A DNA stretch of 43,729 nt from a virus, in IMG/VR virus record IMGVR_UViG_3300046500_000066, positions 1 through 43,729 of that record. One strand, given 5' to 3'. A model generated the notes under the pieces. The model saw only the letters and a list, made by a program, of their open reading frames with translations, was not told the origin of the DNA and did not search any database. Made by a program: the position numbers and the translations under genes. Below are positions 1 through 43,729 of the stretch, in pieces (positions within the stretch are counted from its first letter, which is position 1; every line of letters starts with the position of its first letter).

Positions 1-356
1 GTTGTTGCCTTGGAAAGACCGGGCAGCGCACACAGCGATGTACTGGCGGGCAGTTTGGGGAAGCTCATCCCAGTCCAGGAAGAGAACCACCGTGGCCTTG
101 AGGTCGGAGGTGAAGAGGTAGGTATGGTTGGCCTTGTCGTAGAGCTTCGAGCCACGGAGGGCAACTTGAGCGCTCGATACGGTTCGGTCAATGGAGACCT
201 TGAGGGCGCTTAGGGGGGCCGTGATGGTCCCATCGGCTGCCCGTGAGAGGGGGAACTGCTCTTCGGTGTTGAAGGCCCATCCCGTGGATTGAACGGTGCG
301 GCTGAATTCGAGGAGCTTGGCTCGGGCACTGGCTACATCTGCGAGGCCGGTATTGC
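1..356. repeat. Contig-end overlap, copy 1
   Basis: Bases 1-356 align without gaps to 43374-43729. Five substitutions were found by eye, at 7, 49, 154, 169 and 229. All fall in third codon positions of the tail tubular protein A gene and are synonymous. This indicates that the contig wraps around a circular or terminally redundant assembly. It is not a biological duplication. Confidence 0.95.
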
Positions 357-438
357 TCAGAGTGTTGACCGGAGACTCTCCGATAGCAGCCAAGCACATA
401 TTGACTGCTTCGAGTTCCGTCATTAATGCGGATGCCAT
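1..438 (-). CDS. gp11: Tail tubular protein A (gp11-like), 5' part
   Basis: This is the N-terminal part of the T7 gp11-type tail tube (adaptor) protein, which joins the portal to the nozzle protein gp12. The ATG at 436-438 has an AAGGGA ribosome site 6 bases upstream; a second in-frame ATG lies at 421-423. The frame runs off the window at base 1 and continues in the overlapping copy at 43209-43729. Joining the two gives a complete protein of roughly 200 residues, usual for the family. The gene follows the capsid gene and its terminator and precedes gp12, exactly the T7 order. The truncation is an artefact of where the circle was opened. Confidence 0.93.
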   Translation of the reverse strand, partial: MASALMTELEAVNMCLAAIGESPVNTLSNTGLADVASARAKLLEFSRTVQSTGWAFNTEEQFPLSRAADGTITAPLSALKVSIDRTVSSAQVALRGSKLYDKANHTYLFTSDLKATVVLFLDWDELPQTARQYIAVCAARSFQGNN

Positions 439-463
439 TGGGGAATCCCTTGTGAAGTAAACG

Positions 464-501
464 AAAAAAGGGGGACCCTCTTCGTGAAAAGAGAATCCCC
501 C
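464..501 (-). terminator. Strong terminator after capsid gene (T-phi-like)
   Basis: On the minus strand a 13-bp stem (470-482 pairing with 489-501, two G-U pairs) closes a 6-base loop and is followed by six T residues (464-469). It lies between the capsid stop (529) and the gp11 start (438). T7 has its main phage-polymerase terminator at the same place, where it limits transcription past the highly expressed capsid gene. Confidence 0.9.
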
Positions 502-528
502 TATGGGTGCTGCAGGTGCTACTTGAGA

Positions 529-1470
529 TTACGTGGTCGTTGCCAGTTCCACAGCACACTCGGGGCGCAAGACCCCATGACCTACTGCGTACTTGCTGAC
601 AATCAGCGTGCCCAGACGACGCTCGTCATACGACATGCGCATCGAGAGGTCCAGCAGCTTCACCGTGCCCACAGCTTCCTTCGTGGTGACGATTGCAGCC
701 GTCTTCGTGAAGTCACCCTGGTAAGCGGTCGGGCCCGTGTTGACCACCGTGCTCGGGACATGGTTCGTCTTGACGATGGTTGCACCGCCAATCTTCAGAA
801 TCTTGCCCGTGCCATAGTTGCCGTTACCTTCTGCCCAGTCACGGTTCACCAGCGCGGTCGATTGCGCCAGGAGGTAATACTGAGCCGGACGAACCAGCGC
901 GCTACGTTCCGAGGTCGAGGGGATGTCCTTCTCGTCCATTGCCTGAACTGCAGCGTAGATGCCAGCAGCGAGGTCCGTTGCCGAGGTCTTGTACAGCGTG
1001 GTAGCCGAGGTGAGAACCGTGCCGCCAACAGCACCCGTAACCGTAGCCGAAGCACGGGCTGCGAGAGCCATAACCTGCATCACGTTCTTGTCCCAGTTCG
1101 CTGCCAAGAAGCGGCCCGTTTCCTGCGAGTAGACCGAGCGGTAATCGAAGTGCGACTTCGCTTCGTCAATGTCAGCAATGAACACGCTCGATACGAGCAA
1201 GTCATCAATGACGATGTTGCGCTCGTTCAGGTTCGAAGTCTGACCAACGATTTCCGTACCCGGGGTGTGGTAACCACCCGTGACGCGCCACGTTGCCGGG
1301 AACTGAGCCGACTTGCCCGAGCTAATCGTGCGGACCGTGTGGAGGGGCATGACCACGTTGTTTTGGTCGAATGCCGTGAGAACTTCACCGCCATAGACCT
1401 TGAGGAACAGGGCATCGGTTGCGCCTGCGCCGTTAATCTGGCCACCGGCCAGGACTGTTGCGTTTGCCAT
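529..1470 (-). CDS. gp10: Major capsid protein (gp10A-like)
   Basis: The 313-residue protein has the T7/T3 major capsid pattern: a short N-terminus MANATVLAGGQ, then GGEVLTAF and QNNVVMPLH, typical of podoviral gp10 with an HK97-type fold. It assembles with the scaffold (1905-2723) around the portal (2883-4445) to form the head. T7 gp10A is 345 residues, so this form is slightly shorter. The ATG at 1468-1470 has only a weak upstream GGAT, odd for the most abundant virion protein. A diverged phage promoter (1604-1622) and a hairpin (1503-1517) precede it, and a strong terminator (464-501) follows. I saw no clear slippery site for a gp10B extension. Confidence 0.95.
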   Translation of the reverse strand: MANATVLAGGQINGAGATDALFLKVYGGEVLTAFDQNNVVMPLHTVRTISSGKSAQFPATWRVTGGYHTPGTEIVGQTSNLNERNIVIDDLLVSSVFIADIDEAKSHFDYRSVYSQETGRFLAANWDKNVMQVMALAARASATVTGAVGGTVLTSATTLYKTSATDLAAGIYAAVQAMDEKDIPSTSERSALVRPAQYYLLAQSTALVNRDWAEGNGNYGTGKILKIGGATIVKTNHVPSTVVNTGPTAYQGDFTKTAAIVTTKEAVGTVKLLDLSMRMSYDERRLGTLIVSKYAVGHGVLRPECAVELATTT

Positions 1471-1502
1471 TTAAGGGTAAATCCAATGTGAAATGAAAGA
1501 GC

Positions 1503-1517
1503 GGCCAGGGGGTGGCC
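1503..1517 (-). other. Short hairpin in capsid leader
   Basis: A perfect 5-bp GC inverted repeat (GGCCA / TGGCC) around five C residues on the minus strand lies 33 bases before the capsid start. It could be an RNase-type processing or stability element in the capsid mRNA leader. There is no adjoining T-run, so it is probably not a terminator. Confidence 0.4.
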
Positions 1518-1603
1518 TTGGAGGGTTCACTTCAGAGCAGACTTAGGCGTGGACGTGTGCATGGTTGTCCTCCTCAGAGGGCCAAGTGTTCCTTGCGTGG
1601 AAT

Positions 1604-1622
1604 GCTTAGAGATGGGTGATGC
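1604..1622 (-). promoter_or_regulatory. Diverged phage-RNAP promoter before capsid
   Basis: The minus-strand text GCATCACCCATCTCTAAGC matches the phage promoter consensus at 11 of 13 core positions (AT-ACCCA-CTCT). It lies about 134 bases upstream of the capsid ATG, where T7 has its strongest class III promoter, phi10. The right-hand part (AAGC instead of CGCA) differs from the other six sites. It is either a weaker or differently tuned promoter, or a coincidence supported only by position. Confidence 0.6.
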
Positions 1623-1624
1623 GA

Positions 1625-1873
1625 TTACTTCGTTACTTTCGTTGCTGCCGTAGCAGCGTTCAGTTCCACCAGCGCATCAGCAGAGTCCCTTGCAAGTAGA
1701 CCCATGTTGATGGCTGACTTCACCGTAATCTTCTGGCTCCCATGCGTGACCAACGTACTGTGGTCGAGAGCGGGTTTAGTGGTGTCCAGCTTGGCAGAGC
1801 CAAGAGCCACAGCCGTGGCAATCTTGGTCCCTGCTGCGTTCACTGCGACACCCTTAACTGCGGATTGGGGCAT
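1625..1873 (-). CDS. Small virion-region protein, unknown
   Basis: An 82-residue Ala/Thr-rich protein is encoded between the scaffold and capsid genes. I do not recognise a family. It is hydrophilic, without membrane segment or cysteine. The central stretch (KITVKSAINMGLLARDS) and near absence of aromatic residues would suit a small structural or head-decoration protein, but that is only position-based inference. The ATG at 1871-1873 has no convincing Shine-Dalgarno sequence. The diverged promoter (1604-1622) begins just after its stop codon, so this gene belongs to the upstream transcript rather than to the capsid transcript. Confidence 0.7.
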   Translation of the reverse strand: MPQSAVKGVAVNAAGTKIATAVALGSAKLDTTKPALDHSTLVTHGSQKITVKSAINMGLLARDSADALVELNAATAATKVTK

Positions 1874-1904
1874 TGTTGTGTTTAGCTAGCGTCGCTACCC
1901 ATGA

Positions 1905-2723
1905 TTAGAAAGCCGTGGTGACAGCGAGTTTGGCTTCCACCGACTTGCGGTAGGCTTCATCGCGGCCATATCGAGGGTCCTTCATGGCTTCAACCATCTC
2001 AGCGCGGGAGCCGTAACCAGCCTGACCGCCATTCGAATTGTTGCCACCAAGGAGCTGCGGTTCGCGGCCATTGGCTGCCTCATAGCGAGCCCTAAGGCCC
2101 GTGATGGCCAGCTTAGCTTGGTCCACCGTACCCGAGGTGACAGCATCGTTGTAAGCCTGAAGCTCACCCGGAGTGAGACCATTGCGGGCCCATGCTGCCA
2201 TAGCGTTGAACTGTTCTTCACCGCCGGCTGCCTCAAGGCCCTGTGCGCGAACTTGCGTGGCCAGAGCTTGCTGACCTGCGATGTACGCATCAACCATCGG
2301 CTTCGGGATGCCAGCAGCTTCGAGCTTCTGATACGAGGCTTCCGAGAGGGCACCTGCCTGAGCGAACTCCGTGCTGAAGTCCGAGAGGTTCAGCCCCTTC
2401 GATTCCAGAGCTTCAGCTGCATCAGCGGGGGGCGTGGACACGTCCGTTGCCGTTTGTGCTGCTGCGGCCTCTGCAGGCTTACCTTGGGATTGCTTCTGCT
2501 CCAACTCGGTGTAGCTCTTAGCCCACGCTTCGGTGTCGATTGCGCCAGTCTCAGCGTTCCAGAACTTCTCCGGGACGTGAACTGGGCGAACCGGAGCCTC
2601 AGCTTGGGGCGCATTGCCAGTGGCAGCATCGTACTTGGCAGCCATCGCTGCATCGTACTCCGGGGTTCCCGGTGCTGGCTGACCTTCTACGGCTGTCGAG
2701 GCCGCTGCGTTCTCAGTAGCCAT
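1905..2723 (-). CDS. gp9: Capsid assembly scaffolding protein (gp9-like)
   Basis: The 272-residue, Ala/Glu/Gln-rich protein matches T7 gp9-type scaffolds: a low-complexity acidic N-terminus, EKFWNAETGAIDTEAWAKSY near residue 50, and a helical middle with PKPMVDAYIAGQQAL. Scaffolds drive procapsid assembly and leave before DNA packaging. It lies between the portal and capsid genes as in T7. The ATG (2721-2723) overlaps the TGA of the preceding small gene by one base (TGATG), implying translational coupling. The C-terminal residues, likely to be the capsid-binding end, are basic and hydrophobic (YRKSVEAKLAVTTAF). Confidence 0.92.
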   Translation of the reverse strand: MATENAAASTAVEGQPAPGTPEYDAAMAAKYDAATGNAPQAEAPVRPVHVPEKFWNAETGAIDTEAWAKSYTELEQKQSQGKPAEAAAAQTATDVSTPPADAAEALESKGLNLSDFSTEFAQAGALSEASYQKLEAAGIPKPMVDAYIAGQQALATQVRAQGLEAAGGEEQFNAMAAWARNGLTPGELQAYNDAVTSGTVDQAKLAITGLRARYEAANGREPQLLGGNNSNGGQAGYGSRAEMVEAMKDPRYGRDEAYRKSVEAKLAVTTAF

Positions 2724-2881
2724 CAGTTGTCCACCCGGTAGGCTTCGTGCGATTCAAGCTGAACTGCACCTTCCGGGATTGCGAAGCCATCTTCGAGGAC
2801 CTTAGCTGGGGCCTTGGTCTTCTTCGGAGATACCTCTACGGGAGCCGTGGGTTCACTACCCAGCGGGATTGCGTCTGCCAT
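2723..2881 (-). CDS. Small protein between portal and scaffold
   Basis: A 52-residue protein begins MADAIPLGSEPTAPVEVSPK. The start at 2879-2881 is chosen because AAGGA lies 7 bases upstream and because a longer frame would run into the portal gene. The stop overlaps the scaffold ATG by one base. Lysine/proline-rich N-terminal half, then a short compact segment (FAIPEGAVQLESHEAYRV). I do not recognise a family. Its position suggests a head-assembly accessory role, which is inference. Confidence 0.75.
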   Translation of the reverse strand: MADAIPLGSEPTAPVEVSPKKTKAPAKVLEDGFAIPEGAVQLESHEAYRVDN

Positions 2882-2882
2882 G

Positions 2883-4445
2883 TTACTGTCCTTGTGGGGC
2901 CGCTTGTTGCTGGCCCTGCATGTGTTGTTTAGCCATGCCGCCAAGCTGGTTCACAGCGTTGGGGCCCAATGTCTGAAGCATGTTCTGCATCTGAGCTTGC
3001 TGCTCTGCTGCTGCAATTTGCTCATCGGTCTTGATGAGGCCGTTCATGTCGATACCCAGTGAGGCCCCAGTGCGCTTGATGAGGTCACCCATATTGACAT
3101 ACGTGGGTGCCACTTGCGGACCAAGTTGCTCAAGGGAGGTCATGAACTGCTGCAGCTTCGTGAGGTCATTGCCACGTCCGATAGCCTCAATGCCAGTGGT
3201 GATGGCAGGCTTAACGGTTCCTTCAGGGAGTACCGGGAGTTTCCCTTGGCGCTCCATCTGGAACATCACTCGCTGTACGAGGGGCAACTGGAACTCCTGG
3301 CTCAGTGTCGAGTAGACACCACCGAGAGAGCTTTCCAGTTCGTTAGCCATGTATCGGATTTCCTCTGCTGTCACTCGCTCACCATTACGCTGGATGGCGG
3401 TGTTCAGGAGGAAGGCAAAGCTAAGCTCTTGGGTAATCGTGTCACAGGTCTGCTTGGCGATAGCGAAGTCAGCCTGCTTCTCCATCTGCAGTACGCTCAC
3501 ATCCTCAGCGTTGCCTTCCTTCACTGCACCTGACTCACTCTCAGTGAGAACGCGGAGCTTGGTGGTGGAGTTCGGCTTGACGAGGAAGAGAACCTTGGCT
3601 GCAGCAGCGGAGCCCTGTACGATGGCCTTACGGAGAGCGTTGAGGGACTTGATGTCACCCAGGTACTCTTCCACGAAGCTACGTCCGTAGTCCTCGCCAT
3701 CAACAGCGATGAACCGGAGGGGAATCCAGGGGGACTTGTTCAGCGGGTAGCTGCCACGCGTACCGGGAATCTCGATGCCATTGGCTTCTTGATAGACCTC
3801 CCAGTTGCTCTTGGTGCGCTTCACGCTGGTGTAGACATCCACCACGTCCTCATTGTCATTCGCTGCCTTGTTGGCCAGTACGAACTCTCGGATGCTATCC
3901 GGGAGCTCCATCGGGGACACACACTCCTTCGTGATGTGTTCCAAGACGTTACCCATAGGGTCCCGCTTGACCACGTAACGGTCCAGACGGAAGGTCTTCA
4001 TGCCGCCATTGGGGGCCAAGAAGAACAACACGTTGCCCGTGACGAGCAGGAGCTTGATACCCTCGAATGCAGAGGTGCGGATGGTGCTTGTTTCAATGTT
4101 GGTCATGACTGACCGCTCCATCCCGCTCAGTGCATTCTCAATCTGGGCACGCATGTCTTGGCGGCCAGTGAGCTTCTGCATGGTCACGTCATCCACCACA
4201 AGGCGGAAGAACGGGGAGTTCGGAGGGAGCAACGCCAGGAGGAGCTTAGCTGCCAAGTTGTTGACCGCACGGGCACCAAAGGATTGGTACGGAGTGGGGA
4301 ACTTGGTGGAGCTAGTGGAGCCCTCCGGGGGGAGTAAGGTGGGGATGGTGAGCTTCGCGCAGTCACGGCCACGTTCTAGGAACACGAGCCGGTCACCGCT
4401 CAGCTTGTCATACCGAGCCTTGAGACTGCCGTTGTCGTCAGCCAT
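2883..4445 (-). CDS. gp8: Portal / head-tail connector protein (gp8-like)
   Basis: The 520-residue protein is a T7-type portal. Its N-terminus (ARYDKLSGDRLVFLERGRDC), FPTPYQSFGARAVNNLAAKL near residue 50 and LLPPNSPFFRL are hallmarks of the podoviral collar family (T7 gp8 is 536 residues). It forms the dodecameric ring through which DNA is packaged and ejected, docks the terminase, and later binds gp11. The C-terminus is glutamine-rich. The ATG (4443-4445) overlaps the stop of the preceding gp7.3-like gene by one base. Confidence 0.95.
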   Translation of the reverse strand: MADDNGSLKARYDKLSGDRLVFLERGRDCAKLTIPTLLPPEGSTSSTKFPTPYQSFGARAVNNLAAKLLLALLPPNSPFFRLVVDDVTMQKLTGRQDMRAQIENALSGMERSVMTNIETSTIRTSAFEGIKLLLVTGNVLFFLAPNGGMKTFRLDRYVVKRDPMGNVLEHITKECVSPMELPDSIREFVLANKAANDNEDVVDVYTSVKRTKSNWEVYQEANGIEIPGTRGSYPLNKSPWIPLRFIAVDGEDYGRSFVEEYLGDIKSLNALRKAIVQGSAAAAKVLFLVKPNSTTKLRVLTESESGAVKEGNAEDVSVLQMEKQADFAIAKQTCDTITQELSFAFLLNTAIQRNGERVTAEEIRYMANELESSLGGVYSTLSQEFQLPLVQRVMFQMERQGKLPVLPEGTVKPAITTGIEAIGRGNDLTKLQQFMTSLEQLGPQVAPTYVNMGDLIKRTGASLGIDMNGLIKTDEQIAAAEQQAQMQNMLQTLGPNAVNQLGGMAKQHMQGQQQAAPQGQ

Positions 4446-4642
4446 TACTGCGGGATGGTGAGACCAGAGGCCGAGGAGGCGGGGGTAGCGAGGTCAATAC
4501 GGAGAGCGTTACGGCCCGTAGAGGCAGCCCGTTGGCCACCTACAGTGTTCGCGTTAGCGGTGTTCTCGGGATTGGCCATAGGGGCCGGAGTCTGGGCGGG
4601 TGCCACGGTCTGCTGCTTCGGGGCGCTGGGAGCACTGCACAT
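4445..4642 (-). CDS. gp7.3-like tail assembly / adsorption protein
   Basis: A 65-residue protein, Pro/Ala-rich at the N-terminus (MCSAPSAPKQQ), ends in a conserved-looking block GRNALRIDL...GLTIPQ. This pattern, placed just before the portal gene, is typical of small gp7.3-like host-range and tail-assembly proteins of T7-type phages, which are virion proteins needed for adsorption. Cys2 is present without a classical signal peptide. The assignment rests on position and the C-terminal motif, not on strong similarity. Confidence 0.7.
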   Translation of the reverse strand: MCSAPSAPKQQTVAPAQTPAPMANPENTANANTVGGQRAASTGRNALRIDLATPASSASGLTIPQ

Positions 4643-4655
4643 GTGGGGGTGTACC

Positions 4656-4856
4656 TCAGGAGGGGTCGTTCACCTCTGCAAACTTAGCGTGCAGGGTTTC
4701 GATCATGGAGCGCTGCCCTACCTTGAACCACATCACAGAGGGTGGGTCGTTGGGATTGGGGAGGCTGAGGGGGTGCAGCTCATCGAGAAGCCTGAGGAGC
4801 TCAGGTGTGAGGAGCTGTCCGATTTGCTCGGAGAGAGTTGGGGATGCCGTGGACAT
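4656..4856 (-). CDS. Small conserved-type late protein, unknown
   Basis: A 66-residue protein, first gene of the late (virion) block. It contains a leucine-rich helix (IGQLLTPELLRLLDELHP) followed by PPSVMWFKVGQRSMIETL. I do not recognise a characterised family, although small proteins in this place are common in T7-like phages. The ATG at 4854-4856 lacks a clear Shine-Dalgarno sequence. The phage promoter at 4893-4911 lies 37 bases upstream, so this is the first cistron of that transcript. Confidence 0.7.
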   Translation of the reverse strand: MSTASPTLSEQIGQLLTPELLRLLDELHPLSLPNPNDPPSVMWFKVGQRSMIETLHAKFAEVNDPS

Positions 4857-4892
4857 AACTTAAGTTAATCTCATATACGTTTTTCGGCATAC

Positions 4893-4911
4893 TGCGAGAG
4901 CTGGGTTATAG
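4893..4911 (-). promoter_or_regulatory. Phage-RNAP promoter opening the late block
   Basis: Minus strand CTATAACCCAGCTCTCGCA differs at one base from the copies at 22015 and 27629. It lies immediately before the virion gene block. It is enclosed by a 9-bp inverted repeat (TTTTCGGCA at 4881-4889 and its complement at 4914-4922), which none of the other promoter copies has. Confidence 0.88.
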
Positions 4912-4934
4912 GTTGCCGAAAATGTCAAGAGGAA

Positions 4935-4967
4935 CCCTGAGAGCGTTTACTGGCTTGGCTCTCAGGG
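4935..4967 (-). terminator. Perfect 10-bp hairpin before late promoter
   Basis: CCCTGAGAGC (4935-4944) pairs perfectly with 4958-4967 around a 13-base loop. It lies between the stop of the DUF3310 gene (4975) and the late promoter. The minus-strand sequence after it is pyrimidine-rich (TTCCTCTTGACATTTT) but is not a clean T-run. It is therefore a possible terminator or an RNase III-type processing site. Confidence 0.5.
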
Positions 4968-4974
4968 GAATCGG

Positions 4975-5397
4975 TCAGTCTTCCAGCAGGCCGTCTTCGA
5001 TGAACTGTTTGTACAGCTCAATGGAGTGGATAGCCTTGTCCAAATCCTCCAGTCGCTTGGCCTTATCGCCCTTCTTCCGGGTGATGTACTTGATGGCTGT
5101 GTGAGCACAGGCGTTGAGGCCATTGGCCACCGAGTATTCCATCGGTTGAATCTTCAGGCCCTTGTAGTGTCCGCCGCCCACCTGCTTATCCAGCGCGGTT
5201 AAGGCTGCCTCCTTCTTCGCTTCCAGTCCTGCATAGTCAATGCTCGCCATACCGGGGTGGAACTCGATAGGCTCCCATTGCGGCAGCACCGGGCCGCCAC
5301 GCATCTCCGAACTGGTACAGGACCAGCACTGCGGAGGAATATCATCGATGCTGACTGCCTGAGCATGGATACCACAGGTGTTGCAGTCTTTCTCCAT
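4975..5397 (-). CDS. DUF3310 protein (T7 gp1.7-like)
   Basis: The 140-residue protein has the DUF3310 signature in its C-terminal half: HYKGLKIQPMEYSVANGL, then HTAIKYITR and DLDKAIHSIELY. The T7 member, gp1.7, is described as a nucleotide kinase, so a role in nucleotide metabolism is plausible. The N-terminal part has a CNTCG ... CWSC pair, resembling a small zinc site. The ATG at 5395-5397 was chosen over an upstream in-frame start because it forms a one-base TAATG overlap with the preceding gene. It is the last gene of the replication block, just before the late promoter. Confidence 0.82.
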   Translation of the reverse strand: MEKDCNTCGIHAQAVSIDDIPPQCWSCTSSEMRGGPVLPQWEPIEFHPGMASIDYAGLEAKKEAALTALDKQVGGGHYKGLKIQPMEYSVANGLNACAHTAIKYITRKKGDKAKRLEDLDKAIHSIELYKQFIEDGLLED

Positions 5398-5555
5398 TAC
5401 GCTTGGTCCTTGTAGTCGAGACACTGCTTGGGGGTGACGAACCACGCCACCACTTCCTTGTCATGCTGCTTGCAGCGGACTGCGCCATTGCTGAGGTCCA
5501 TCTTGCCGTGGGCGAAATTGAGGCACGTCCGGTTGTTTTGATTTACGGGTTCCAC
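5397..5555 (-). CDS. Small Cys/His protein, unknown
   Basis: A small frame ends in TAATG coupling with the DUF3310 gene. The preferred start is GTG at 5553-5555, because AGGA lies about 9 bases upstream and the start overlaps the exonuclease end; this gives 52 residues with NRTCLNFAHGK and VRCKQHDK, a possible metal-binding pair. A shorter version could start at the ATG at 5499-5501 (34 residues) but has no ribosome site. No family recognised. Confidence 0.55.
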   Translation of the reverse strand: MEPVNQNNRTCLNFAHGKMDLSNGAVRCKQHDKEVVAWFVTPKQCLDYKDQA

Positions 5556-6340
5556 AGAATCACTTCCTGAGCCTTAAAGTTGTAGTCGTCAGCGCGGCAG
5601 ATGCGGGCCAGCCGAGCCTGGAGGATTGCGTCATCCTCGGTGAGCCCCTTCTTCTCGAAGGCAGCCACAATGTCCTCCCATGCCATGTAGTCCTCAAACA
5701 CAGAGTCGTGCTTGGTCTCGTGACAGTGCTTCTCCAGAATCCCCTCAGCCTTCACAGGGCCAATCCCAGGGCAGCCTTTATAGTTGTCCGTGGAGTCCCC
5801 TACGAGGGTCTGATAGAAGTGGTAGTAGTTGGCGCTGTGCTCATCAATGAGGCGAGGCTTGCGGTCCTTAGCGGGATTCCAGAGCCATCCTGGGATGGTC
5901 TGCATATCTTTATCTTCGCTTACGATGATCTTCCGACCGGGGACCAGCGTGGGGTGCGTGGAGAGAATCCCCATGATGTCGTCAGCTTCCATCGTGGGCT
6001 TGCGGTAGCTGCGGTAGTTCTCAGCCATGTAGTCCTTGACCGCTGAGAGGTACACGGGGCGCTTCGAGTAGTCCCGGTTGCCCTTGTAGTCTGGATAGAT
6101 GGCGATGCGCCAGCCTTCCTCAGTGGGGCAGGATAGGCAGATGATTAGCTCATCGGCCTTCGTGGTCTCCAGATACTCAGCCAGCAGTGCATCAATGCGT
6201 GGGGTTACTTCCTCCCACTCATCGAGCTGTAGGCACTCCACCACGTTGCCCTCATCGTCTTCGAACTTGTGGACCTTCTGGGCTACTGAGGCAATCTTGA
6301 AGGCCACGATGTCCGCATCAATCAGGAGCGTGGTCTTCAT
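5543..6340 (-). CDS. gp6: 5'-3' exonuclease (gp6-like)
   Basis: The 265-residue protein is a FEN/T5-T7 type 5'-3' exonuclease. It begins LLIDADIVAFK, carries YPDYKGNRDYSKRP and KPTMEADDIMG (acidic metal-binding residues), SEDKDM, and the helix-hairpin-helix region GDSTDNYKGCPGIGPVKA. In T7, gp6 degrades host DNA, removes RNA primers and assists concatemer processing and recombination. Its place downstream of DNA polymerase and before the virion genes matches T7. The ATG overlaps the stop of the upstream small gene (ATGA). Confidence 0.93.
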   Translation of the reverse strand: MKTTLLIDADIVAFKIASVAQKVHKFEDDEGNVVECLQLDEWEEVTPRIDALLAEYLETTKADELIICLSCPTEEGWRIAIYPDYKGNRDYSKRPVYLSAVKDYMAENYRSYRKPTMEADDIMGILSTHPTLVPGRKIIVSEDKDMQTIPGWLWNPAKDRKPRLIDEHSANYYHFYQTLVGDSTDNYKGCPGIGPVKAEGILEKHCHETKHDSVFEDYMAWEDIVAAFEKKGLTEDDAILQARLARICRADDYNFKAQEVILWNP

Positions 6341-6495
6341 ACTTCGAAGGCTTCCCCATCTTCACAGTCGTGGTCGTAGTACCAATGCTCATCATCCAAA
6401 TCAAAGGCGATGTCGTTGGCTTCCTCCTCCGACTGCGCTTCAACAATCACATGGGCAGAATAGCGACCCCAGCGGGTTACTTGGAATTTAGCCAT
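6337..6495 (-). CDS. Small acidic protein, DpnD/PcfM-like
   Basis: A 52-residue protein: a basic beta-type N-terminus (MAKFQVTRWGRYSAHVIVEA), SEEEAND, then a very acidic C-terminus rich in D, E, H and Y. The VIVEAQSEEEA pattern is reminiscent of DpnD/PcfM-like small proteins of unknown role. The start is well supported by a perfect TAAGGAGG sequence 4-5 bases before the ATG at 6493-6495. Its stop overlaps the exonuclease ATG. Confidence 0.72.
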   Translation of the reverse strand: MAKFQVTRWGRYSAHVIVEAQSEEEANDIAFDLDDEHWYYDHDCEDGEAFEV

Positions 6496-6504
6496 GCGGC
6501 CTCC

Positions 6505-7086
6505 TTAGAATGCGTACTGTTCAAACTTCGAAGAGTCCACGCGGAACTCAGGGAAGCGATGGGCAAACTTGCTGAGCCACCTACGCATCGAGCGCGCGTA
6601 CTGGCTGCCGTCTTCACAGTGGTCCAGCGTGAAGGTCTTGTTAGTCATGTCCGAGTGGAACGCTTCAGTCGTGTTAATGAAGCCACTCCCGCTTGTGGTC
6701 GAGCCGAGATACCACGCTTGGCAGATGCCGAAGTCATGGTGCTTAGCGCGCTCCACCGGGTCCAGCCCATTAGCCAGCACGATGACCTGCACGGGAATAT
6801 GCGAGTCCCCAAACGGGTCATCACCGAAGCTGATCTCATACACATGGTCCACCTCACCGCCTGCTCCAGCGTACTCAGCAGCGATGATAGGGTTCACATG
6901 AAGGTGCCCGAAGGCTGCCCCAAGTTTCATCTCGATGCCTTCTTGGTCCGGCACGAAGACATCGATGTCTTTTACCGGCCTGCCCAGGATGTGGTCACGG
7001 CAGGCACCCCCCGCGATGAGGGCCCCCGTAACTCCAGCGGCCTTGAGCTTGCTGAGGATTTCATCGAATTGTTGAAAGAGGTTCAT
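6505..7086 (-). CDS. Nucleotidyltransferase-fold protein
   Basis: The 193-residue protein has the polymerase-beta/CCA-adding nucleotidyltransferase signature: GG at residues 26-27 (LIAGGACRDHILG) and the metal-binding pair D40/D42 in VKDIDVFV. It resembles the catalytic N-terminal part of class II poly(A) polymerase/tRNA nucleotidyltransferases but lacks their RNA-binding domain. Similar stand-alone proteins occur in some T7-like phages; the substrate is unknown. The ATG overlaps the stop of the preceding small gene (TAATG). A role in modifying host tRNA or nucleotides during infection is conceivable but unproven. Confidence 0.8.
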   Translation of the reverse strand: MNLFQQFDEILSKLKAAGVTGALIAGGACRDHILGRPVKDIDVFVPDQEGIEMKLGAAFGHLHVNPIIAAEYAGAGGEVDHVYEISFGDDPFGDSHIPVQVIVLANGLDPVERAKHHDFGICQAWYLGSTTSGSGFINTTEAFHSDMTNKTFTLDHCEDGSQYARSMRRWLSKFAHRFPEFRVDSSKFEQYAF

Positions 7087-7250
7087 TATTGTTCTGCCTT
7101 TCGGTTCAGGAGGTTCGCAAGGCTCTGCGCATCCTCCCTGTTGAAGTGTGTCGATACCTTCTCGCCATCTGCGTCAACCACCTTGTAGTCGTTACAGCAG
7201 CAGGTCTCTGGGTGGCAGTGGCAGTGATTGATTTCAACTCGGTAGTTCAT
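7086..7250 (-). CDS. Small Cys/His-rich protein
   Basis: A 54-residue protein with a metal-site-like N-terminus, NHCHCHPETCCCNDYKVVD, followed by a short helix (NREDAQSLANLLNRK). Overlaps at both ends (ATGA with the upstream gene, TAATG with the nucleotidyltransferase) show it belongs to the same tightly packed operon. The dense C/H motif suggests zinc or iron binding. No family recognised. Confidence 0.68.
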   Translation of the reverse strand: MNYRVEINHCHCHPETCCCNDYKVVDADGEKVSTHFNREDAQSLANLLNRKAEQ

Positions 7251-7438
7251 TGCATTGCCTTAGTAAGAACAGACTTGGTAGACCCCCAGGCAACCAGCGC
7301 CTCCCGTGCGATTGCACAGCGTTGGCTGATGGTGAGGGGCTGGCCGTTGAGGTGAGTGATGACGCCAGCTAGGGGCAACTGGCGATGTGCTTCGAGGAGT
7401 TCTTGGGTGTGGAATGCGAGGACCTGAGCGGATGTCAC
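7247..7438 (-). CDS. Small hypothetical protein
   Basis: A 63-residue protein starting at GTG (7436-7438) with AGGAGG about 4 bases upstream. It starts in the overlap with the Rz1 stop and ends in an ATGA overlap with the Cys/His-rich gene. The sequence contains TISQRCAIAREALVAWG, which could form a helix-turn-helix-like pair of helices, but this is weak. Function unknown. Confidence 0.65.
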   Translation of the reverse strand: MTSAQVLAFHTQELLEAHRQLPLAGVITHLNGQPLTISQRCAIAREALVAWGSTKSVLTKAMQ

Positions 7439-7770
7439 TTAGCCTCCTGTTGGAACTCTTCAATCCTCGCCTTATCGGCATTGCATGAGTTCAGTTGGTT
7501 GTCATACGCCTTGATGCAGTCCACCAAGTCACCGTTACTTGCGAGCTTGCACAGTGCTGGCTGGGTCCGTGCGGTCAGCGCCTTCGGGATTTGCACCGTC
7601 TTGGTCTCGGTGACAAGCGGAGCTTCTGACTGCGGTGCGCTGGCACAGGCTGTCAACGACAGCAGCAGGCACAGGAGCATCAGCCCAATCACCCACAGCT
7701 CCACTTTGAACAGCGAGCTGTTTGCGTTCTGTAGAGAACTTGGCATTGTCATATCGAATGTGTTGTTCAT
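7435..7770 (-). CDS. Rz1: Outer-membrane spanin (Rz1-like lipoprotein)
   Basis: The 111-residue product has an N-terminal hydrophobic segment ending in a lipobox (LLSLTACAS), so it should be processed to a lipoprotein at that cysteine. It overlaps the Rz gene in another frame, as Rz1 genes typically do. With Rz it would form the spanin complex that fuses inner and outer membranes at the end of lysis of a Gram-negative cell. AAGG lies 6 bases before the ATG at 7768-7770. The mature part is longer than lambda Rz1 and has three cysteines, as in some podoviral o-spanins. Confidence 0.82.
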   Translation of the reverse strand: MNNTFDMTMPSSLQNANSSLFKVELWVIGLMLLCLLLSLTACASAPQSEAPLVTETKTVQIPKALTARTQPALCKLASNGDLVDCIKAYDNQLNSCNADKARIEEFQQEAK

Positions 7771-8008
7771 CTTTAGCCTTCTGTTGGATGATTGAATCGA
7801 ACTGGTCTAGCTTCTTCACGGCCACTTCAGTAGCACTCGAAGCCTTCGCAGAGTCAGCCTTCAGGGTCACGTTGGTGGCCTGTAGCTGCCCGTTCTGTTG
7901 GACTGTGGAGGTGAAGGTGTGGATAGCGAAGTACGAAAGGAAGCCCAAGAAGAGGACGAAGAGGGCTATGCCGATGTACTTCAGGAGGGATGTGGAGAGG
8001 CCGAACAT
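7535..8008 (-). CDS. Rz: Inner-membrane spanin (Rz-like)
   Basis: The 157-residue protein starts MFGLSTSLLKYIGIALFVLF: a single N-terminal membrane anchor followed by a periplasmic coiled-coil (QLQATNVTLKADSAKAS, VKKLDQFDSIIQQKA). The block GDWADAPVPAAVVDSL is characteristic of Rz-type i-spanins. The last 50 residues are Arg-rich and read in a frame shared with Rz1. The start at 8006-8008 is preferred because it forms a TGATG overlap with the previous gene and has GGAG upstream. The lysis pair lies inside the replication block, away from the holin at 29.8-30.1 kb. Confidence 0.82.
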   Translation of the reverse strand: MFGLSTSLLKYIGIALFVLFLGFLSYFAIHTFTSTVQQNGQLQATNVTLKADSAKASSATEVAVKKLDQFDSIIQQKAKDEQHIRYDNAKFSTERKQLAVQSGAVGDWADAPVPAAVVDSLCQRTAVRSSACHRDQDGANPEGADRTDPASTVQARK

Positions 8009-8199
8009 CAGAGAATCTCCTCTCCGCACTGGTCAAATAGCATGACCTTCTTCGCGTGGTCGAGGATTGCCTTGCGCGCATAGTCTTTATAGTCAGTCTT
8101 GTAGAACGTGATCCAGAGCGGGCCCACCTTTCGCTGAGCGTGGTAGTTCCAGAATCCAAGCACTGTGCTGATGATTCGATACTTTGCTTTCTGTTCCAT
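8008..8199 (-). CDS. Small hypothetical protein
   Basis: A 63-residue basic protein beginning MEQKAKYRIISTVLGFWNYH. The start at 8197-8199 is chosen because it overlaps the preceding stop by one base (TGATG); a longer in-frame start would extend into the neighbouring gene. Lys/Tyr-rich middle, acidic C-terminus ending CGEEIL. No family recognised. Tightly coupled with the Rz gene downstream. Confidence 0.65.
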   Translation of the reverse strand: MEQKAKYRIISTVLGFWNYHAQRKVGPLWITFYKTDYKDYARKAILDHAKKVMLFDQCGEEIL

Positions 8200-8423
8200 C
8201 AGTTCACCTCCAGATACGCCTTGCCCTTCCGGGTGGCTAACCATTTGCGACCAAACGAACCACGCTTCTGCTCGGTCGTGATGTACCCACAGGAGGCAGC
8301 CATAGCCACCACCTGTGCGTTCGTGCGGGCGTAGTCGTTCTGGAGACTGAAGCCTCCCGATTGAGCACGCTGGATTACTTCAGTGAGTCTCTGCCCAGCT
8401 CCTTCCGATTCCGTATTCCCCAT
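8199..8423 (-). CDS. Small winged-helix-like protein
   Basis: A 74-residue frame starting MGNTESEGAGQRLTEVIQ inside the end of the DNA polymerase gene (44-base overlap) and continuing past its stop. The region YARTNAQVVAMAASCGYI followed by a basic turn GSFGRKWLATRKGKAYL resembles a small winged helix, with a possible DNA-binding or regulatory role. The upstream sequence gives no good ribosome site, so translation may be coupled to that of the polymerase. Confidence 0.6.
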   Translation of the reverse strand: MGNTESEGAGQRLTEVIQRAQSGGFSLQNDYARTNAQVVAMAASCGYITTEQKRGSFGRKWLATRKGKAYLEVN

Positions 8424-10272
8424 CGAGGGGGCACTTGAACTTGAAGTACTCGCCAGATTTGCGGATAGCCTGGACAGCCAGCTTCCCAATAGTTTCGCCA
8501 TGTTCTTCATCGCATTCGATTTGCCATTCATCGTGGACGTTAGCCACGAACTCATAGTGGATTCCTGGAACGAGACCCAATGCCTGAATGTCAGCATCGA
8601 GAATGCACAGGGCCTTCTTCATTTGGATAGCGCCAGCGGACTGGAGCAGGGTGTTGAGTGCAGAGTGCTGCGAGCGGATGTGGAGGATGCAGCCATCGAG
8701 GCCCTTGAGGAACCCGCGTGTCTTCACGGCTTCCTTAACGCGCTCCACGAGTTTCCCGAGGGCTGGTAGGTTGCGCATGAAGTCAGAGCGGGACTTCTTC
8801 CCACGGCCCCGAGCTCCACCACCCTTGACCCGCGTGAGGATGAACCCCAGCTTCTCGTCACCAGCCCCGTAGATAAACGCATAGAACCACGTCTTGGCGA
8901 TGTCACGGCCACTCTCGCCTTCGAAGTAGGTGCCCTTAGGGTCCAGCCCGAGAGCCCGAGCGTTGACCGAGTGAATGTCAGTGCCCTTGCTCTTGTCCCC
9001 TTCGAGAACCACCTTGACGTACTCGCCACCATCGTAGGCAGCCATGTAGCCAGCGAGGTCACGGAGCTCCAGTGCTGCAGCATCCGCACCCACCAGCACC
9101 TTGCCCTTCGGTACGATGAAGAGGGCACGACACTCGTGGCCATACGGGGAATAGCTGGCAGGCACTTGGCCCATGTTGGGGCGGCTGTGGGTCATGCGGC
9201 GTGTGACTGCACCGTTCGGGTTGACCGAGCCGTGCATTCGCCCGTTCTTCTCGTTCTTCAGCCACGCTTCCTTACCCTCAGCCAACTGGCCCAACCGCTT
9301 GCCCACCATCAGGTACTTCTGGAGCACCTTGGCTTCCGGGTAGGGCAACTGGTTCAGGATGGTTTCATCCACCGTGGGCTTGCCATCCTTACCGAACTCA
9401 TCAGGCTTCCACCCGTACATCCGCTTGAGCCACAGTGCGATGTGGTCACGGCTCCCTGGGTTGAACTCGGTGAGCTTGATCTTCTGGAAGGGGACACCAG
9501 CCTCATAGCCCCGCTTCTTGTCTGCTCGCTTCGGGGTGAACACCTTCCCATCCCGCATCCAGATAGGCTTGAACACGGTGGTCAGCTCTTCCTCCAGCCG
9601 GAGCTTCTCCTTGACCAGAAGGGCCAGCAGCCTTGCCGCACCCGCCTTATCGAACATGAAGCCGTACCGCTCTTGCCGGGAGAGGACCCATGCGACGCCA
9701 TGCTCAATGTCGATAGCTTCCCGCGAGTACCCCTTGCTCTCCAACTTGTTGAACAGCTTCAGGGTCACTTCCGTGTCCTGAACGCAGTAGTCCTGCATCG
9801 CTTGGTTCCAGCGTTCCCACTTGCGCCTCTTGCGTTCCTGCTCATCGGCAATCTCCGGGTCACCCTGATAGTCACCCTTGTATTCCCCAAGGCGGTATCC
9901 CCAAGCCTCCAGTGATTGGCGCTTGCGGAGGTTGCCGGGGAGCCTGCCCTTCTCATAGAGCTTGGTGTCAACGTCCCACAGGTCCGGATACACGAGGCGT
10001 GCATAGACCAGCGTATCAATCACCTTGGCGGGGCTAAGGGAGAACTTCGGATACAGCTTTTGGATTGCGGGGATGTCATACGAGATGCCGTTGTGCCACA
10101 CCGTAAGGTCAGCAGCCTGAGCCATTGCAAGGCCCATCTCGATGGTCCTGAGGGGGTCTACTGAGTTGAAGATGTGGACCTTGCCCGTGTCGATGTCCCG
10201 ATGGACAATCATGTGAATCTTGGTGATGCCATCAAGGAGGCCATCGGATTCGATGTCGCTCACTAGCCTCAC
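8380..10272 (-). CDS. gp5: DNA polymerase, family A (gp5-like)
   Basis: The 630-residue enzyme has the T7 layout. An N-terminal 3'-5' exonuclease carries D6/E8 (SDIESDG) and a second acidic site at about 161-166 (DYCVQD). The polymerase domain has motif A near D397 (VGADAAALELR), motif B at 457-469 (DIAKTWFYAFIYG) and motif C H580-D581-E582. GTG start at 10270-10272 with GGAGG 5 bases upstream, overlapping the previous stop (GTGA). It is about 70 residues shorter than T7 gp5 and looks compact between the exonuclease and FNPGSRDHI, where T7 carries its thioredoxin-binding loop. Processivity may therefore not depend on host thioredoxin (inference). Confidence 0.96.
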   Translation of the reverse strand: MRLVSDIESDGLLDGITKIHMIVHRDIDTGKVHIFNSVDPLRTIEMGLAMAQAADLTVWHNGISYDIPAIQKLYPKFSLSPAKVIDTLVYARLVYPDLWDVDTKLYEKGRLPGNLRKRQSLEAWGYRLGEYKGDYQGDPEIADEQERKRRKWERWNQAMQDYCVQDTEVTLKLFNKLESKGYSREAIDIEHGVAWVLSRQERYGFMFDKAGAARLLALLVKEKLRLEEELTTVFKPIWMRDGKVFTPKRADKKRGYEAGVPFQKIKLTEFNPGSRDHIALWLKRMYGWKPDEFGKDGKPTVDETILNQLPYPEAKVLQKYLMVGKRLGQLAEGKEAWLKNEKNGRMHGSVNPNGAVTRRMTHSRPNMGQVPASYSPYGHECRALFIVPKGKVLVGADAAALELRDLAGYMAAYDGGEYVKVVLEGDKSKGTDIHSVNARALGLDPKGTYFEGESGRDIAKTWFYAFIYGAGDEKLGFILTRVKGGGARGRGKKSRSDFMRNLPALGKLVERVKEAVKTRGFLKGLDGCILHIRSQHSALNTLLQSAGAIQMKKALCILDADIQALGLVPGIHYEFVANVHDEWQIECDEEHGETIGKLAVQAIRKSGEYFKFKCPLDGEYGIGRSWAETH

Positions 10273-10445
10273 TCTTCCTCCCTACCGAAGACAACATCCT
10301 GGCAGCCTTGGCACAATCCAGAGATGCCTGCCTCACGCTTCGAGATTTCATCCCGGAACCAGTGGAGGAAGTATTCGCCGGAACAGACTGGGCAAGTGAA
10401 CATGCCAATCTCATCCGACACGAATCGGTTGTTTCTGACTTGCAT
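10269..10445 (-). CDS. Small zinc-ribbon protein
   Basis: A 58-residue protein with two CxxC knuckles (FTCPVC at 17-21 and LCQGCQ at 45-48) separated by an aromatic and charged stretch (EYFLHWFRDEISKRE). This is a typical small zinc-ribbon layout. GGGAG lies 6 bases before the ATG at 10443-10445, and the stop overlaps the GTG of DNA polymerase. A terminator-like hairpin lies just upstream. The function is unknown; it could be an accessory nucleic-acid- or protein-binding factor for replication. Confidence 0.75.
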   Translation of the reverse strand: MQVRNNRFVSDEIGMFTCPVCSGEYFLHWFRDEISKREAGISGLCQGCQDVVFGREEE

Positions 10446-10477
10446 CGCGCTCTCCCTATCGAGTAGCTTTAGAAAAT

Positions 10478-10502
10478 GAAAAGGGCCACCCGAAGGCAGC
10501 CC
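10478..10502 (-). terminator. Hairpin terminator with TTCG loop
   Basis: On the minus strand an 8-bp stem (10495-10502 with 10483-10490, two G-U pairs) carries a stable TTCG loop and is followed by TTTTCATTTT. It lies between the lysozyme gene and the zinc-ribbon/DNA polymerase genes, so it could reduce transcription into the polymerase gene. Confidence 0.8.
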
Positions 10503-10587
10503 TTGAAGAAATTGGCCGGTCTTTCCCGGGAGTCATCGGCACTTGCACCCGAACGCTAGGGGCTTAGGCCCCAGGTCGCTTACTGCA

Positions 10588-11022
10588 TCAGCTCAGGAAC
10601 AAGTCCCGCTCTGCTTTCCTGCGTCTGGTGAGCCCAGCGAGAACCTTCCCGCCAGCCTTATCCCATCTCAGGAACTCTTCAGATGCCCCTTTGACATCCC
10701 CAGCGTTGAGCTTCTTGAGCAGCGTGGAGCTGCCCAGATTGCCCAGCCCAAGGTTGAACGAGAAGTCCACCAAGGCATCGAACTGGTTACCATTGATTGG
10801 GTAGGTGACTAGCTTAAGAACTCCGTTCTGGAACCGAAGGATGTCAAGCGCGAGGAGCGCCTCAGCCATAGCCTGGGTGATTACCAGCCCCTTATAAACA
10901 TCAGGGCCAGTATGGCCATAGCCGATGGTCCAGACACCCACTGAGTCTTGATACGCGGTCAGCTTGCACCCCTCAAATTGCTTCGTGAGTGCCAAGCCGT
11001 TCTTGCTACATGTGAGGGTCAA
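10588..11022 (-). CDS. Endolysin, GH24 (T4-type) lysozyme
   Basis: The 144-residue protein is a T4-lysozyme-family muramidase. The catalytic triad E17-D26-T32 has the same spacing as T4 E11-D20-T26 (KQFEG, YQDSVGVWTIGYGHT), and FNLGLGNLGSSTLLKKLNAGD is the usual C-terminal block. It cleaves the glycan strands of peptidoglycan. No signal-anchor segment is seen, so a holin should be needed for export. The start is TTG (11020-11022) overlapping the upstream TGA, with no ribosome site, implying coupled translation. The genome also encodes a T7-type amidase (14498-14944). Confidence 0.92.
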   Translation of the reverse strand: MTLTCSKNGLALTKQFEGCKLTAYQDSVGVWTIGYGHTGPDVYKGLVITQAMAEALLALDILRFQNGVLKLVTYPINGNQFDALVDFSFNLGLGNLGSSTLLKKLNAGDVKGASEEFLRWDKAGGKVLAGLTRRRKAERDLFLS

Positions 11023-11207
11023 TTAAGTTTCGGTGTGTGGTAGTTGAAGCCTTCCAGTTGATAGACCAACTCGACAATCTGGTACTGGCTTCGGTTGCTC
11101 GGGGATACCTGCTTGATGAAGGCCGTGGCAGCAGCCTTGGTGTTGAGCGGCCCCGATACGGCTTCCCCAGCGAGGCGTACTAGCCACTGGCTAATCTTCT
11201 GTTTCAT
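11019..11207 (-). CDS. Small hypothetical protein
   Basis: A 62-residue basic protein, MKQKISQWLVRLAGEAVSGP at the N-terminus and VELVYQLEGFNYHTPKLN at the end. It lies between the primase/helicase and the lysozyme genes and couples to the lysozyme by a TTGA overlap. The amphipathic N-terminal helix could contact a membrane, but there is no true transmembrane segment. Function unknown. Confidence 0.65.
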   Translation of the reverse strand: MKQKISQWLVRLAGEAVSGPLNTKAAATAFIKQVSPSNRSQYQIVELVYQLEGFNYHTPKLN

Positions 11208-11216
11208 CTTGGGTTC

Positions 11217-12878
11217 TCAGAATGGTGCGTCTTCGTCCCACTGGGGCGTGCTGCCCCCTGTGGTCTCGTCGTCAAACGGGTTGCTGTCCAATTGCTTCAG
11301 CCTCCCGGTCTCCGTGTCATACCCCAGTGGAATCACAGTGCCAGTCCCTTGGCCCGTGTAGCGGTCCTTCAGGATGCGCAGTAGGGAAACGTGACGGAGC
11401 TTCTCGTTCTCCTCTTGCTGATTGCGCTCTAGTCCGAACATGAAGCTGGACCACTGGCCAATCGCACGGGAGCCCTTGAAATGGCGGATCATTACCCGGC
11501 CACCTTCCTCGTGGGGTTTCCCTTCAGGGGTGTTCAGGTGGGAGATGAAGTACAGCGTGAAGTGAAGCTCGCGGAGCATCGAGGCGAGGTCAGTCATGAT
11601 GTACTCAAGCTCCTTCCTCTCGTCCATCTCACGGGCCCCAGAGGCCAGCGCAGTAACGTGGTCAAGGAAGATATGCTTGCAGCCCAGCGAGACCACCATG
11701 AACCGGATACGGGCCTTCACGGTGTCATAGTCCGTATGCCCGAAGTGGTCATAGAGGAACACCGACTGGGAGCCATCGAGGTCATCCACGGCCTTCTCAA
11801 ACTCCTCTTCGGTCCACCCAGCGTCGGGAACGTGGAAGCGCTTGGACTTGGCCTTGCCCGCGAGACAGCGAACGGTGTGCTCAGGGGTCTCTTCGAGGAA
11901 GATGCCGCCAACCTTCTGGCCGTGCTTCTCCACCAGATGGACCATGACCTCCTTCCAGATTTCACTCTTGCCCATCCCAGTGCCAGCCCCGAGGGCGTAC
12001 ATCTCATCCTCTCGGATGCCATAGGTGGCCTCAGTGAGGGCATCCCAAGGCCACGAAAGGCCTCGCTCGATGGGCTTAGAGAGCTTCGGTCGGAGGTCCC
12101 CGATGCTCACAATGCCGTCAGGCTTGTAGCTCTTGGCCCCCCAGATGGCATCAATGACTTCAGCCCCACGGCCAGCCACGAGCATCTCATTGGCGTCCTT
12201 CAGGGGCAGTGAGGCCAGCTTGCATTTGCCCGGGGTGAACAGGGCAGCACACTCAGCCATCGCTTCCTTGCCGGGGTCGTCCATGTCGAACATCAGGACC
12301 ACCTCTTCAAACTGCTCAAGCCACTCTAGGTGCTTCTGCAGGGACTTCTTGGCCCCCTGTGCTCCATTAGGCACGGAGACAACAGGCCACTTGTTTCCCT
12401 GCAGTTGGCTCACGGTCATGCAGTCAATCTCGCCTTCCGTTACCACCACCTTCTTGCCACCATCGCGCCACAACTGCTGACCGAATAGGCCAGCGTTCTT
12501 GAAGTCGCCGAGCGTGACGAAGTTCTTATCCGCATCGCGCATCTTCTGGGCCACCATCTGCTGCCCATCAAAGTACGGAGCGAGTTGCACCGTGTTGCCC
12601 TTACTGCTGGTCCCCACGGTGTACCCGAACTTCCTACAGGTTTCCTCGCTGAGCTTGCGCTTACTGAGGGCCTTTACTTCTCCATCCAGAATCAGGTCTT
12701 TGGCCATTGGCTTCCTTGGGGTGTGTTCTACAGCCCCGTCAGCGGAGCCCTTCTCGCGGTACTTACAAACGAAACAGAACGCATGAGAATCGGAGTAACG
12801 AGCGAGCCCATCCGAGCTACCACAGGAGGGGCAGTTTTCATGGTGGAGAAAGCTGCTCTCTGGTCCATCGTGTGACAA
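11217..12878 (-). CDS. gp4: DNA primase/helicase (gp4-like)
   Basis: This T7 gp4-type bifunctional enzyme has an N-terminal zinc site (CPSC ... CFVC, about residues 16-38), a TOPRIM primase core (TEGEIDC and MFDMDDPG) and a RecA-like hexameric helicase with Walker A GAGTGMGKS near residue 300 followed by EETPEHTVRC. It unwinds DNA and primes lagging-strand synthesis for gp5. TTG at 12876-12878 is preferred because GAGGAG lies 7 bases upstream; another TTG two codons earlier is too close to it. An internal ATG at 12705-12707 with AAGGA 5 bases upstream could produce a helicase-only short form, like T7 gp4B. The 5' end overlaps the HNH gene. Confidence 0.95.
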   Translation of the reverse strand: MSHDGPESSFLHHENCPSCGSSDGLARYSDSHAFCFVCKYREKGSADGAVEHTPRKPMAKDLILDGEVKALSKRKLSEETCRKFGYTVGTSSKGNTVQLAPYFDGQQMVAQKMRDADKNFVTLGDFKNAGLFGQQLWRDGGKKVVVTEGEIDCMTVSQLQGNKWPVVSVPNGAQGAKKSLQKHLEWLEQFEEVVLMFDMDDPGKEAMAECAALFTPGKCKLASLPLKDANEMLVAGRGAEVIDAIWGAKSYKPDGIVSIGDLRPKLSKPIERGLSWPWDALTEATYGIREDEMYALGAGTGMGKSEIWKEVMVHLVEKHGQKVGGIFLEETPEHTVRCLAGKAKSKRFHVPDAGWTEEEFEKAVDDLDGSQSVFLYDHFGHTDYDTVKARIRFMVVSLGCKHIFLDHVTALASGAREMDERKELEYIMTDLASMLRELHFTLYFISHLNTPEGKPHEEGGRVMIRHFKGSRAIGQWSSFMFGLERNQQEENEKLRHVSLLRILKDRYTGQGTGTVIPLGYDTETGRLKQLDSNPFDDETTGGSTPQWDEDAPF

Positions 12879-13353
12879 GTTCAAGCTCCTCTAATGTGGC
12901 GTCGCTCTTGATTTGGTTAGCGCGCTTACTGATCCACGCCACGTTCCCCACCACGTAGCCCAGACTGGGAACGAGGCGGTCAAGGGAGGGGGCAAGCCCC
13001 GGGTCCTGCCCGCCTGAGATTAGCGGGATGCCCAGTGCGGGGCACAAAGCAGGAACAGGGGGAACCGTGTCTAGGCTTATCTCAAAGGGAATCCCCCGGA
13101 GCAATGCTTGCCTCCGCCTTTCGTTGACAATTTTCTTAACGAAGTGCAGCGGGTCAGTAACGCGCCGTTTTCTATCGTGGCGCGCGGCACTGGCCTTCAC
13201 CTTCTCGGGGTTTGCTGCCCTCCAGGCATTCTGGATACCCTGCCAGCACGGCTTGCAATACCTGCGGAGTCCATCACTAACCGTCTTGTCTTTGTAGAAG
13301 TCAGCGTGGGGCTTCGCAACCCCGCACCGTGCGCACAGCTTCACGCAATCCAT
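12838..13353 (-). CDS. HNH-type homing endonuclease
   Basis: The 171-residue protein has an N-terminal zinc knuckle (CARCG at 7-11, CKPCW at 33-37) and a C-terminal block SLDRLVPSLGYVVGNVAWIS...N, typical of phage HNH/endonuclease VII-like free-standing homing enzymes. The ATG overlaps the upstream stop by one base (TGATG). Its 3' end overlaps the primase/helicase start by about 41 bases. Such genes usually cleave the uninfected allele nearby and spread by recombination, so primase/helicase is the likely neighbouring target. It is probably not essential for phage growth. Confidence 0.85.
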   Translation of the reverse strand: MDCVKLCARCGVAKPHADFYKDKTVSDGLRRYCKPCWQGIQNAWRAANPEKVKASAARHDRKRRVTDPLHFVKKIVNERRRQALLRGIPFEISLDTVPPVPALCPALGIPLISGGQDPGLAPSLDRLVPSLGYVVGNVAWISKRANQIKSDATLEELELVTRWTREQLSPP

Positions 13354-13565
13354 CAGTCCCCGTATGCTTCTTCAGCCTTATCGAGGTCCAACTGCACCTC
13401 TGCCTTGACATGCTCAGCGTGCTCAAGCATCTGCCCGAAAATCCACGTATCCCCGCCTTCCTCCGCAGCTTCACGGATGGACGCCTCCAGGTCCTCGATT
13501 TCCCACTCAAGTTCAACAGTGGCGTCTTCGAGTTCCGCGATGTATGCAGCTTGGGAGTTGGTCAT
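13353..13565 (-). CDS. Small acidic coiled-coil protein
   Basis: A 70-residue, strongly acidic protein (AELEDATVELEWEIEDLEAS, EEGGDTW, LDLDKAEEAYGD) predicted to be largely helical with a coiled-coil heptad pattern over residues 8-35. Coupled at both ends (ATGA, TGATG). No family recognised. Small acidic phage proteins often act as inhibitors or protein mimics, which remains speculation here. Confidence 0.7.
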   Translation of the reverse strand: MTNSQAAYIAELEDATVELEWEIEDLEASIREAAEEGGDTWIFGQMLEHAEHVKAEVQLDLDKAEEAYGD

Positions 13566-13759
13566 GCGAGCACCTCACCGTTCTTCACCGTGCGCACCAC
13601 ACCCTTGGAGACCAGCGCGTAGGTGCGCTCTTCAACCTGATAGAAGCCCCGATAGCGGCGCTTTGCAAGGGCGGTGGCTGGAGCCTGAGTGTCATAGGTG
13701 GTGACCGTCTTTCCGGTTGCTTGGTCCACCACTGCGTACTTCTTAACGGTATCGCTCAT
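13562..13759 (-). CDS. Small hypothetical protein
   Basis: A 65-residue basic protein (MSDTVKKYAVVDQATGKTVT at the N-terminus, AKRRYRGFYQVEERTYALVS in the middle). Predicted to be mainly beta-strand, resembling a small barrel fold. Overlaps with both neighbours (ATGA). Unrecognised; it belongs to the middle-gene cluster of small proteins between amidase and primase. Confidence 0.68.
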   Translation of the reverse strand: MSDTVKKYAVVDQATGKTVTTYDTQAPATALAKRRYRGFYQVEERTYALVSKGVVRTVKNGEVLA

Positions 13760-13941
13760 GCGAGGACTCCTTGGTTCTTGAGAGCGTTGTAGGTGCGGAA
13801 GGAGAGGTTCGTGGACCAGCCACGTTGAGCATCACGGGAGAGCTTCGGCTTCTTCAGGAGGGCCTCCCAGACCATCACGCTGAGGACTGAGGGGACCACG
13901 AGTTCAATCGAGTTTTCGAATGCGGTGCGGATGGTGGACAT
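13756..13941 (-). CDS. Small hypothetical protein
   Basis: A 61-residue protein beginning MSTIRTAFENSIELVVPSVL. The ATG at 13939-13941 is chosen because it forms a TAATG overlap with the preceding gene. A hydrophobic N-terminal half (VVPSVLSVMVWEALL) could be a membrane-associated helix, followed by a basic region KKPKLSRDAQRGW. Function unknown. Confidence 0.65.
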   Translation of the reverse strand: MSTIRTAFENSIELVVPSVLSVMVWEALLKKPKLSRDAQRGWSTNLSFRTYNALKNQGVLA

Positions 13942-14366
13942 TAGATGACCTCCAGTTCTTCTGCGGTGTACGGGCATGCTGCTGCGTCCCCAGCGAGTTT
14001 CACGTAGAACGGGAACGGCACGTCCTCCAAAATGCGCTGCATGGTTCCAATGCGGCCATGGTCGGCACTGAAGGGATACAAAGCGGTAACGCGGACCTGA
14101 GCGCCCACCTTCAGTTCCTCCTTGGGGACCTCTGCGGGGGCCAGCGTATAACGCGCATAGGTCTTCCCGTTCGGGTCTTCCTTCATCTCCGTTTCAATAC
14201 TCATGCCGCGCTTACGGAGCACTTCGATAGCCGAAGCCAACCGGAAGATGCCGAAGTTGCTCAGGGCTTCCAGTGCGGTGATGCTGCGGCCCGACTCCAG
14301 ATAAGCCTGGATGTTCTGGATGCCGGTCTTCTTCTTGAACACGTTGTTGCTGACTGACTTGCTCAT
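13941..14366 (-). CDS. Helix-turn-helix protein, unknown role
   Basis: The 141-residue protein has an N-terminal helix-turn-helix-like region (QAYLESGRSITALEALSNFG, FRLASAIEVLRKRGM) ending in a beta wing (YARYTL), about residues 18-76. This is the pattern of small phage HTH domains. A second domain after a PKEEL linker is beta-rich. AAGGAG lies 7 bases before the ATG, a strong start. It could regulate middle gene expression or bind DNA structurally. It is not an obvious lysogeny repressor, since it sits in the middle block. Confidence 0.72.
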   Translation of the reverse strand: MSKSVSNNVFKKKTGIQNIQAYLESGRSITALEALSNFGIFRLASAIEVLRKRGMSIETEMKEDPNGKTYARYTLAPAEVPKEELKVGAQVRVTALYPFSADHGRIGTMQRILEDVPFPFYVKLAGDAAACPYTAEELEVI

Positions 14367-14427
14367 GTGGAACTCCTTGGATGTGTTTAGTACCTACCCG
14401 GTGTGGGGCAGGCCGCCTAGATAGGAC

Positions 14428-14514
14428 TTAGTAGGTGAGGGAAGTGCGGACTAGCGGGAGGTCGAAGAGCCTGCGGAGCTCCTCGCTCAGCCATGCTTTA
14501 AAGCGGGTGAACAT
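14428..14514 (-). CDS. Possible 28-residue peptide
   Basis: A short frame MFTRFKAWLSEELRRLFDLP...SLTY starts within the amidase end (17-base overlap) with GGAGG 6 bases upstream. It would form a basic amphipathic helix. Support is limited to the good ribosome site and coupling position; it may be chance. Confidence 0.4.
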   Translation of the reverse strand: MFTRFKAWLSEELRRLFDLPLVRTSLTY

Positions 14515-14944
14515 ATCCAGCCTCCGAGAGGAACTGTTTGACATCGAACTGGGGGCAGGTCGTAGCGGCATTAGGGAGGTCCCTGTGGCCAACCACAATT
14601 GCCTGTGGGAACTGCGTGTGGAGGTACGTGAGGAGGGTCAAGAGGCTCTCCCGCTGGTCCTTCGTGAAGTTGTCTGCGGGGTTACCTTCCTGGTCCATAC
14701 CGCCAGCCAAGCAGATGCCGATGGATTGACTATCGAAGCCCGGAGCGTGGGCCCCAGGTTGGTCCAGAGAGCGGCCCGTTTCGATTTGACCTTTGCGGTC
14801 CAGGATGAAGTGGTAGCCCACCCAGAGGCGCCCTTTGAGGCGGTGGATGCGCTCCATGAAGGCCTTGTTGACCTTCTGGCGGGGCTTGGTGTTACTCGAA
14901 TGGACTACGATGTAGACCACCGAGGAGGCGGTCAGGGAGGGCAT
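14498..14944 (-). CDS. gp3.5: N-acetylmuramoyl-L-alanine amidase (gp3.5-like)
   Basis: The 148-residue protein is a T7 lysozyme homologue. The zinc ligands H15, H120 and C130 (VHSS, GHRD, TTCPQFD) and Y44 (VGYHFI) are in place. At the position of T7 K128 there is T128, as in many PGRP-type amidases. T7 gp3.5 both cuts peptidoglycan amide bonds and inhibits the phage RNA polymerase; whether the regulatory role is kept cannot be read from the sequence. The gene order endonuclease I - small gene - amidase is T7-like. The ATG overlaps the preceding stop (TGATG). Confidence 0.93.
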   Translation of the reverse strand: MPSLTASSVVYIVVHSSNTKPRQKVNKAFMERIHRLKGRLWVGYHFILDRKGQIETGRSLDQPGAHAPGFDSQSIGICLAGGMDQEGNPADNFTKDQRESLLTLLTYLHTQFPQAIVVGHRDLPNAATTCPQFDVKQFLSEAGYVHPL

Positions 14945-15135
14945 CAGAGCTTGTAGGCGATGCCAGCGTCGCCCAAGGCTTCGCAGAGGTCATCGCCCAG
15001 TTCGCGGGTGACTGCAGAGATGTACATGCGCGTGTGAAGCTCATCCGCCTCCATCACGATGCTCTTCAGCCGTTCAGCCTCTTCCAGTGTGAGGGTGATC
15101 TTCACGTTACCGTTCTGGGTGTGTTTGACTTTCAT
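14944..15135 (-). CDS. Small hypothetical protein
   Basis: A 63-residue protein: MKVKHTQNGNVKITLTLEEA at the N-terminus (beta then helix), ERLKSIVMEADELHTRMYIS, and an acidic C-terminus. Couples to endonuclease I upstream (ATGA) and the amidase downstream (TGATG). The layout of two short strands followed by helices resembles small ribbon-helix-helix-like proteins, but no family is recognised. Confidence 0.68.
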   Translation of the reverse strand: MKVKHTQNGNVKITLTLEEAERLKSIVMEADELHTRMYISAVTRELGDDLCEALGDAGIAYKL

Positions 15136-15539
15136 TTGGGAGGTTCCTTAAGCCAAGCCTCTGGAATCCATTTATCAGCGTATTGGAAGCCATATTTCAG
15201 GCACCAATCTGCATAACTTGTCTTCGAGGTCTTGGAGATGGTGGATTTGGAGCGGGTGAACACGAAGCGAATATCAAGCTCCGGGTGCTGCTCCTTAATG
15301 AGGAGGTGCTTACGGCGGTCCTCTGTAAGGAACCGGCCTTTACTTTCGATGATGATGCCGTTTGGGAGGCGGAAGTCCCAGGTGTATTTGTGCGGGGTTG
15401 CGGGCGTGATGTACGGAACCTTCTCCGCTTCAAACTCGAAGGGGATACCCGCTTGGGTCAACTGCTCAGCGATGGCTTCTTCCAGACCGGAGCGGAAGCC
15501 ATGCTGAACTGCTGTTTTTGCTACTGTCCTACCTGCCAA
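15132..15539 (-). CDS. gp3: Endonuclease I, Holliday junction resolvase (gp3-like)
   Basis: The 135-residue protein aligns closely with T7 endonuclease I. The active-site residues E20, D55, E65 and K67 fall at the same numbers as in T7 (FRSGLEE, YTWDFRLPNGIIIESKG), followed by RKHLLIKEQHPELDIRFVF. It resolves branched DNA, degrades host DNA and helps package concatemers. The start is TTG at 15537-15539, three bases after the SSB stop, with a poor ribosome site, so it is probably translated by coupling to SSB. It lacks the basic tail of the 149-residue T7 protein. Confidence 0.95.
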   Translation of the reverse strand: MAGRTVAKTAVQHGFRSGLEEAIAEQLTQAGIPFEFEAEKVPYITPATPHKYTWDFRLPNGIIIESKGRFLTEDRRKHLLIKEQHPELDIRFVFTRSKSTISKTSKTSYADWCLKYGFQYADKWIPEAWLKEPPK

Positions 15540-15541
15540 GC

Positions 15542-16246
15542 TTAGAACTCGTCAGGCTCATCCGAAGCTGCACCACTGGTGCCTTCAGCTTCATCCGAAG
15601 CATCACCAGCCGGGAACTCATCGGCTTCATCGTAGCCATCTTCATCCGAAGAGAATCCGAACGAGGATGCGGACTTCGAGCCCTCCGAGACCAACTCAAG
15701 AATCTGCACAGCCTGGAGGCGCAGCGAGATGCCCGCTTGGCCCTGACCAGCGATGAAGTACGGGCTCACTTCGAATGAGACCTTGCCCTCAGTGCCGCCC
15801 CAGATGTTCGGGGGGTTCTTCAGTGCCACACCCTTGGCGTTGAACAGGCCCGGCTTGCGGGTCCACTTCTCGCCCTTCTTGTTCTTTCCCGATGCCTTCA
15901 TCTTGAACTTGAAGATGACGTAGCCCGTGGGCTCTTCAGTCTCCTTGTCATACTCGGTCTCGTACATATCATTGAGCTGGAATCCGTTCTTCAGCTTCTT
16001 GCGGTTCGCCACCGGGAGCGCATCGAACTCCGCTTGGCCATCCTTCTCAGCCTGCTCGTAGATGGGCGTGAGCTTCTTAATGAGCGGCTCAGCTTCCTCT
16101 TCGGTCAGCTTCAGGTTGACCTTATAGACACCATCCGGCTGCGGGAAGGCTTCATTGCCGTAATCCGGCTTGGTCAGTGCGGGGAACACGAAGACGCCAC
16201 GCGGGGTGGTGCCCTTGACGAGCTTGGGTTTCTTATCGGTTGCCAT
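15542..16246 (-). CDS. gp2.5: Single-stranded DNA-binding protein (gp2.5-like)
   Basis: The 234-residue protein matches T7 gp2.5-type SSBs: an OB-fold core ([20 protein letters not shown] at the N-terminus, [34 protein letters not shown]) and a long, highly acidic C-terminal tail ending in Phe (SDEPDEF). The tail is the known docking site for DNA polymerase and helicase. It coats single strands during replication and recombination. It starts right after the stop of the small upstream gene. Confidence 0.95.
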
Positions 16247-16399
16247 TTAAATACCTTGATTGGTGAGGTTGAACATGCGGTGCTCCTGGTCCACGTTGAT
16301 GCCCATAACGAGCATCGACTTGAGCAATGTAGCAGGGACTTCTTGGCCAGCCTGCCAGTGAGCTTCGGCTTGGCGAATGAGGAACTGGCGGTGGGTCAT
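16247..16399 (-). CDS. Small hypothetical protein
   Basis: A 50-residue protein (MTHRQFLIRQAEAHWQAGQE at the N-terminus, LLKSMLVMGINVDQEHRMF after it), helical and His/Gln-rich. It fills the space between SSB and the 112-residue gene without gaps (ATGA overlap upstream, stop adjacent to the SSB start), which supports it as real. Function unknown. Confidence 0.65.
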   Translation of the reverse strand: MTHRQFLIRQAEAHWQAGQEVPATLLKSMLVMGINVDQEHRMFNLTNQGI

Positions 16400-16734
16400 G
16401 CTGCGTATGCCTCGCGGTAGGCGGCATCAAAGATGGGGCCCAGCAGTGTGTTCACCGCATGCACTACGGCATCGCTGGTCGTGAGGCTGGCGATTCGGCC
16501 AGACGATTCCATTGCAACCCCCGCAACGTGGTGCGGGCGGTTAGCCACAGCGCCCAGTGCCATCAGCTCCTCGCGGGTGTTGACCTTAATGTGGAACACG
16601 CGGGGCTCGAACTGGGGCTTCTGTGCCTCCTCCAGTTCAGCCTTAAGCTGCTCGATGGCCTGCTCGTGATTGCAGATGCCTTGCTCGTGCGCAGCAATCG
16701 CCTGCTTAATGCCTGTAATCTTCAGTTCGTTCAT
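16396..16734 (-). CDS. Hypothetical coiled-coil protein
   Basis: A 112-residue protein. Residues 8-40 form a predicted coiled coil (QAIAAHEQGICNHEQAIEQL, KAELEEAQ), followed by a beta-alpha segment (VFHIKVNTREELMALGAVAN) and an Ala-rich C-terminus. No family recognised. Coupled on both sides by four-base overlaps in the SSB-proximal middle gene cluster. Confidence 0.7.
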   Translation of the reverse strand: MNELKITGIKQAIAAHEQGICNHEQAIEQLKAELEEAQKPQFEPRVFHIKVNTREELMALGAVANRPHHVAGVAMESSGRIASLTTSDAVVHAVNTLLGPIFDAAYREAYAA

Positions 16735-16991
16735 TTAAGTTCACCTTTAACGTAATCGCGGAGAGCCTTGGTCTCCCGTGTGAAAAACCCATCAGCATCC
16801 TTCGCAATCCGCGAGGCTTTACTGATGAGTTCGCTTGGGTCCAACTGGAGCTCCTCGCAGATGACCGTGAAGAGCACTGCTACGCCAGCCACCTGTTTGT
16901 GCTTCTCGTAGCTTTGGATGCCCGATACGGCTGCGTATGCGGACTCCACGGCGTGGAAGGAGATGATTGAGTTGAGCTTGTCGGTGTTCAT
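16731..16991 (-). CDS. Hypothetical protein
   Basis: An 86-residue helical protein (NSIISFHAVESAYAAVSG, KHKQVAGVAVLFTVICEEL, PSELISKASRIAKDADGF). The block EKHKQVAGVAVLFTVICEEL resembles small phage proteins found in replication clusters, but I cannot name a family. Overlapping start and stop with both neighbours. Expressed from the promoter at 17422-17440. Confidence 0.7.
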   Translation of the reverse strand: MNTDKLNSIISFHAVESAYAAVSGIQSYEKHKQVAGVAVLFTVICEELQLDPSELISKASRIAKDADGFFTRETKALRDYVKGELK

Positions 16992-17209
16992 CGGCTGAGT
17001 GCGTGGTTGGAGTGAAGGCCGATTGCTTCCAGCATCGCGTTGGCGAGGTCCATATCCAGACGCCCCATGTAGTTGTTGTCCAGCTCTGCAACTAAGGCAC
17101 GGCTCTCGGTGTAGAACATGCGAAAAATCTCCGCCTCCTCCCGTGTCTCAACAGTGACGCTGAAGGTGAACGGTTGGAATCCCGGGTTGGTTACGAGAGT
17201 GGTCTTCAT
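16988..17209 (-). CDS. Small hypothetical protein
   Basis: A 73-residue protein: MKTTLVTNPGFQPFTFSVTV at the N-terminus, ETREEAEIFRMFYTES, then LANAMLEAIGLHSNHALSR. The beta-strand pair followed by a helix (TVETREEAEIF) is common among small phage proteins of unknown role. Overlaps both neighbouring genes by four bases (ATGA). Confidence 0.68.
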   Translation of the reverse strand: MKTTLVTNPGFQPFTFSVTVETREEAEIFRMFYTESRALVAELDNNYMGRLDMDLANAMLEAIGLHSNHALSR

Positions 17210-17379
17210 GCTTGCACCAGCCCCTTAGTGCGCAACTCGAAGTCAGCCTTCATAGCCACGAAGGTCACGAAGCCATGCTTGCGCGCGAAGCGGTTCAGCT
17301 TGCGGGTGTGCTTGCGGTCAATGCGCACGCCACCAACGGTGCTCAGGGAGCGGACTACTGCTACAGCTTTGGATTTCAT
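17206..17379 (-). CDS. Small basic protein
   Basis: A 57-residue, very basic protein (VRIDRKHTRKLNRFARKHGF in the middle). Its positive charge suggests nucleic-acid binding. AGGA lies 8 bases before the ATG at 17377-17379. It is the first gene after the phage promoter at 17422-17440, and its stop overlaps the next start (ATGA). No family recognised. Confidence 0.68.
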   Translation of the reverse strand: MKSKAVAVVRSLSTVGGVRIDRKHTRKLNRFARKHGFVTFVAMKADFELRTKGLVQA

Positions 17380-17421
17380 GTGGGGGTCCTAGGGTGTGAA
17401 TTCGGGAGAGCGGTTTGATCC

Positions 17422-17440
17422 TGCGAGAGGTGGGTTTTAG
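17422..17440 (-). promoter_or_regulatory. Phage-RNAP promoter (CTAAAA class)
   Basis: Exact copy of CTAAAACCCACCTCTCGCA on the minus strand. The TAA stop of the upstream 103-residue gene (17437-17439) is formed by the first bases of this promoter, so gene end and promoter are fused. It drives the gene run from 17379 down through SSB. Confidence 0.9.
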
Positions 17441-17748
17441 GCTACGAGTCCGTCATCAGGGCCGAACACGCGTACCGATTCGCTACCGTCGTACTCTTCA
17501 ATCTCGAAGCGGGAGCCCTTCGGAACCCACGAAACGTGGAGGTCGCTCACGCCACCGGGATACGCACCGGGGAATTGTTCAGAAGCCACCACATGCCTGT
17601 CTTCGCCTGATTCACCCAGCACCGAGAGCGCTAGTCGAGGGCAGAAGATCATTCGGGTGTCACCGCTCCAGGTGGACCAGCCCGCGCCGAAGCTGGGGGA
17701 ATAAAGGACAGCCACATGGCCGTTGCGCTCAAGTTTCTCGATGCTCAT
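17437..17748 (-). CDS. Hypothetical protein
   Basis: A 103-residue, beta-rich protein (HVAVLYSPSFGAGWSTW, GGVSDLHVSWVPKGSRFEIE, YDGSESVRVF). GGAG lies 6 bases before the ATG at 17746-17748. The gene is a monocistronic unit bracketed by phage promoters at 17799 and 17422, with a hairpin terminator just upstream. I do not recognise the family with certainty, and the function is unknown. Confidence 0.72.
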   Translation of the reverse strand: MSIEKLERNGHVAVLYSPSFGAGWSTWSGDTRMIFCPRLALSVLGESGEDRHVVASEQFPGAYPGGVSDLHVSWVPKGSRFEIEEYDGSESVRVFGPDDGLVA

Positions 17749-17762
17749 GGGTTCTCCAAAAG

Positions 17763-17787
17763 AAAAACCCCCAGCGATTGCTGAGGG
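17763..17787 (-). terminator. Hairpin terminator directly after a promoter
   Basis: An 8-bp stem (17780-17787 with 17768-17775) with an AATC loop on the minus strand is followed by TTTTT. It begins only about 12 bases downstream of the phage promoter at 17799-17817 and 15 bases before the next start codon. It may stop host-polymerase transcription coming from upstream while phage transcripts begin with the hairpin as a 5' cap. Confidence 0.82.
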
Positions 17788-17798
17788 CCGTTTGATTC

Positions 17799-17817
17799 TG
17801 CGAGAGGTGGGTTTTAG
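17799..17817 (-). promoter_or_regulatory. Phage-RNAP promoter (CTAAAA class)
   Basis: Exact CTAAAACCCACCTCTCGCA on the minus strand. Its first bases supply the TAA stop (17814-17816) of the 159-residue gene upstream, as at 17422. A terminator hairpin follows immediately. Confidence 0.9.
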
Positions 17818-18293
17818 GCGGGGAGCCCGTTTCGAGCCCTGAACTCTGCCAACGCTGTCTTCCCCTTCCGAGGGCGCGCGGCCAGTACCAATGCCTCAAT
17901 ATCGGAGGCTGCAATAAACACGGTTCCATTAGACGAGGAGCCCTTGAGTTCCGTGGTCCCGCCATCGTGCTCAAGTACGCCACTGACGGAGCGCTTATAG
18001 CTGAACCGCGCCTCAGCCACCTGGACCATCTTCTTCCAGTCCGCGTAGTCCCATCCGAGGACCTTGCTCACGGAATGGATTGACACGTAGCTCACGCCGC
18101 CAATGAGGAACTGCGCGTGGGCAATGCGCTTGAACCGCTCCTCGATAGTGCTGATGAAGGACTTGGAGAAGTCAGCGAGTTGCTTCTGCGCGCCGTCCTT
18201 CTTAGCAAACCCCAGGTCCCCCATGAGGCCCGCTGTGTCCAACTTTCCCAGCAGCGATGCCAGGGCCTTCAGTTCGTCTTGAGTGATCTGCAT
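17814..18293 (-). CDS. Hypothetical protein
   Basis: A 159-residue protein starting MQITQDELKALASLLGKLD. The start at 18291-18293 is supported by AAGGAG 7-8 bases upstream; an upstream in-frame extension overlaps the previous gene without a ribosome site. Helical N-terminal half (LADFSKSFISTIEERFKRIA), then a segment YVSIHSVSKVLGWDYADWKK that could be an HTH-like helical pair, and a basic C-terminus (PRKGKTALAEFRARNG). Function unknown. Confidence 0.7.
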   Translation of the reverse strand: MQITQDELKALASLLGKLDTAGLMGDLGFAKKDGAQKQLADFSKSFISTIEERFKRIAHAQFLIGGVSYVSIHSVSKVLGWDYADWKKMVQVAEARFSYKRSVSGVLEHDGGTTELKGSSSNGTVFIAASDIEALVLAARPRKGKTALAEFRARNGLPA

Positions 18294-18303
18294 GTGTGGC
18301 TCC

Positions 18304-19035
18304 TTAGATGACGCCGAGGGCATCGCAAACTTGGTCGAGAAGGGCAATCGCCATCTCACGGGTGAACGGGGTTTCTTGGTCGTCAGCCTGGAGAGCCTTG
18401 AGGGCTAGGCCAATGATCTTCACTTGGCGCTCCATCGCTGCAACGTTGGTGCTGCGGGTGGCTTCCGCGTCAGGGCTGACACCGCGCATCGGGTCGGTCT
18501 TCTCCGCGAGGTTCGTCAGGCCCTCCACATCCATCCCGAACTTCTCGGCCTGCTTCTTCAGGTACTTCTTGGCGGTCTGCTGCTCTTGCCCTTCGCCCCG
18601 TTCGGCCATCGAGGCCAGCTTGTTGACCTTCTTGGCGGTCTCGATGGTGATTCGTTGGCGGGGGGCCGGGGAGGCTGAGAGGTCCAGTTCGGGGGCCGGT
18701 GCGGGGGTGTCTTTGGGCTCCTGCGCCTTTCGGATCAGCGTGGGGTGACTAATGCCGTCTTCAGATAATCTGACAACGGAGGTAGCGAACCACATGGCAT
18801 CGGCGCGGGTCGTGCGGTCCATGTCAAAGCCCATCCCCACACACCACCTACCAAACGCTTGGTTACTGCTGTTCTCCCTACGGCCAACCAACAGGGCCTC
18901 TCCGACTTCCCTCCAGAGTTGCCGTTGTTCTGCTGCGGTTGCCTTAATGCGGCCCCAAGCGCGCTGGCCACGGGTCACTACTGCGGAGGTGAGGGGAATC
19001 AAATGCGCGCTAGCGCTGCTCGGGAGGGTGTTCAT
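18304..19035 (-). CDS. Hypothetical protein after RNA polymerase
   Basis: A 243-residue protein beginning MNTLPSSASAHLIPLTSAVV. The ATG at 19033-19035 is chosen because the phage promoter at 19065-19083 would lie inside the coding region if the longer frame were used. The first half contains RQLWREVGEALLVGRREN and FGRWCVGMGFDMDRTTRADA, a pattern seen in several phage and plasmid proteins of unknown role. A Pro/Ala linker follows, then a coiled-coil-like C-terminal half. It is the first gene transcribed after the polymerase gene from its own phage promoter. No function assigned. Confidence 0.72.
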   Translation of the reverse strand: MNTLPSSASAHLIPLTSAVVTRGQRAWGRIKATAAEQRQLWREVGEALLVGRRENSSNQAFGRWCVGMGFDMDRTTRADAMWFATSVVRLSEDGISHPTLIRKAQEPKDTPAPAPELDLSASPAPRQRITIETAKKVNKLASMAERGEGQEQQTAKKYLKKQAEKFGMDVEGLTNLAEKTDPMRGVSPDAEATRSTNVAAMERQVKIIGLALKALQADDQETPFTREMAIALLDQVCDALGVI

Positions 19036-19064
19036 CGCGTTACTCGTTAAGGTTGGTTTGAACT

Positions 19065-19083
19065 TGCGAGAGGTGGGTTTTAG
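19065..19083 (-). promoter_or_regulatory. Phage-RNAP promoter after RNA polymerase gene
   Basis: Exact CTAAAACCCACCTCTCGCA on the minus strand, 43 bases downstream of the RNA polymerase stop and 30 bases before the next start. First promoter of the replication block, comparable to the class II promoters after T7 gene 1. Confidence 0.92.
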
Positions 19084-19091
19084 AGGCCACC

Positions 19092-19122
19092 ACTCTATCA
19101 GAAACACATGCGCAAGTGGAAC
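19092..19122 (-). promoter_or_regulatory. Repeat/extended -10 element downstream of RNAP gene
   Basis: This 31-base minus-strand element matches the one at 21656-21686 at 23 positions: GTTCCACT, five differing bases, ATGT, TT, CTGATA and AGT. It contains the extended -10 look-alike TGATAGAGT. The two copies flank the RNA polymerase gene. It could be a weak host promoter or an operator for a phage repressor. Confidence 0.5.
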
Positions 19123-19125
19123 GCA

Positions 19126-21561
19126 TCAGGCGAAAAAATACTCCGAGTGCATCACACCCTCCAAATCCAACGTGCCACACGGGGGCAACTCAGGGAGCTC
19201 CTTAGCCAACTCTGCAGGCAACTGATTGGCCAATTGCTGCTTGAAGTCGGCCAGCACTTCCTCGCTGTACTGGTCCACGAAGGCCCTGCGGAGCAGATTG
19301 CGGAGGTCTTCAGCGGCCCCAGCGTGGCTCCCGTAGCTGTCGTGAATCATTGCGAAGTCCGTAATTCCCGCATCCAGGCAGTAGGCCACCGTGCGCATCA
19401 TGTGGGCCGCATCAAGCGAGTGGATGAAGTTCGGGGAGATGCCCGCAGACTGCTTACGACCATCCAGCTTGTCCCCCTCGTTCTTCAGCATGAGGCGGAT
19501 GCGCTTGCCCGCCACATCGAAGTCCAAGCTCTTGCCAATCTGCTCACGGTAGCTCTGGAGCACCAGCAGGCCACTCGGGGTGGTCCACGAGACCGGGAGG
19601 GCGTTCGATGCTGCCACGCGCGCGGCCTCCTTCAGCCAGTCCATAGCTTGGTGAGCGGCCACCACTACCTTGCCAATGGCCTGATAGTTGGTGTTGGCGA
19701 GGTACTGGCAGTCCTTCAGGTCTGCTGTTACCTCCACGCCATCAGCCTTCATCTTCTGGAAGACGCCTTCGATTTGACCGCACATGCCCCGCTTGGTGGC
19801 TCCGTAAGGCGTGGTCATGGTGTTGGGCTTCGAGAGCTTGCGGGTCATCTTGCCTGCCCACTTCTGGCCCAACTCGATGCCTTCGTCAGCGTCAGCCTGC
19901 ATGAGCATGTTGGCTGCCTTGGCGACTTCACTATAGATGTCGCTCGGGACATCACTGGGGACCAGACCAACCGCAGCGCCGCCCACTTCATCCCGAAGGA
20001 GCGCAGAGAAGTTCTGCAGGCCGTTGCAGGCGCCATCCCAGGAGCACGGAAGGTGGCTGATGAAGTCCTCCTGAGCCTTACCGAGGTCCGTGTGCATCGT
20101 GAGGGCCAGCCACTCGTAGCAGAAGGCGAGGAACATATACGGGCTATCTGCATCGGCCCACCAGCGGGAACCATCGAGGGGATTGATGGCGGCCTCAAGA
20201 ATCTCGTCCTGATGGTCAATGACCCACTGCACCCGCTCATCGAAGGTCACCTTGTCAATCCCGAAGGTGTTGGCACCGTGGATGGCCAGCCAGCGCGCAC
20301 CATTCTCGCCCAGTGCCTTCCCCTCAGCGAACACCAAGAGGGATTTGTCACTGTCGCTACCTTGCGGGTTAAGGAAAGTGGACACGGGATATGCGCGACC
20401 ACGCCAATCCAGATTGTGAACGTAGTAGAAGGCTTCGATGTTCTCGAACTTCTCCGCCATCCACAGCTTGCTGGACATCGAGGCCCGCTTGGAGGCAGCC
20501 CGAATGTTCCCCTCATACACCTGTGCTGCCTGCTTCTTCCATGCCTTGAGCTCCTCCGGGTCCGGGGTTTCGAGGTCGAAGGTCTTCGCGGGCAGGGGCA
20601 TCGGGTCACGATGGGGCAGCTTACCGAGGCGCCCACCGTTATCCCAGACCTCCTTCATGACATGCAGGACAGCCTTGTTGATGGCCCAGGGGGTGTCCTG
20701 GAGGGCATTGACGGCCTTGTAGACCATCGGCATGGAGACCTGCTTCAGGTCCTCCAGGTAGTTCCGGTTGCCGGTCTTGATGAGCGGAAAGCGCATCGGC
20801 TTGGTCAGGTAGCCACCACCGAACGGGCTAGTCCAGGGACGCGGACGGACCACCATAGGCATAGCCATAGGGGACATGAGGGCACACCGAGCGTGGCCAT
20901 TAGCGAGCCACTTGGCGGTCTCTTCAGTGGGCACAACGATGTGCGGGGTATCGTTGACACCACGGACGAACTTCTGGACCTCCACGAGGCCCGTAGCTTC
21001 CTGGAAGAGGGAGATGAGCTGCATCCCGAGGCGCACCTTCTCAGCCTTGCCCCACTTAATCGGGACCAGCTTGGCGTACTTCTGCTGCACACGGAGAACG
21101 ATGTGGCGATGGCGGTCATCGCGGGAGTTCTCAATCTTCTTCATGAGCTGACGATACAGAGCAGGCTCCTGCTTCTTGAGGTTGTCAAAGTTCAAACAAT
21201 CCTCCAGACGATTGGCGATGTCACCAGCCACAGCACCCACCATAGACATGCTGGAGATGTGATTCATGACCACCTTAGCGGTCACGAAGGCCACCAGCTT
21301 GCGGTCTTGGAACTGGTCGAGGTAGCGGACCACACCCACGGAACGGCTCGCCTTACCTGACAGCCCTTCTTCGATGTACTTCTCGATGGCCACTGCGGTG
21401 GGCTCGATGGCTGCCTTAATCATCTGAAGACCGGGGGGCATCATGTCTTCCCCCTGCTTCAAGGCTTCGTTATAGCGCTTCATCCCGAGGCCAATGGCTT
21501 CCTCTTCGAGTTCCAGCTGGAGGGCGTTGAGGTCAACCGTAGCGGAGGTGTTCGTGGTCAT
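19126..21561 (-). CDS. gp1: Phage single-subunit RNA polymerase (gp1-like)
   Basis: The 811-residue enzyme belongs to the T7/T3/SP6 RNA polymerase family. The catalytic residues are recognisable: D509 (SWDGACNGLQ), K578 with Y586 (SKPN...PYG, the same spacing as T7 K631/Y639) and D741 (HDSYG). HSLDAAHMMRTVAY precedes the last motif, and the C-terminus ends FFA, like the FAFA foot of T7. It is about 70 residues shorter than T7 RNAP. It would transcribe all middle and late genes from the promoters described here. The ATG is at 21559-21561 with AGGGAA upstream. A terminator (21595-21625) and attP lie just before it, so its expression is the likely lysis-lysogeny decision point. Confidence 0.97.
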   Translation of the reverse strand: MTTNTSATVDLNALQLELEEEAIGLGMKRYNEALKQGEDMMPPGLQMIKAAIEPTAVAIEKYIEEGLSGKASRSVGVVRYLDQFQDRKLVAFVTAKVVMNHISSMSMVGAVAGDIANRLEDCLNFDNLKKQEPALYRQLMKKIENSRDDRHRHIVLRVQQKYAKLVPIKWGKAEKVRLGMQLISLFQEATGLVEVQKFVRGVNDTPHIVVPTEETAKWLANGHARCALMSPMAMPMVVRPRPWTSPFGGGYLTKPMRFPLIKTGNRNYLEDLKQVSMPMVYKAVNALQDTPWAINKAVLHVMKEVWDNGGRLGKLPHRDPMPLPAKTFDLETPDPEELKAWKKQAAQVYEGNIRAASKRASMSSKLWMAEKFENIEAFYYVHNLDWRGRAYPVSTFLNPQGSDSDKSLLVFAEGKALGENGARWLAIHGANTFGIDKVTFDERVQWVIDHQDEILEAAINPLDGSRWWADADSPYMFLAFCYEWLALTMHTDLGKAQEDFISHLPCSWDGACNGLQNFSALLRDEVGGAAVGLVPSDVPSDIYSEVAKAANMLMQADADEGIELGQKWAGKMTRKLSKPNTMTTPYGATKRGMCGQIEGVFQKMKADGVEVTADLKDCQYLANTNYQAIGKVVVAAHQAMDWLKEAARVAASNALPVSWTTPSGLLVLQSYREQIGKSLDFDVAGKRIRLMLKNEGDKLDGRKQSAGISPNFIHSLDAAHMMRTVAYCLDAGITDFAMIHDSYGSHAGAAEDLRNLLRRAFVDQYSEEVLADFKQQLANQLPAELAKELPELPPCGTLDLEGVMHSEYFFA

Positions 21562-21594
21562 GATGTGTTCCCTAAGTGGAAAGCTTCCGACAAT

Positions 21595-21625
21595 AAAAAG
21601 GCCTCCTGCGTCATTGCGCGGGAAG
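21595..21625 (-). terminator. Terminator just upstream of RNA polymerase gene
   Basis: On the minus strand a 9-bp stem with one mismatch (21617-21625 with 21602-21610) and a CAATGA loop is followed by CCTTTTTATTG. It lies 34 bases before the RNA polymerase start codon. It should stop host transcripts arriving from the early operon in the free genome, or from the host tRNA gene in the prophage. It could be subject to antitermination. Confidence 0.82.
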
Positions 21626-21655
21626 CATTGAAGTTACGTTTTCACTACAGGTCTT

Positions 21656-21686
21656 ACTATATCAGGAATACATCGCGTAGTGGAAC
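21656..21686 (-). promoter_or_regulatory. Candidate extended -10 promoter / operator before RNAP
   Basis: The minus strand contains TGATATAGT (extended -10, hexamer at 21656-21661) preceded by the repeated element GTTCCACT. It is the partner of 19092-19122. It lies upstream of the terminator and could start host-polymerase transcription of the RNA polymerase gene. The -35 (TTCCAC) is poor. Confidence 0.5.
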
Positions 21687-22014
21687 ACATCCCAAGTAAT
21701 TTTTGAGATGTATCTGATGGGGCAGGTAGGGATTACCTGAAGGGAAACTGAAGATGTCTTACTGGGTTCTCTTAAGGTGATGCCACTACTAGGTCATCCC
21801 TTACAGGAATTATTTTGAGGGTGTGTATGTGTGTCTAAATCCTTGGTCACACACGTAAGACATCAATCGTTTATCTATGGGTGAATCCATAGTTTCTTCA
21901 AACAGATGAAAGTATTTTGCAAGCCATTGATTATGCGGTCATCCCACAATCCTGCTCTTATCCTATTACTTTGACTACTAGGATAACCAGTAACAGGGTA
22001 GCCTGCGTTCAGTC
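21687..22014. other. Non-coding control region with inverted repeats
   Basis: No gene is seen here. Inverted repeats are frequent: CAGGTA-5-TACCTG (21723-21739), CTATGG-6-CCATAG (21875-21892) and a perfect 8-bp pair TTATCCTA / TAGGATAA (21958-21986, 13-base spacer). A TGTGTG/CACACA pair lies around 21820-21855. The stretch is AT-richer than the coding DNA. These are candidate binding sites for a repressor, excision factor or integrase between attP and the RNA polymerase gene. Confidence 0.6.
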
Positions 22015-22033
22015 TGCGAGAGGTGGGTTATAG
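22015..22033 (-). promoter_or_regulatory. Phage-RNAP promoter upstream of its own gene
   Basis: Exact CTATAACCCACCTCTCGCA on the minus strand, about 450 bases before the RNA polymerase start and 150 bases after attP. Phage polymerase starting here would transcribe its own gene, a positive feedback loop, if it passes the terminator at 21595-21625. Confidence 0.9.
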
Positions 22034-22100
22034 ACCAGCAAAGGGGCACAGCGGGAGGCACAGGGGCGACGGAGGGAATCTGGAGGACAACAGGAGGGGA

Positions 22101-22125
22101 ACTTTCGGAGGGAGATTTGGGCACA
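22101..22125. repeat. Candidate integrase arm site, RNAP-proximal side
   Basis: ACTTTCGGAG...TTTGGGCAC at 22101-22125 is an imperfect direct repeat of 22321-22344 on the other side of the attP core. The TTTGGGCAC unit (22116-22124) recurs three times there. Direct repeats flanking a tRNA-type core are the usual form of arm-type integrase sites. Confidence 0.6.
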
Positions 22126-22179
22126 CTCTCTAGTCACGCGAATCCACTTGAGAATGTGCCTTAACGCTAAGTCCTTGAT

Positions 22180-23388
22180 TTACTTGGTGCCCAGGGCCGG
22201 AATCGAACCGGCACGCCTTGCGGCGGGGGATTTTGAGTCCCCTGCGTCTACCAATTTCACCACCTGTTTGTCGTTTAGAATCAACGAGTTAGCGCATTGT
22301 TCAGAAGACTCAGGAGACACACTTTCGGGGCTATTTTGGGCACATTTGGGCACGTTTTTGGGCACAGTCACGGCCCCACTTTTGGCCAATACTTCAGCCA
22401 CACTGCGGAGGCCAGCAGCGCTCACATGGATGTACTTCTGGGTGGTAGCGATGGACTTGTGACCCAGCATTTGTTGGATCAATGGGCCGCTTACGCCAGC
22501 ATCAGCGAGCCGTGAGCCCACCGTATGGCGCATCGTGTGGATGACAAACTCCTTGTCCCCCGCGAATCCCATTTCATTGCGGACCCACACCCACGCTTTT
22601 GAGGCGATGTTATCGGTGAGATTACCGAAGGGTTTATCGAGGGCCTCACGGGATTTAAGGATTTGATAAACCCGCTCAGTCATCGGAATACCACGGGGCT
22701 GTTTGTTTTTCGTGACCCAGGTAATGATGAGGCGCTCGGGGAGGTTATAAGTCGCCTTCGAAATACCCAGGGCCTCATTCAGCCGCATCCCGGTATCGAA
22801 CAGCACTGCCACGAGGTCTGCCACGTCCCTGTGGTGCAGCCTGTCGCTGTTCTGGAGGAGCTCCAGCGCCTTCGCTTCTTCCTCAGGGGTGAACCTACGG
22901 GTGCGCCCTTCGGCCACCTTCTCGCGTACGAAGCGGGGCTTCACGAGCTCCGAATAGCCCCAGTGGTCGATGGCCTCATTGAACAGGACCGAGAGCTGGG
23001 AGAGGCGCTGGTTGATGGTGCTCCCTGCGAGGTCATCCCTGCGCATGGCCTCCACGAACTTCACCACGGCTTCCCGGTTGATGGCCGATAGACGACACCC
23101 GGGGCCGAAGTGGGCCTCAATGGCCTTCTGGTTCTTCTGGATGGTCTTGGGGGATGGGCTGTCCCGCCAGCTCTTGTATTCCCGCCATGCGCGCTTGTAG
23201 GCTTCCTCCAGGGTGGGCCCATAGCCTCCTCCCTTGGACACCTTGGCCTGGAGCTTGACGCCCGCCATCAGCTTCGCTGCGAGCTCCTTGGCTGTCTTCT
23301 TGTCGGTGGTCTTGAGGGACTTCCTCACCCGGTTCCCTTCCGAGTCGTAGAAGTCAGACCACCAAGTATTGCCGCGAAGTTTAATCAT
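22180..23388 (-). CDS. int: Tyrosine recombinase, phage integrase
   Basis: The 402-residue integrase has an AT-binding-like N-terminus (MIKLRGNTWWSDFYDSEGNR), a SAM-like core-binding domain and a C-terminal catalytic domain with R202 (DTGMRLNEAL), H284-x2-R287 (HTMRHT), H310 (LGHKS) and the nucleophile Y319 (TTQKYIHVS). The start at 23386-23388 is chosen because GGGGA lies 5 bases upstream; an earlier in-frame start would sit in the terminator at 23410-23434. About 80 residues follow Y319: they read through three TTTGGGCAC repeats, and the last 28 residues are encoded by the tRNA-derived attP core. The stop lies three bases beyond the tRNA CCA. Confidence 0.96.
   Translation of the reverse strand: MIKLRGNTWWSDFYDSEGNRVRKSLKTTDKKTAKELAAKLMAGVKLQAKVSKGGGYGPTLEEAYKRAWREYKSWRDSPSPKTIQKNQKAIEAHFGPGCRLSAINREAVVKFVEAMRRDDLAGSTINQRLSQLSVLFNEAIDHWGYSELVKPRFVREKVAEGRTRRFTPEEEAKALELLQNSDRLHHRDVADLVAVLFDTGMRLNEALGISKATYNLPERLIITWVTKNKQPRGIPMTERVYQILKSREALDKPFGNLTDNIASKAWVWVRNEMGFAGDKEFVIHTMRHTVGSRLADAGVSGPLIQQMLGHKSIATTQKYIHVSAAGLRSVAEVLAKSGAVTVPKNVPKCAQNSPESVSPESSEQCANSLILNDKQVVKLVDAGDSKSPAARRAGSIPALGTK
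22185..22268 (-). other. attP: attP core: near-complete tRNA-Leu(CAA) copy
   Basis: The minus strand folds as a leucine tRNA: D-arm GGTGGTGAAATTGGTAGACG, anticodon stem GGGGA / TCCCC with loop CTCAAAA (anticodon CAA), long variable arm CGCCGCAAGGCG, T-arm GCCGG-TTCGATT-CCGGC and CCTGGGCACCA. Only the first three acceptor bases are wrong (AAA where GCC is needed), so it is probably not a functional tRNA but an attachment site that restores the host gene on integration. It overlaps the integrase 3' end. Confidence 0.9.
22321..22365. repeat. Three TTTGGGCAC repeats inside int, candidate arm sites
   Basis: TTTGGGCAC occurs at 22335-22343, 22345-22353 and 22357-22365, 10 and 12 bases apart, close to one helical turn. 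Together with the copy at 22116-22124 they bracket the tRNA core. They lie within the integrase coding region after the catalytic tyrosine and encode parts of VPKCAQN. Confidence 0.65.
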
Positions 23389-23409
23389 ACCAATCCCCAA
23401 AGGTAAACG

Positions 23410-23434
23410 AAAAAGAGCCACCCGAAGGTGGCCC
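23410..23434 (-). terminator. Terminator between MarR gene and int
   Basis: On the minus strand an 8-bp stem GGGCCACC / GGTGGCTC with TTCG loop is followed by TTTTTCG. It lies 16 bases downstream of the MarR-like gene stop and 22 bases before the integrase start, so integrase expression from the early promoter should be attenuated. Confidence 0.88.
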
Positions 23435-23450
23435 AGTTTGCTGCTGTCTC

Positions 23451-23834
23451 TCAGGCTTTAACGGCGGGCCTTGTCCTGACGAAGCGCCCCAACTGCTCGT
23501 CAATTCTCTCTAACAGAGCCTTACCCTCATCGGTGAGGCTCACAATCTTCCTGCTGTAGTTGGTCGGGTCCTCTGCTGTGGTCACCAGCCCAAGCCCCTG
23601 ACCCATTGCGCTATTACCTCTGCCCAATGCTGCGACACTTCTGGACATCACTGCTTGGCCCAGCCCGGTGGACTCCTGGAGTTCCTTCAGGCTTCGGCCA
23701 GGGTTCGCTGCAATCTCTGCGAACACCACTACCATATTCGGCGGTACATCCTGCTTCTCCATCTTCTCAGCACAGAGATGACGGAAGATTTGTAGGACTT
23801 CTGCTGCTACGTGTAGAGCGGTGGTGCTGCTCAT
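23451..23834 (-). CDS. MarR-like winged-helix regulator
   Basis: The 127-residue protein has the MarR layout: N-terminal dimer helix, a lead helix (PNMVVVFAEIAANPGRSLKE), recognition helix region (TGLGQAVMSRSVAALG, about 56-71), a wing (GLGLVTTAEDPTNYSRKIVSL) and a C-terminal helix TDEGKALLERIDEQLG. It would bind DNA as a dimer. It is the only clear transcription-regulator fold next to the integrase and the best candidate for a lysogeny regulator, since no CI-like repressor is visible; its targets are unknown. GGGGAG lies about 9 bases before the ATG at 23832-23834. A terminator follows. Confidence 0.82.
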   Translation of the reverse strand: MSSTTALHVAAEVLQIFRHLCAEKMEKQDVPPNMVVVFAEIAANPGRSLKELQESTGLGQAVMSRSVAALGRGNSAMGQGLGLVTTAEDPTNYSRKIVSLTDEGKALLERIDEQLGRFVRTRPAVKA

Positions 23835-23861
23835 CTGGTGCTACTCCCCATTTTGTTTTAG

Positions 23862-24023
23862 TCAACTGCGGCTAATGACCAACAGCCACTTCCGCAGAAT
23901 AAGTACTTCCAGACCCCCGGTGTCTTCATCGCGTATCGACTCCAACATCGCGGGCTTGCGCCCATTCCGCTCTACATAGTCGCGGCAGAAGTGGATGTCA
24001 AAACCTGCAAGTGACAGCAGCAT
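23862..24023 (-). CDS. Small early protein upstream of MarR gene
   Basis: A 53-residue protein (MLLSLAGFDIHFCRDYVERN at the N-terminus, GGLEVLILRKWLLVISRS at the end) starting at 24021-24023 with GAGGAA about 8 bases upstream. A single unit with the MarR gene downstream is likely. The AT-rich sequence at about 24050-24110 upstream may hold a promoter for this pair. No family recognised. Confidence 0.6.
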   Translation of the reverse strand: MLLSLAGFDIHFCRDYVERNGRKPAMLESIRDEDTGGLEVLILRKWLLVISRS

Positions 24024-24135
24024 ACAACAGTTCCTCGTTGGGACAAAATGACTAAGTGGATGACTTGTCGTTATTTGTTAAAACTTGTAACAGCTCTTGC
24101 CCGAAGGCATGGAACGCATCATAGGGCTCGATTGC

Positions 24136-24321
24136 TCACACCTTACGATGAGTTTCTTCTATGTAATCTCCCATATACATAGCGTTGACAAGCGGTGGAC
24201 ACATGGGCTCTGGCCAAGCCCTCAAGTTATTGCATAAGATGCCGAGCCTGTACATTTTCACAGTACATTTGCCCCGCATTAGATCAATTCTCGTAAAAAT
24301 CTGAAGGAAAGCTCCAGACAT
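24136..24321 (-). CDS. Small early protein
   Basis: A 61-residue protein beginning MSGAFLQIFTRIDLMRGK and containing CTVKMYRLGILCNNL and CPPLVNAMYMGDYIEE. The start at 24319-24321 is chosen because AAGG lies 7 bases upstream. A longer form could start at a TTG at 24382-24384 with GAGG upstream. Three cysteines could bind metal. Support is moderate and the function unknown. Confidence 0.5.
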   Translation of the reverse strand: MSGAFLQIFTRIDLMRGKCTVKMYRLGILCNNLRAWPEPMCPPLVNAMYMGDYIEETHRKV

Positions 24322-24410
24322 CTTGGGCCTTTCTTCAGACTTTTGAGGGGATACGTACAGACTCCCCCTGTTGTAAGCGTGCAACTAATACCTCACTGGG
24401 CCTTAACAGA

Positions 24411-24632
24411 CTAATCTACTCGGGTAACTCTTACCCATCCTTGGGCCGTAACAACTTGGATCATGCGCACCCCTGGGCCTAACCGGGTTTCACCTAGCTG
24501 GGCCCTATCAGACTGGCTGAAGTTGAGCAGGCAGGCGGCCATGTGCGCCACTGCGAAGGCATCGCGCTTGACCCGGAACTTGACCGAGCATCGGTAGCCC
24601 TTGGTTGCTTGTGCTTCTATCAGGTACGGCAT
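24411..24632 (-). CDS. Small basic early protein
   Basis: A 73-residue, basic protein: beta-rich start MPYLIEAQATKGYRCSVKFR, a helix DAFAVAHMAACLLN, and a beta-rich end (MIQVVTAQGWVRVTRVD). GAGG lies 8 bases before the ATG at 24630-24632. In T7 the corresponding early region holds host-takeover proteins; no specific role can be assigned. Confidence 0.65.
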   Translation of the reverse strand: MPYLIEAQATKGYRCSVKFRVKRDAFAVAHMAACLLNFSQSDRAQLGETRLGPGVRMIQVVTAQGWVRVTRVD

Positions 24633-24684
24633 AGGAATACCTCTAGGACGCGTTTAGAGGGCCGTGGCGCCTCTGGTTGACATT

Positions 24685-24733
24685 CCCTAGTGGAAGGCTA
24701 GGGGTAAACTGAAGGAAGCCCGTGGTGGGCTTC
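24685..24733. other. Two small inverted repeats between early genes
   Basis: CCCTAG-7-CTAGGG (24685-24703), which includes a TTCCACTAG element on the minus strand, and a perfect 7-bp hairpin GAAGCCC-5-GGGCTTC (24715-24733). The second may act as a weak terminator or processing site. Otherwise the 24633-24763 interval appears non-coding. Confidence 0.5.
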
Positions 24734-24763
24734 ATATGGGAACCTTGGGTTTCGTGCGCTTGG

Positions 24764-24997
24764 TCACGGCTTGGCCCCGTCATCGGCTAGGATTGCCTCT
24801 CCAGCATCAATAGCGGCATCGAGGCGCTCAATCGCCTCCCGGTTCGTTTCCCAGAAATACACCCCGCTAACGTTGAATCCCTCAGCCCGTGCTGACATCT
24901 CCTGCGCTGCTACGACCAACCTGCCCAGCACCGTATAGACATCTTCGGGTTGTTCCGTGGGCGCATAAGGCGCACTGAAAGGGTGATGAGATGTCAT
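24764..24997 (-). CDS. Small early protein
   Basis: A 77-residue protein (MTSHHPFSAPYAPTEQPEDV at the N-terminus; helical VYTVLGRLVVAAQEMSAR; acidic Ala-rich C-terminus). The ATG at 24995-24997 overlaps the stop of the membrane peptide gene upstream (ATGA). The body is predicted helical. No family recognised. Confidence 0.68.
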   Translation of the reverse strand: MTSHHPFSAPYAPTEQPEDVYTVLGRLVVAAQEMSARAEGFNVSGVYFWETNREAIERLDAAIDAGEAILADDGAKP

Positions 24998-25116
24998 CGC
25001 TTAGCCCCCAACAGGGGCCGCACGGAGTCCACGAGAATAGCCAGGGTTGCCGCGAGGCCCACACAGCAGAGAATCGCTAGGATTGAATAGAAGAACAGTT
25101 GGATTGAATCGAACAT
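24994..25116 (-). CDS. 40-residue membrane protein
   Basis: MFDSIQLFFYSILAILCCVG followed by LAATLAILVDSVRPLL: one long hydrophobic segment (about residues 6-30) and a short basic tail ending AKR, i.e. a single-span small membrane protein. It lies between two tightly spaced early genes (stop overlap downstream, start two bases after the previous stop). Role unknown; possibly membrane targeting of an early function. Confidence 0.68.
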   Translation of the reverse strand: MFDSIQLFFYSILAILCCVGLAATLAILVDSVRPLLGAKR

Positions 25117-25118
25117 GG

Positions 25119-25262
25119 TTAGATGACCCCCAGTGCGCGGAGCTCATCAGCGTTCAGGTTGTCAATCCCGAACTCCTCTACAGTCTCGCCACAGTTGTAA
25201 ACATCGCCCGAGACATCCTCGATGAGGAGACAGCCGTCTGTATCAATTCCAATGACCTGCAT
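25119..25262 (-). CDS. 47-residue acidic early protein
   Basis: MQVIGIDTDGCLLIEDVSGD at the N-terminus, then VYNCGETVEEFGIDNLNADE and LRALGVI. Compact, acidic, with two cysteines. GGAG lies 8 bases before the ATG at 25260-25262. Tandem with the small membrane protein gene. No family recognised. Confidence 0.68.
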   Translation of the reverse strand: MQVIGIDTDGCLLIEDVSGDVYNCGETVEEFGIDNLNADELRALGVI

Positions 25263-25303
25263 GATGTGAGCTCCAAAGGGTTGCCTAGACGATTCGCTAG
25301 ATG

Positions 25304-25378
25304 AACCGGACGCGCGCCTATCGGCTTGCAGACGCCTACCATCCGGTTTATCTAACGGGCTCCAGAGATGGACTAGAG
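25304..25378. other. Hairpin and promoter-like repeat in early operon
   Basis: The non-coding gap 25263-25410 holds an inverted repeat AACCGGA (25304-25310) / TCCGGTT (25342-25348). It also holds a 15-base element AGAGATGGACTAGAG (25364-25378), an exact copy of 26787-26801. This element matches the phage promoter consensus at 11 of 16 positions, with ATCTCT on the minus strand as in the capsid-gene promoter, so it may be a weak phage promoter. Confidence 0.45.
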
Positions 25379-25410
25379 CCAGTCAGCATGAGTTGCGCTA
25401 GTGGAATGCT

Positions 25411-26040
25411 TTAGGAAACGTAAAGGTACGGGCGCGCTTCAATAGCCCTGCCATCCTGATACCAGCCCACGAAGCATTCGCGCTTCTCAGACCACATGAG
25501 GCGGCCCTTAAGGTGGCGCTCCATCTCAGCGTAGGGCAGCGAGTGGTATCCAATTGAGAACCGCTCGTTCTCCGCGACTTCCTCTCCGCTTGCGTAGGAG
25601 ACATTCCAGCCCAGCACCCAGTCTAGGAACCCAGCATCAGCCAGTGAATCAATCTTGAACAGACGAACGCGCCCATAGTTTCCCCGCACATCTCCACCCT
25701 GATGCACTTCGATTGCCACGTAGCAGTCCCGCTCCCAGCACCAATCCCCGTGACCATCCGCAGGGTAAAACACCTGCCACTGAAACTGAGACGAAAAGTC
25801 GTTCTCGTTGTTGTAGGTGTTGTCCACACCAGTGCACTTGTATTCCTGGCCCTCTTCGAGCTCGATTGCTTCTTTGATTTCGTCTTCACACTGCATCAGC
25901 CACTTCTGACTGAGGAGCTCTTCCAACTCGCCACCTTCCAGCACTTCAGAGCCCAAGACAGCCGACAGCCACTCCTCAGTGTCAATCGCCGTGCACTCAG
26001 GGAAACTATGGTCAAACTGGATCAGGTTGTTCGTGGTCAT
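25411..26040 (-). CDS. Large acidic early protein, unknown
   Basis: The 209-residue protein (start MTTNNLIQFDHSFPECTAID) is the largest early gene product. By my count it has about 40 Asp/Glu against 16 Lys/Arg. The N-terminal third is helical and acidic (LGSEVLEGGELEELLSQKWL), then a beta-rich, Trp/Tyr-rich region (FQWQVFYPADGHGDWCWERD, CYVAIEVHQGGDVRGNYGRV). GAGGAG lies 9 bases before the ATG at 26038-26040. No family recognised. Its place resembles T7 genes 0.3-0.7, which block host defences and modify host functions, so a DNA-mimic or anti-defence role is a reasonable but untested guess. Confidence 0.75.
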   Translation of the reverse strand: MTTNNLIQFDHSFPECTAIDTEEWLSAVLGSEVLEGGELEELLSQKWLMQCEDEIKEAIELEEGQEYKCTGVDNTYNNENDFSSQFQWQVFYPADGHGDWCWERDCYVAIEVHQGGDVRGNYGRVRLFKIDSLADAGFLDWVLGWNVSYASGEEVAENERFSIGYHSLPYAEMERHLKGRLMWSEKRECFVGWYQDGRAIEARPYLYVS

Positions 26041-26056
26041 TTTCGATACTCCTCTA

Positions 26057-26179
26057 TCAGTGGTTGCTAACGTAGAACAGAGCGGGCACTGCTGCGTCCT
26101 GTAGAGCCCTAATGGCATCTTCGAGGGTATCGAAGGCCAGTATTATCTTGCCGGACATCTTGTGAATCAGTTTGTACAT
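26057..26179 (-). CDS. 40-residue early peptide
   Basis: MYKLIHKMSGKIILAFDTLE followed by DAIRALQDAAVPALFYVSNH. A beta-strand pair then a helix. AAAGGA lies about 8 bases before the ATG at 26177-26179. Located directly upstream of the acidic protein gene in the early operon. Unknown function. Confidence 0.6.
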   Translation of the reverse strand: MYKLIHKMSGKIILAFDTLEDAIRALQDAAVPALFYVSNH

Positions 26180-26225
26180 GACATCGGTTCCTTTAGTGGA
26201 TGACTGTAGTGTGACTGAAGGTGGA

Positions 26226-26279
26226 CTACAGGTCAACAGCTATTATCCGTTTGGTCCTCTTACGGTGCGGAAGGCCCAT
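26226..26279 (-). CDS. Possible 17-residue basic peptide
   Basis: MGLPHRKRTKRIIAVDL, with AGAGG 6 bases before the ATG at 26277-26279. It starts ten bases after the stop of the 37-residue frame. It could be a leader peptide; it is too short to be sure. Confidence 0.3.
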   Translation of the reverse strand: MGLPHRKRTKRIIAVDL

Positions 26280-26288
26280 GTTCACCTC

Positions 26289-26402
26289 TTAGCGGTAGAT
26301 ACCAGCGATAAGATCAACTGCAGCCGCTCTGATGTGTTGCGAGTGTTGGCCTTTGGAGTTACTGAAGAGGAGCAGGAGGAGCGTTTGTGCTGTCTGGGAC
26401 AT
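26289..26402 (-). CDS. 37-residue early peptide
   Basis: MSQTAQTLLLLLFSNSKGQH then SQHIRAAAVDLIAGIYR. A leucine-rich hydrophobic stretch is followed by a helix. AAGGA lies 6 bases before the ATG at 26400-26402, nine bases after the stop of the first early gene. Function unknown. Confidence 0.5.
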   Translation of the reverse strand: MSQTAQTLLLLLFSNSKGQHSQHIRAAAVDLIAGIYR

Positions 26403-26411
26403 GTTCAATCC

Positions 26412-26579
26412 TTACTGAATGTTCAATTGCTTGCGCAGTGCTGCCAGTTCACGCTCCTGAGCAGACTTACGCGGGAACAGCACCGTAACCAGACCAAACA
26501 ACGAAGCACCGAGGAACGAACCGAAGAGGATGAACGAGAACACATAGAGTGCGATGGTGTTGGCTTCTGCGTAGGTCAT
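26412..26579 (-). CDS. First early gene: small membrane protein
   Basis: A 55-residue protein with one strong membrane segment (about residues 9-34: IALYVFSFILFGSFLGASLF and onward) and a basic, coiled-coil-like cytoplasmic tail (PRKSAQERELAALRKQLN). GGAG lies 9 bases before the ATG at 26577-26579. It is the first gene after the sigma70-type promoter and so probably the first phage protein made. Membrane-anchored early proteins can mediate superinfection exclusion, but this is only a possibility. Confidence 0.7.
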   Translation of the reverse strand: MTYAEANTIALYVFSFILFGSFLGASLFGLVTVLFPRKSAQERELAALRKQLNIQ

Positions 26580-26624
26580 GGTGTTTGCTCCGGGTTCGTT
26601 ATGTTGTTTGCTGCGTTGGATTGA

Positions 26625-26653
26625 ACTTTAAGCGTTCCACATGAGCATGTCAA
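26625..26653 (-). promoter_or_regulatory. Early sigma70-type host promoter
   Basis: On the minus strand a perfect -35 TTGACA (26648-26653), a 17-base spacer and the -10 TAAAGT (26625-26630) lie 46 bases before the first early gene. The spacer contains an inverted TTCCAC element (GTGGAA) like those near the RNA polymerase gene, a possible operator. It is the analogue of T7 promoters A1-A3, recognised by host polymerase right after entry. Confidence 0.8.
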
Positions 26654-26895
26654 CACCTAATCGCAAGAAAATTGCAAAAGGAACAGATGAGCCTACAGCA
26701 GGCTATCTATAGGGTGCAGCTACATGGGTAGCAGGTGAGGGCGAGGAAGGCGCTGTAGGGGCTCTGGTGAGGTCGTAGAGTGGTCTAGAGATGGACTAGA
26801 GGTGTCGAAATGGGCAAAACAAACAGGTGATCCCACACACATGCACAAACATCGCAGTCAGAACGCTGCATCATAACCAAAAGGCATATAGAGCG

Positions 26896-26935
26896 AAAAA
26901 AGGGGAGACAGTCCGGTACTCAGGACCATCTCCCC
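26896..26935 (-). terminator. Strong terminator before early region
   Basis: A 13-bp stem (26923-26935 with 26902-26914, two wobble pairs) with an 8-base loop is followed on the minus strand by TTTTTT (26896-26901). It lies between the terminase end and the early promoter. It should stop late transcription running across a concatemer junction or through the circular/prophage genome into the early genes. Confidence 0.9.
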
Positions 26936-27212
26936 TATGGGCGATGCGTGGTGAATCTACTGCGAATCTACAGCAAGGGGATTATCAATCCTCCGCCAGC
27001 CCAATGGAATCAATGACTTAGCCCGGGGTGTGGCTAAGGATGTGACCAAAGGGAGCTCGATGTGTGCCCAGGGTGTGCCTGGAGGCCAGCTAGAGAGGGC
27101 GAGGGATACCGGTACTGTGCCTGGGTTTCGAGGGGTGCACGGGGGGTTCTGCGGCCCTGACCTTATCAGATACCCTCTCAGATTTTTCCCCAGAACATTT
27201 CAAGGGTCCCTA

Positions 27213-27241
27213 TTGGAATCCTCCTACGATACCTGTAGACT
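27213..27241 (+). promoter_or_regulatory. Possible plus-strand host promoter
   Basis: TTGGAA (27213-27218), 17 bases, TAGACT (27236-27241): each hexamer matches the sigma70 consensus at four of six positions. It points at the plus-strand zinc-ribbon frame starting at 27278. Weak evidence on its own. Confidence 0.35.
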
Positions 27242-27277
27242 GCCTGTAATCTATCAGCAGGGTGCCTTGGAGGGTAC

Positions 27278-27487
27278 ATGTTCGGGTTCACCAGAAGAGC
27301 GCCTTTAGAGCGCCAGCAAGACACCACAGTAGTGAGCAACGCCAAGAGGGCCTGCACTGCCTGTGGGGGTATCGTGTCCCTACAACACCTGAGGTGTGAG
27401 AAGTGTGGGAGCTACCACAAGAAGCACTGGAGTGAACTGGATGGAATCACTGCAAGGCTCTTGTGTGACACTAGCGACCTACCCTGA
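27278..27487 (+). CDS. Possible plus-strand zinc-ribbon protein
   Basis: A 69-residue frame, the only credible gene on the plus strand. Four cysteines in a C26-x2-C29-x10-C40-x2-C43 ribbon (CTACGG, LRCEKCGS), a basic N-terminus and HKKHWSEL after the ribbon support a real protein. GGAGG lies about 4 bases before the ATG at 27278, and a possible promoter lies at 27213-27241. Opposite orientation between terminase and early operon would suit a gene expressed in the lysogen. It may fall within the terminal repeat. Function unknown. Confidence 0.5.
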   Translation: MFGFTRRAPLERQQDTTVVSNAKRACTACGGIVSLQHLRCEKCGSYHKKHWSELDGITARLLCDTSDLP

Positions 27488-27557
27488 GGGGATGCCTCTA
27501 AGGGGAGGGGATGAGTGGGTGCAGTGTGTAGGAAGAAGCCTAAGCCAATTTCAAGGC

Positions 27558-27612
27558 CATCTTAAGGGTATCTATAGTCTATCTATAGAGTATCTTAAGA
27601 GTATCTATAGGG
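27558..27612. repeat. Five 11-bp tandem repeats at genome end
   Basis: Imperfect units of YATCTWWAG plus two bases start at 27558, 27569, 27580, 27591 and 27602, exactly 11 bases apart. They lie between the last phage promoter and the presumed genome end, like the short repeat arrays beside T7 terminal repeats. They probably take part in concatemer maturation or packaging (inference). Confidence 0.8.
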
Positions 27613-27628
27613 GGATATTCATCCCTCC

Positions 27629-27647
27629 TGCGAGAGGTGGGTTATAG
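27629..27647 (-). promoter_or_regulatory. Phage-RNAP promoter at genome end (phiOR-like)
   Basis: Exact CTATAACCCACCTCTCGCA on the minus strand, 47 bases after the large terminase stop and followed by no late gene. T7 has phiOR at the equivalent place, implicated in DNA end maturation and a secondary replication origin. Confidence 0.9.
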
Positions 27648-27693
27648 ACTCCATTTCCCTCGCTCTCGCAGACCCCGTAAGGGATTCCGGTGG

Positions 27694-29418
27694 TCACCAG
27701 TTGTCGGCCCAGTTGTCCTCTGGAGGGGCCATTCCGAGCACATGGTCAGAGAACTTCTGGAGCTCCAAGCGGAGCATCTCAGACCTGTGGTCATCCAGCA
27801 CCTTCTGGGTGTCCTTGTCCATCTGTTCCACCCAGTAAGCCACAGCCATCGCCAGTGCATCAAGGCGGTCATCCTTGGCCAGTGCTCCGCGCTCCTTGGT
27901 TACCCGAGTCATCTGGTAGAAGAGCTGGTAGTTGGTCCAGGATTCCAGAGGGTACTCGTTGTAGTTCTCTTGGTCCCGCTTGATGAGCTTGGTGTCCACC
28001 ACGAGCCTGTGTTGGTTCAGTACGGGCTCTAGGGTGTCAATGATGCGCTTCTCCTTCTGCTGGCTGCTGCGAATCTCCTCAAGGGTGCAGGGATAGGTGC
28101 GGACCAGGAAGGGGGTGAAGAGCTTAGAATACATCCCATCGCCAAAGTTTGATTCGATGATGACCTGCTTGGCCTTGTACTTCTTGGCGGTGTCAGCGAG
28201 CTTCTGGAGCGTAGCGTCCTCATAGCCCCCCTTGAAGCCCCCAGCGTCCAGCAGGTAGAGCTGCCCGTTGAGCATGGCCACTACCGCATAGCTGGTCTCA
28301 TCACCGCCACGGCCCGAGGGGTCAATGGCCATGACACAGCCCTGATACTCAGCAAACTCACCAGACACGAATAGAGGCCGATAGAGCCTGTCTCCCTGCA
28401 GCCCCACTGCCTGTACATCCTTGAGCAGTTGATCCGGTCCTGAGGCCCATACGAGCTTCACAGGGGCCATCTCGGGGTTCAAGTCCAGCACCATCAGGTC
28501 AGCCAGCTTCAGCGGGTACTTGTTCTCGTCACTGAGCGAGGTATCCAGCATGAACTGCATGGCGAACCCTGAGCGGCCATAGGATGCCTCACGCTCAAAC
28601 AGGTCGAGGTCATGGAACCGTGAGGGTTCTGTAGGGGCACCACGGCCACCGCAGTCACTCGCCAGCTTCGGATTCTTGGCAAGCTGCTTGGTGATGAAGG
28701 GGGCCACTCGTTGGCCGTAGGAGGCCATGAGCTTGTCACTGGGGAACCGTGCGGGCCAGATGCGGATTTCATAGCCGCGCTCTGTCAGCAGGTTGTAGAG
28801 GGATAGTTCAGTCTGCGGGGTCCCGAGGTAGGTGATTTCCCCGTTGGGGACCAGCACTGCATCAAACTCCTTGACCGACTCGCTCAGCTTGTCCCGCTGC
28901 GCTTGGGTCATCGAGTTGCTGGGAACCTCCACGTCATCGGCCACGATACGAGTAGCACGGCCACCCGTAAGCTGCCCAGTGATACCCACGCTTCGTACCG
29001 ATGGCGCTTGGTGGGCAGAGCTAGGGCCAACGTCAAAGGCGATGATGGAGTCCCGCTGGCCCTCTCGTGGCTTCAAGTGGTGCAGCAGCGGCATCTCATC
29101 AATGAGCCGCTTAACGAAGGTGGAGAAGGCATCAGCCCGTGCCTTCGATGCGGAGACCACCAGGATGCGTTCTTCAGGGTCCCGATAGAGCAACCAGATG
29201 ACATAGGCTGCAGTCAGCCAGCTCTTGCCGATTCCCCGGAAGGCTTCCACGATGCGGCGCTTGGGGCCATGCTGGAGGTAGTCTGCGATGTCATACTGGA
29301 CTGGCGTAGGGGCTGGGAGGTTCAAGTGCTGCCAGATAACGAAGACCATGTTGCGGAGGTCAGCAGCGATAGGGTCTTTTACAGGAGATGCCATAGGGCT
29401 CGCGTATAGGCCGCACAC
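27694..29418 (-). CDS. gp19: Large terminase subunit (gp19-like)
   Basis: The 574-residue protein is a T7-type DNA maturase B. Walker A FRGIGKSW (about residues 60-67) is followed by a Walker B-like IVADDVEVPSNS, and the nuclease domain shows AIDPSGRGGDETSYAVV and IESNFGDGMY. It pumps DNA into the procapsid through the portal and cuts concatemers. The GTG at 29416-29418 has AGGAG 4 bases upstream; a later ATG (29392-29394) has no ribosome site. It is the last late gene, followed by the phiOR-like promoter. Confidence 0.96.
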   Translation of the reverse strand: MCGLYASPMASPVKDPIAADLRNMVFVIWQHLNLPAPTPVQYDIADYLQHGPKRRIVEAFRGIGKSWLTAAYVIWLLYRDPEERILVVSASKARADAFSTFVKRLIDEMPLLHHLKPREGQRDSIIAFDVGPSSAHQAPSVRSVGITGQLTGGRATRIVADDVEVPSNSMTQAQRDKLSESVKEFDAVLVPNGEITYLGTPQTELSLYNLLTERGYEIRIWPARFPSDKLMASYGQRVAPFITKQLAKNPKLASDCGGRGAPTEPSRFHDLDLFEREASYGRSGFAMQFMLDTSLSDENKYPLKLADLMVLDLNPEMAPVKLVWASGPDQLLKDVQAVGLQGDRLYRPLFVSGEFAEYQGCVMAIDPSGRGGDETSYAVVAMLNGQLYLLDAGGFKGGYEDATLQKLADTAKKYKAKQVIIESNFGDGMYSKLFTPFLVRTYPCTLEEIRSSQQKEKRIIDTLEPVLNQHRLVVDTKLIKRDQENYNEYPLESWTNYQLFYQMTRVTKERGALAKDDRLDALAMAVAYWVEQMDKDTQKVLDDHRSEMLRLELQKFSDHVLGMAPPEDNWADNW

Positions 29419-29465
29419 GCCGCTCCTAGGGTTCCACTAGGGGATGCGTATGGGTAAGGGATGGG

Positions 29466-29482
29466 AGCCCCGTAGAGGGGCT
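29466..29482 (-). other. Hairpin between terminase genes
   Basis: AGCCCC (29466-29471) and GGGGCT (29477-29482) form a perfect 6-bp stem with a 5-base loop, in the 75-base gap between small and large terminase genes. No T-run follows. A minus-strand TTCCACTAG element in reverse orientation lies at 29427-29436. Possible processing site. Confidence 0.45.
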
Positions 29483-29493
29483 GTAAAGCGGTC

Positions 29494-29772
29494 TTATCGT
29501 GTTGCTACTTGCGGCTCATCGTCTTCACCTTCACCACCAACGTGGCCAGGGAACGGGAGCACTGCAGCGAGCGACTGGAGGGGCTTGTTGGCTTCCGGGA
29601 TGGCTTCGATGCCGTTGTCCTTGAGGAAGCTCTTGGCTACGTTAGCGAGGGCTGCGAGGCCCTTCAGGTCTTCCGGGTCGGTCTTGCCCTTGAATGCCTT
29701 AATGGCCCCCGTAAGGGTCTCTGCGATGAGCCCGTGGAGTTCGTTGAGGGAGTCCTTGGATGCTTGGCTCAT
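29494..29772 (-). CDS. gp18: Small terminase subunit (gp18-like)
   Basis: A 92-residue protein of T7 DNA maturase A type: helical N-terminal half (SLNELHGLIAETLTGAIKAF), DPEDLKGLAALANVAKSFLK, then a loop and an acidic tail (GGEGEDDEPQ). It recognises concatemer DNA and hands it to the large subunit. It lies between holin and large terminase as in T7 (17.5-18-19), and its ATG overlaps the holin stop (ATGA). Confidence 0.88.
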   Translation of the reverse strand: MSQASKDSLNELHGLIAETLTGAIKAFKGKTDPEDLKGLAALANVAKSFLKDNGIEAIPEANKPLQSLAAVLPFPGHVGGEGEDDEPQVATR

Positions 29773-30062
29773 TGCTTTGCCTCCGCACCCATGCCGAGCT
29801 TCGAGCGCACGAGGTCTTCGAGGAAGTGAGTTCCAAAGATGGCCAGTGCAGCGGATACCCCGCAGACAGCTTCAGTGGGGAGATTGGGGAACAGAGCGAC
29901 AGCAGCGGAGGCCACCATGCTCAGGCCAGAGCCGACAATGACGCGGCCAGCCACGCGCTTGACGTTCATCGGCTCACCGTCAGAGAGCAGCTTGCCGATG
30001 GTGATGGCTGCTCCGATGCCGGCCAGTGTGAGGAGGGTTTTGGTGTGTTCTGCAAGTTGCAT
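29769..30062 (-). CDS. Holin (gp17.5-like)
   Basis: A 97-residue protein with a hydrophobic N-terminal segment (LLTLAGIGAAITIGKLL), a second (VIVGSGLSMVASAAVALF) and a third (VCGVSAALAIFGTHFLEDLV), and a charged C-terminus. Size, membrane pattern and position before the small terminase fit a podoviral holin, which permeabilises the inner membrane to release the lysozyme. AACTTGCAG precedes the start without a strong ribosome site; a hairpin (30091-30115) lies just upstream. Confidence 0.85.
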   Translation of the reverse strand: MQLAEHTKTLLTLAGIGAAITIGKLLSDGEPMNVKRVAGRVIVGSGLSMVASAAVALFPNLPTEAVCGVSAALAIFGTHFLEDLVRSKLGMGAEAKQ

Positions 30063-30090
30063 GAGGTTGCGCGCTAAAGAGAGGGAGATG

Positions 30091-30115
30091 GCCCCAGTAG
30101 AGAACCTACCGGGGC
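30091..30115 (-). terminator. Hairpin between tail fibre and holin genes
   Basis: A perfect 10-bp stem (30106-30115 with 30091-30100, one G-U pair) with a GTTCT loop is followed by CATCTCCCTCTCTTT on the minus strand. No clean T-run, so it may be a partial terminator or processing site lowering holin and terminase expression. Confidence 0.6.
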
Positions 30116-30128
30116 GCTGAGGTGTTGC

Positions 30129-32237
30129 TTAGTTGCCGATGGCTTCCCAAGCTACTTGGTAGTTGAGACCTGCGCTACCGCCCTGAACGTAGAAGACCAA
30201 CTGGGACTTCGTGGAGTTGGCGAGGTCTACGGTAACCGGGAGGTTGTTGCCAGAGCCCGCGAAGCTATTCTGAGCAAAGGCAACCAAGAGTGCGGACTTG
30301 AACGCTACGGGGAAGTTGACATACCCGCGCCCGCCAGCGTCCAGCGTGGTGGAGGTGACACCCCACTTACGCTCTACGCCTGTGTTCGAGCGCTCCCCAC
30401 CGCTGACCCCGATGGAGGCGTAGGCCAGCCTGTTGGAGCTCTGACCGCTGGAGTCCTGCACGGCGGTGCCCACGTTGGCCATCGAGTTCGTGTTGGTGAA
30501 CGTCACGTTGTTTGCGCCCGAGAACAGCACCAGACCGCCTTCCAAGTTGGAGAACGAGTTGGCGTCAATGAGCGTCTGCGAGTCCAGCAGGTTCGGGTTG
30601 GTCTGGAATACGATACCGTTACGGGAAGTGGCGTGGCTCGTGGTGAATCCCGTAAAGACATTCCCGCGAATCATGTTGGTGGAGTTCAGGCCGTGAGGGG
30701 TATCGTTCATCAGCAGCGATACGCCAATCCAGCTTGCCACCGTAACGCCCGTGTCGTATGCGTAGAAGATGTTGTCTGTGATGTCAATCCACAGCATATT
30801 CTGCAGCGAGATGCACTTCGTAACGCAGTTGAAGTTACACCCAGATGCGCGCACGTAGAGGTGAGAGGTGACCGAGGCCACGTTAAGCCCAACGTTATTC
30901 GCCACGAGAAGGCATTCCGTCAGCGTAAGCCCCTCGAAGCCAGCGTTGGCTCCCTCGCCAATCCCATACACTGCGTTGTCGCAGAAGTAGATGGCAGCTT
31001 GGTCAATGTACCAGTCCCCAGCCTGTGAGTCCGTATCGCACTTGAGGCCGAAAGAACCCGCCGTGAACCCACCAGCGCCAGTGTTGGAGTTCGTGATTCG
31101 CAGCCGCGCGGTCTTGAACGTGGTGGCGTTGAACAGGTTGATACCGCCCATGAAGCCCTTGGCCAGCGAGGTGCCGCACACTTCCACGTCAGTGAGCTGA
31201 ACGCCCCGTGCTGTGCTCCCGTTGCCACCTGAGGGGAATCGAATGTCCAGCAGGGCAGTGCTCGTGTTCAGCGTATCGTCCGACTGAAGCGAGATACCTG
31301 CGATGAACACTTGGTTACCGGGGCCGGTAATGATGGGGCCGCTATTGATTCTAAGGTTGGAGTTCCCACTGAACACTAGGCGGGTGGCAGACATCCCATG
31401 ACCTTGGATAGCAACCATGCCTGATGCCACAAGCTGGCCGGTGATCTTGTAGGTGCCTGCGGGAAACAGCAGGGCCTTCCAACTGTTACAGGCGTTGAGG
31501 GCTGCCTGAACTGCCGCAGTGTCGTCCGTGACCCCATCGCCCGTGGCTCCGAAGTCCGTTACGTGGAGGGTGTCCCGGAAGCGAGCCTGAATGGACCGAG
31601 CGATGGCCCCCACCCCAGAGTTCGTGAAGCCAGTGAACACTTGGGTAACCCACGAGGCAATCTTCGTGAGGGTGGTCTGGAGGAGGGTCCCAGCGCCCCG
31701 CGTAACAGGGAAGAACTCGAAACCACCGAGGGTCCCTGCATCCAGCGCTGAGGCCGTCTGGAGGGCAGCCACCGCATTCGAGGCCGAGTTAGGGATGGAG
31801 TCCAGATACCGCTTGTTAACCAAGTCCAGCGGCTCGGAAGGGTCAGCGAAGTTGGTCCCCCTGCGGCCTTGACCATCCCAATTGAGGAAGCCATCGGGCC
31901 GGAGCGTATCGGCCAGGGTGTCTGCCGTCTCCTGGTCCACGTAAATCTGCTGCGTGTCCCCGAGGTTCAGATCATCGGCGGTTACCGTGGAGCCGTCCTG
32001 GAAGGTAACCATCAGGGCACCCTTAGGCGTATTGCGGCGCCGCTCCACGATGCCCGCGCCAACTGCGGGGGCCACGTTGAGGCTGATGCTTTGTGAGTTG
32101 ATCCACGTGTAGTCCACCCCCTTGGTTAGCAGCGTGGTTCCTACGCGTACCTCAACGTGGTCCTGGGAGATGTAGGGGAATGAAATACTGTAAATCTTAG
32201 TGGAACCATCCGGTGTAGATTGGTCTCGTGCGTACAT
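30129..32237 (-). CDS. gp17: Tail fibre / spike with pectate-lyase-like domain (gp17-like)
   Basis: The 702-residue protein begins MYARDQSTPDGSTKIYSISF and SQDHVEVRV, the T7 gp17-type N-terminal tail adaptor (about residues 1-140). At 228-268 it has DFGATGDGVTDDTAAVQAAL and LLFPAGTYKI, the start of a pectate-lyase-3/beta-helix domain, followed by repeated short beta turns to about residue 620 and a C-terminal block for trimer folding. Host recognition with depolymerase activity against surface polysaccharide is likely. The start at 32235-32237 has AAGG 6 bases upstream; the longer frame has none. Confidence 0.92.
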   Translation of the reverse strand: MYARDQSTPDGSTKIYSISFPYISQDHVEVRVGTTLLTKGVDYTWINSQSISLNVAPAVGAGIVERRRNTPKGALMVTFQDGSTVTADDLNLGDTQQIYVDQETADTLADTLRPDGFLNWDGQGRRGTNFADPSEPLDLVNKRYLDSIPNSASNAVAALQTASALDAGTLGGFEFFPVTRGAGTLLQTTLTKIASWVTQVFTGFTNSGVGAIARSIQARFRDTLHVTDFGATGDGVTDDTAAVQAALNACNSWKALLFPAGTYKITGQLVASGMVAIQGHGMSATRLVFSGNSNLRINSGPIITGPGNQVFIAGISLQSDDTLNTSTALLDIRFPSGGNGSTARGVQLTDVEVCGTSLAKGFMGGINLFNATTFKTARLRITNSNTGAGGFTAGSFGLKCDTDSQAGDWYIDQAAIYFCDNAVYGIGEGANAGFEGLTLTECLLVANNVGLNVASVTSHLYVRASGCNFNCVTKCISLQNMLWIDITDNIFYAYDTGVTVASWIGVSLLMNDTPHGLNSTNMIRGNVFTGFTTSHATSRNGIVFQTNPNLLDSQTLIDANSFSNLEGGLVLFSGANNVTFTNTNSMANVGTAVQDSSGQSSNRLAYASIGVSGGERSNTGVERKWGVTSTTLDAGGRGYVNFPVAFKSALLVAFAQNSFAGSGNNLPVTVDLANSTKSQLVFYVQGGSAGLNYQVAWEAIGN

Positions 32238-32271
32238 TGCGTACCTTATAGCTTGGAGGTATTGAGGGGTG

Positions 32272-32601
32272 TCAGGCGCGGGGCTGAATGAGCCACTTGG
32301 CAAGCTGAGGGTTGTCTTGAAGGACCGCGTAGAGTCCTGTTGCTGCGGAGCGCACGAACTGCTCCTCCACATCGGGAGGAAGGAGCACGGCCATCTGAAA
32401 GAGAATCGCGTGGAGAATCTCGTGGAGGACCGTATCGGCTTCTTCGCTGGCCGGTAGGTCCACTTGGATGTCTATACGTTGCCTACCGGGCCAGTGCAGG
32501 CCGTAGGCGTTCTGCATCTCGTCCGTTGGTTTGTAGTTGATGCTGTGGGTTTTCCCCAGAACACGAACGCTCTGGGGTCTTGCTTCCTTCTTAACTGCCA
32601 C
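32272..32601 (-). CDS. Small HExxH (zincin-like) protein
   Basis: A 109-residue protein containing HEILH at 60-64 (TVLHEILHAILF), the zinc-metalloprotease motif in a helix, after a beta-rich N-terminus (RIDIQVDLPA). A GTG start at 32599-32601 lies just after the gp16 stop. The third zinc ligand is not obvious and the protein is very small. It sits between the internal virion protein gp16 and the tail fibre, so processing or folding of a virion protein is conceivable. The motif is seen; the function is inference. Confidence 0.72.
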   Translation of the reverse strand: MAVKKEARPQSVRVLGKTHSINYKPTDEMQNAYGLHWPGRQRIDIQVDLPASEEADTVLHEILHAILFQMAVLLPPDVEEQFVRSAATGLYAVLQDNPQLAKWLIQPRA

Positions 32602-32602
32602 C

Positions 32603-35600
32603 TTAGTTAGTCGGGTGCGGTTTGTACTTCGGGAAGTGGCTGCCGATCATATCGTTCACGTTGCGCATGATGTACAGGTTGCCGCCAGGGACAGCCCCAA
32701 GTGCATCGCGCATCTCCTTCTCGGTGATAGTGTTGGTGCTGAAGGGGTTAATAGTGCTGCCCACGACTTGCCCCAAGGTAGCCAACCGCGCACCTTCGAT
32801 CATCGAGGGGGTCAGGAAGATGTTCCGGTTGTCCGTGTTGGCGGTGCCGTTAGCGAAGAGCGACTGCCCCCCGCTGAGCGGTTGATACGCGGTGTCCATC
32901 ACTTGCGGGAGGATGCCGAGCACGGCCATGCGACTCACAGCGCCCAAGGCGATGGCCGAGGGGGAGAGCCGCTGGGCCAGCTTATCGGGGTCGTGGGAGT
33001 AGTTGATGGAGTTCTGCAGGGAATACTCAAGAGCAGCGCCCACGAACGAGTACATCCATTGGACAGCCGTGGTTGAGTCTCGGTAGTGGATGCCCTTGAG
33101 GAACTGCTTGGCATGGCCCACCAGCACGAACGTCTTGAGCTCAGAGAAAATCTTGCCCACGGTGGTGTGCATGAACGGGATGGTCTCGCCCAAGTCGTGA
33201 TCCTGAATAGCATCACGCACCTCACGAGACAGCAGCAGTTGGAACTTGCTGTAAGTCTCGGGGGCCTCACGGCTCCACTTCTCGTAGTCCACGTTGTCCA
33301 CCTTGTTGCCGTCCATCGTGGTGTACTTCTTGAGTGCCGCGTGGACATCAGGCTGGTCATCCGTGCCCACACCGTTGTGCGTCATACGCTCACGCTGCTT
33401 CGCAGTCATCTCCTTGTGCCCTACGGCGAAGTCGATGTGCTTCTGAATGACCATCCGAGCGGACATCATGCGGGTGGCTGAGGTGGCTGCTGAGTTGCCC
33501 GAGAGGTGGTCTACTGCGTGGGAGAGCTTGCCCGAGAAGTTCTCGAAGCCCGTGAGCCCGCGATCATAGGAGTAGTCCGTAATCTCGTGCTGACGTGCAT
33601 AGGCAGACACATGCTCCAGACCGTGGCCCGTGAGGTGATGAATGGCTGCCTCAAGGCCCCCAGGTGCAGCATGGCCAGCCTGTAAGCTGCGGATGATCTT
33701 GGAGAACGTGGGGACATGGAGCATGAAGGCGCGCATCGAGGTGAGGCCAATGGCGTTCTTCATTTCCAGCGCAGCAGGGATACCCAACTGCCCCAGCATG
33801 ACGGAGCGCGTCCAGGCACGCATGGCACCCAGAACGCGGTCAGCCCGGTTGAAACTCTGGGTGGACATAGGGCGGCCAGTGATGTTGTCGTAGACATCCT
33901 GCATCATCTGCTTCACCCGGTTGTATTTGCCAGAGCCGGAAGTCATCGCGTTTTCCGTGTGGAACTGCTCAGCCTCACGCATCTTCGCCATGAACTGAGC
34001 GCGGGATTTGATGCCGACCTCAGCGAGAGCCAAGTGACCGCCCATAGAGTTCATGTAGCGGCCAGCGAGGAGCCGTGAGTCATTCTCAAAGAGGTCCGAG
34101 ATGCGGAACACTGAGCCATCCTTCATGTGCTCTGCGTGGTTCTCGTTGAGCGCCAAGCGAGCCTTGAGGGGCCCCGCCTGTCCAGCATCGAGGTCCTTAC
34201 TGCCCCTACGGTCAAACATCAGGTCAACCAGCGAGTTAATCTCGTGGTCCTTAAGGCCAGAGTTGGAGAGCTCCTCCCGGAGTGTCACCATGTCCTTGGC
34301 GTAGAGGTGGATGTCCTGCATGGCATGGCTGAACTCCAGCTTCATCACGGCATCCATGAAGCCCTTAGCCTTGGCCGTAGCGGCATCTCCAGTTACCCCT
34401 TCGAGCTTGATAGCGCGGCCAATGACCTCATACATCTGGTCCTTGTACTTGGCGAACGCTTCACGGATGTTGTCCTGCTTCCATACCCGGTTCACGTACT
34501 GGGGGTTATCCGGGATGTGCTCAGCGCCTTCCACCCCAGCAGCTTCCATCTTCCGGCGCATCTCAGTGTAGAAGTCCTTCTGAGCCTTGGCCCCGCGTTC
34601 AAGCTGTGCAGCAATGTCGGGGTTCGCCTTGAGTACGTCAGTGTCCCCACGGGCTACCCTGGAGATGTCCGAGTAGAACTGGTCCACAGCAGCGCGCTTC
34701 TTGAAGAAGTTCATCCCACGGACCTTAGCGGCCTCATCGAATGCCCTACGAGCTTCCAGGTGGAAACCGCCTTCGAGGGTTCTGCGGTACTGTGACTTGA
34801 GCTCTGAGGCGGTCCATCCCTGTGCTTCGTGGGCATCGTTGCCGATGGCATCCTTGACCAGCTTGTTCCCGAGGAAGCGGAACACGGGATTCTCAGACTG
34901 GTTGAAGTGGGTGTAGAAGTCCCAGCGGATTGGGACCTTTCCCAAGTGGGTGAGGGCTGTGGGCTGGTCCGCAAGGGAGGCAAGGCGCTCGTTAGGGTCC
35001 GCACGGGCTGCACCTACGGAGTCCGCCATGCCGAACACTGAGCGGTCTGCGGTGTTCTCATAGGCTGGTGCCTCAGAAAGCGGGGTGGTGGCCTTAGCTT
35101 CACGCCCATCCCGGAATGCGCGCAGTGCCATCGCATCAGGAGAGACTGTTCCCAGTTTCTCCCCGCCCTCAATGACAGCGCCATGCTGCTCCGCGAGGTC
35201 ATACAGGTAGGTCCCGATGCCCCTGCGTCTGTAGTCCTTCCGCACCTCTGAATCTAGGGCACGGTCGTTGGGGGAGAACTGAACGTGCCCGATTTCCTCG
35301 CCAGCTTGGTTTTTGGCCACAAACTCCGCAGGGTCCATCTCACCGGGGGTATAGCCAGGCGCTACCGCCCCAGAGCCCTTGACTGGCCTCTTTTCAATGG
35401 TGATGACCTCACCGCCTTTGATAGTGAACGGATGTGAGTCGCCGTTTACCATCATAGGAAGTTCCCGAGGAGCCCCGCTGGAATCGCCACCATCAGGGCT
35501 CTGTGAATCAGCAGCGGGAGCCTCATGTGTCTGCTCAGCGCGCCCCGCCTCCACATCCATAGCCTTCTTTAGGTTCTCCGTGTAGGCGTGCAGATTGGCT

Positions 35601-36415
35601 TCCTCATGGGGCTCCAGCGGTTCCCCTGCTTGCTGCTTGCGGAGGGACTCGATGGCGTTAGCCTCCTGCATAGCCGTCTGGGATACCTTGGCCTGCTCGT
35701 GAGCGTGGAGACCAACGAAGGGGGCAGCGAAGGCCATCGAGGTGAGCCCTGCGGTGAGGACCCCCATCTTGTCATCTTCGAAGTTGTAGTTCTGCCGGAG
35801 CTTCTCAGTGCCAGCCCCGAGGATGCCTGCAGTTCCCAAGCCGGTAGCGATGGAGCGAGCACGGGAAACCGTAGCGGCAACCTCAGCCCCCCGAGCGAGG
35901 AGTGAAGTGCCGCCTGATGCGGCCATTGCCACGAGGTTGATGGGGTCCACAATGCCGAACGCCATGCCCGCAGCGAATCGGCCTACGTTGCCCTTAGTGC
36001 CCAGTGTGGAGAGGTCTTGCAGGTCCTTCTGCTTCTGCAGGATGTTCTGCTTGATCCATGCTGCTTGCCCTGCGGAGGTGGCTTGGGAGAACGCACCTTG
36101 GAACTCAGGCCACACCCCGTCATTCAGGTCCTTAGTTACGGACTCGTCATAGGGGTTGTAGGTCGGGTCCGGTGCAAGTTGAGCACCAGCGTAGTGGTCA
36201 ATGAGGCCGGGAATCCATGAGTCCTGCCGCCACATCGCCCCCAGATAGTCCTTCGAGGTGAGCCCATAGGATGCCTCCTGCTTCTGGGTGTCCTGCGTTA
36301 CTGCGTCAACTGGCGGGGCCGTCTGTTGAGTAACTGGTGCCGCTGAGGGCGCGGTGTCTACGAGTTGCGAATTGTCAGCGAGAGCCGACTGAAGCTGTGG
36401 TGTAGGGGTTGCCAT
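32603..36415 (-). CDS. gp16: Internal virion / DNA ejection protein (gp16-like)
   Basis: The 1270-residue protein matches T7 gp16 in place and length (1318 in T7) and in its long helical C-terminal part (KYNRVKQMMQDVYDNITGRP, FVLVGHAKQFLKGIHYR). It would extend the ejection channel during DNA entry. The N-terminus lacks the lytic transglycosylase domain of T7 gp16 and is Pro/Gln/Ala-rich instead. Residues 361-436 look GNAT-like (GEEIGHVQFSP, RKDYRRRGIGTYLYD). ATG at 36413-36415 overlaps the HNH gene stop (TGATG); the preceding TTG codon is less likely. Confidence 0.92.
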   Translation of the reverse strand: MATPTPQLQSALADNSQLVDTAPSAAPVTQQTAPPVDAVTQDTQKQEASYGLTSKDYLGAMWRQDSWIPGLIDHYAGAQLAPDPTYNPYDESVTKDLNDGVWPEFQGAFSQATSAGQAAWIKQNILQKQKDLQDLSTLGTKGNVGRFAAGMAFGIVDPINLVAMAASGGTSLLARGAEVAATVSRARSIATGLGTAGILGAGTEKLRQNYNFEDDKMGVLTAGLTSMAFAAPFVGLHAHEQAKVSQTAMQEANAIESLRKQQAGEPLEPHEEANLHAYTENLKKAMDVEAGRAEQTHEAPAADSQSPDGGDSSGAPRELPMMVNGDSHPFTIKGGEVITIEKRPVKGSGAVAPGYTPGEMDPAEFVAKNQAGEEIGHVQFSPNDRALDSEVRKDYRRRGIGTYLYDLAEQHGAVIEGGEKLGTVSPDAMALRAFRDGREAKATTPLSEAPAYENTADRSVFGMADSVGAARADPNERLASLADQPTALTHLGKVPIRWDFYTHFNQSENPVFRFLGNKLVKDAIGNDAHEAQGWTASELKSQYRRTLEGGFHLEARRAFDEAAKVRGMNFFKKRAAVDQFYSDISRVARGDTDVLKANPDIAAQLERGAKAQKDFYTEMRRKMEAAGVEGAEHIPDNPQYVNRVWKQDNIREAFAKYKDQMYEVIGRAIKLEGVTGDAATAKAKGFMDAVMKLEFSHAMQDIHLYAKDMVTLREELSNSGLKDHEINSLVDLMFDRRGSKDLDAGQAGPLKARLALNENHAEHMKDGSVFRISDLFENDSRLLAGRYMNSMGGHLALAEVGIKSRAQFMAKMREAEQFHTENAMTSGSGKYNRVKQMMQDVYDNITGRPMSTQSFNRADRVLGAMRAWTRSVMLGQLGIPAALEMKNAIGLTSMRAFMLHVPTFSKIIRSLQAGHAAPGGLEAAIHHLTGHGLEHVSAYARQHEITDYSYDRGLTGFENFSGKLSHAVDHLSGNSAATSATRMMSARMVIQKHIDFAVGHKEMTAKQRERMTHNGVGTDDQPDVHAALKKYTTMDGNKVDNVDYEKWSREAPETYSKFQLLLSREVRDAIQDHDLGETIPFMHTTVGKIFSELKTFVLVGHAKQFLKGIHYRDSTTAVQWMYSFVGAALEYSLQNSINYSHDPDKLAQRLSPSAIALGAVSRMAVLGILPQVMDTAYQPLSGGQSLFANGTANTDNRNIFLTPSMIEGARLATLGQVVGSTINPFSTNTITEKEMRDALGAVPGGNLYIMRNVNDMIGSHFPKYKPHPTN

Positions 36416-36879
36416 CAAGCCTGCCTAGAGATTTCAGTAACGTGTTCCCACGCTTTGCCATTTTTAATCGCACTCACTGTGGCTTGGGAGATGCCGAACT
36501 GCGCAGCGAGGTCCGCTTGGAGGTGCTGGCTGGCGTATATCTCCAGCACATCCTCATCGGCCAGCTTCGCGTTCCAGTGCGTGGAGCCCCGCTGGTTCCG
36601 CCCCTTAGCGAGCATGTCTGCCACGTTATCCGCGTTAGTGCCGCTGAACAGGTGGTCGGGATTGACACACTCACGGTTGTCACAGGTGTGACATATCTGC
36701 TCGCCCGGTTCCCCTTTGAAAGCCCTGAAGGAGAGTCGGTGGGCGTATGCGGTCTTGCCTCCCACCTTGGCAACTCCGTATCCGGAGGCGGCCTTGGCCT
36801 TACTCCAGACCCAGCACCCAGAGTCAGGGTCAACCTTCACTCTATCTTCGATGTACTGCTGAATATTAAGATTAGGCAT
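36415..36879 (-). CDS. HNH homing endonuclease with HTH
   Basis: The 154-residue protein has an HNH domain: AHR (46-48), H64 with CDN (66-68), and ECVNPDHL with N73 and H76, followed by GTNADNVADMLAKGR. A C-terminal HTH (LQADLAAQFGISQATVSAIK, about 119-138) would position it on DNA. Free-standing homing endonucleases of this build are common in phages. It lies between gp15 and gp16, ending in a one-base overlap with gp16, so it may target that neighbourhood. Confidence 0.9.
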   Translation of the reverse strand: MPNLNIQQYIEDRVKVDPDSGCWVWSKAKAASGYGVAKVGGKTAYAHRLSFRAFKGEPGEQICHTCDNRECVNPDHLFSGTNADNVADMLAKGRNQRGSTHWNAKLADEDVLEIYASQHLQADLAAQFGISQATVSAIKNGKAWEHVTEISRQA

Positions 36880-36899
36880 GAGCCCTTCCTGTTAGGTAG

Positions 36900-39872
36900 T
36901 TATTGTGCCGTTCGGCTGGCCTCCAGTAATCCCTGGCTCCAGGAGGAGGTGCCATTAATCATCAGGTTGCGCAGCTTGTTTCTACGAACGTCTTCTTGCC
37001 GGTTGCCGTCCTTATCTGAGTAGGTAACCTTAAGGGCGTCCTGGAAGCCTGCTAGGTCCTTATTGGCCAGTGCGGTGATGGCCTTCTTGAATTGGCCAAC
37101 ATCTCCAACTTGATAGGCGACATCGGCCAGTGCAGCCTTCTGCCCCGCAGAGACCATAGTCCATAGGCCAGGATGTGCGGCCTCCACAGCTTCCTTCGCT
37201 CGCTGCTCATAGCGGGGGGCGGTGACTTCGAGAAGGCGCGCGGCCTGCTCAGGAGTGATCTGCACCTTCCCTGACTTGATCCCCTCCAGGGAGCTCATTG
37301 GAATCTGGGCGCGCCTAAAGTCCTCAGCGATGTTGTCAGCGTTCGCGTTGAGTGAGTACCCATAGCCAATGTTCTTTCCGGACTTCGGGTTAGGGTCATC
37401 AGTTGCTTTCAGTACCAGCCCCTCACCCATAGCAATCATGGATGCCGTTAGGTTGCCCGAGCCAAGGAATTGGTCAGCCTGCTTAACCTGCATCGCACTG
37501 CCCTGCCCAGTGAGGCGGGAGCCGTTCAGGCCCGAGAAGTCCGACTTGTCATTGAAGAACCACCCGTTACCCAGCTTGGGGTCCGCAGGGAGATTGAAGG
37601 CGTTGCTGAGGGCGCCGTCAAAGGTCTTCTTCTGCACGTCCTTAATCTTTCCCAGCACGGAGTCATTCACGAGACCCAAGCTGCGGGCCTTAGCGAGCAC
37701 CGTGGAGTTGTCGATGAGGTCTTGGGATGTGGCAGTGCCCTTGTTCAGCTTGTCCGTCAGGGCAGCCATGCCAGCCTGCTCATCAGGGGAGAACGCCTTG
37801 GTGTAGCTGTGGTCCTTGATGATCTGGTCGAAGGAGACATTGGGATTGGCCGTGCCCACGTACTGGCCATTGCGGAACAGGCCAAGCTGATAAGAGCCGT
37901 CCTTGTAACCCGTGAGCGCCACCTTCAGGTCATCACTGCCGTACTTCGCCTGCATCTTCTCTGTGTACGCTGAGAGGGCCTCGGCGGTCTGGTCACTGGC
38001 GCGTTGCGGAGGAACCTCCACGTCAATCTTGTTCACCGGGTCAAACACATGGGTGCTCTTGTACTGCTCCTGCAGCCATGCCTTAGCTTGGTCCGGGGTG
38101 GCATTAGGGTTGCGCTTGTAGTAGTCGTTAGCCTGAACCACTGCCCACCCTTCGGCAGCCTGGGTGTTCTCAGGAGTTCCACCGAAGAGCCTGCCCACCA
38201 GCGGAATCTTGTTGGCGAAGTCCACGGTAATGTCCTTCACCGTCTTGGCCACTTCAGCCTTCCACTTGGGGTCCTGCATGCGGAGCTCAGCGGCCTTCTG
38301 TGCTTCCGGGGAGATTGAGCGGTAGGCGTTCTGATAGGCCGTTGCCGCGTCTACTCCCGAGTCAACCTGCGACTTGTAGGAGCTAAAGAGTGTCTGCGCC
38401 TTCTCATCAAAGTAAGCCGAGCGGATTTGGTCAGGTAGACCACCATACAGCGCTGCAGCAGTGTTAAATTGAGACGAAGGTTGACCGTCTTTCGTGGGGA
38501 GTGCATTTACTGTTCCATCTACGAGGCCCTTGAGCTTCGGGTTAGGGATGTCCGAGCGGCCCGAGCGGGCGGTGGCTTGGACAATGGTTTGGAGGGCCAC
38601 TTGGACATCAGGGCTCTTCGTTAGGTCCCCGCCTTGGGTACTCGTTGCAGCCCCCATGAGAACACCCACGGGTCCCTGCAGCTTCGCATCCATGCCCTTG
38701 CTGTAGGCATCCTTGGAGAGTCCCCAGCCTTGGCCGTTGTTGATGGCATTGATGGCAGCGAGGCCATCCTGTGCCTTGTCTGCGATGCCCTGAAGGTGGT
38801 TGTAGTAGCTCGATGCCTCAGCCCCAGTCTTGAACATTCCGAGGGGGCTGATGTGGTGCGCGATGTCGTCCATCGAGGGCATCACACCATTGGCAGCATT
38901 GTCCTCATAACCCTGCCGGGTCTTGAAGAAGTCAACCTGCTGGCCCTGCTCGATGCGCTTGTTCTGCTCCTCCTCAGCCTTGCTCCGCATCCGGGTAACT
39001 TCGGACTGGAGCTTGGGGTTCATCTGCATCGGAGTGAGGCCGGTATTCGGGTCCTTCTGGTCAAACACATCGAACAACTCGGGGCGGCCACCTGCCTTGC
39101 GTGACAGGTCTGTGATCTTGTCCAGTGCACTGTCCCAGAGTTCTGGGCGAGTCATCGTGCCGAGCTGACCACGGAGAGGCTCTACGGTGGAGATGATCCC
39201 CTTGTAGATGTCAGCGGGGTTCGCTGTGGGGCTCATCACGGAATCCAAGGCTGCCGAGATGTTGCCGTTGGCGGTCTCCTTGAGCCGCGTGAACTGAACC
39301 TGAGCGTAGTCCGTGCGGATGTGCTTCGAGGTGTCAGCAACGCTCTTCGCCACCTGCTCAACGATAGCGGGGTCTGAGAGGCCAGCCGTGTGCTGCGCTA
39401 CCTGCTCATGAAGGAACTGCTCCGGGTCGAAGCCATCCTTGTTCTTGTTCTCAGCGTAAGCCGAGAGGATGTCAGTCTGGACCTGCGAGCCAATCTTCAG
39501 GCCCACCGAATTCCGGTAGCCCGCAGCGAATGTCTGGGAGAACGCTGGGTCAACCTTATAGCTATCTTCGGGAGGAGGGACTTTGATGCCACCGGTCTGT
39601 GCATCAGTGAGGCTTGCATCAGCGAGTTCTCCCTGAGCGGTGCCAGCCTTGAACGCATCGCTTGCGGCAGCCTGCTCTTTCAACTGCGTGTACCGCTGGA
39701 GCTCAGGGTTGAACGCCTTCAGGCCATCAACAAGGCCCATGAGGGTGGGGTCATTCTGCCCCGCACCCGCGTAGGTGTCGATTGTTCGCTCTTGGGGCTG
39801 GAAGGTCGCTGCCTGCTGGCCGGGGGAGCCCTGACCGCGCTGGGTGATTTGCTGCGTGTTGTTCGGTGGCAT
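36900..39872 (-). CDS. gp15: Internal virion protein with C-terminal lysozyme-like domain (gp15-like)
   Basis: The 990-residue protein corresponds in place to T7 gp15 (747 residues) but is larger. The body is helical and Ala/Gln-rich. The last 180 residues look like a GH24/T4-lysozyme-like domain: MGEGLVLKATDD (E817, D825/D826), NIGYGYS at 834-840, ITPEQAARLLEVTAPRYEQ and QKAALADVAYQVGDVGQF. In T7 the peptidoglycan-cutting domain is at the N-terminus of gp16; here it seems to have moved to gp15. GAGG lies 6 bases before the ATG. Confidence 0.88.
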   Translation of the reverse strand: MPPNNTQQITQRGQGSPGQQAATFQPQERTIDTYAGAGQNDPTLMGLVDGLKAFNPELQRYTQLKEQAAASDAFKAGTAQGELADASLTDAQTGGIKVPPPEDSYKVDPAFSQTFAAGYRNSVGLKIGSQVQTDILSAYAENKNKDGFDPEQFLHEQVAQHTAGLSDPAIVEQVAKSVADTSKHIRTDYAQVQFTRLKETANGNISAALDSVMSPTANPADIYKGIISTVEPLRGQLGTMTRPELWDSALDKITDLSRKAGGRPELFDVFDQKDPNTGLTPMQMNPKLQSEVTRMRSKAEEEQNKRIEQGQQVDFFKTRQGYEDNAANGVMPSMDDIAHHISPLGMFKTGAEASSYYNHLQGIADKAQDGLAAINAINNGQGWGLSKDAYSKGMDAKLQGPVGVLMGAATSTQGGDLTKSPDVQVALQTIVQATARSGRSDIPNPKLKGLVDGTVNALPTKDGQPSSQFNTAAALYGGLPDQIRSAYFDEKAQTLFSSYKSQVDSGVDAATAYQNAYRSISPEAQKAAELRMQDPKWKAEVAKTVKDITVDFANKIPLVGRLFGGTPENTQAAEGWAVVQANDYYKRNPNATPDQAKAWLQEQYKSTHVFDPVNKIDVEVPPQRASDQTAEALSAYTEKMQAKYGSDDLKVALTGYKDGSYQLGLFRNGQYVGTANPNVSFDQIIKDHSYTKAFSPDEQAGMAALTDKLNKGTATSQDLIDNSTVLAKARSLGLVNDSVLGKIKDVQKKTFDGALSNAFNLPADPKLGNGWFFNDKSDFSGLNGSRLTGQGSAMQVKQADQFLGSGNLTASMIAMGEGLVLKATDDPNPKSGKNIGYGYSLNANADNIAEDFRRAQIPMSSLEGIKSGKVQITPEQAARLLEVTAPRYEQRAKEAVEAAHPGLWTMVSAGQKAALADVAYQVGDVGQFKKAITALANKDLAGFQDALKVTYSDKDGNRQEDVRRNKLRNLMINGTSSWSQGLLEASRTAQ

Positions 39873-39896
39873 TCCTATCCTCAGATAGTTTATGGT

Positions 39897-40454
39897 TTAA
39901 GTGGTGCCTTGGGCTGCTGTAACCTTTCCGGCCGCCAGCATGTTGGCCCGTTGGTATCCCGTGTAGGAGCTCATGGCTGACCCAGCAATTTGAAGCCCAG
40001 TGCCGATTAGGCTAGGCTGCTGGATACTCGCCATACGCTGGGAGGCTTGTGAAGCGGCCCCCCGAGCTTGGTTAGCAAGGTCCCGTTGCTGCGACGCTGC
40101 GTTAGCTTCCATCGCTGCAATGTCAGTTCCAGCATTGAAGTTGGCCTCGTTAGTGACTCGATCATTCGAGCCCCCTCCGTTGGTCCCTGACTCGGCAGCT
40201 AGGGCCTGTAGGTGGCCGGTCTCAATCATCGCCTGTCGCGCCCTTTCGGACATCTGCGAGGAGGCTGCTTGAGAGGCTTCTACCTCCTGATTCTTGATCT
40301 GCAGAACTTGCTGGTCATACGCAGACTGAGCAGCATCGGTTTGGCGATGCGCAGCCTGGCTCTGCATTACGTATGCACTAGCAGCACTGGCGGCTGAGAC
40401 AGCCATAGAGATGGCCAGCGCTGTGGTGGTAGAGATTGTTACTGGCTCGCACAT
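39897..40454 (-). CDS. gp14: Internal virion protein B (gp14-like)
   Basis: The 185-residue, Ala/Gln/Ser-rich protein begins MCEPVTISTTTALAISMAVS: a hydrophobic N-terminal segment, then a long helical region (MQSQAAHRQTDAAQSAYDQQ), as in T7 gp14. That protein enters the outer membrane as part of the ejection channel. It overlaps the gp13 end by 16 bases. The position between gp13 and gp15 agrees with T7. Confidence 0.92.
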   Translation of the reverse strand: MCEPVTISTTTALAISMAVSAASAASAYVMQSQAAHRQTDAAQSAYDQQVLQIKNQEVEASQAASSQMSERARQAMIETGHLQALAAESGTNGGGSNDRVTNEANFNAGTDIAAMEANAASQQRDLANQARGAASQASQRMASIQQPSLIGTGLQIAGSAMSSYTGYQRANMLAAGKVTAAQGTT

Positions 40455-40903
40455 GGCGGCTCCCGGTGAAAGAAGTGGAATGGGGCTTTGCCAGCCCCGA
40501 AGTCCGGTACTAGCTCACCAATCTTGAAGCCCAGCTTGCGGAGCCAGGATATGGAGCGGAGGTTCTCCGCGTGGACAAAGTTGAACAGAATGGAGTACCG
40601 CTTCAGAAGGCCGTCAACCCACTTCCGCCCATCCTGAACAAGCGCCTTGGGGTGGCGGTAGACCGCTGGAGTAGCGAGCATCCATACGCCACCCATGCCT
40701 TCAACGTTCGCTACCCCGTAGATTCCCAGTAGAGTCCCATCAGGCTCCTCCGCAACCCACGCCTCCTCAGAGGCAGCGATAGAGCGCAGAAGAACCTGAA
40801 CGGTGTCATCTCCGGTGGCCAATAGAATCTCCCCACGGTCACACTCACGGAGGAGTGGGAAGAGCGCATAGCAGTCCGCTTCAGTTGCTTTACGGATAAT
40901 CAC
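40439..40903 (-). CDS. gp13: gp13-like protein with GNAT fold
   Basis: The 154-residue protein resembles T7 gp13 (internal virion protein A) and has an acetyltransferase-like pattern: MIIRKATEADCYALFPLLRE, VWMLATPAVYRHPKALVQDG, and a C-terminal block VHAENLRSISWLRKLGFKIG. Members of this family sit in T7 heads or help assembly; enzymatic activity is uncertain. The ATG overlaps the gp12 stop (ATGA). Confidence 0.85.
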   Translation of the reverse strand: MIIRKATEADCYALFPLLRECDRGEILLATGDDTVQVLLRSIAASEEAWVAEEPDGTLLGIYGVANVEGMGGVWMLATPAVYRHPKALVQDGRKWVDGLLKRYSILFNFVHAENLRSISWLRKLGFKIGELVPDFGAGKAPFHFFHREPPCASQ

Positions 40904-43209
40904 ATGCGCCTCCCGAAGGTGACGAACTCTGCATCCCAGCCTGCCGACTGGAATACACAGGGGAGATAGGAGTCGTTGATGAGGTCAATGCGCACCCCAA
41001 GATTGGCCGTGAGGACCGGGAAGGTGAACGTACCGGACTGGATGGAGGGAACCCCCAAGGTGGCTGATGCTGTCCCGAGGGCCTTGCCGGTGAACCTGTA
41101 GGTGTACGTGTCCCGCGCCTTCGGCTGTACTTCCACGTAGAAGTATCCGCTATCGGTGTAGTCCAGGAAGAACCTACGCAGCTTGAGCTTGCCGTTGGTG
41201 ATGGCCACTTGGTTCTGGTCCTTCGCGTACTGCTCGGAGAACCTGTAGCGCATCGTGTAGTTCTGCCCGAAGAACACAGGGCCGCCCGTGTAGTTTCCGG
41301 AAGCGGTGATTGTGAACGTGTCCACCACTGTGTAGGGAACTACCTTGCCGACCTTCCCGGTGAATGTGGTCCCCAATACCAGCGAGTGGTCTGCCTGCGC
41401 TGCATAGGGGAGCGTGAACGTGGTCAGATTGGTGGAGGCGTTATAAGTCCCTGTGATCTCCACGCGATGATCCAGCAGGACATCAAAGCCCATCCCACCT
41501 GCTGACAGGTCAGGCTGCAGGTCCATCGCCTCCAGATAGGTGCCATCAGGGCGGTTGACAATGAAGTAGCACTTATTGTTAATGAACTCAGCACCAAGCA
41601 CCTGGGTGTCACTGGCGAACACAAACTTAAACCAAGCGGACTGTGACTTAGTGTTCCCAGACCAGAAGAACTTGTAGACGTACAGGGCGTTCGGCTCACT
41701 ACGGCACAGCGCGAAGATGACATCCTCTGAGGAACTGGAAGCCATCCTGTAGAGTCCTTCGGGGACATACGTGGGAACATGCGCTGTAACGTCAGTTGCA
41801 TCGTTAGTCAGCGTAGTGGCATCAACGAAGTACTCCCTGAGCCCCGTATGCTGGCCTGCAGTGACTCCGAAGTACACCGCTTGGCCGATACCAACAGGGC
41901 GTGAATCGGTGCCGCTATCGAACTCCGTAGCGACATCAGCCCGCACACTCTTGGGGGTTAGTGCATCGCCACCTGTCAACTGGAACTGGGTCTGGTCAGA
42001 GAACAGAAGCAGGCTCTTATCGAAGGGCACCGCGAACTTCAGCAGGGAAACCTTGTTGGTCCCCACGTTGGTGTCAATGGGGTCCGTATCGAGGACTGCA
42101 GTGGCACTCTTCGCCCAGAAGTTGTAATACTCCCCGGAGCGGGACATACACACGTTCTCATCAGCCAGGAAGCCGAGGCGCCCACGGAAGTAGAAGATGT
42201 CGGTGATCTTGCGGCCCACGAAGGATGGCGGGGGGTTACTCGTGTCATCTCCAACTAGGCGAGAGCCCCACGCAACACTGTTGAAAACAAAGCTGCCATC
42301 CGACTGGCGCACCAGCTTCCAGGGCATTGTGGCCCCGGAGAAGCTATTGACCAGCCCAGGCTTGGTGGTCTCAAGCCACTTGGACCCATCCCACGTCACG
42401 TAATAGTCGCTGGTGCCCCCTGCCGGGTCACCTGAGATATGAATGACCCAACCAGTAGGCCCAGTGGGGGGAAGCCGCGAGAAGCTGGAGACCGCTACGT
42501 TTAGGTCCAGGGTCGCAGTGTTGGCGTACCCATCATGGATGCCTGCGGAGCTAATGGCGGTGCCGTTGAGCTTGAGGACCTGGATGATGGAGGTGTTAGG
42601 GAGGACCACTGCCGTGTAGCCTGAGCCGAGCAGGGCAGCCAACTGTGAGGCCAGCGTTGTGGCAATCGTCACGGAGTCTGCGGTGTCCCCCGTGTTGACG
42701 CTGGTGTACGAGCCATCCACATTGATAGCGTAGTTGATGTGCGGCTCAGCCAGCAGGACAGCGAAGTAGGCCACATTGATCGGATTAGATGGACTCACGG
42801 GGCCCTGAGCAACCGTTACGGACTTGTTCAGTACAAACGTGTAGTCAGCCACCGTGACCATCTCGAAGTCACTGAGGGGGGAACTGGAGGCTAGGTAAGC
42901 GCTGCCTCCGGGAAAGGTCACAGTGCGGGGGGTGCCATCCAGCAGGCTGAACACCTGGATGTTCCCGTTGGTCGTGAACACTGCGTAGCGCTCGGTCGTG
43001 TCCCGATTGATGATATGGACATAAGCGTTGCTGATGACAGACCGTGAGAGCAGCGCAAGGTATGTCAGTGGGGGCCTCTTGCGCAGCCCAGTGGCAATCG
43101 TTGGGTAGGCGTTCTCACACACTTCAGCCTGAGTGTCGTGCCGCAGCGTGGGTGGCTGCTGGCTGACCCCATTGAACAGGCTGGGGATACTCTTGTTGAT
43201 GAGGGTCAT
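40900..43209 (-). CDS. gp12: Tail tubular protein B (gp12-like)
   Basis: The 769-residue protein is T7 gp12-type, the tail nozzle. The N-terminus (MTLINKSIPSLFNGVSQQPP, then AYPTIATGLRKRPP) is diagnostic of the family, and the body is beta-rich with FYFRGRLGFLADENV in the middle. It binds gp11 and the tail fibres. The start at 43207-43209 is chosen because it overlaps the gp11 stop (TAATG); the in-frame extension upstream lies inside gp11. T7 gp12 is 794 residues, similar in size. Confidence 0.95.
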   Translation of the reverse strand: MTLINKSIPSLFNGVSQQPPTLRHDTQAEVCENAYPTIATGLRKRPPLTYLALLSRSVISNAYVHIINRDTTERYAVFTTNGNIQVFSLLDGTPRTVTFPGGSAYLASSSPLSDFEMVTVADYTFVLNKSVTVAQGPVSPSNPINVAYFAVLLAEPHINYAINVDGSYTSVNTGDTADSVTIATTLASQLAALLGSGYTAVVLPNTSIIQVLKLNGTAISSAGIHDGYANTATLDLNVAVSSFSRLPPTGPTGWVIHISGDPAGGTSDYYVTWDGSKWLETTKPGLVNSFSGATMPWKLVRQSDGSFVFNSVAWGSRLVGDDTSNPPPSFVGRKITDIFYFRGRLGFLADENVCMSRSGEYYNFWAKSATAVLDTDPIDTNVGTNKVSLLKFAVPFDKSLLLFSDQTQFQLTGGDALTPKSVRADVATEFDSGTDSRPVGIGQAVYFGVTAGQHTGLREYFVDATTLTNDATDVTAHVPTYVPEGLYRMASSSSEDVIFALCRSEPNALYVYKFFWSGNTKSQSAWFKFVFASDTQVLGAEFINNKCYFIVNRPDGTYLEAMDLQPDLSAGGMGFDVLLDHRVEITGTYNASTNLTTFTLPYAAQADHSLVLGTTFTGKVGKVVPYTVVDTFTITASGNYTGGPVFFGQNYTMRYRFSEQYAKDQNQVAITNGKLKLRRFFLDYTDSGYFYVEVQPKARDTYTYRFTGKALGTASATLGVPSIQSGTFTFPVLTANLGVRIDLINDSYLPCVFQSAGWDAEFVTFGRRM

Positions 43210-43729
43210 TAGCGCGTGGTCACCGCTGCCTCGGGTCGCAGCCAAACATCAGCCACGCTGAAGCTGTCATAGAACATGTTGTAATCGCCATCGTCACCTT
43301 CTGCATCCTTCAGCGCGATAAGGGCCTTGAGCTCGTCATCCTCAGTGAGTTTGTCCAGAGTTTCCGAACTGAGGTTGTTTCCTTGGAAAGACCGGGCAGC
43401 GCACACAGCGATGTACTGGCGCGCAGTTTGGGGAAGCTCATCCCAGTCCAGGAAGAGAACCACCGTGGCCTTGAGGTCGGAGGTGAAGAGGTAGGTATGG
43501 TTGGCCTTGTCGTAGAGCTTCGAGCCTCGGAGGGCAACTTGGGCGCTCGATACGGTTCGGTCAATGGAGACCTTGAGGGCGCTTAGGGGGGCCGTGATGG
43601 TTCCATCGGCTGCCCGTGAGAGGGGGAACTGCTCTTCGGTGTTGAAGGCCCATCCCGTGGATTGAACGGTGCGGCTGAATTCGAGGAGCTTGGCTCGGGC
43701 ACTGGCTACATCTGCGAGGCCGGTATTGC
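43209..43729 (-). CDS. gp11: Tail tubular protein A (gp11-like), 3' part
   Basis: This is the C-terminal portion of the gene whose beginning lies at 1-438. The frame enters from the right edge (43729) and stops at 43209-43211 with ...AAVTTR, overlapping the gp12 ATG. The part 43374-43729 duplicates 1-356. The unique C-terminal end contains DKLTEDDELKALIAL and DYNMFYDSFSVADVWL, typical gp11 ending. Confidence 0.92.
   Translation of the reverse strand, partial: NTGLADVASARAKLLEFSRTVQSTGWAFNTEEQFPLSRAADGTITAPLSALKVSIDRTVSSAQVALRGSKLYDKANHTYLFTSDLKATVVLFLDWDELPQTARQYIAVCAARSFQGNNLSSETLDKLTEDDELKALIALKDAEGDDGDYNMFYDSFSVADVWLRPEAAVTTR
43374..43729. repeat. Contig-end overlap, copy 2
   Basis: Matches 1-356 with five single-base differences, all synonymous in gp11. 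See copy 1. Confidence 0.95.

Follow-up and report, generated by a model that had tools for sequence, protein, structure and literature searches.

Control region and attachment site upstream of the RNA polymerase gene in a temperate T7-like phage

T7-like phages were long regarded as strictly lytic. A temperate representative raises the question of how the self-amplifying RNA polymerase (RNAP) is silenced in the prophage. We addressed this question for the virus record IMGVR_UViG_3300046500_000066, analyzed over positions 1 to 43,729 (referred to as the window). Here the early genes, a MarR-like gene, the integrase gene (int), the attachment site (attP), an RNAP control region and the RNAP gene form a module on one strand. 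A previous sequence-only reading had suggested that integration at attP disconnects RNAP from the early operon and that lysogeny is kept partly in this way. According to our analysis a repressor is probably the main basis of lysogeny, with physical separation contributing partly, if at all.

Gene order and attachment site

The virus is a temperate Autographiviridae-type phage with a Burkholderiaceae host. A profile search identified the gene at 19126..21561 (minus strand) as a T7-type single-subunit RNAP (PF00940, E = 7e-114, together with PF14700). Its best phage matches are T7-like phages with 35–40% identity. The early sigma70-type promoter TTGACA-17-TAAAGT (26625..26653, minus strand) agrees with the consensus in 10 of 12 bases and is conserved in L002, L010 and the L023 prophage. 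A strong intrinsic terminator with a 14-pair stem and a T run is located upstream of it (26901..26936, minus strand).

The int gene (22180..23421, minus strand; probable start at the ATG at 23388) encodes a tyrosine integrase (PF00589, E = 1e-20; PHROG_1, E = 8e-56). The attP core (22185..22266, minus strand), recognized by its identity to a Burkholderiaceae tRNA-Leu, comprises 82 bp of this tRNA up to the CCA. A comparison with tRNA-Leu genes of Burkholderiaceae resulted in 79 out of 79 identical positions in 11 of 60 genomes, including Paraburkholderia susongensis, and comparison of the flanks extended the match by 3 bases to 82 bp. The edge of identity is abrupt at the 5' side and lies at the CCA, plus or minus a base, at the 3' side. 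The site is situated in the 3' end of int, so that the terminal int codons read through attP. ARAGORN did not call a tRNA at attP, because the first 4 bases of the tRNA are absent. The interval between attP and RNAP (~620 bp) contains no gene in the window. The positions given previously for the early promoter, int, attP and RNAP hold, all on one strand, and the tRNA-Leu match and the profile matches confirmed that attP lies between the early/int block and the RNAP gene.

The previous reading did not include a MarR-like gene and two terminators, which we observed between the early genes and RNAP. The MarR-like regulator (23451..23834, minus strand; PHROG_9665, E = 7e-19; PDB MarR-family profile, E = 6e-6) is a candidate immunity repressor. 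It is 79% identical to its homologue in L123 and 40% identical to the MarR protein of phage LUZ100, and its gene is complete in the window as well as in the integrated copy of L123. An intrinsic terminator between the MarR-like gene and int (23415..23434, minus strand; z = -3.1) is present in 8/8 sequences of the window's family that were tested. The window shares three features with the HTVC019P/LUZ100 type: a T7-type RNAP, a MarR-like gene followed by a tyrosine integrase directly before RNAP, and, in the interval from int to RNAP, an attP that matches a host tRNA exactly.

Arrangement in integrated relatives

In the integrated relatives the phage genes start with RNAP, next to the host tRNA, and end with the MarR-like gene and int, about 35–40 kb away. 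We examined 27 prophages, in which int is located 28–41 kb downstream of RNAP. Both genes share a strand in 27/27, and a MarR-like gene lies beside int in 26. Direct att repeats of 17–98 bp adjoining RNAP and just after int were observed in 13 of the 27, and L023/L123 additionally has such repeats of about 50 bp. Several prophages were cut by contig ends, and int was not found in these. The separation expected from the previous reading was thus found in essentially all int-bearing prophages of this architecture that were checked (27/27 with both genes on the same strand), which do not represent 27 independent events because HTVC019P and LUZ100 have the same gene order. Separation of RNAP from MarR-int is, according to this survey, a common property of such prophages. 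It is not obligatory, since in the joined-type temperate Pseudomonas relatives (L081, L098 and L099) int remains on RNAP's side and no split occurs. Three sphingomonad loci with int several kb upstream of RNAP (L039, L049 and L074) were left out of the joined type, because their architecture differs and attR was not found.

The nearest integrated relative is the prophage of P. susongensis (L023/L123), whose RNAP is 80–81% identical to that of the window. There a host tRNA immediately precedes RNAP, and MarR-int occupies the opposite end. In L023 the tRNA-Lys is intact (9458–9533) and co-directional with RNAP, which begins at 10001. The previous reading had placed a host tRNA-Leu upstream of RNAP in the prophage. 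A tRNA is indeed found there, co-directional in this closest prophage, but it is a tRNA-Lys, and elsewhere the orientation of the adjoining tRNA differs between prophages. The upstream context of RNAP is therefore not constant.

Control elements around the RNA polymerase gene

In addition to the elements noted before, we observed a promoter of the phage type and a sigma70-like -10 hexamer between attP and RNAP, as well as a repeated operator-like element. The phage RNAP-type promoter CTATAACCCACCTCTCGCA (22015..22033, minus strand) lies on RNAP's side of attP. It is one of 6 copies of CTAWAACCCASCTCTCGCA in the window, all on the minus strand, where shuffled sequences gave an expectation of 0. 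Further copies are located after RNAP (19065..19083, minus strand) and between the terminase and the early region (27629..27647, minus strand). The -10 hexamer TATAGT (21656..21661, minus strand), also on RNAP's side of attP, is invariant in 6/6 columns in 8/8 relatives, including the 80%-identical L023 prophage. The predicted RNAP-proximal promoter has a weak -35 region, with a variable spacing of 17–21 from TTCCAC, and was not called by a generic promoter scan.

Just before RNAP a terminator-like hairpin with a T run (21595..21626, minus strand) is present in 8/8 relatives. It covaries, with 5 pairs changed on both sides and a score reached by 4 of 500 shuffles. Even in the phage form, this hairpin and the terminator after the MarR-like gene are predicted to shield RNAP from the early operon. 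Over all lineages, terminators before RNAP were found in 29/50 cases on the RNAP strand vs. 20/50 on the opposite strand. This enrichment is not significant, and as a general trend it was unconvincing and is kept only for the window's own family. A dyad, CCTAGTA-N7-TA(A/C)TAGG (21962..21982, minus strand), is also seen in relatives. We rejected its form CCTAGTA-N7-TACTAGG as a repeated operator, as it has a single copy in the window and its count is not above chance.

To find operator-like elements, a position weight matrix (PWM) was trained on the L023 prophage alone and then used to scan the window. Ten of the 12 top sites are intergenic (p about 4e-8; intergenic DNA amounts to 12% of the sequence), where the site at 29432 qualifies because it immediately precedes the start of the terminase and not through the script's mask. 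Top sites occur in the spacer of the early promoter and on either side of RNAP. In the spacer, whose sequence CTCATGTGGAAC is kept in 4 phages, the element is TTCCACATGAGCA (26635..26647, plus strand; score 14.6), and a second one lies beside attP (22142..22154, plus strand; score 14.5). Two minus-strand elements precede RNAP: TTCCACTACGCGA, which takes the place of the -35 in the RNAP-proximal promoter (21673..21685), and one overlapping the ribosome-binding site of RNAP (21569..21581). Another is found directly after RNAP (19109..19121, minus strand), a place also used in L023 and LUZ100. The remaining minus-strand elements are located in early intergenic regions (24683..24695, score 19.1; 25394..25406, score 16.4) and in the early region (26189..26201, score 14.6). 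LUZ100 contains similar TCCACTNNNGCA sites at 3942, 3998 and 6692, i.e. before the phi1 promoter and right after RNAP. A search for such repeats in YIMV22061, which has a MarR gene, found none. From position and co-occurrence we infer that the MarR-like protein may bind the candidate TTCCACTNNNGSA sites. We also considered TTCCACT as the phage RNAP promoter and discarded it, since CTAWAACCCASCTCTCGCA is a far better candidate (6 copies vs. 0 expected) and the TTCCACT sites stand before, not inside, the mapped phage promoters of LUZ100.

Lysogeny control and known systems

The sequence-only reading had assumed that the early promoter is needed for RNAP, and had named transcription of RNAP in infection only from a promoter between attP and 21561 as evidence to the contrary. 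In silico this point is nearly reached: on the segment retained by RNAP a phage promoter is predicted, together with a conserved sigma70-like -10. The idea that topology partly maintains lysogeny is borne out as far as the separation in 27/27 prophages is concerned, but RNAP keeps its own predicted promoters, a terminator-like hairpin and repeats. Integration thus removes only read-through, because RNAP retains its control region and a terminator is present between MarR and int. The operator-like repeats at both promoters suggest a repressor in trans.

Based on these elements we consider it fairly likely that both ends are silenced in trans by a MarR-type repressor, with topology as a secondary insulating layer. 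Most likely the MarR-like protein would bind the repeats and shut down the early promoter as well as that of RNAP, and, acting in trans, it would work under either topology. The pre-RNAP hairpin and the post-MarR terminator would block stray transcription into RNAP, coming from the early operon in the phage form and from the host tRNA in the prophage. The position of attP would add the secondary layer: a lysogen could transcribe MarR and int from the early region without read-through into RNAP, while during infection early read-through into the self-amplifying RNAP would be possible.

It is rather unlikely that host polymerase makes RNAP essentially only by early read-through, with integration disconnecting the two and maintaining lysogeny and excision relinking them. 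The split in 27/27 prophages agrees with this explanation, as does the persistence of attP between int and RNAP despite a changed target (tRNA-Leu in the window, tRNA-Lys in L023) and int allele. For LUZ100, cappable-seq found no host/sigma70 start site directly before RNAP, and the authors proposed that the first RNAP is made by partial read-through of terminator T4 from the MarR-int promoter P3 (PMC10134795); read-through may therefore be the main route there. In the window, however, the conserved -10 and the phage promoter on RNAP's side of attP, the two terminators parting early genes and RNAP already in the phage form and the repressor-type repeats at both promoters argue against it, as do the unsplit prophages L081, L098, L099 and G11 (PMC10142737). 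We also doubt that the split is a side effect of modular descent, in which the ancestor acquired an int-attP cassette between MarR and RNAP in a single event, later inherited or exchanged by recombination at this place. Separating the genes would then have no effect on regulation, and RNAP would be governed only by its own promoter and a repressor. The MarR-int-RNAP order common to HTVC019P and LUZ100 and the varying tRNA orientation beside RNAP are in line with such a history. So is a cassette swapped in place: int of L002 is only 62% identical to that of the window, yet RNAP and MarR are 100% identical. On the other hand, the site persists through many target changes and insulating hairpins recur, which leaves room for selection. 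That attP is held between MarR-int and RNAP as a selected device across temperate T7-like phages, with recombination helping to set and hold the lytic or lysogenic state, is a tentative possibility. Host transcription would then pass through the lysogeny genes into RNAP during infection, and the prophage would perhaps express repressor and int with no path into RNAP. The short conserved control block and the candidate operators make the question of silencing testable with small constructs.

The order of int before RNAP was already known from HTVC019P and LUZ100, in line with the previous reading. The HTVC019P-type temperate pelagiphages (Pelagivirus) likewise have early genes, MarR, int and RNAP on one strand and a tRNA-targeted tyrosine integrase; they differ in host, integrase (about 31% identical) and a shorter int-RNAP gap. 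In a published model (Zhao 2019, cited in PMC10134795) MarR would act through sites surrounding the promoter of RNAP. In the literature covered, which did not extend to Zhao et al. 2019 (10.1111/1462-2920.14487), we found no paper describing the topological consequence of the attP position. LUZ100 resembles the window in its MarR-int operon, the terminator after int, the phage promoter before RNAP (PMC10134795), an RNAP of 39–40% identity and the TCCACTNNNGCA elements around RNAP. It differs in having an intact tRNA-Leu before int, and stable lysogens of LUZ100 were not obtained (PMC10134795); its int-RNAP gap gave no clear tRNA match when searched for attP. The P. susongensis prophage shares RNAP (80–81%), MarR (79%), the early promoter, the repeats and the RNAP control block, and shows the split topology in the integrated state. 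It differs in the tRNA-Lys target and an extra strong terminator between tRNA and RNAP. Pseudomonas Autographiviridae of the vB_PaeM-G11 type (PMC10142737; L081, L098, L099) are likewise temperate or prophages with a T7-type RNAP, but they have a different, larger int, which in the chromosome remains upstream of RNAP without separation. A search for MarR in these three prophages found none.

The likeness to mycobacteriophage integration-dependent immunity stands in logic only. As in phage BPs (PMC4557955), a regulatory gene changes its state on integration, and the switch region includes attP. In BPs, however, the repressor gene contains attP, and integration truncates the repressor, removing a degradation tag, whereas attP of the window falls within the 3' end of int and the candidate repressor MarR is untouched, as it is in L123. 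Strict BPs-type immunity is ruled out by this location of attP outside the repressor gene. If topology contributes, the lysogeny switch described here would differ in kind from that of BPs.

Gene order and attachment site

Re-examination of the window bore out all coordinates of the sequence-only reading. The minus strand carries, in this order, an early promoter (TTGACA-17-TAAAGT, 26653-26625), small early genes, the gene of a MarR-like regulator (MarR, 23451-23834), a tyrosine integrase gene (int, 22180-23421), the phage attachment site attP, a gene-free stretch of ~620 bp and the gene of a T7-type RNA polymerase (RNAP, 21561-19126). The 82-bp attP (22266-22185, minus strand) exactly matches almost the whole of a tRNA-Leu and contains the end of the int reading frame. 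Since its 79-bp core was found without mismatch in 11 out of 60 Burkholderiaceae genomes, the host is likely a member of the Burkholderiaceae. The window contig has no end repeat and both of its termini fall within late genes, from which we infer a phage-form genome opened there.

The C-terminus of the integrase is encoded by attP (22180-22266). A conserved 53-aa open reading frame immediately upstream of MarR (23862-24023, minus strand), also present in L123, one end of a Paraburkholderia susongensis prophage, gave no Pfam match and could encode an excisionase or regulator. The 750-aa open frame antisense to RNAP (19108-21360, plus strand) is probably a codon-bias by-product in G+C-rich DNA.

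Layout in integrated prophages

A genome scan with an RNAP alignment yielded 80 loci, the closest of which (80%) is the RNAP end of the P. susongensis prophage, L023. Here, an intact, co-directional tRNA-Lys immediately precedes RNAP, and the genes before it are non-phage. The other end (L123) carries MarR (79% identical), int and attR. The two prophage ends, attL and attR, have ~50 bp in common, corresponding to the 3' half of the tRNA-Lys. In 27 prophages int lies downstream of RNAP at a distance of 28-41 kb and shares its strand in every case (27/27); a MarR-like gene adjoins int in 26 of them. The int of the sole exception (L084, int-RNAP distance 28 kb) may be part of a different element. 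Both ends of 13 of these prophages, in addition to L023, are marked by direct repeats (17-98 bp), which are mostly tRNA-derived. Prophages therefore bear out the prediction that one attachment site lies next to RNAP and the other next to int. The int frame of the L023 prophage in its integrated state (L123, 9460-10947, 496 aa) passes through attR into host DNA, so that integration rewrites the integrase tail.

This split is not universal. Three Pseudomonas prophages keep a larger integrase of different type upstream of RNAP in the chromosome, at 3-4 kb (L081, L098) or about 1 kb (L099); a search for MarR in these three found none. The ORF order of phage G11 suggests an integrase upstream of RNAP likewise (PMC10142737). 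What looks like a variant of the module occurs at L037, L055 and L077, where RNAP is immediately preceded, on its own side, by at least one MarR-like gene. The relatives L002 and L003 match the window at 100% identity in RNAP and MarR, whereas int (window 22180-23421) is 62% identical and no tRNA-Leu attP was seen; judged by sequence, the int-attP cassette is swapped in place.

Elements between attP and RNAP

Three kinds of element occupy this interval. One is a predicted phage RNAP-type promoter, CTATAACCCACCTCTCGCA (22033-22015, minus strand), which occurs six times in all, always on the coding strand, against 0 expected by chance. Another is a conserved block 100-130 bp ahead of the RNAP ATG, shared by eight relatives whose RNAP identity goes as low as 80%. 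It consists of an operator-like TTCCACT, an invariant, -10-like TATAGT and a hairpin plus T run, with covarying stem pairs among these relatives. The third is the operator-like TTCCACTNNNGSA. With a matrix built from the L023 prophage alone and then applied to the window, 10 of the 12 top sites were intergenic (p about 4e-8). Sites lie in the early promoter spacer, in the RNAP block, at the RNAP ribosome-binding site, just after RNAP and between early genes. LUZ100, a temperate phage of the Autographiviridae, has similar sites ahead of its phi1 promoter and immediately after RNAP. A terminator separates MarR from int in 8/8 window-family sequences tested.

The window also holds one copy of the inverted repeat CCTAGTA-N7-TA(A/C)TAGG (21962-21982), which occurs between attP and RNAP in relatives as well. 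In L004, L006, L007, L008, L009 and L012 the gap between attP and RNAP (about 2540-2980 in L004) is interrupted by an HNH endonuclease gene (PF13392, E=4e-12), which has inserted immediately ahead of the conserved RNAP promoter block without disrupting it.

Control of RNAP and known systems

In the simplest reading, a trans-acting repressor, most likely the MarR-like protein, would shut the early promoter as well as that of RNAP. Terminators would block read-through into RNAP in phage form and prophage form alike. The position of attP would add insulation, as the early region of the prophage, with MarR and int, would have no transcriptional path into RNAP. In LUZ100, RNAP has been proposed to be made first by transcription running on from the MarR-int promoter (PMC10134795). 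Such insulation plausibly matters, because RNAP can self-amplify from its own promoter and because of this proposed origin in LUZ100. Gene order, prophage layout and sequence conservation are what the analysis shows; promoter activity, MarR binding and any effect of topology are what we infer.

The sequence-only reading had held that integration cuts RNAP off from the early promoter, so that lysogeny is kept partly by topology. Its structural observation is correct and general; the mechanism proposed with it is over-simple. We consider topology unlikely as the main mechanism of lysogeny, and a selected auxiliary device only tentatively possible. A topological contribution is a minority hypothesis that can be tested.

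In the open-access literature we found no description of integration separating RNAP and the early operon. The defining feature of integration-dependent immunity in mycobacteriophage BPs is an attP within the repressor gene, which the window phage does not have, whereas it shows all sequence-testable features of the temperate Autographiviridae of the HTVC019P/LUZ100 type.

Follow-up and report, generated by a model that had tools for sequence, protein, structure and literature searches.

The last ~190 residues of the gp15-position protein of a soil phage very probably form a virion-associated muramidase of the T4-lysozyme/pesticin superfamily, which would open the peptidoglycan at entry. We infer its catalysis, packaging, ejection and site of action. 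The phage, IMG/VR record IMGVR_UViG_3300046500_000066, is a relative of T7. Its whole record of 43,729 nucleotides was analysed and is here called the window. The first and the last 356 bases agree at 351 positions, which implies that the record is probably near complete. It contains a T7-like gene set in T7 order, i.e., a single-subunit RNA polymerase, a T7-type terminase, nozzle, gp13, gp14, gp15 and gp16. The genes of interest are:

39897..40454, minus strand: gp14 homologue (PF24072, E 3.1e-24)
36900..39872, minus strand: gp15-position ejection (internal virion) protein of 990 residues with a predicted C-terminal lysozyme domain, placed by the order nozzle-gp13-gp14-gp15-gp16, which is the same in relatives
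37029..37424, minus strand: the PF00959 match within it, residues 817-948 (modelled fold ~803-985), from Pfam and the predicted structure
32603..36415, minus strand: gp16-position ejection protein lacking an N-terminal transglycosylase and having a GNAT-like insert (Pfam, PHROG)

The gp15 frame starts with ATG and has the position and length given in the original prediction; the motif NIGYGYS corresponds to residues 834-840 and the stretch QKAALADVAYQVGD to residues 911-924. It was identified as gp15 by its place in the gene order and by a profile match over part of its length. A search of the PHROGs profiles left gp15 without a match, and a profile comparison with T7 gp15 revealed no similarity (0.2%).

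The genome also contains an integrase gene. A tRNA-like sequence (window 22192-22266, RF00005, 35.5 bits) overlaps its 3' end and is perhaps the attachment site. Directly upstream of the integrase lies a gene for an HRDC/MarR-like regulator (23451..23834; both matches are under the Pfam cut-offs), and a regulator gene beside the integrase is also the arrangement of temperate T7-like phages. That such phages can have a MarR-like regulator and an integrase is already known from PMC10134795.

That gp15 ends in a T4-type lysozyme, as originally proposed, is borne out by profile, fold and residues. In Pfam, PF00959 (Phage_lysozyme) matches residues 817-948 with 24.6 bits at a cut-off of 22.3 (E 3.4e-5), and the family also matches the gp15 homologue of Burkholderia sp. 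D-99. An AlphaFold2 model of the domain, built from 14 sequences, reached a pLDDT of 86.5 and a pTM of 0.85. With this model Foldseek found the tail lysozyme gp5 of T4 and T4 lysozyme itself as best matches (probability 1.00, best E 7.7e-4), and in VIA-align the model matched T4 lysozyme as well as muramidases of phages and prophages with Z scores of 11.7-12.8 over 140-162 residues. The T4-lysozyme fold is, thus, a confident prediction. An earlier model from 10 close sequences had a pLDDT of 55, and its structure matches, pesticin among them, can be taken as a hint only. The pesticin domain PF16754 itself did not match gp15 at E<=1 in Pfam, though it is near by hhalign (see below).

Two other identities were considered and discarded. 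A single-sequence search of the PDB suggested an exopolyphosphatase (E ~0.003); we regard this match as helices that resemble each other by chance, since the profile search of the PDB favours T4 gp5-type lysozymes as top matches (E ~0.01). Descent from the phage's own endolysin was rejected in view of 5.6% in hhalign and 14 bits in BLASTP.

The residues presumed to catalyse the reaction were inspected in an alignment of 14 domains, with relatives from IMG/VR and one bacterial genome. Loss of catalytic residues was looked for; E817, D826, N834 and Y839 turned out to be invariant in all 14. The critical codons are:

37422..37424, minus strand: E817, candidate catalytic acid, invariant in 14/14
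37395..37397, minus strand: D826, candidate catalytic Asp, invariant in 14/14
37371..37373, minus strand: N834, at the Thr position of classical GH24; Asn in 14/14 and also in the SP6-type phage F5M1D

The original prediction had named E817 and left the choice between D825 and D826. In T4 lysozyme, D20 lies nine residues past E11. D826 shows the same +9 spacing from E817, whereas D825 is unique to the window and replaced by P, Q or A in the other alignment rows shown; D826 is therefore the candidate catalytic Asp. The full E-D-T triad of classical GH24 enzymes is not present, the third position being Asn834 in 14/14, and the His of the GxGH motif is replaced by Tyr, again in 14/14. By its residues, then, the domain is not a classical full-triad GH24 enzyme, yet likely works like one.

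Selection has treated the domain differently from the remainder of gp15. Identity of the lysozyme domain versus the rest of the protein is 90% versus 82% in the relative L003 and 72% versus 53% in L024. The dN/dS ratio is 0.04-0.16 over the last 210 codons versus 0.15-0.40 over residues 1-780, as obtained from the computable pairs, several of which are near saturation at synonymous sites. The lysozyme domain is under strong purifying selection.

Of course, a lysozyme fold could persist without catalysis, e.g., in a domain that merely caps gp15 as a structural element or by binding glycan. With Asn for the third catalytic Thr and Tyr for His throughout the alignment, the activity could indeed be weak or absent. 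Such a cap is, however, quite improbable in view of the invariant E817 and D826 and the low dN/dS. Also, the third residue varies among gp15-borne lysozymes: it is Ser in SP6 and K1-5, Thr in Era103 and BD1, and Asn in F5M1D, and SP6 and K1-5 are listed as having virion lysozymes in PMC5380687. Finally, the ejection proteins did not yield a second hydrolase. Should the domain prove active, Asn would be tolerated at the usual position of the catalytic Thr.

The original prediction further held that the gp16 homologue lacks the N-terminal transglycosylase of T7, and this was confirmed. Pfam did not detect an SLT domain on gp16 (E<=1), the PHROG gp16 profile aligned only from profile position 185, and a six-frame search of the whole record for PF01464 remained without a match, while 8 of 14 control genomes were positive. 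The analogous six-frame search for PF00959 recovered the separate endolysin only and missed the weaker gp15 domain; negatives of this kind are not absolute. Within the sensitivity of the profiles, the transglycosylase is missing from this phage. The GNAT acetyltransferase-like insert of gp16 comprises residues 365-421 (window 35156-35326, PF00583, 21.9 bits). The surrounding residues ~300-450 are highly variable: the region is shorter in L004, contains another insert in L056, L058 and L060, and in L006 has a GNAT-like stretch recognised by eye.

A literal move of the domain from gp16 to gp15, as had been suggested, did not take place: it belongs to a different family from the SLT of T7, with 0.5% in hhalign. 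Replacement of the entry enzyme is likely, given the lysozyme on gp15, the gp16 without SLT and the precedents of SP6, K1-5 and phiKMV. To call the new enzyme unrelated may overstate the case, because T4-type lysozymes and SLT are both usually placed in a wider lysozyme-like superfamily.

The presumed function can be envisaged as follows. The lysozyme domain would enter the cell along with the ejection proteins and there open the peptidoglycan around the periplasmic tube of gp15, a job that in T7 would fall to the N-terminal transglycosylase of gp16. The latter is likewise presumed to act at DNA entry, but belongs to another enzyme family (PF01464) and sits on another protein and at its other end. 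A lysozyme at the C-terminus of gp15 may be delivered near the same place as a hydrolase at the start of gp16. For lysis the phage possesses a separate endolysin, holin and spanin:

10588..11022, minus strand: separate endolysin, start codon uncertain (PF00959, 170 bits)
14498..14944, minus strand: Amidase_2 protein (Pfam), which we take to be T7 gp3.5-like
29769..30062, minus strand: holin (PF04550)
7435..7770, minus strand: Rz1-like outer spanin (PF23793)

That the gp15 domain, being of the muramidase type, doubles as the lysis endolysin is hardly credible when the genome has this full equipment and the domain forms the C-terminal part of a large ejection protein.

The arrangement as such is not new. 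We scanned gp15 and gp16 of 17 reference T7-like phages with Pfam. PF00959 on gp15 and no SLT on gp16 was found in seven (SP6, K1-5, Era103, BD1, Pm5460, F5M1D and LKA1), the reverse, an SLT on gp16 and no hydrolase on gp15, in two (T7 and RHEph21), and an intervening protein with a pesticin domain in two more (S46-C10 and HTVC120P). In the remaining six (phiKMV, Lo5R7ANS, Kurepalu-1, Pasto, HTVC019P and P-SSP7) Pfam did not detect a hydrolase on either protein. Not one of the 17 had both hydrolases. JG068, of which gp16 alone was scanned, has an SLT there. The Pfam negatives include false ones and do not prove absence, since gp36 of phiKMV, though undetected, is a lysozyme by assay according to PMC5380687. 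The same source lists this arrangement in SP6, K1-5 and phiKMV as virion-associated lysozyme. PMC8954989, a review, expresses surprise at the lysozymes on gp15 of K1E and K1-5 and infers from them that a switch of the hydrolase domain to the gp15 homologue is possible; a slight similarity of the SP6 gp36 C-terminus to lysozyme is mentioned in PMC4837284. The lysozyme-on-gp15 arrangement is, thus, already established, and the window group is a further case: its gp15 lies between gp14 and gp16, ends in a lysozyme and is accompanied by a gp16 without SLT. The literature searches did not bring up biochemical work on this group. Nor did they bring up a paper that links Autographiviridae to a lysozyme domain, Burkholderia and an integrase, which does not prove absence from print.

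The known cases differ in detail. Gp36 of SP6 and its counterparts (K1-5 gp38, Era103, BD1, Pm5460 and F5M1D) share with the window the gp15 position, the C-terminal PF00959 and the gp16 without SLT; unlike the window protein, they have an extra tail of ~75 residues past the lysozyme, His after GYG and Ser, Thr or Asn as third residue, and their gp15 bodies are only weakly similar (43% in hhalign). Gp36 of phiKMV and gp47 of LKA1 again combine the gp15 position with a C-terminal lysozyme; in LKA1 PF00959 matches with 29.5 bits, and gp48 is devoid of SLT. The body of phiKMV gp36, however, has no detectable similarity to that of the window (0.3%), and Ser and His stand where the window has Asn and Tyr. 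In the Pelagibacter phages HTVC120P and S46-C10 the pesticin-domain protein carries the nearest domain (91.5%), is likewise encoded at the gene 15/16 junction and is accompanied by related parts of gp16; here, in contrast, the domain is N-terminal on a protein of its own, encoded between gp15 and a short gp16. Such in-between proteins have PF16754 at their N-terminus with 133-135 bits (L048 3927-5786 and L049 5096-7177), a third position for an entry enzyme. The gp15-position protein of L048 (1919-3925; AP013545) is annotated as tryptophanyl-tRNA synthetase, an annotation without support from Pfam. In the phages examined, a detected hydrolase was always encoded at the gene 15/16 junction, be it as the last part of gp15 or as the first part of gp16 or of an extra protein in between.

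Where the window's domain came from is more difficult to tell. The motif D-P-N-P-x-x-G-x-N-I-G-Y-G-Y occurs in 15 IMG/VR contigs, every one already a member of this gp15 family, which therefore looks closed within IMG/VR, as far as such a motif goes. Gp15 of the window group did not match any of 50,697 phage records, nor did a distant gp15 used as query match plasmids and phages. With tblastn, the best phage matches of the domain were SP6-type gp36 C-termini (E 0.05-0.07). By hhalign, the domain ranks nearest to the pesticin type of Pelagibacter phages (91.5%); SP6-type gp36 comes second (65%) and the C-terminal domain of phiKMV gp36, compared as one sequence, third (21%), ahead of the endolysin of the phage itself (5.6%) and the T7 transglycosylase (0.5%). 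Being single comparisons with shallow profiles, these figures give a rank order, not a phylogeny. The gp15 body, by the same method, is nearest to gp55 of Mesorhizobium phage Lo5R7ANS (94.5% over residues 14-241), a protein of 744 residues in which Pfam did not find a lysozyme. The gp16 proteins of Lo5R7ANS and the window agree from window residue 448 onward (99.4%). Rhizobium phage RHEph21, among the nearest gp16 relatives, has an SLT at the start of gp16; the corresponding region of Lo5R7ANS is 29% identical to it, yet does not match Pfam.

Because the gp15 body is nearest to that of Lo5R7ANS, which has no lysozyme match in Pfam, and because RHEph21 has its SLT on gp16, these comparisons favour a separate gain of the lysozyme in this phage lineage. 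Alternatively, the gp15 lysozyme could have been inherited from a single ancient fusion shared with SP6 and phiKMV. The tblastn matches to SP6-type C-termini and the hhalign values for SP6-type proteins, 65% for the domain and 43% for full gp15, are in line with such a fusion. Nevertheless it appears doubtful, as the domain is nearer to the Pelagibacter phage pesticin domain, the body is nearest to a protein without lysozyme match, the close gp16 relative RHEph21 has an SLT on gp16, and phiKMV gp15 shows no similarity (0.3%).

Relatives of the gp15-lysozyme gene also reside in integrated elements of Burkholderia sp. D-99 (L024 1568-13517) and of the Burkholderiaceae genome G297 (L028 8262-14651). 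The latter element has gp13 and gp14 alongside and a frameshifted gp15. Both contain integrases and a common downstream trio of two small ORFs and a polymerase-like ORF of ~420 residues; the polymerase-like gene is also found, together with a resolvase, in other elements that lack gp15. Terminase and portal of the window did not match either bacterial genome, and gp16 did not match across G001 or within the 20-kb region around the element in G297. These elements may be phage satellites or decayed prophages. In two other relatives group I introns (RF00028, 71.7 and 84.1 bits) interrupt the major capsid gene past codon 53 (L004 3516-4146 and L058 881-1487); the capsid gene of the window is free of an intron.

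A further observation, beyond the original prediction, concerns the gene 15/16 junction:

36415..36879, minus strand: free-standing gene for an HNH endonuclease, an insertion between gp15 and gp16 (PF13392, 35.8 bits; phrog_59, E 2e-33)
35912..37881, no strand assigned: diverged tract around the HNH gene relative to the relative L002, from a mismatch comparison

None of 15 relatives has the HNH gene at this junction. Window and L002 do not differ by a single mismatch in 29602-35911 and in 37882-41088. Within gp15 the mismatches number 0 in nucleotides 1-1991, 1 at 1992, 8 in 2001-2340 and 126 in 2341-2973; 126 of 135 thus fall into the last 633 nucleotides, i.e., the lysozyme domain. Towards gp16, 28 mismatches were counted, all at most 494 nucleotides from the junction, and none across the next ~3300. 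L002 and L012 originate from two metagenomes and do not differ anywhere in 8624 compared nucleotides, the tract included. The lysozyme-domain DNA of L002 and L012 is 88-89% identical to that of L003 and L004, while the window reaches 78-80% to all four and is therefore the odd one (rows L056, L057, L058 and L060, out of register by one codon and ~25% identical, were left out of this comparison). The replaced domain is still 92% identical at the protein level, so that the event amounts to the swap of one allele for another, with the enzyme family so far unchanged.

It seems that the end of the gp15 gene was recently swapped along with the adjacent HNH gene. In its simplest reading, this looks like homing of the HNH gene with co-conversion of its flanks, including the lysozyme module, from an unsampled donor. 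The features of homing that were found are the HNH gene, its presence in the window and absence from 15/15 relatives, and the co-converted flanks. Could the HNH gene and the diverged tract simply stem from two strains joined into a chimera during assembly? The window was assembled from a metagenome, and its HNH gene is not found at the junction of any relative. The mismatches, however, thin out from the insertion both ways (126, 8, 1 and 0 in gp15; 28 within 494 nucleotides and then 0 in gp16), the reading frames are intact across the tract, and L002 equals L012 over the same region in two metagenomes. We therefore consider a chimera unlikely. Further differences between window and L002 are clustered in 41089-43602 (48 mismatches) and 28777-29601 (33), beside long mismatch-free stretches; they are perhaps other recent exchange tracts.

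Exchange at phage nuclease genes is a known theme, treated in 'Nuclease genes occupy boundaries of genetic exchange between bacteriophages' (PMC10448857); PMC2988022 is listed under this theme as well. Like the free-standing homing endonucleases with co-conversion treated there, the HNH gene of the window adjoins an essential gene and is flanked by the exchanged tract. In contrast to those, the tract here spans the lytic domain of an ejection protein, and the endonuclease is a putative one known from sequence. In the literature searched we did not find a description of a nuclease-linked exchange that replaces the lytic module of an ejection protein.

One may speculate, at rather long odds, that in T7-like phages free-standing homing endonucleases recurrently exchange peptidoglycan-hydrolase modules by co-conversion at the gene 15/16 junction. 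If true, this would explain why entry enzymes of different families are attached to the C-terminus of gp15 or the N-terminus of gp16 or lie on a protein in between, all at the same point of the genome, and the window would be an exchange caught in the act, so far the replacement of one lysozyme allele by another of the same family. The swap of entry enzymes among ejection proteins has been known from the comparison of distant phages, and a mechanism has been lacking. With the window group comes one more case, probably from another lineage, and the near-identical pair of phages that differ by an HNH gene and a replaced lysozyme module offers a testable route by which such modules may be exchanged.
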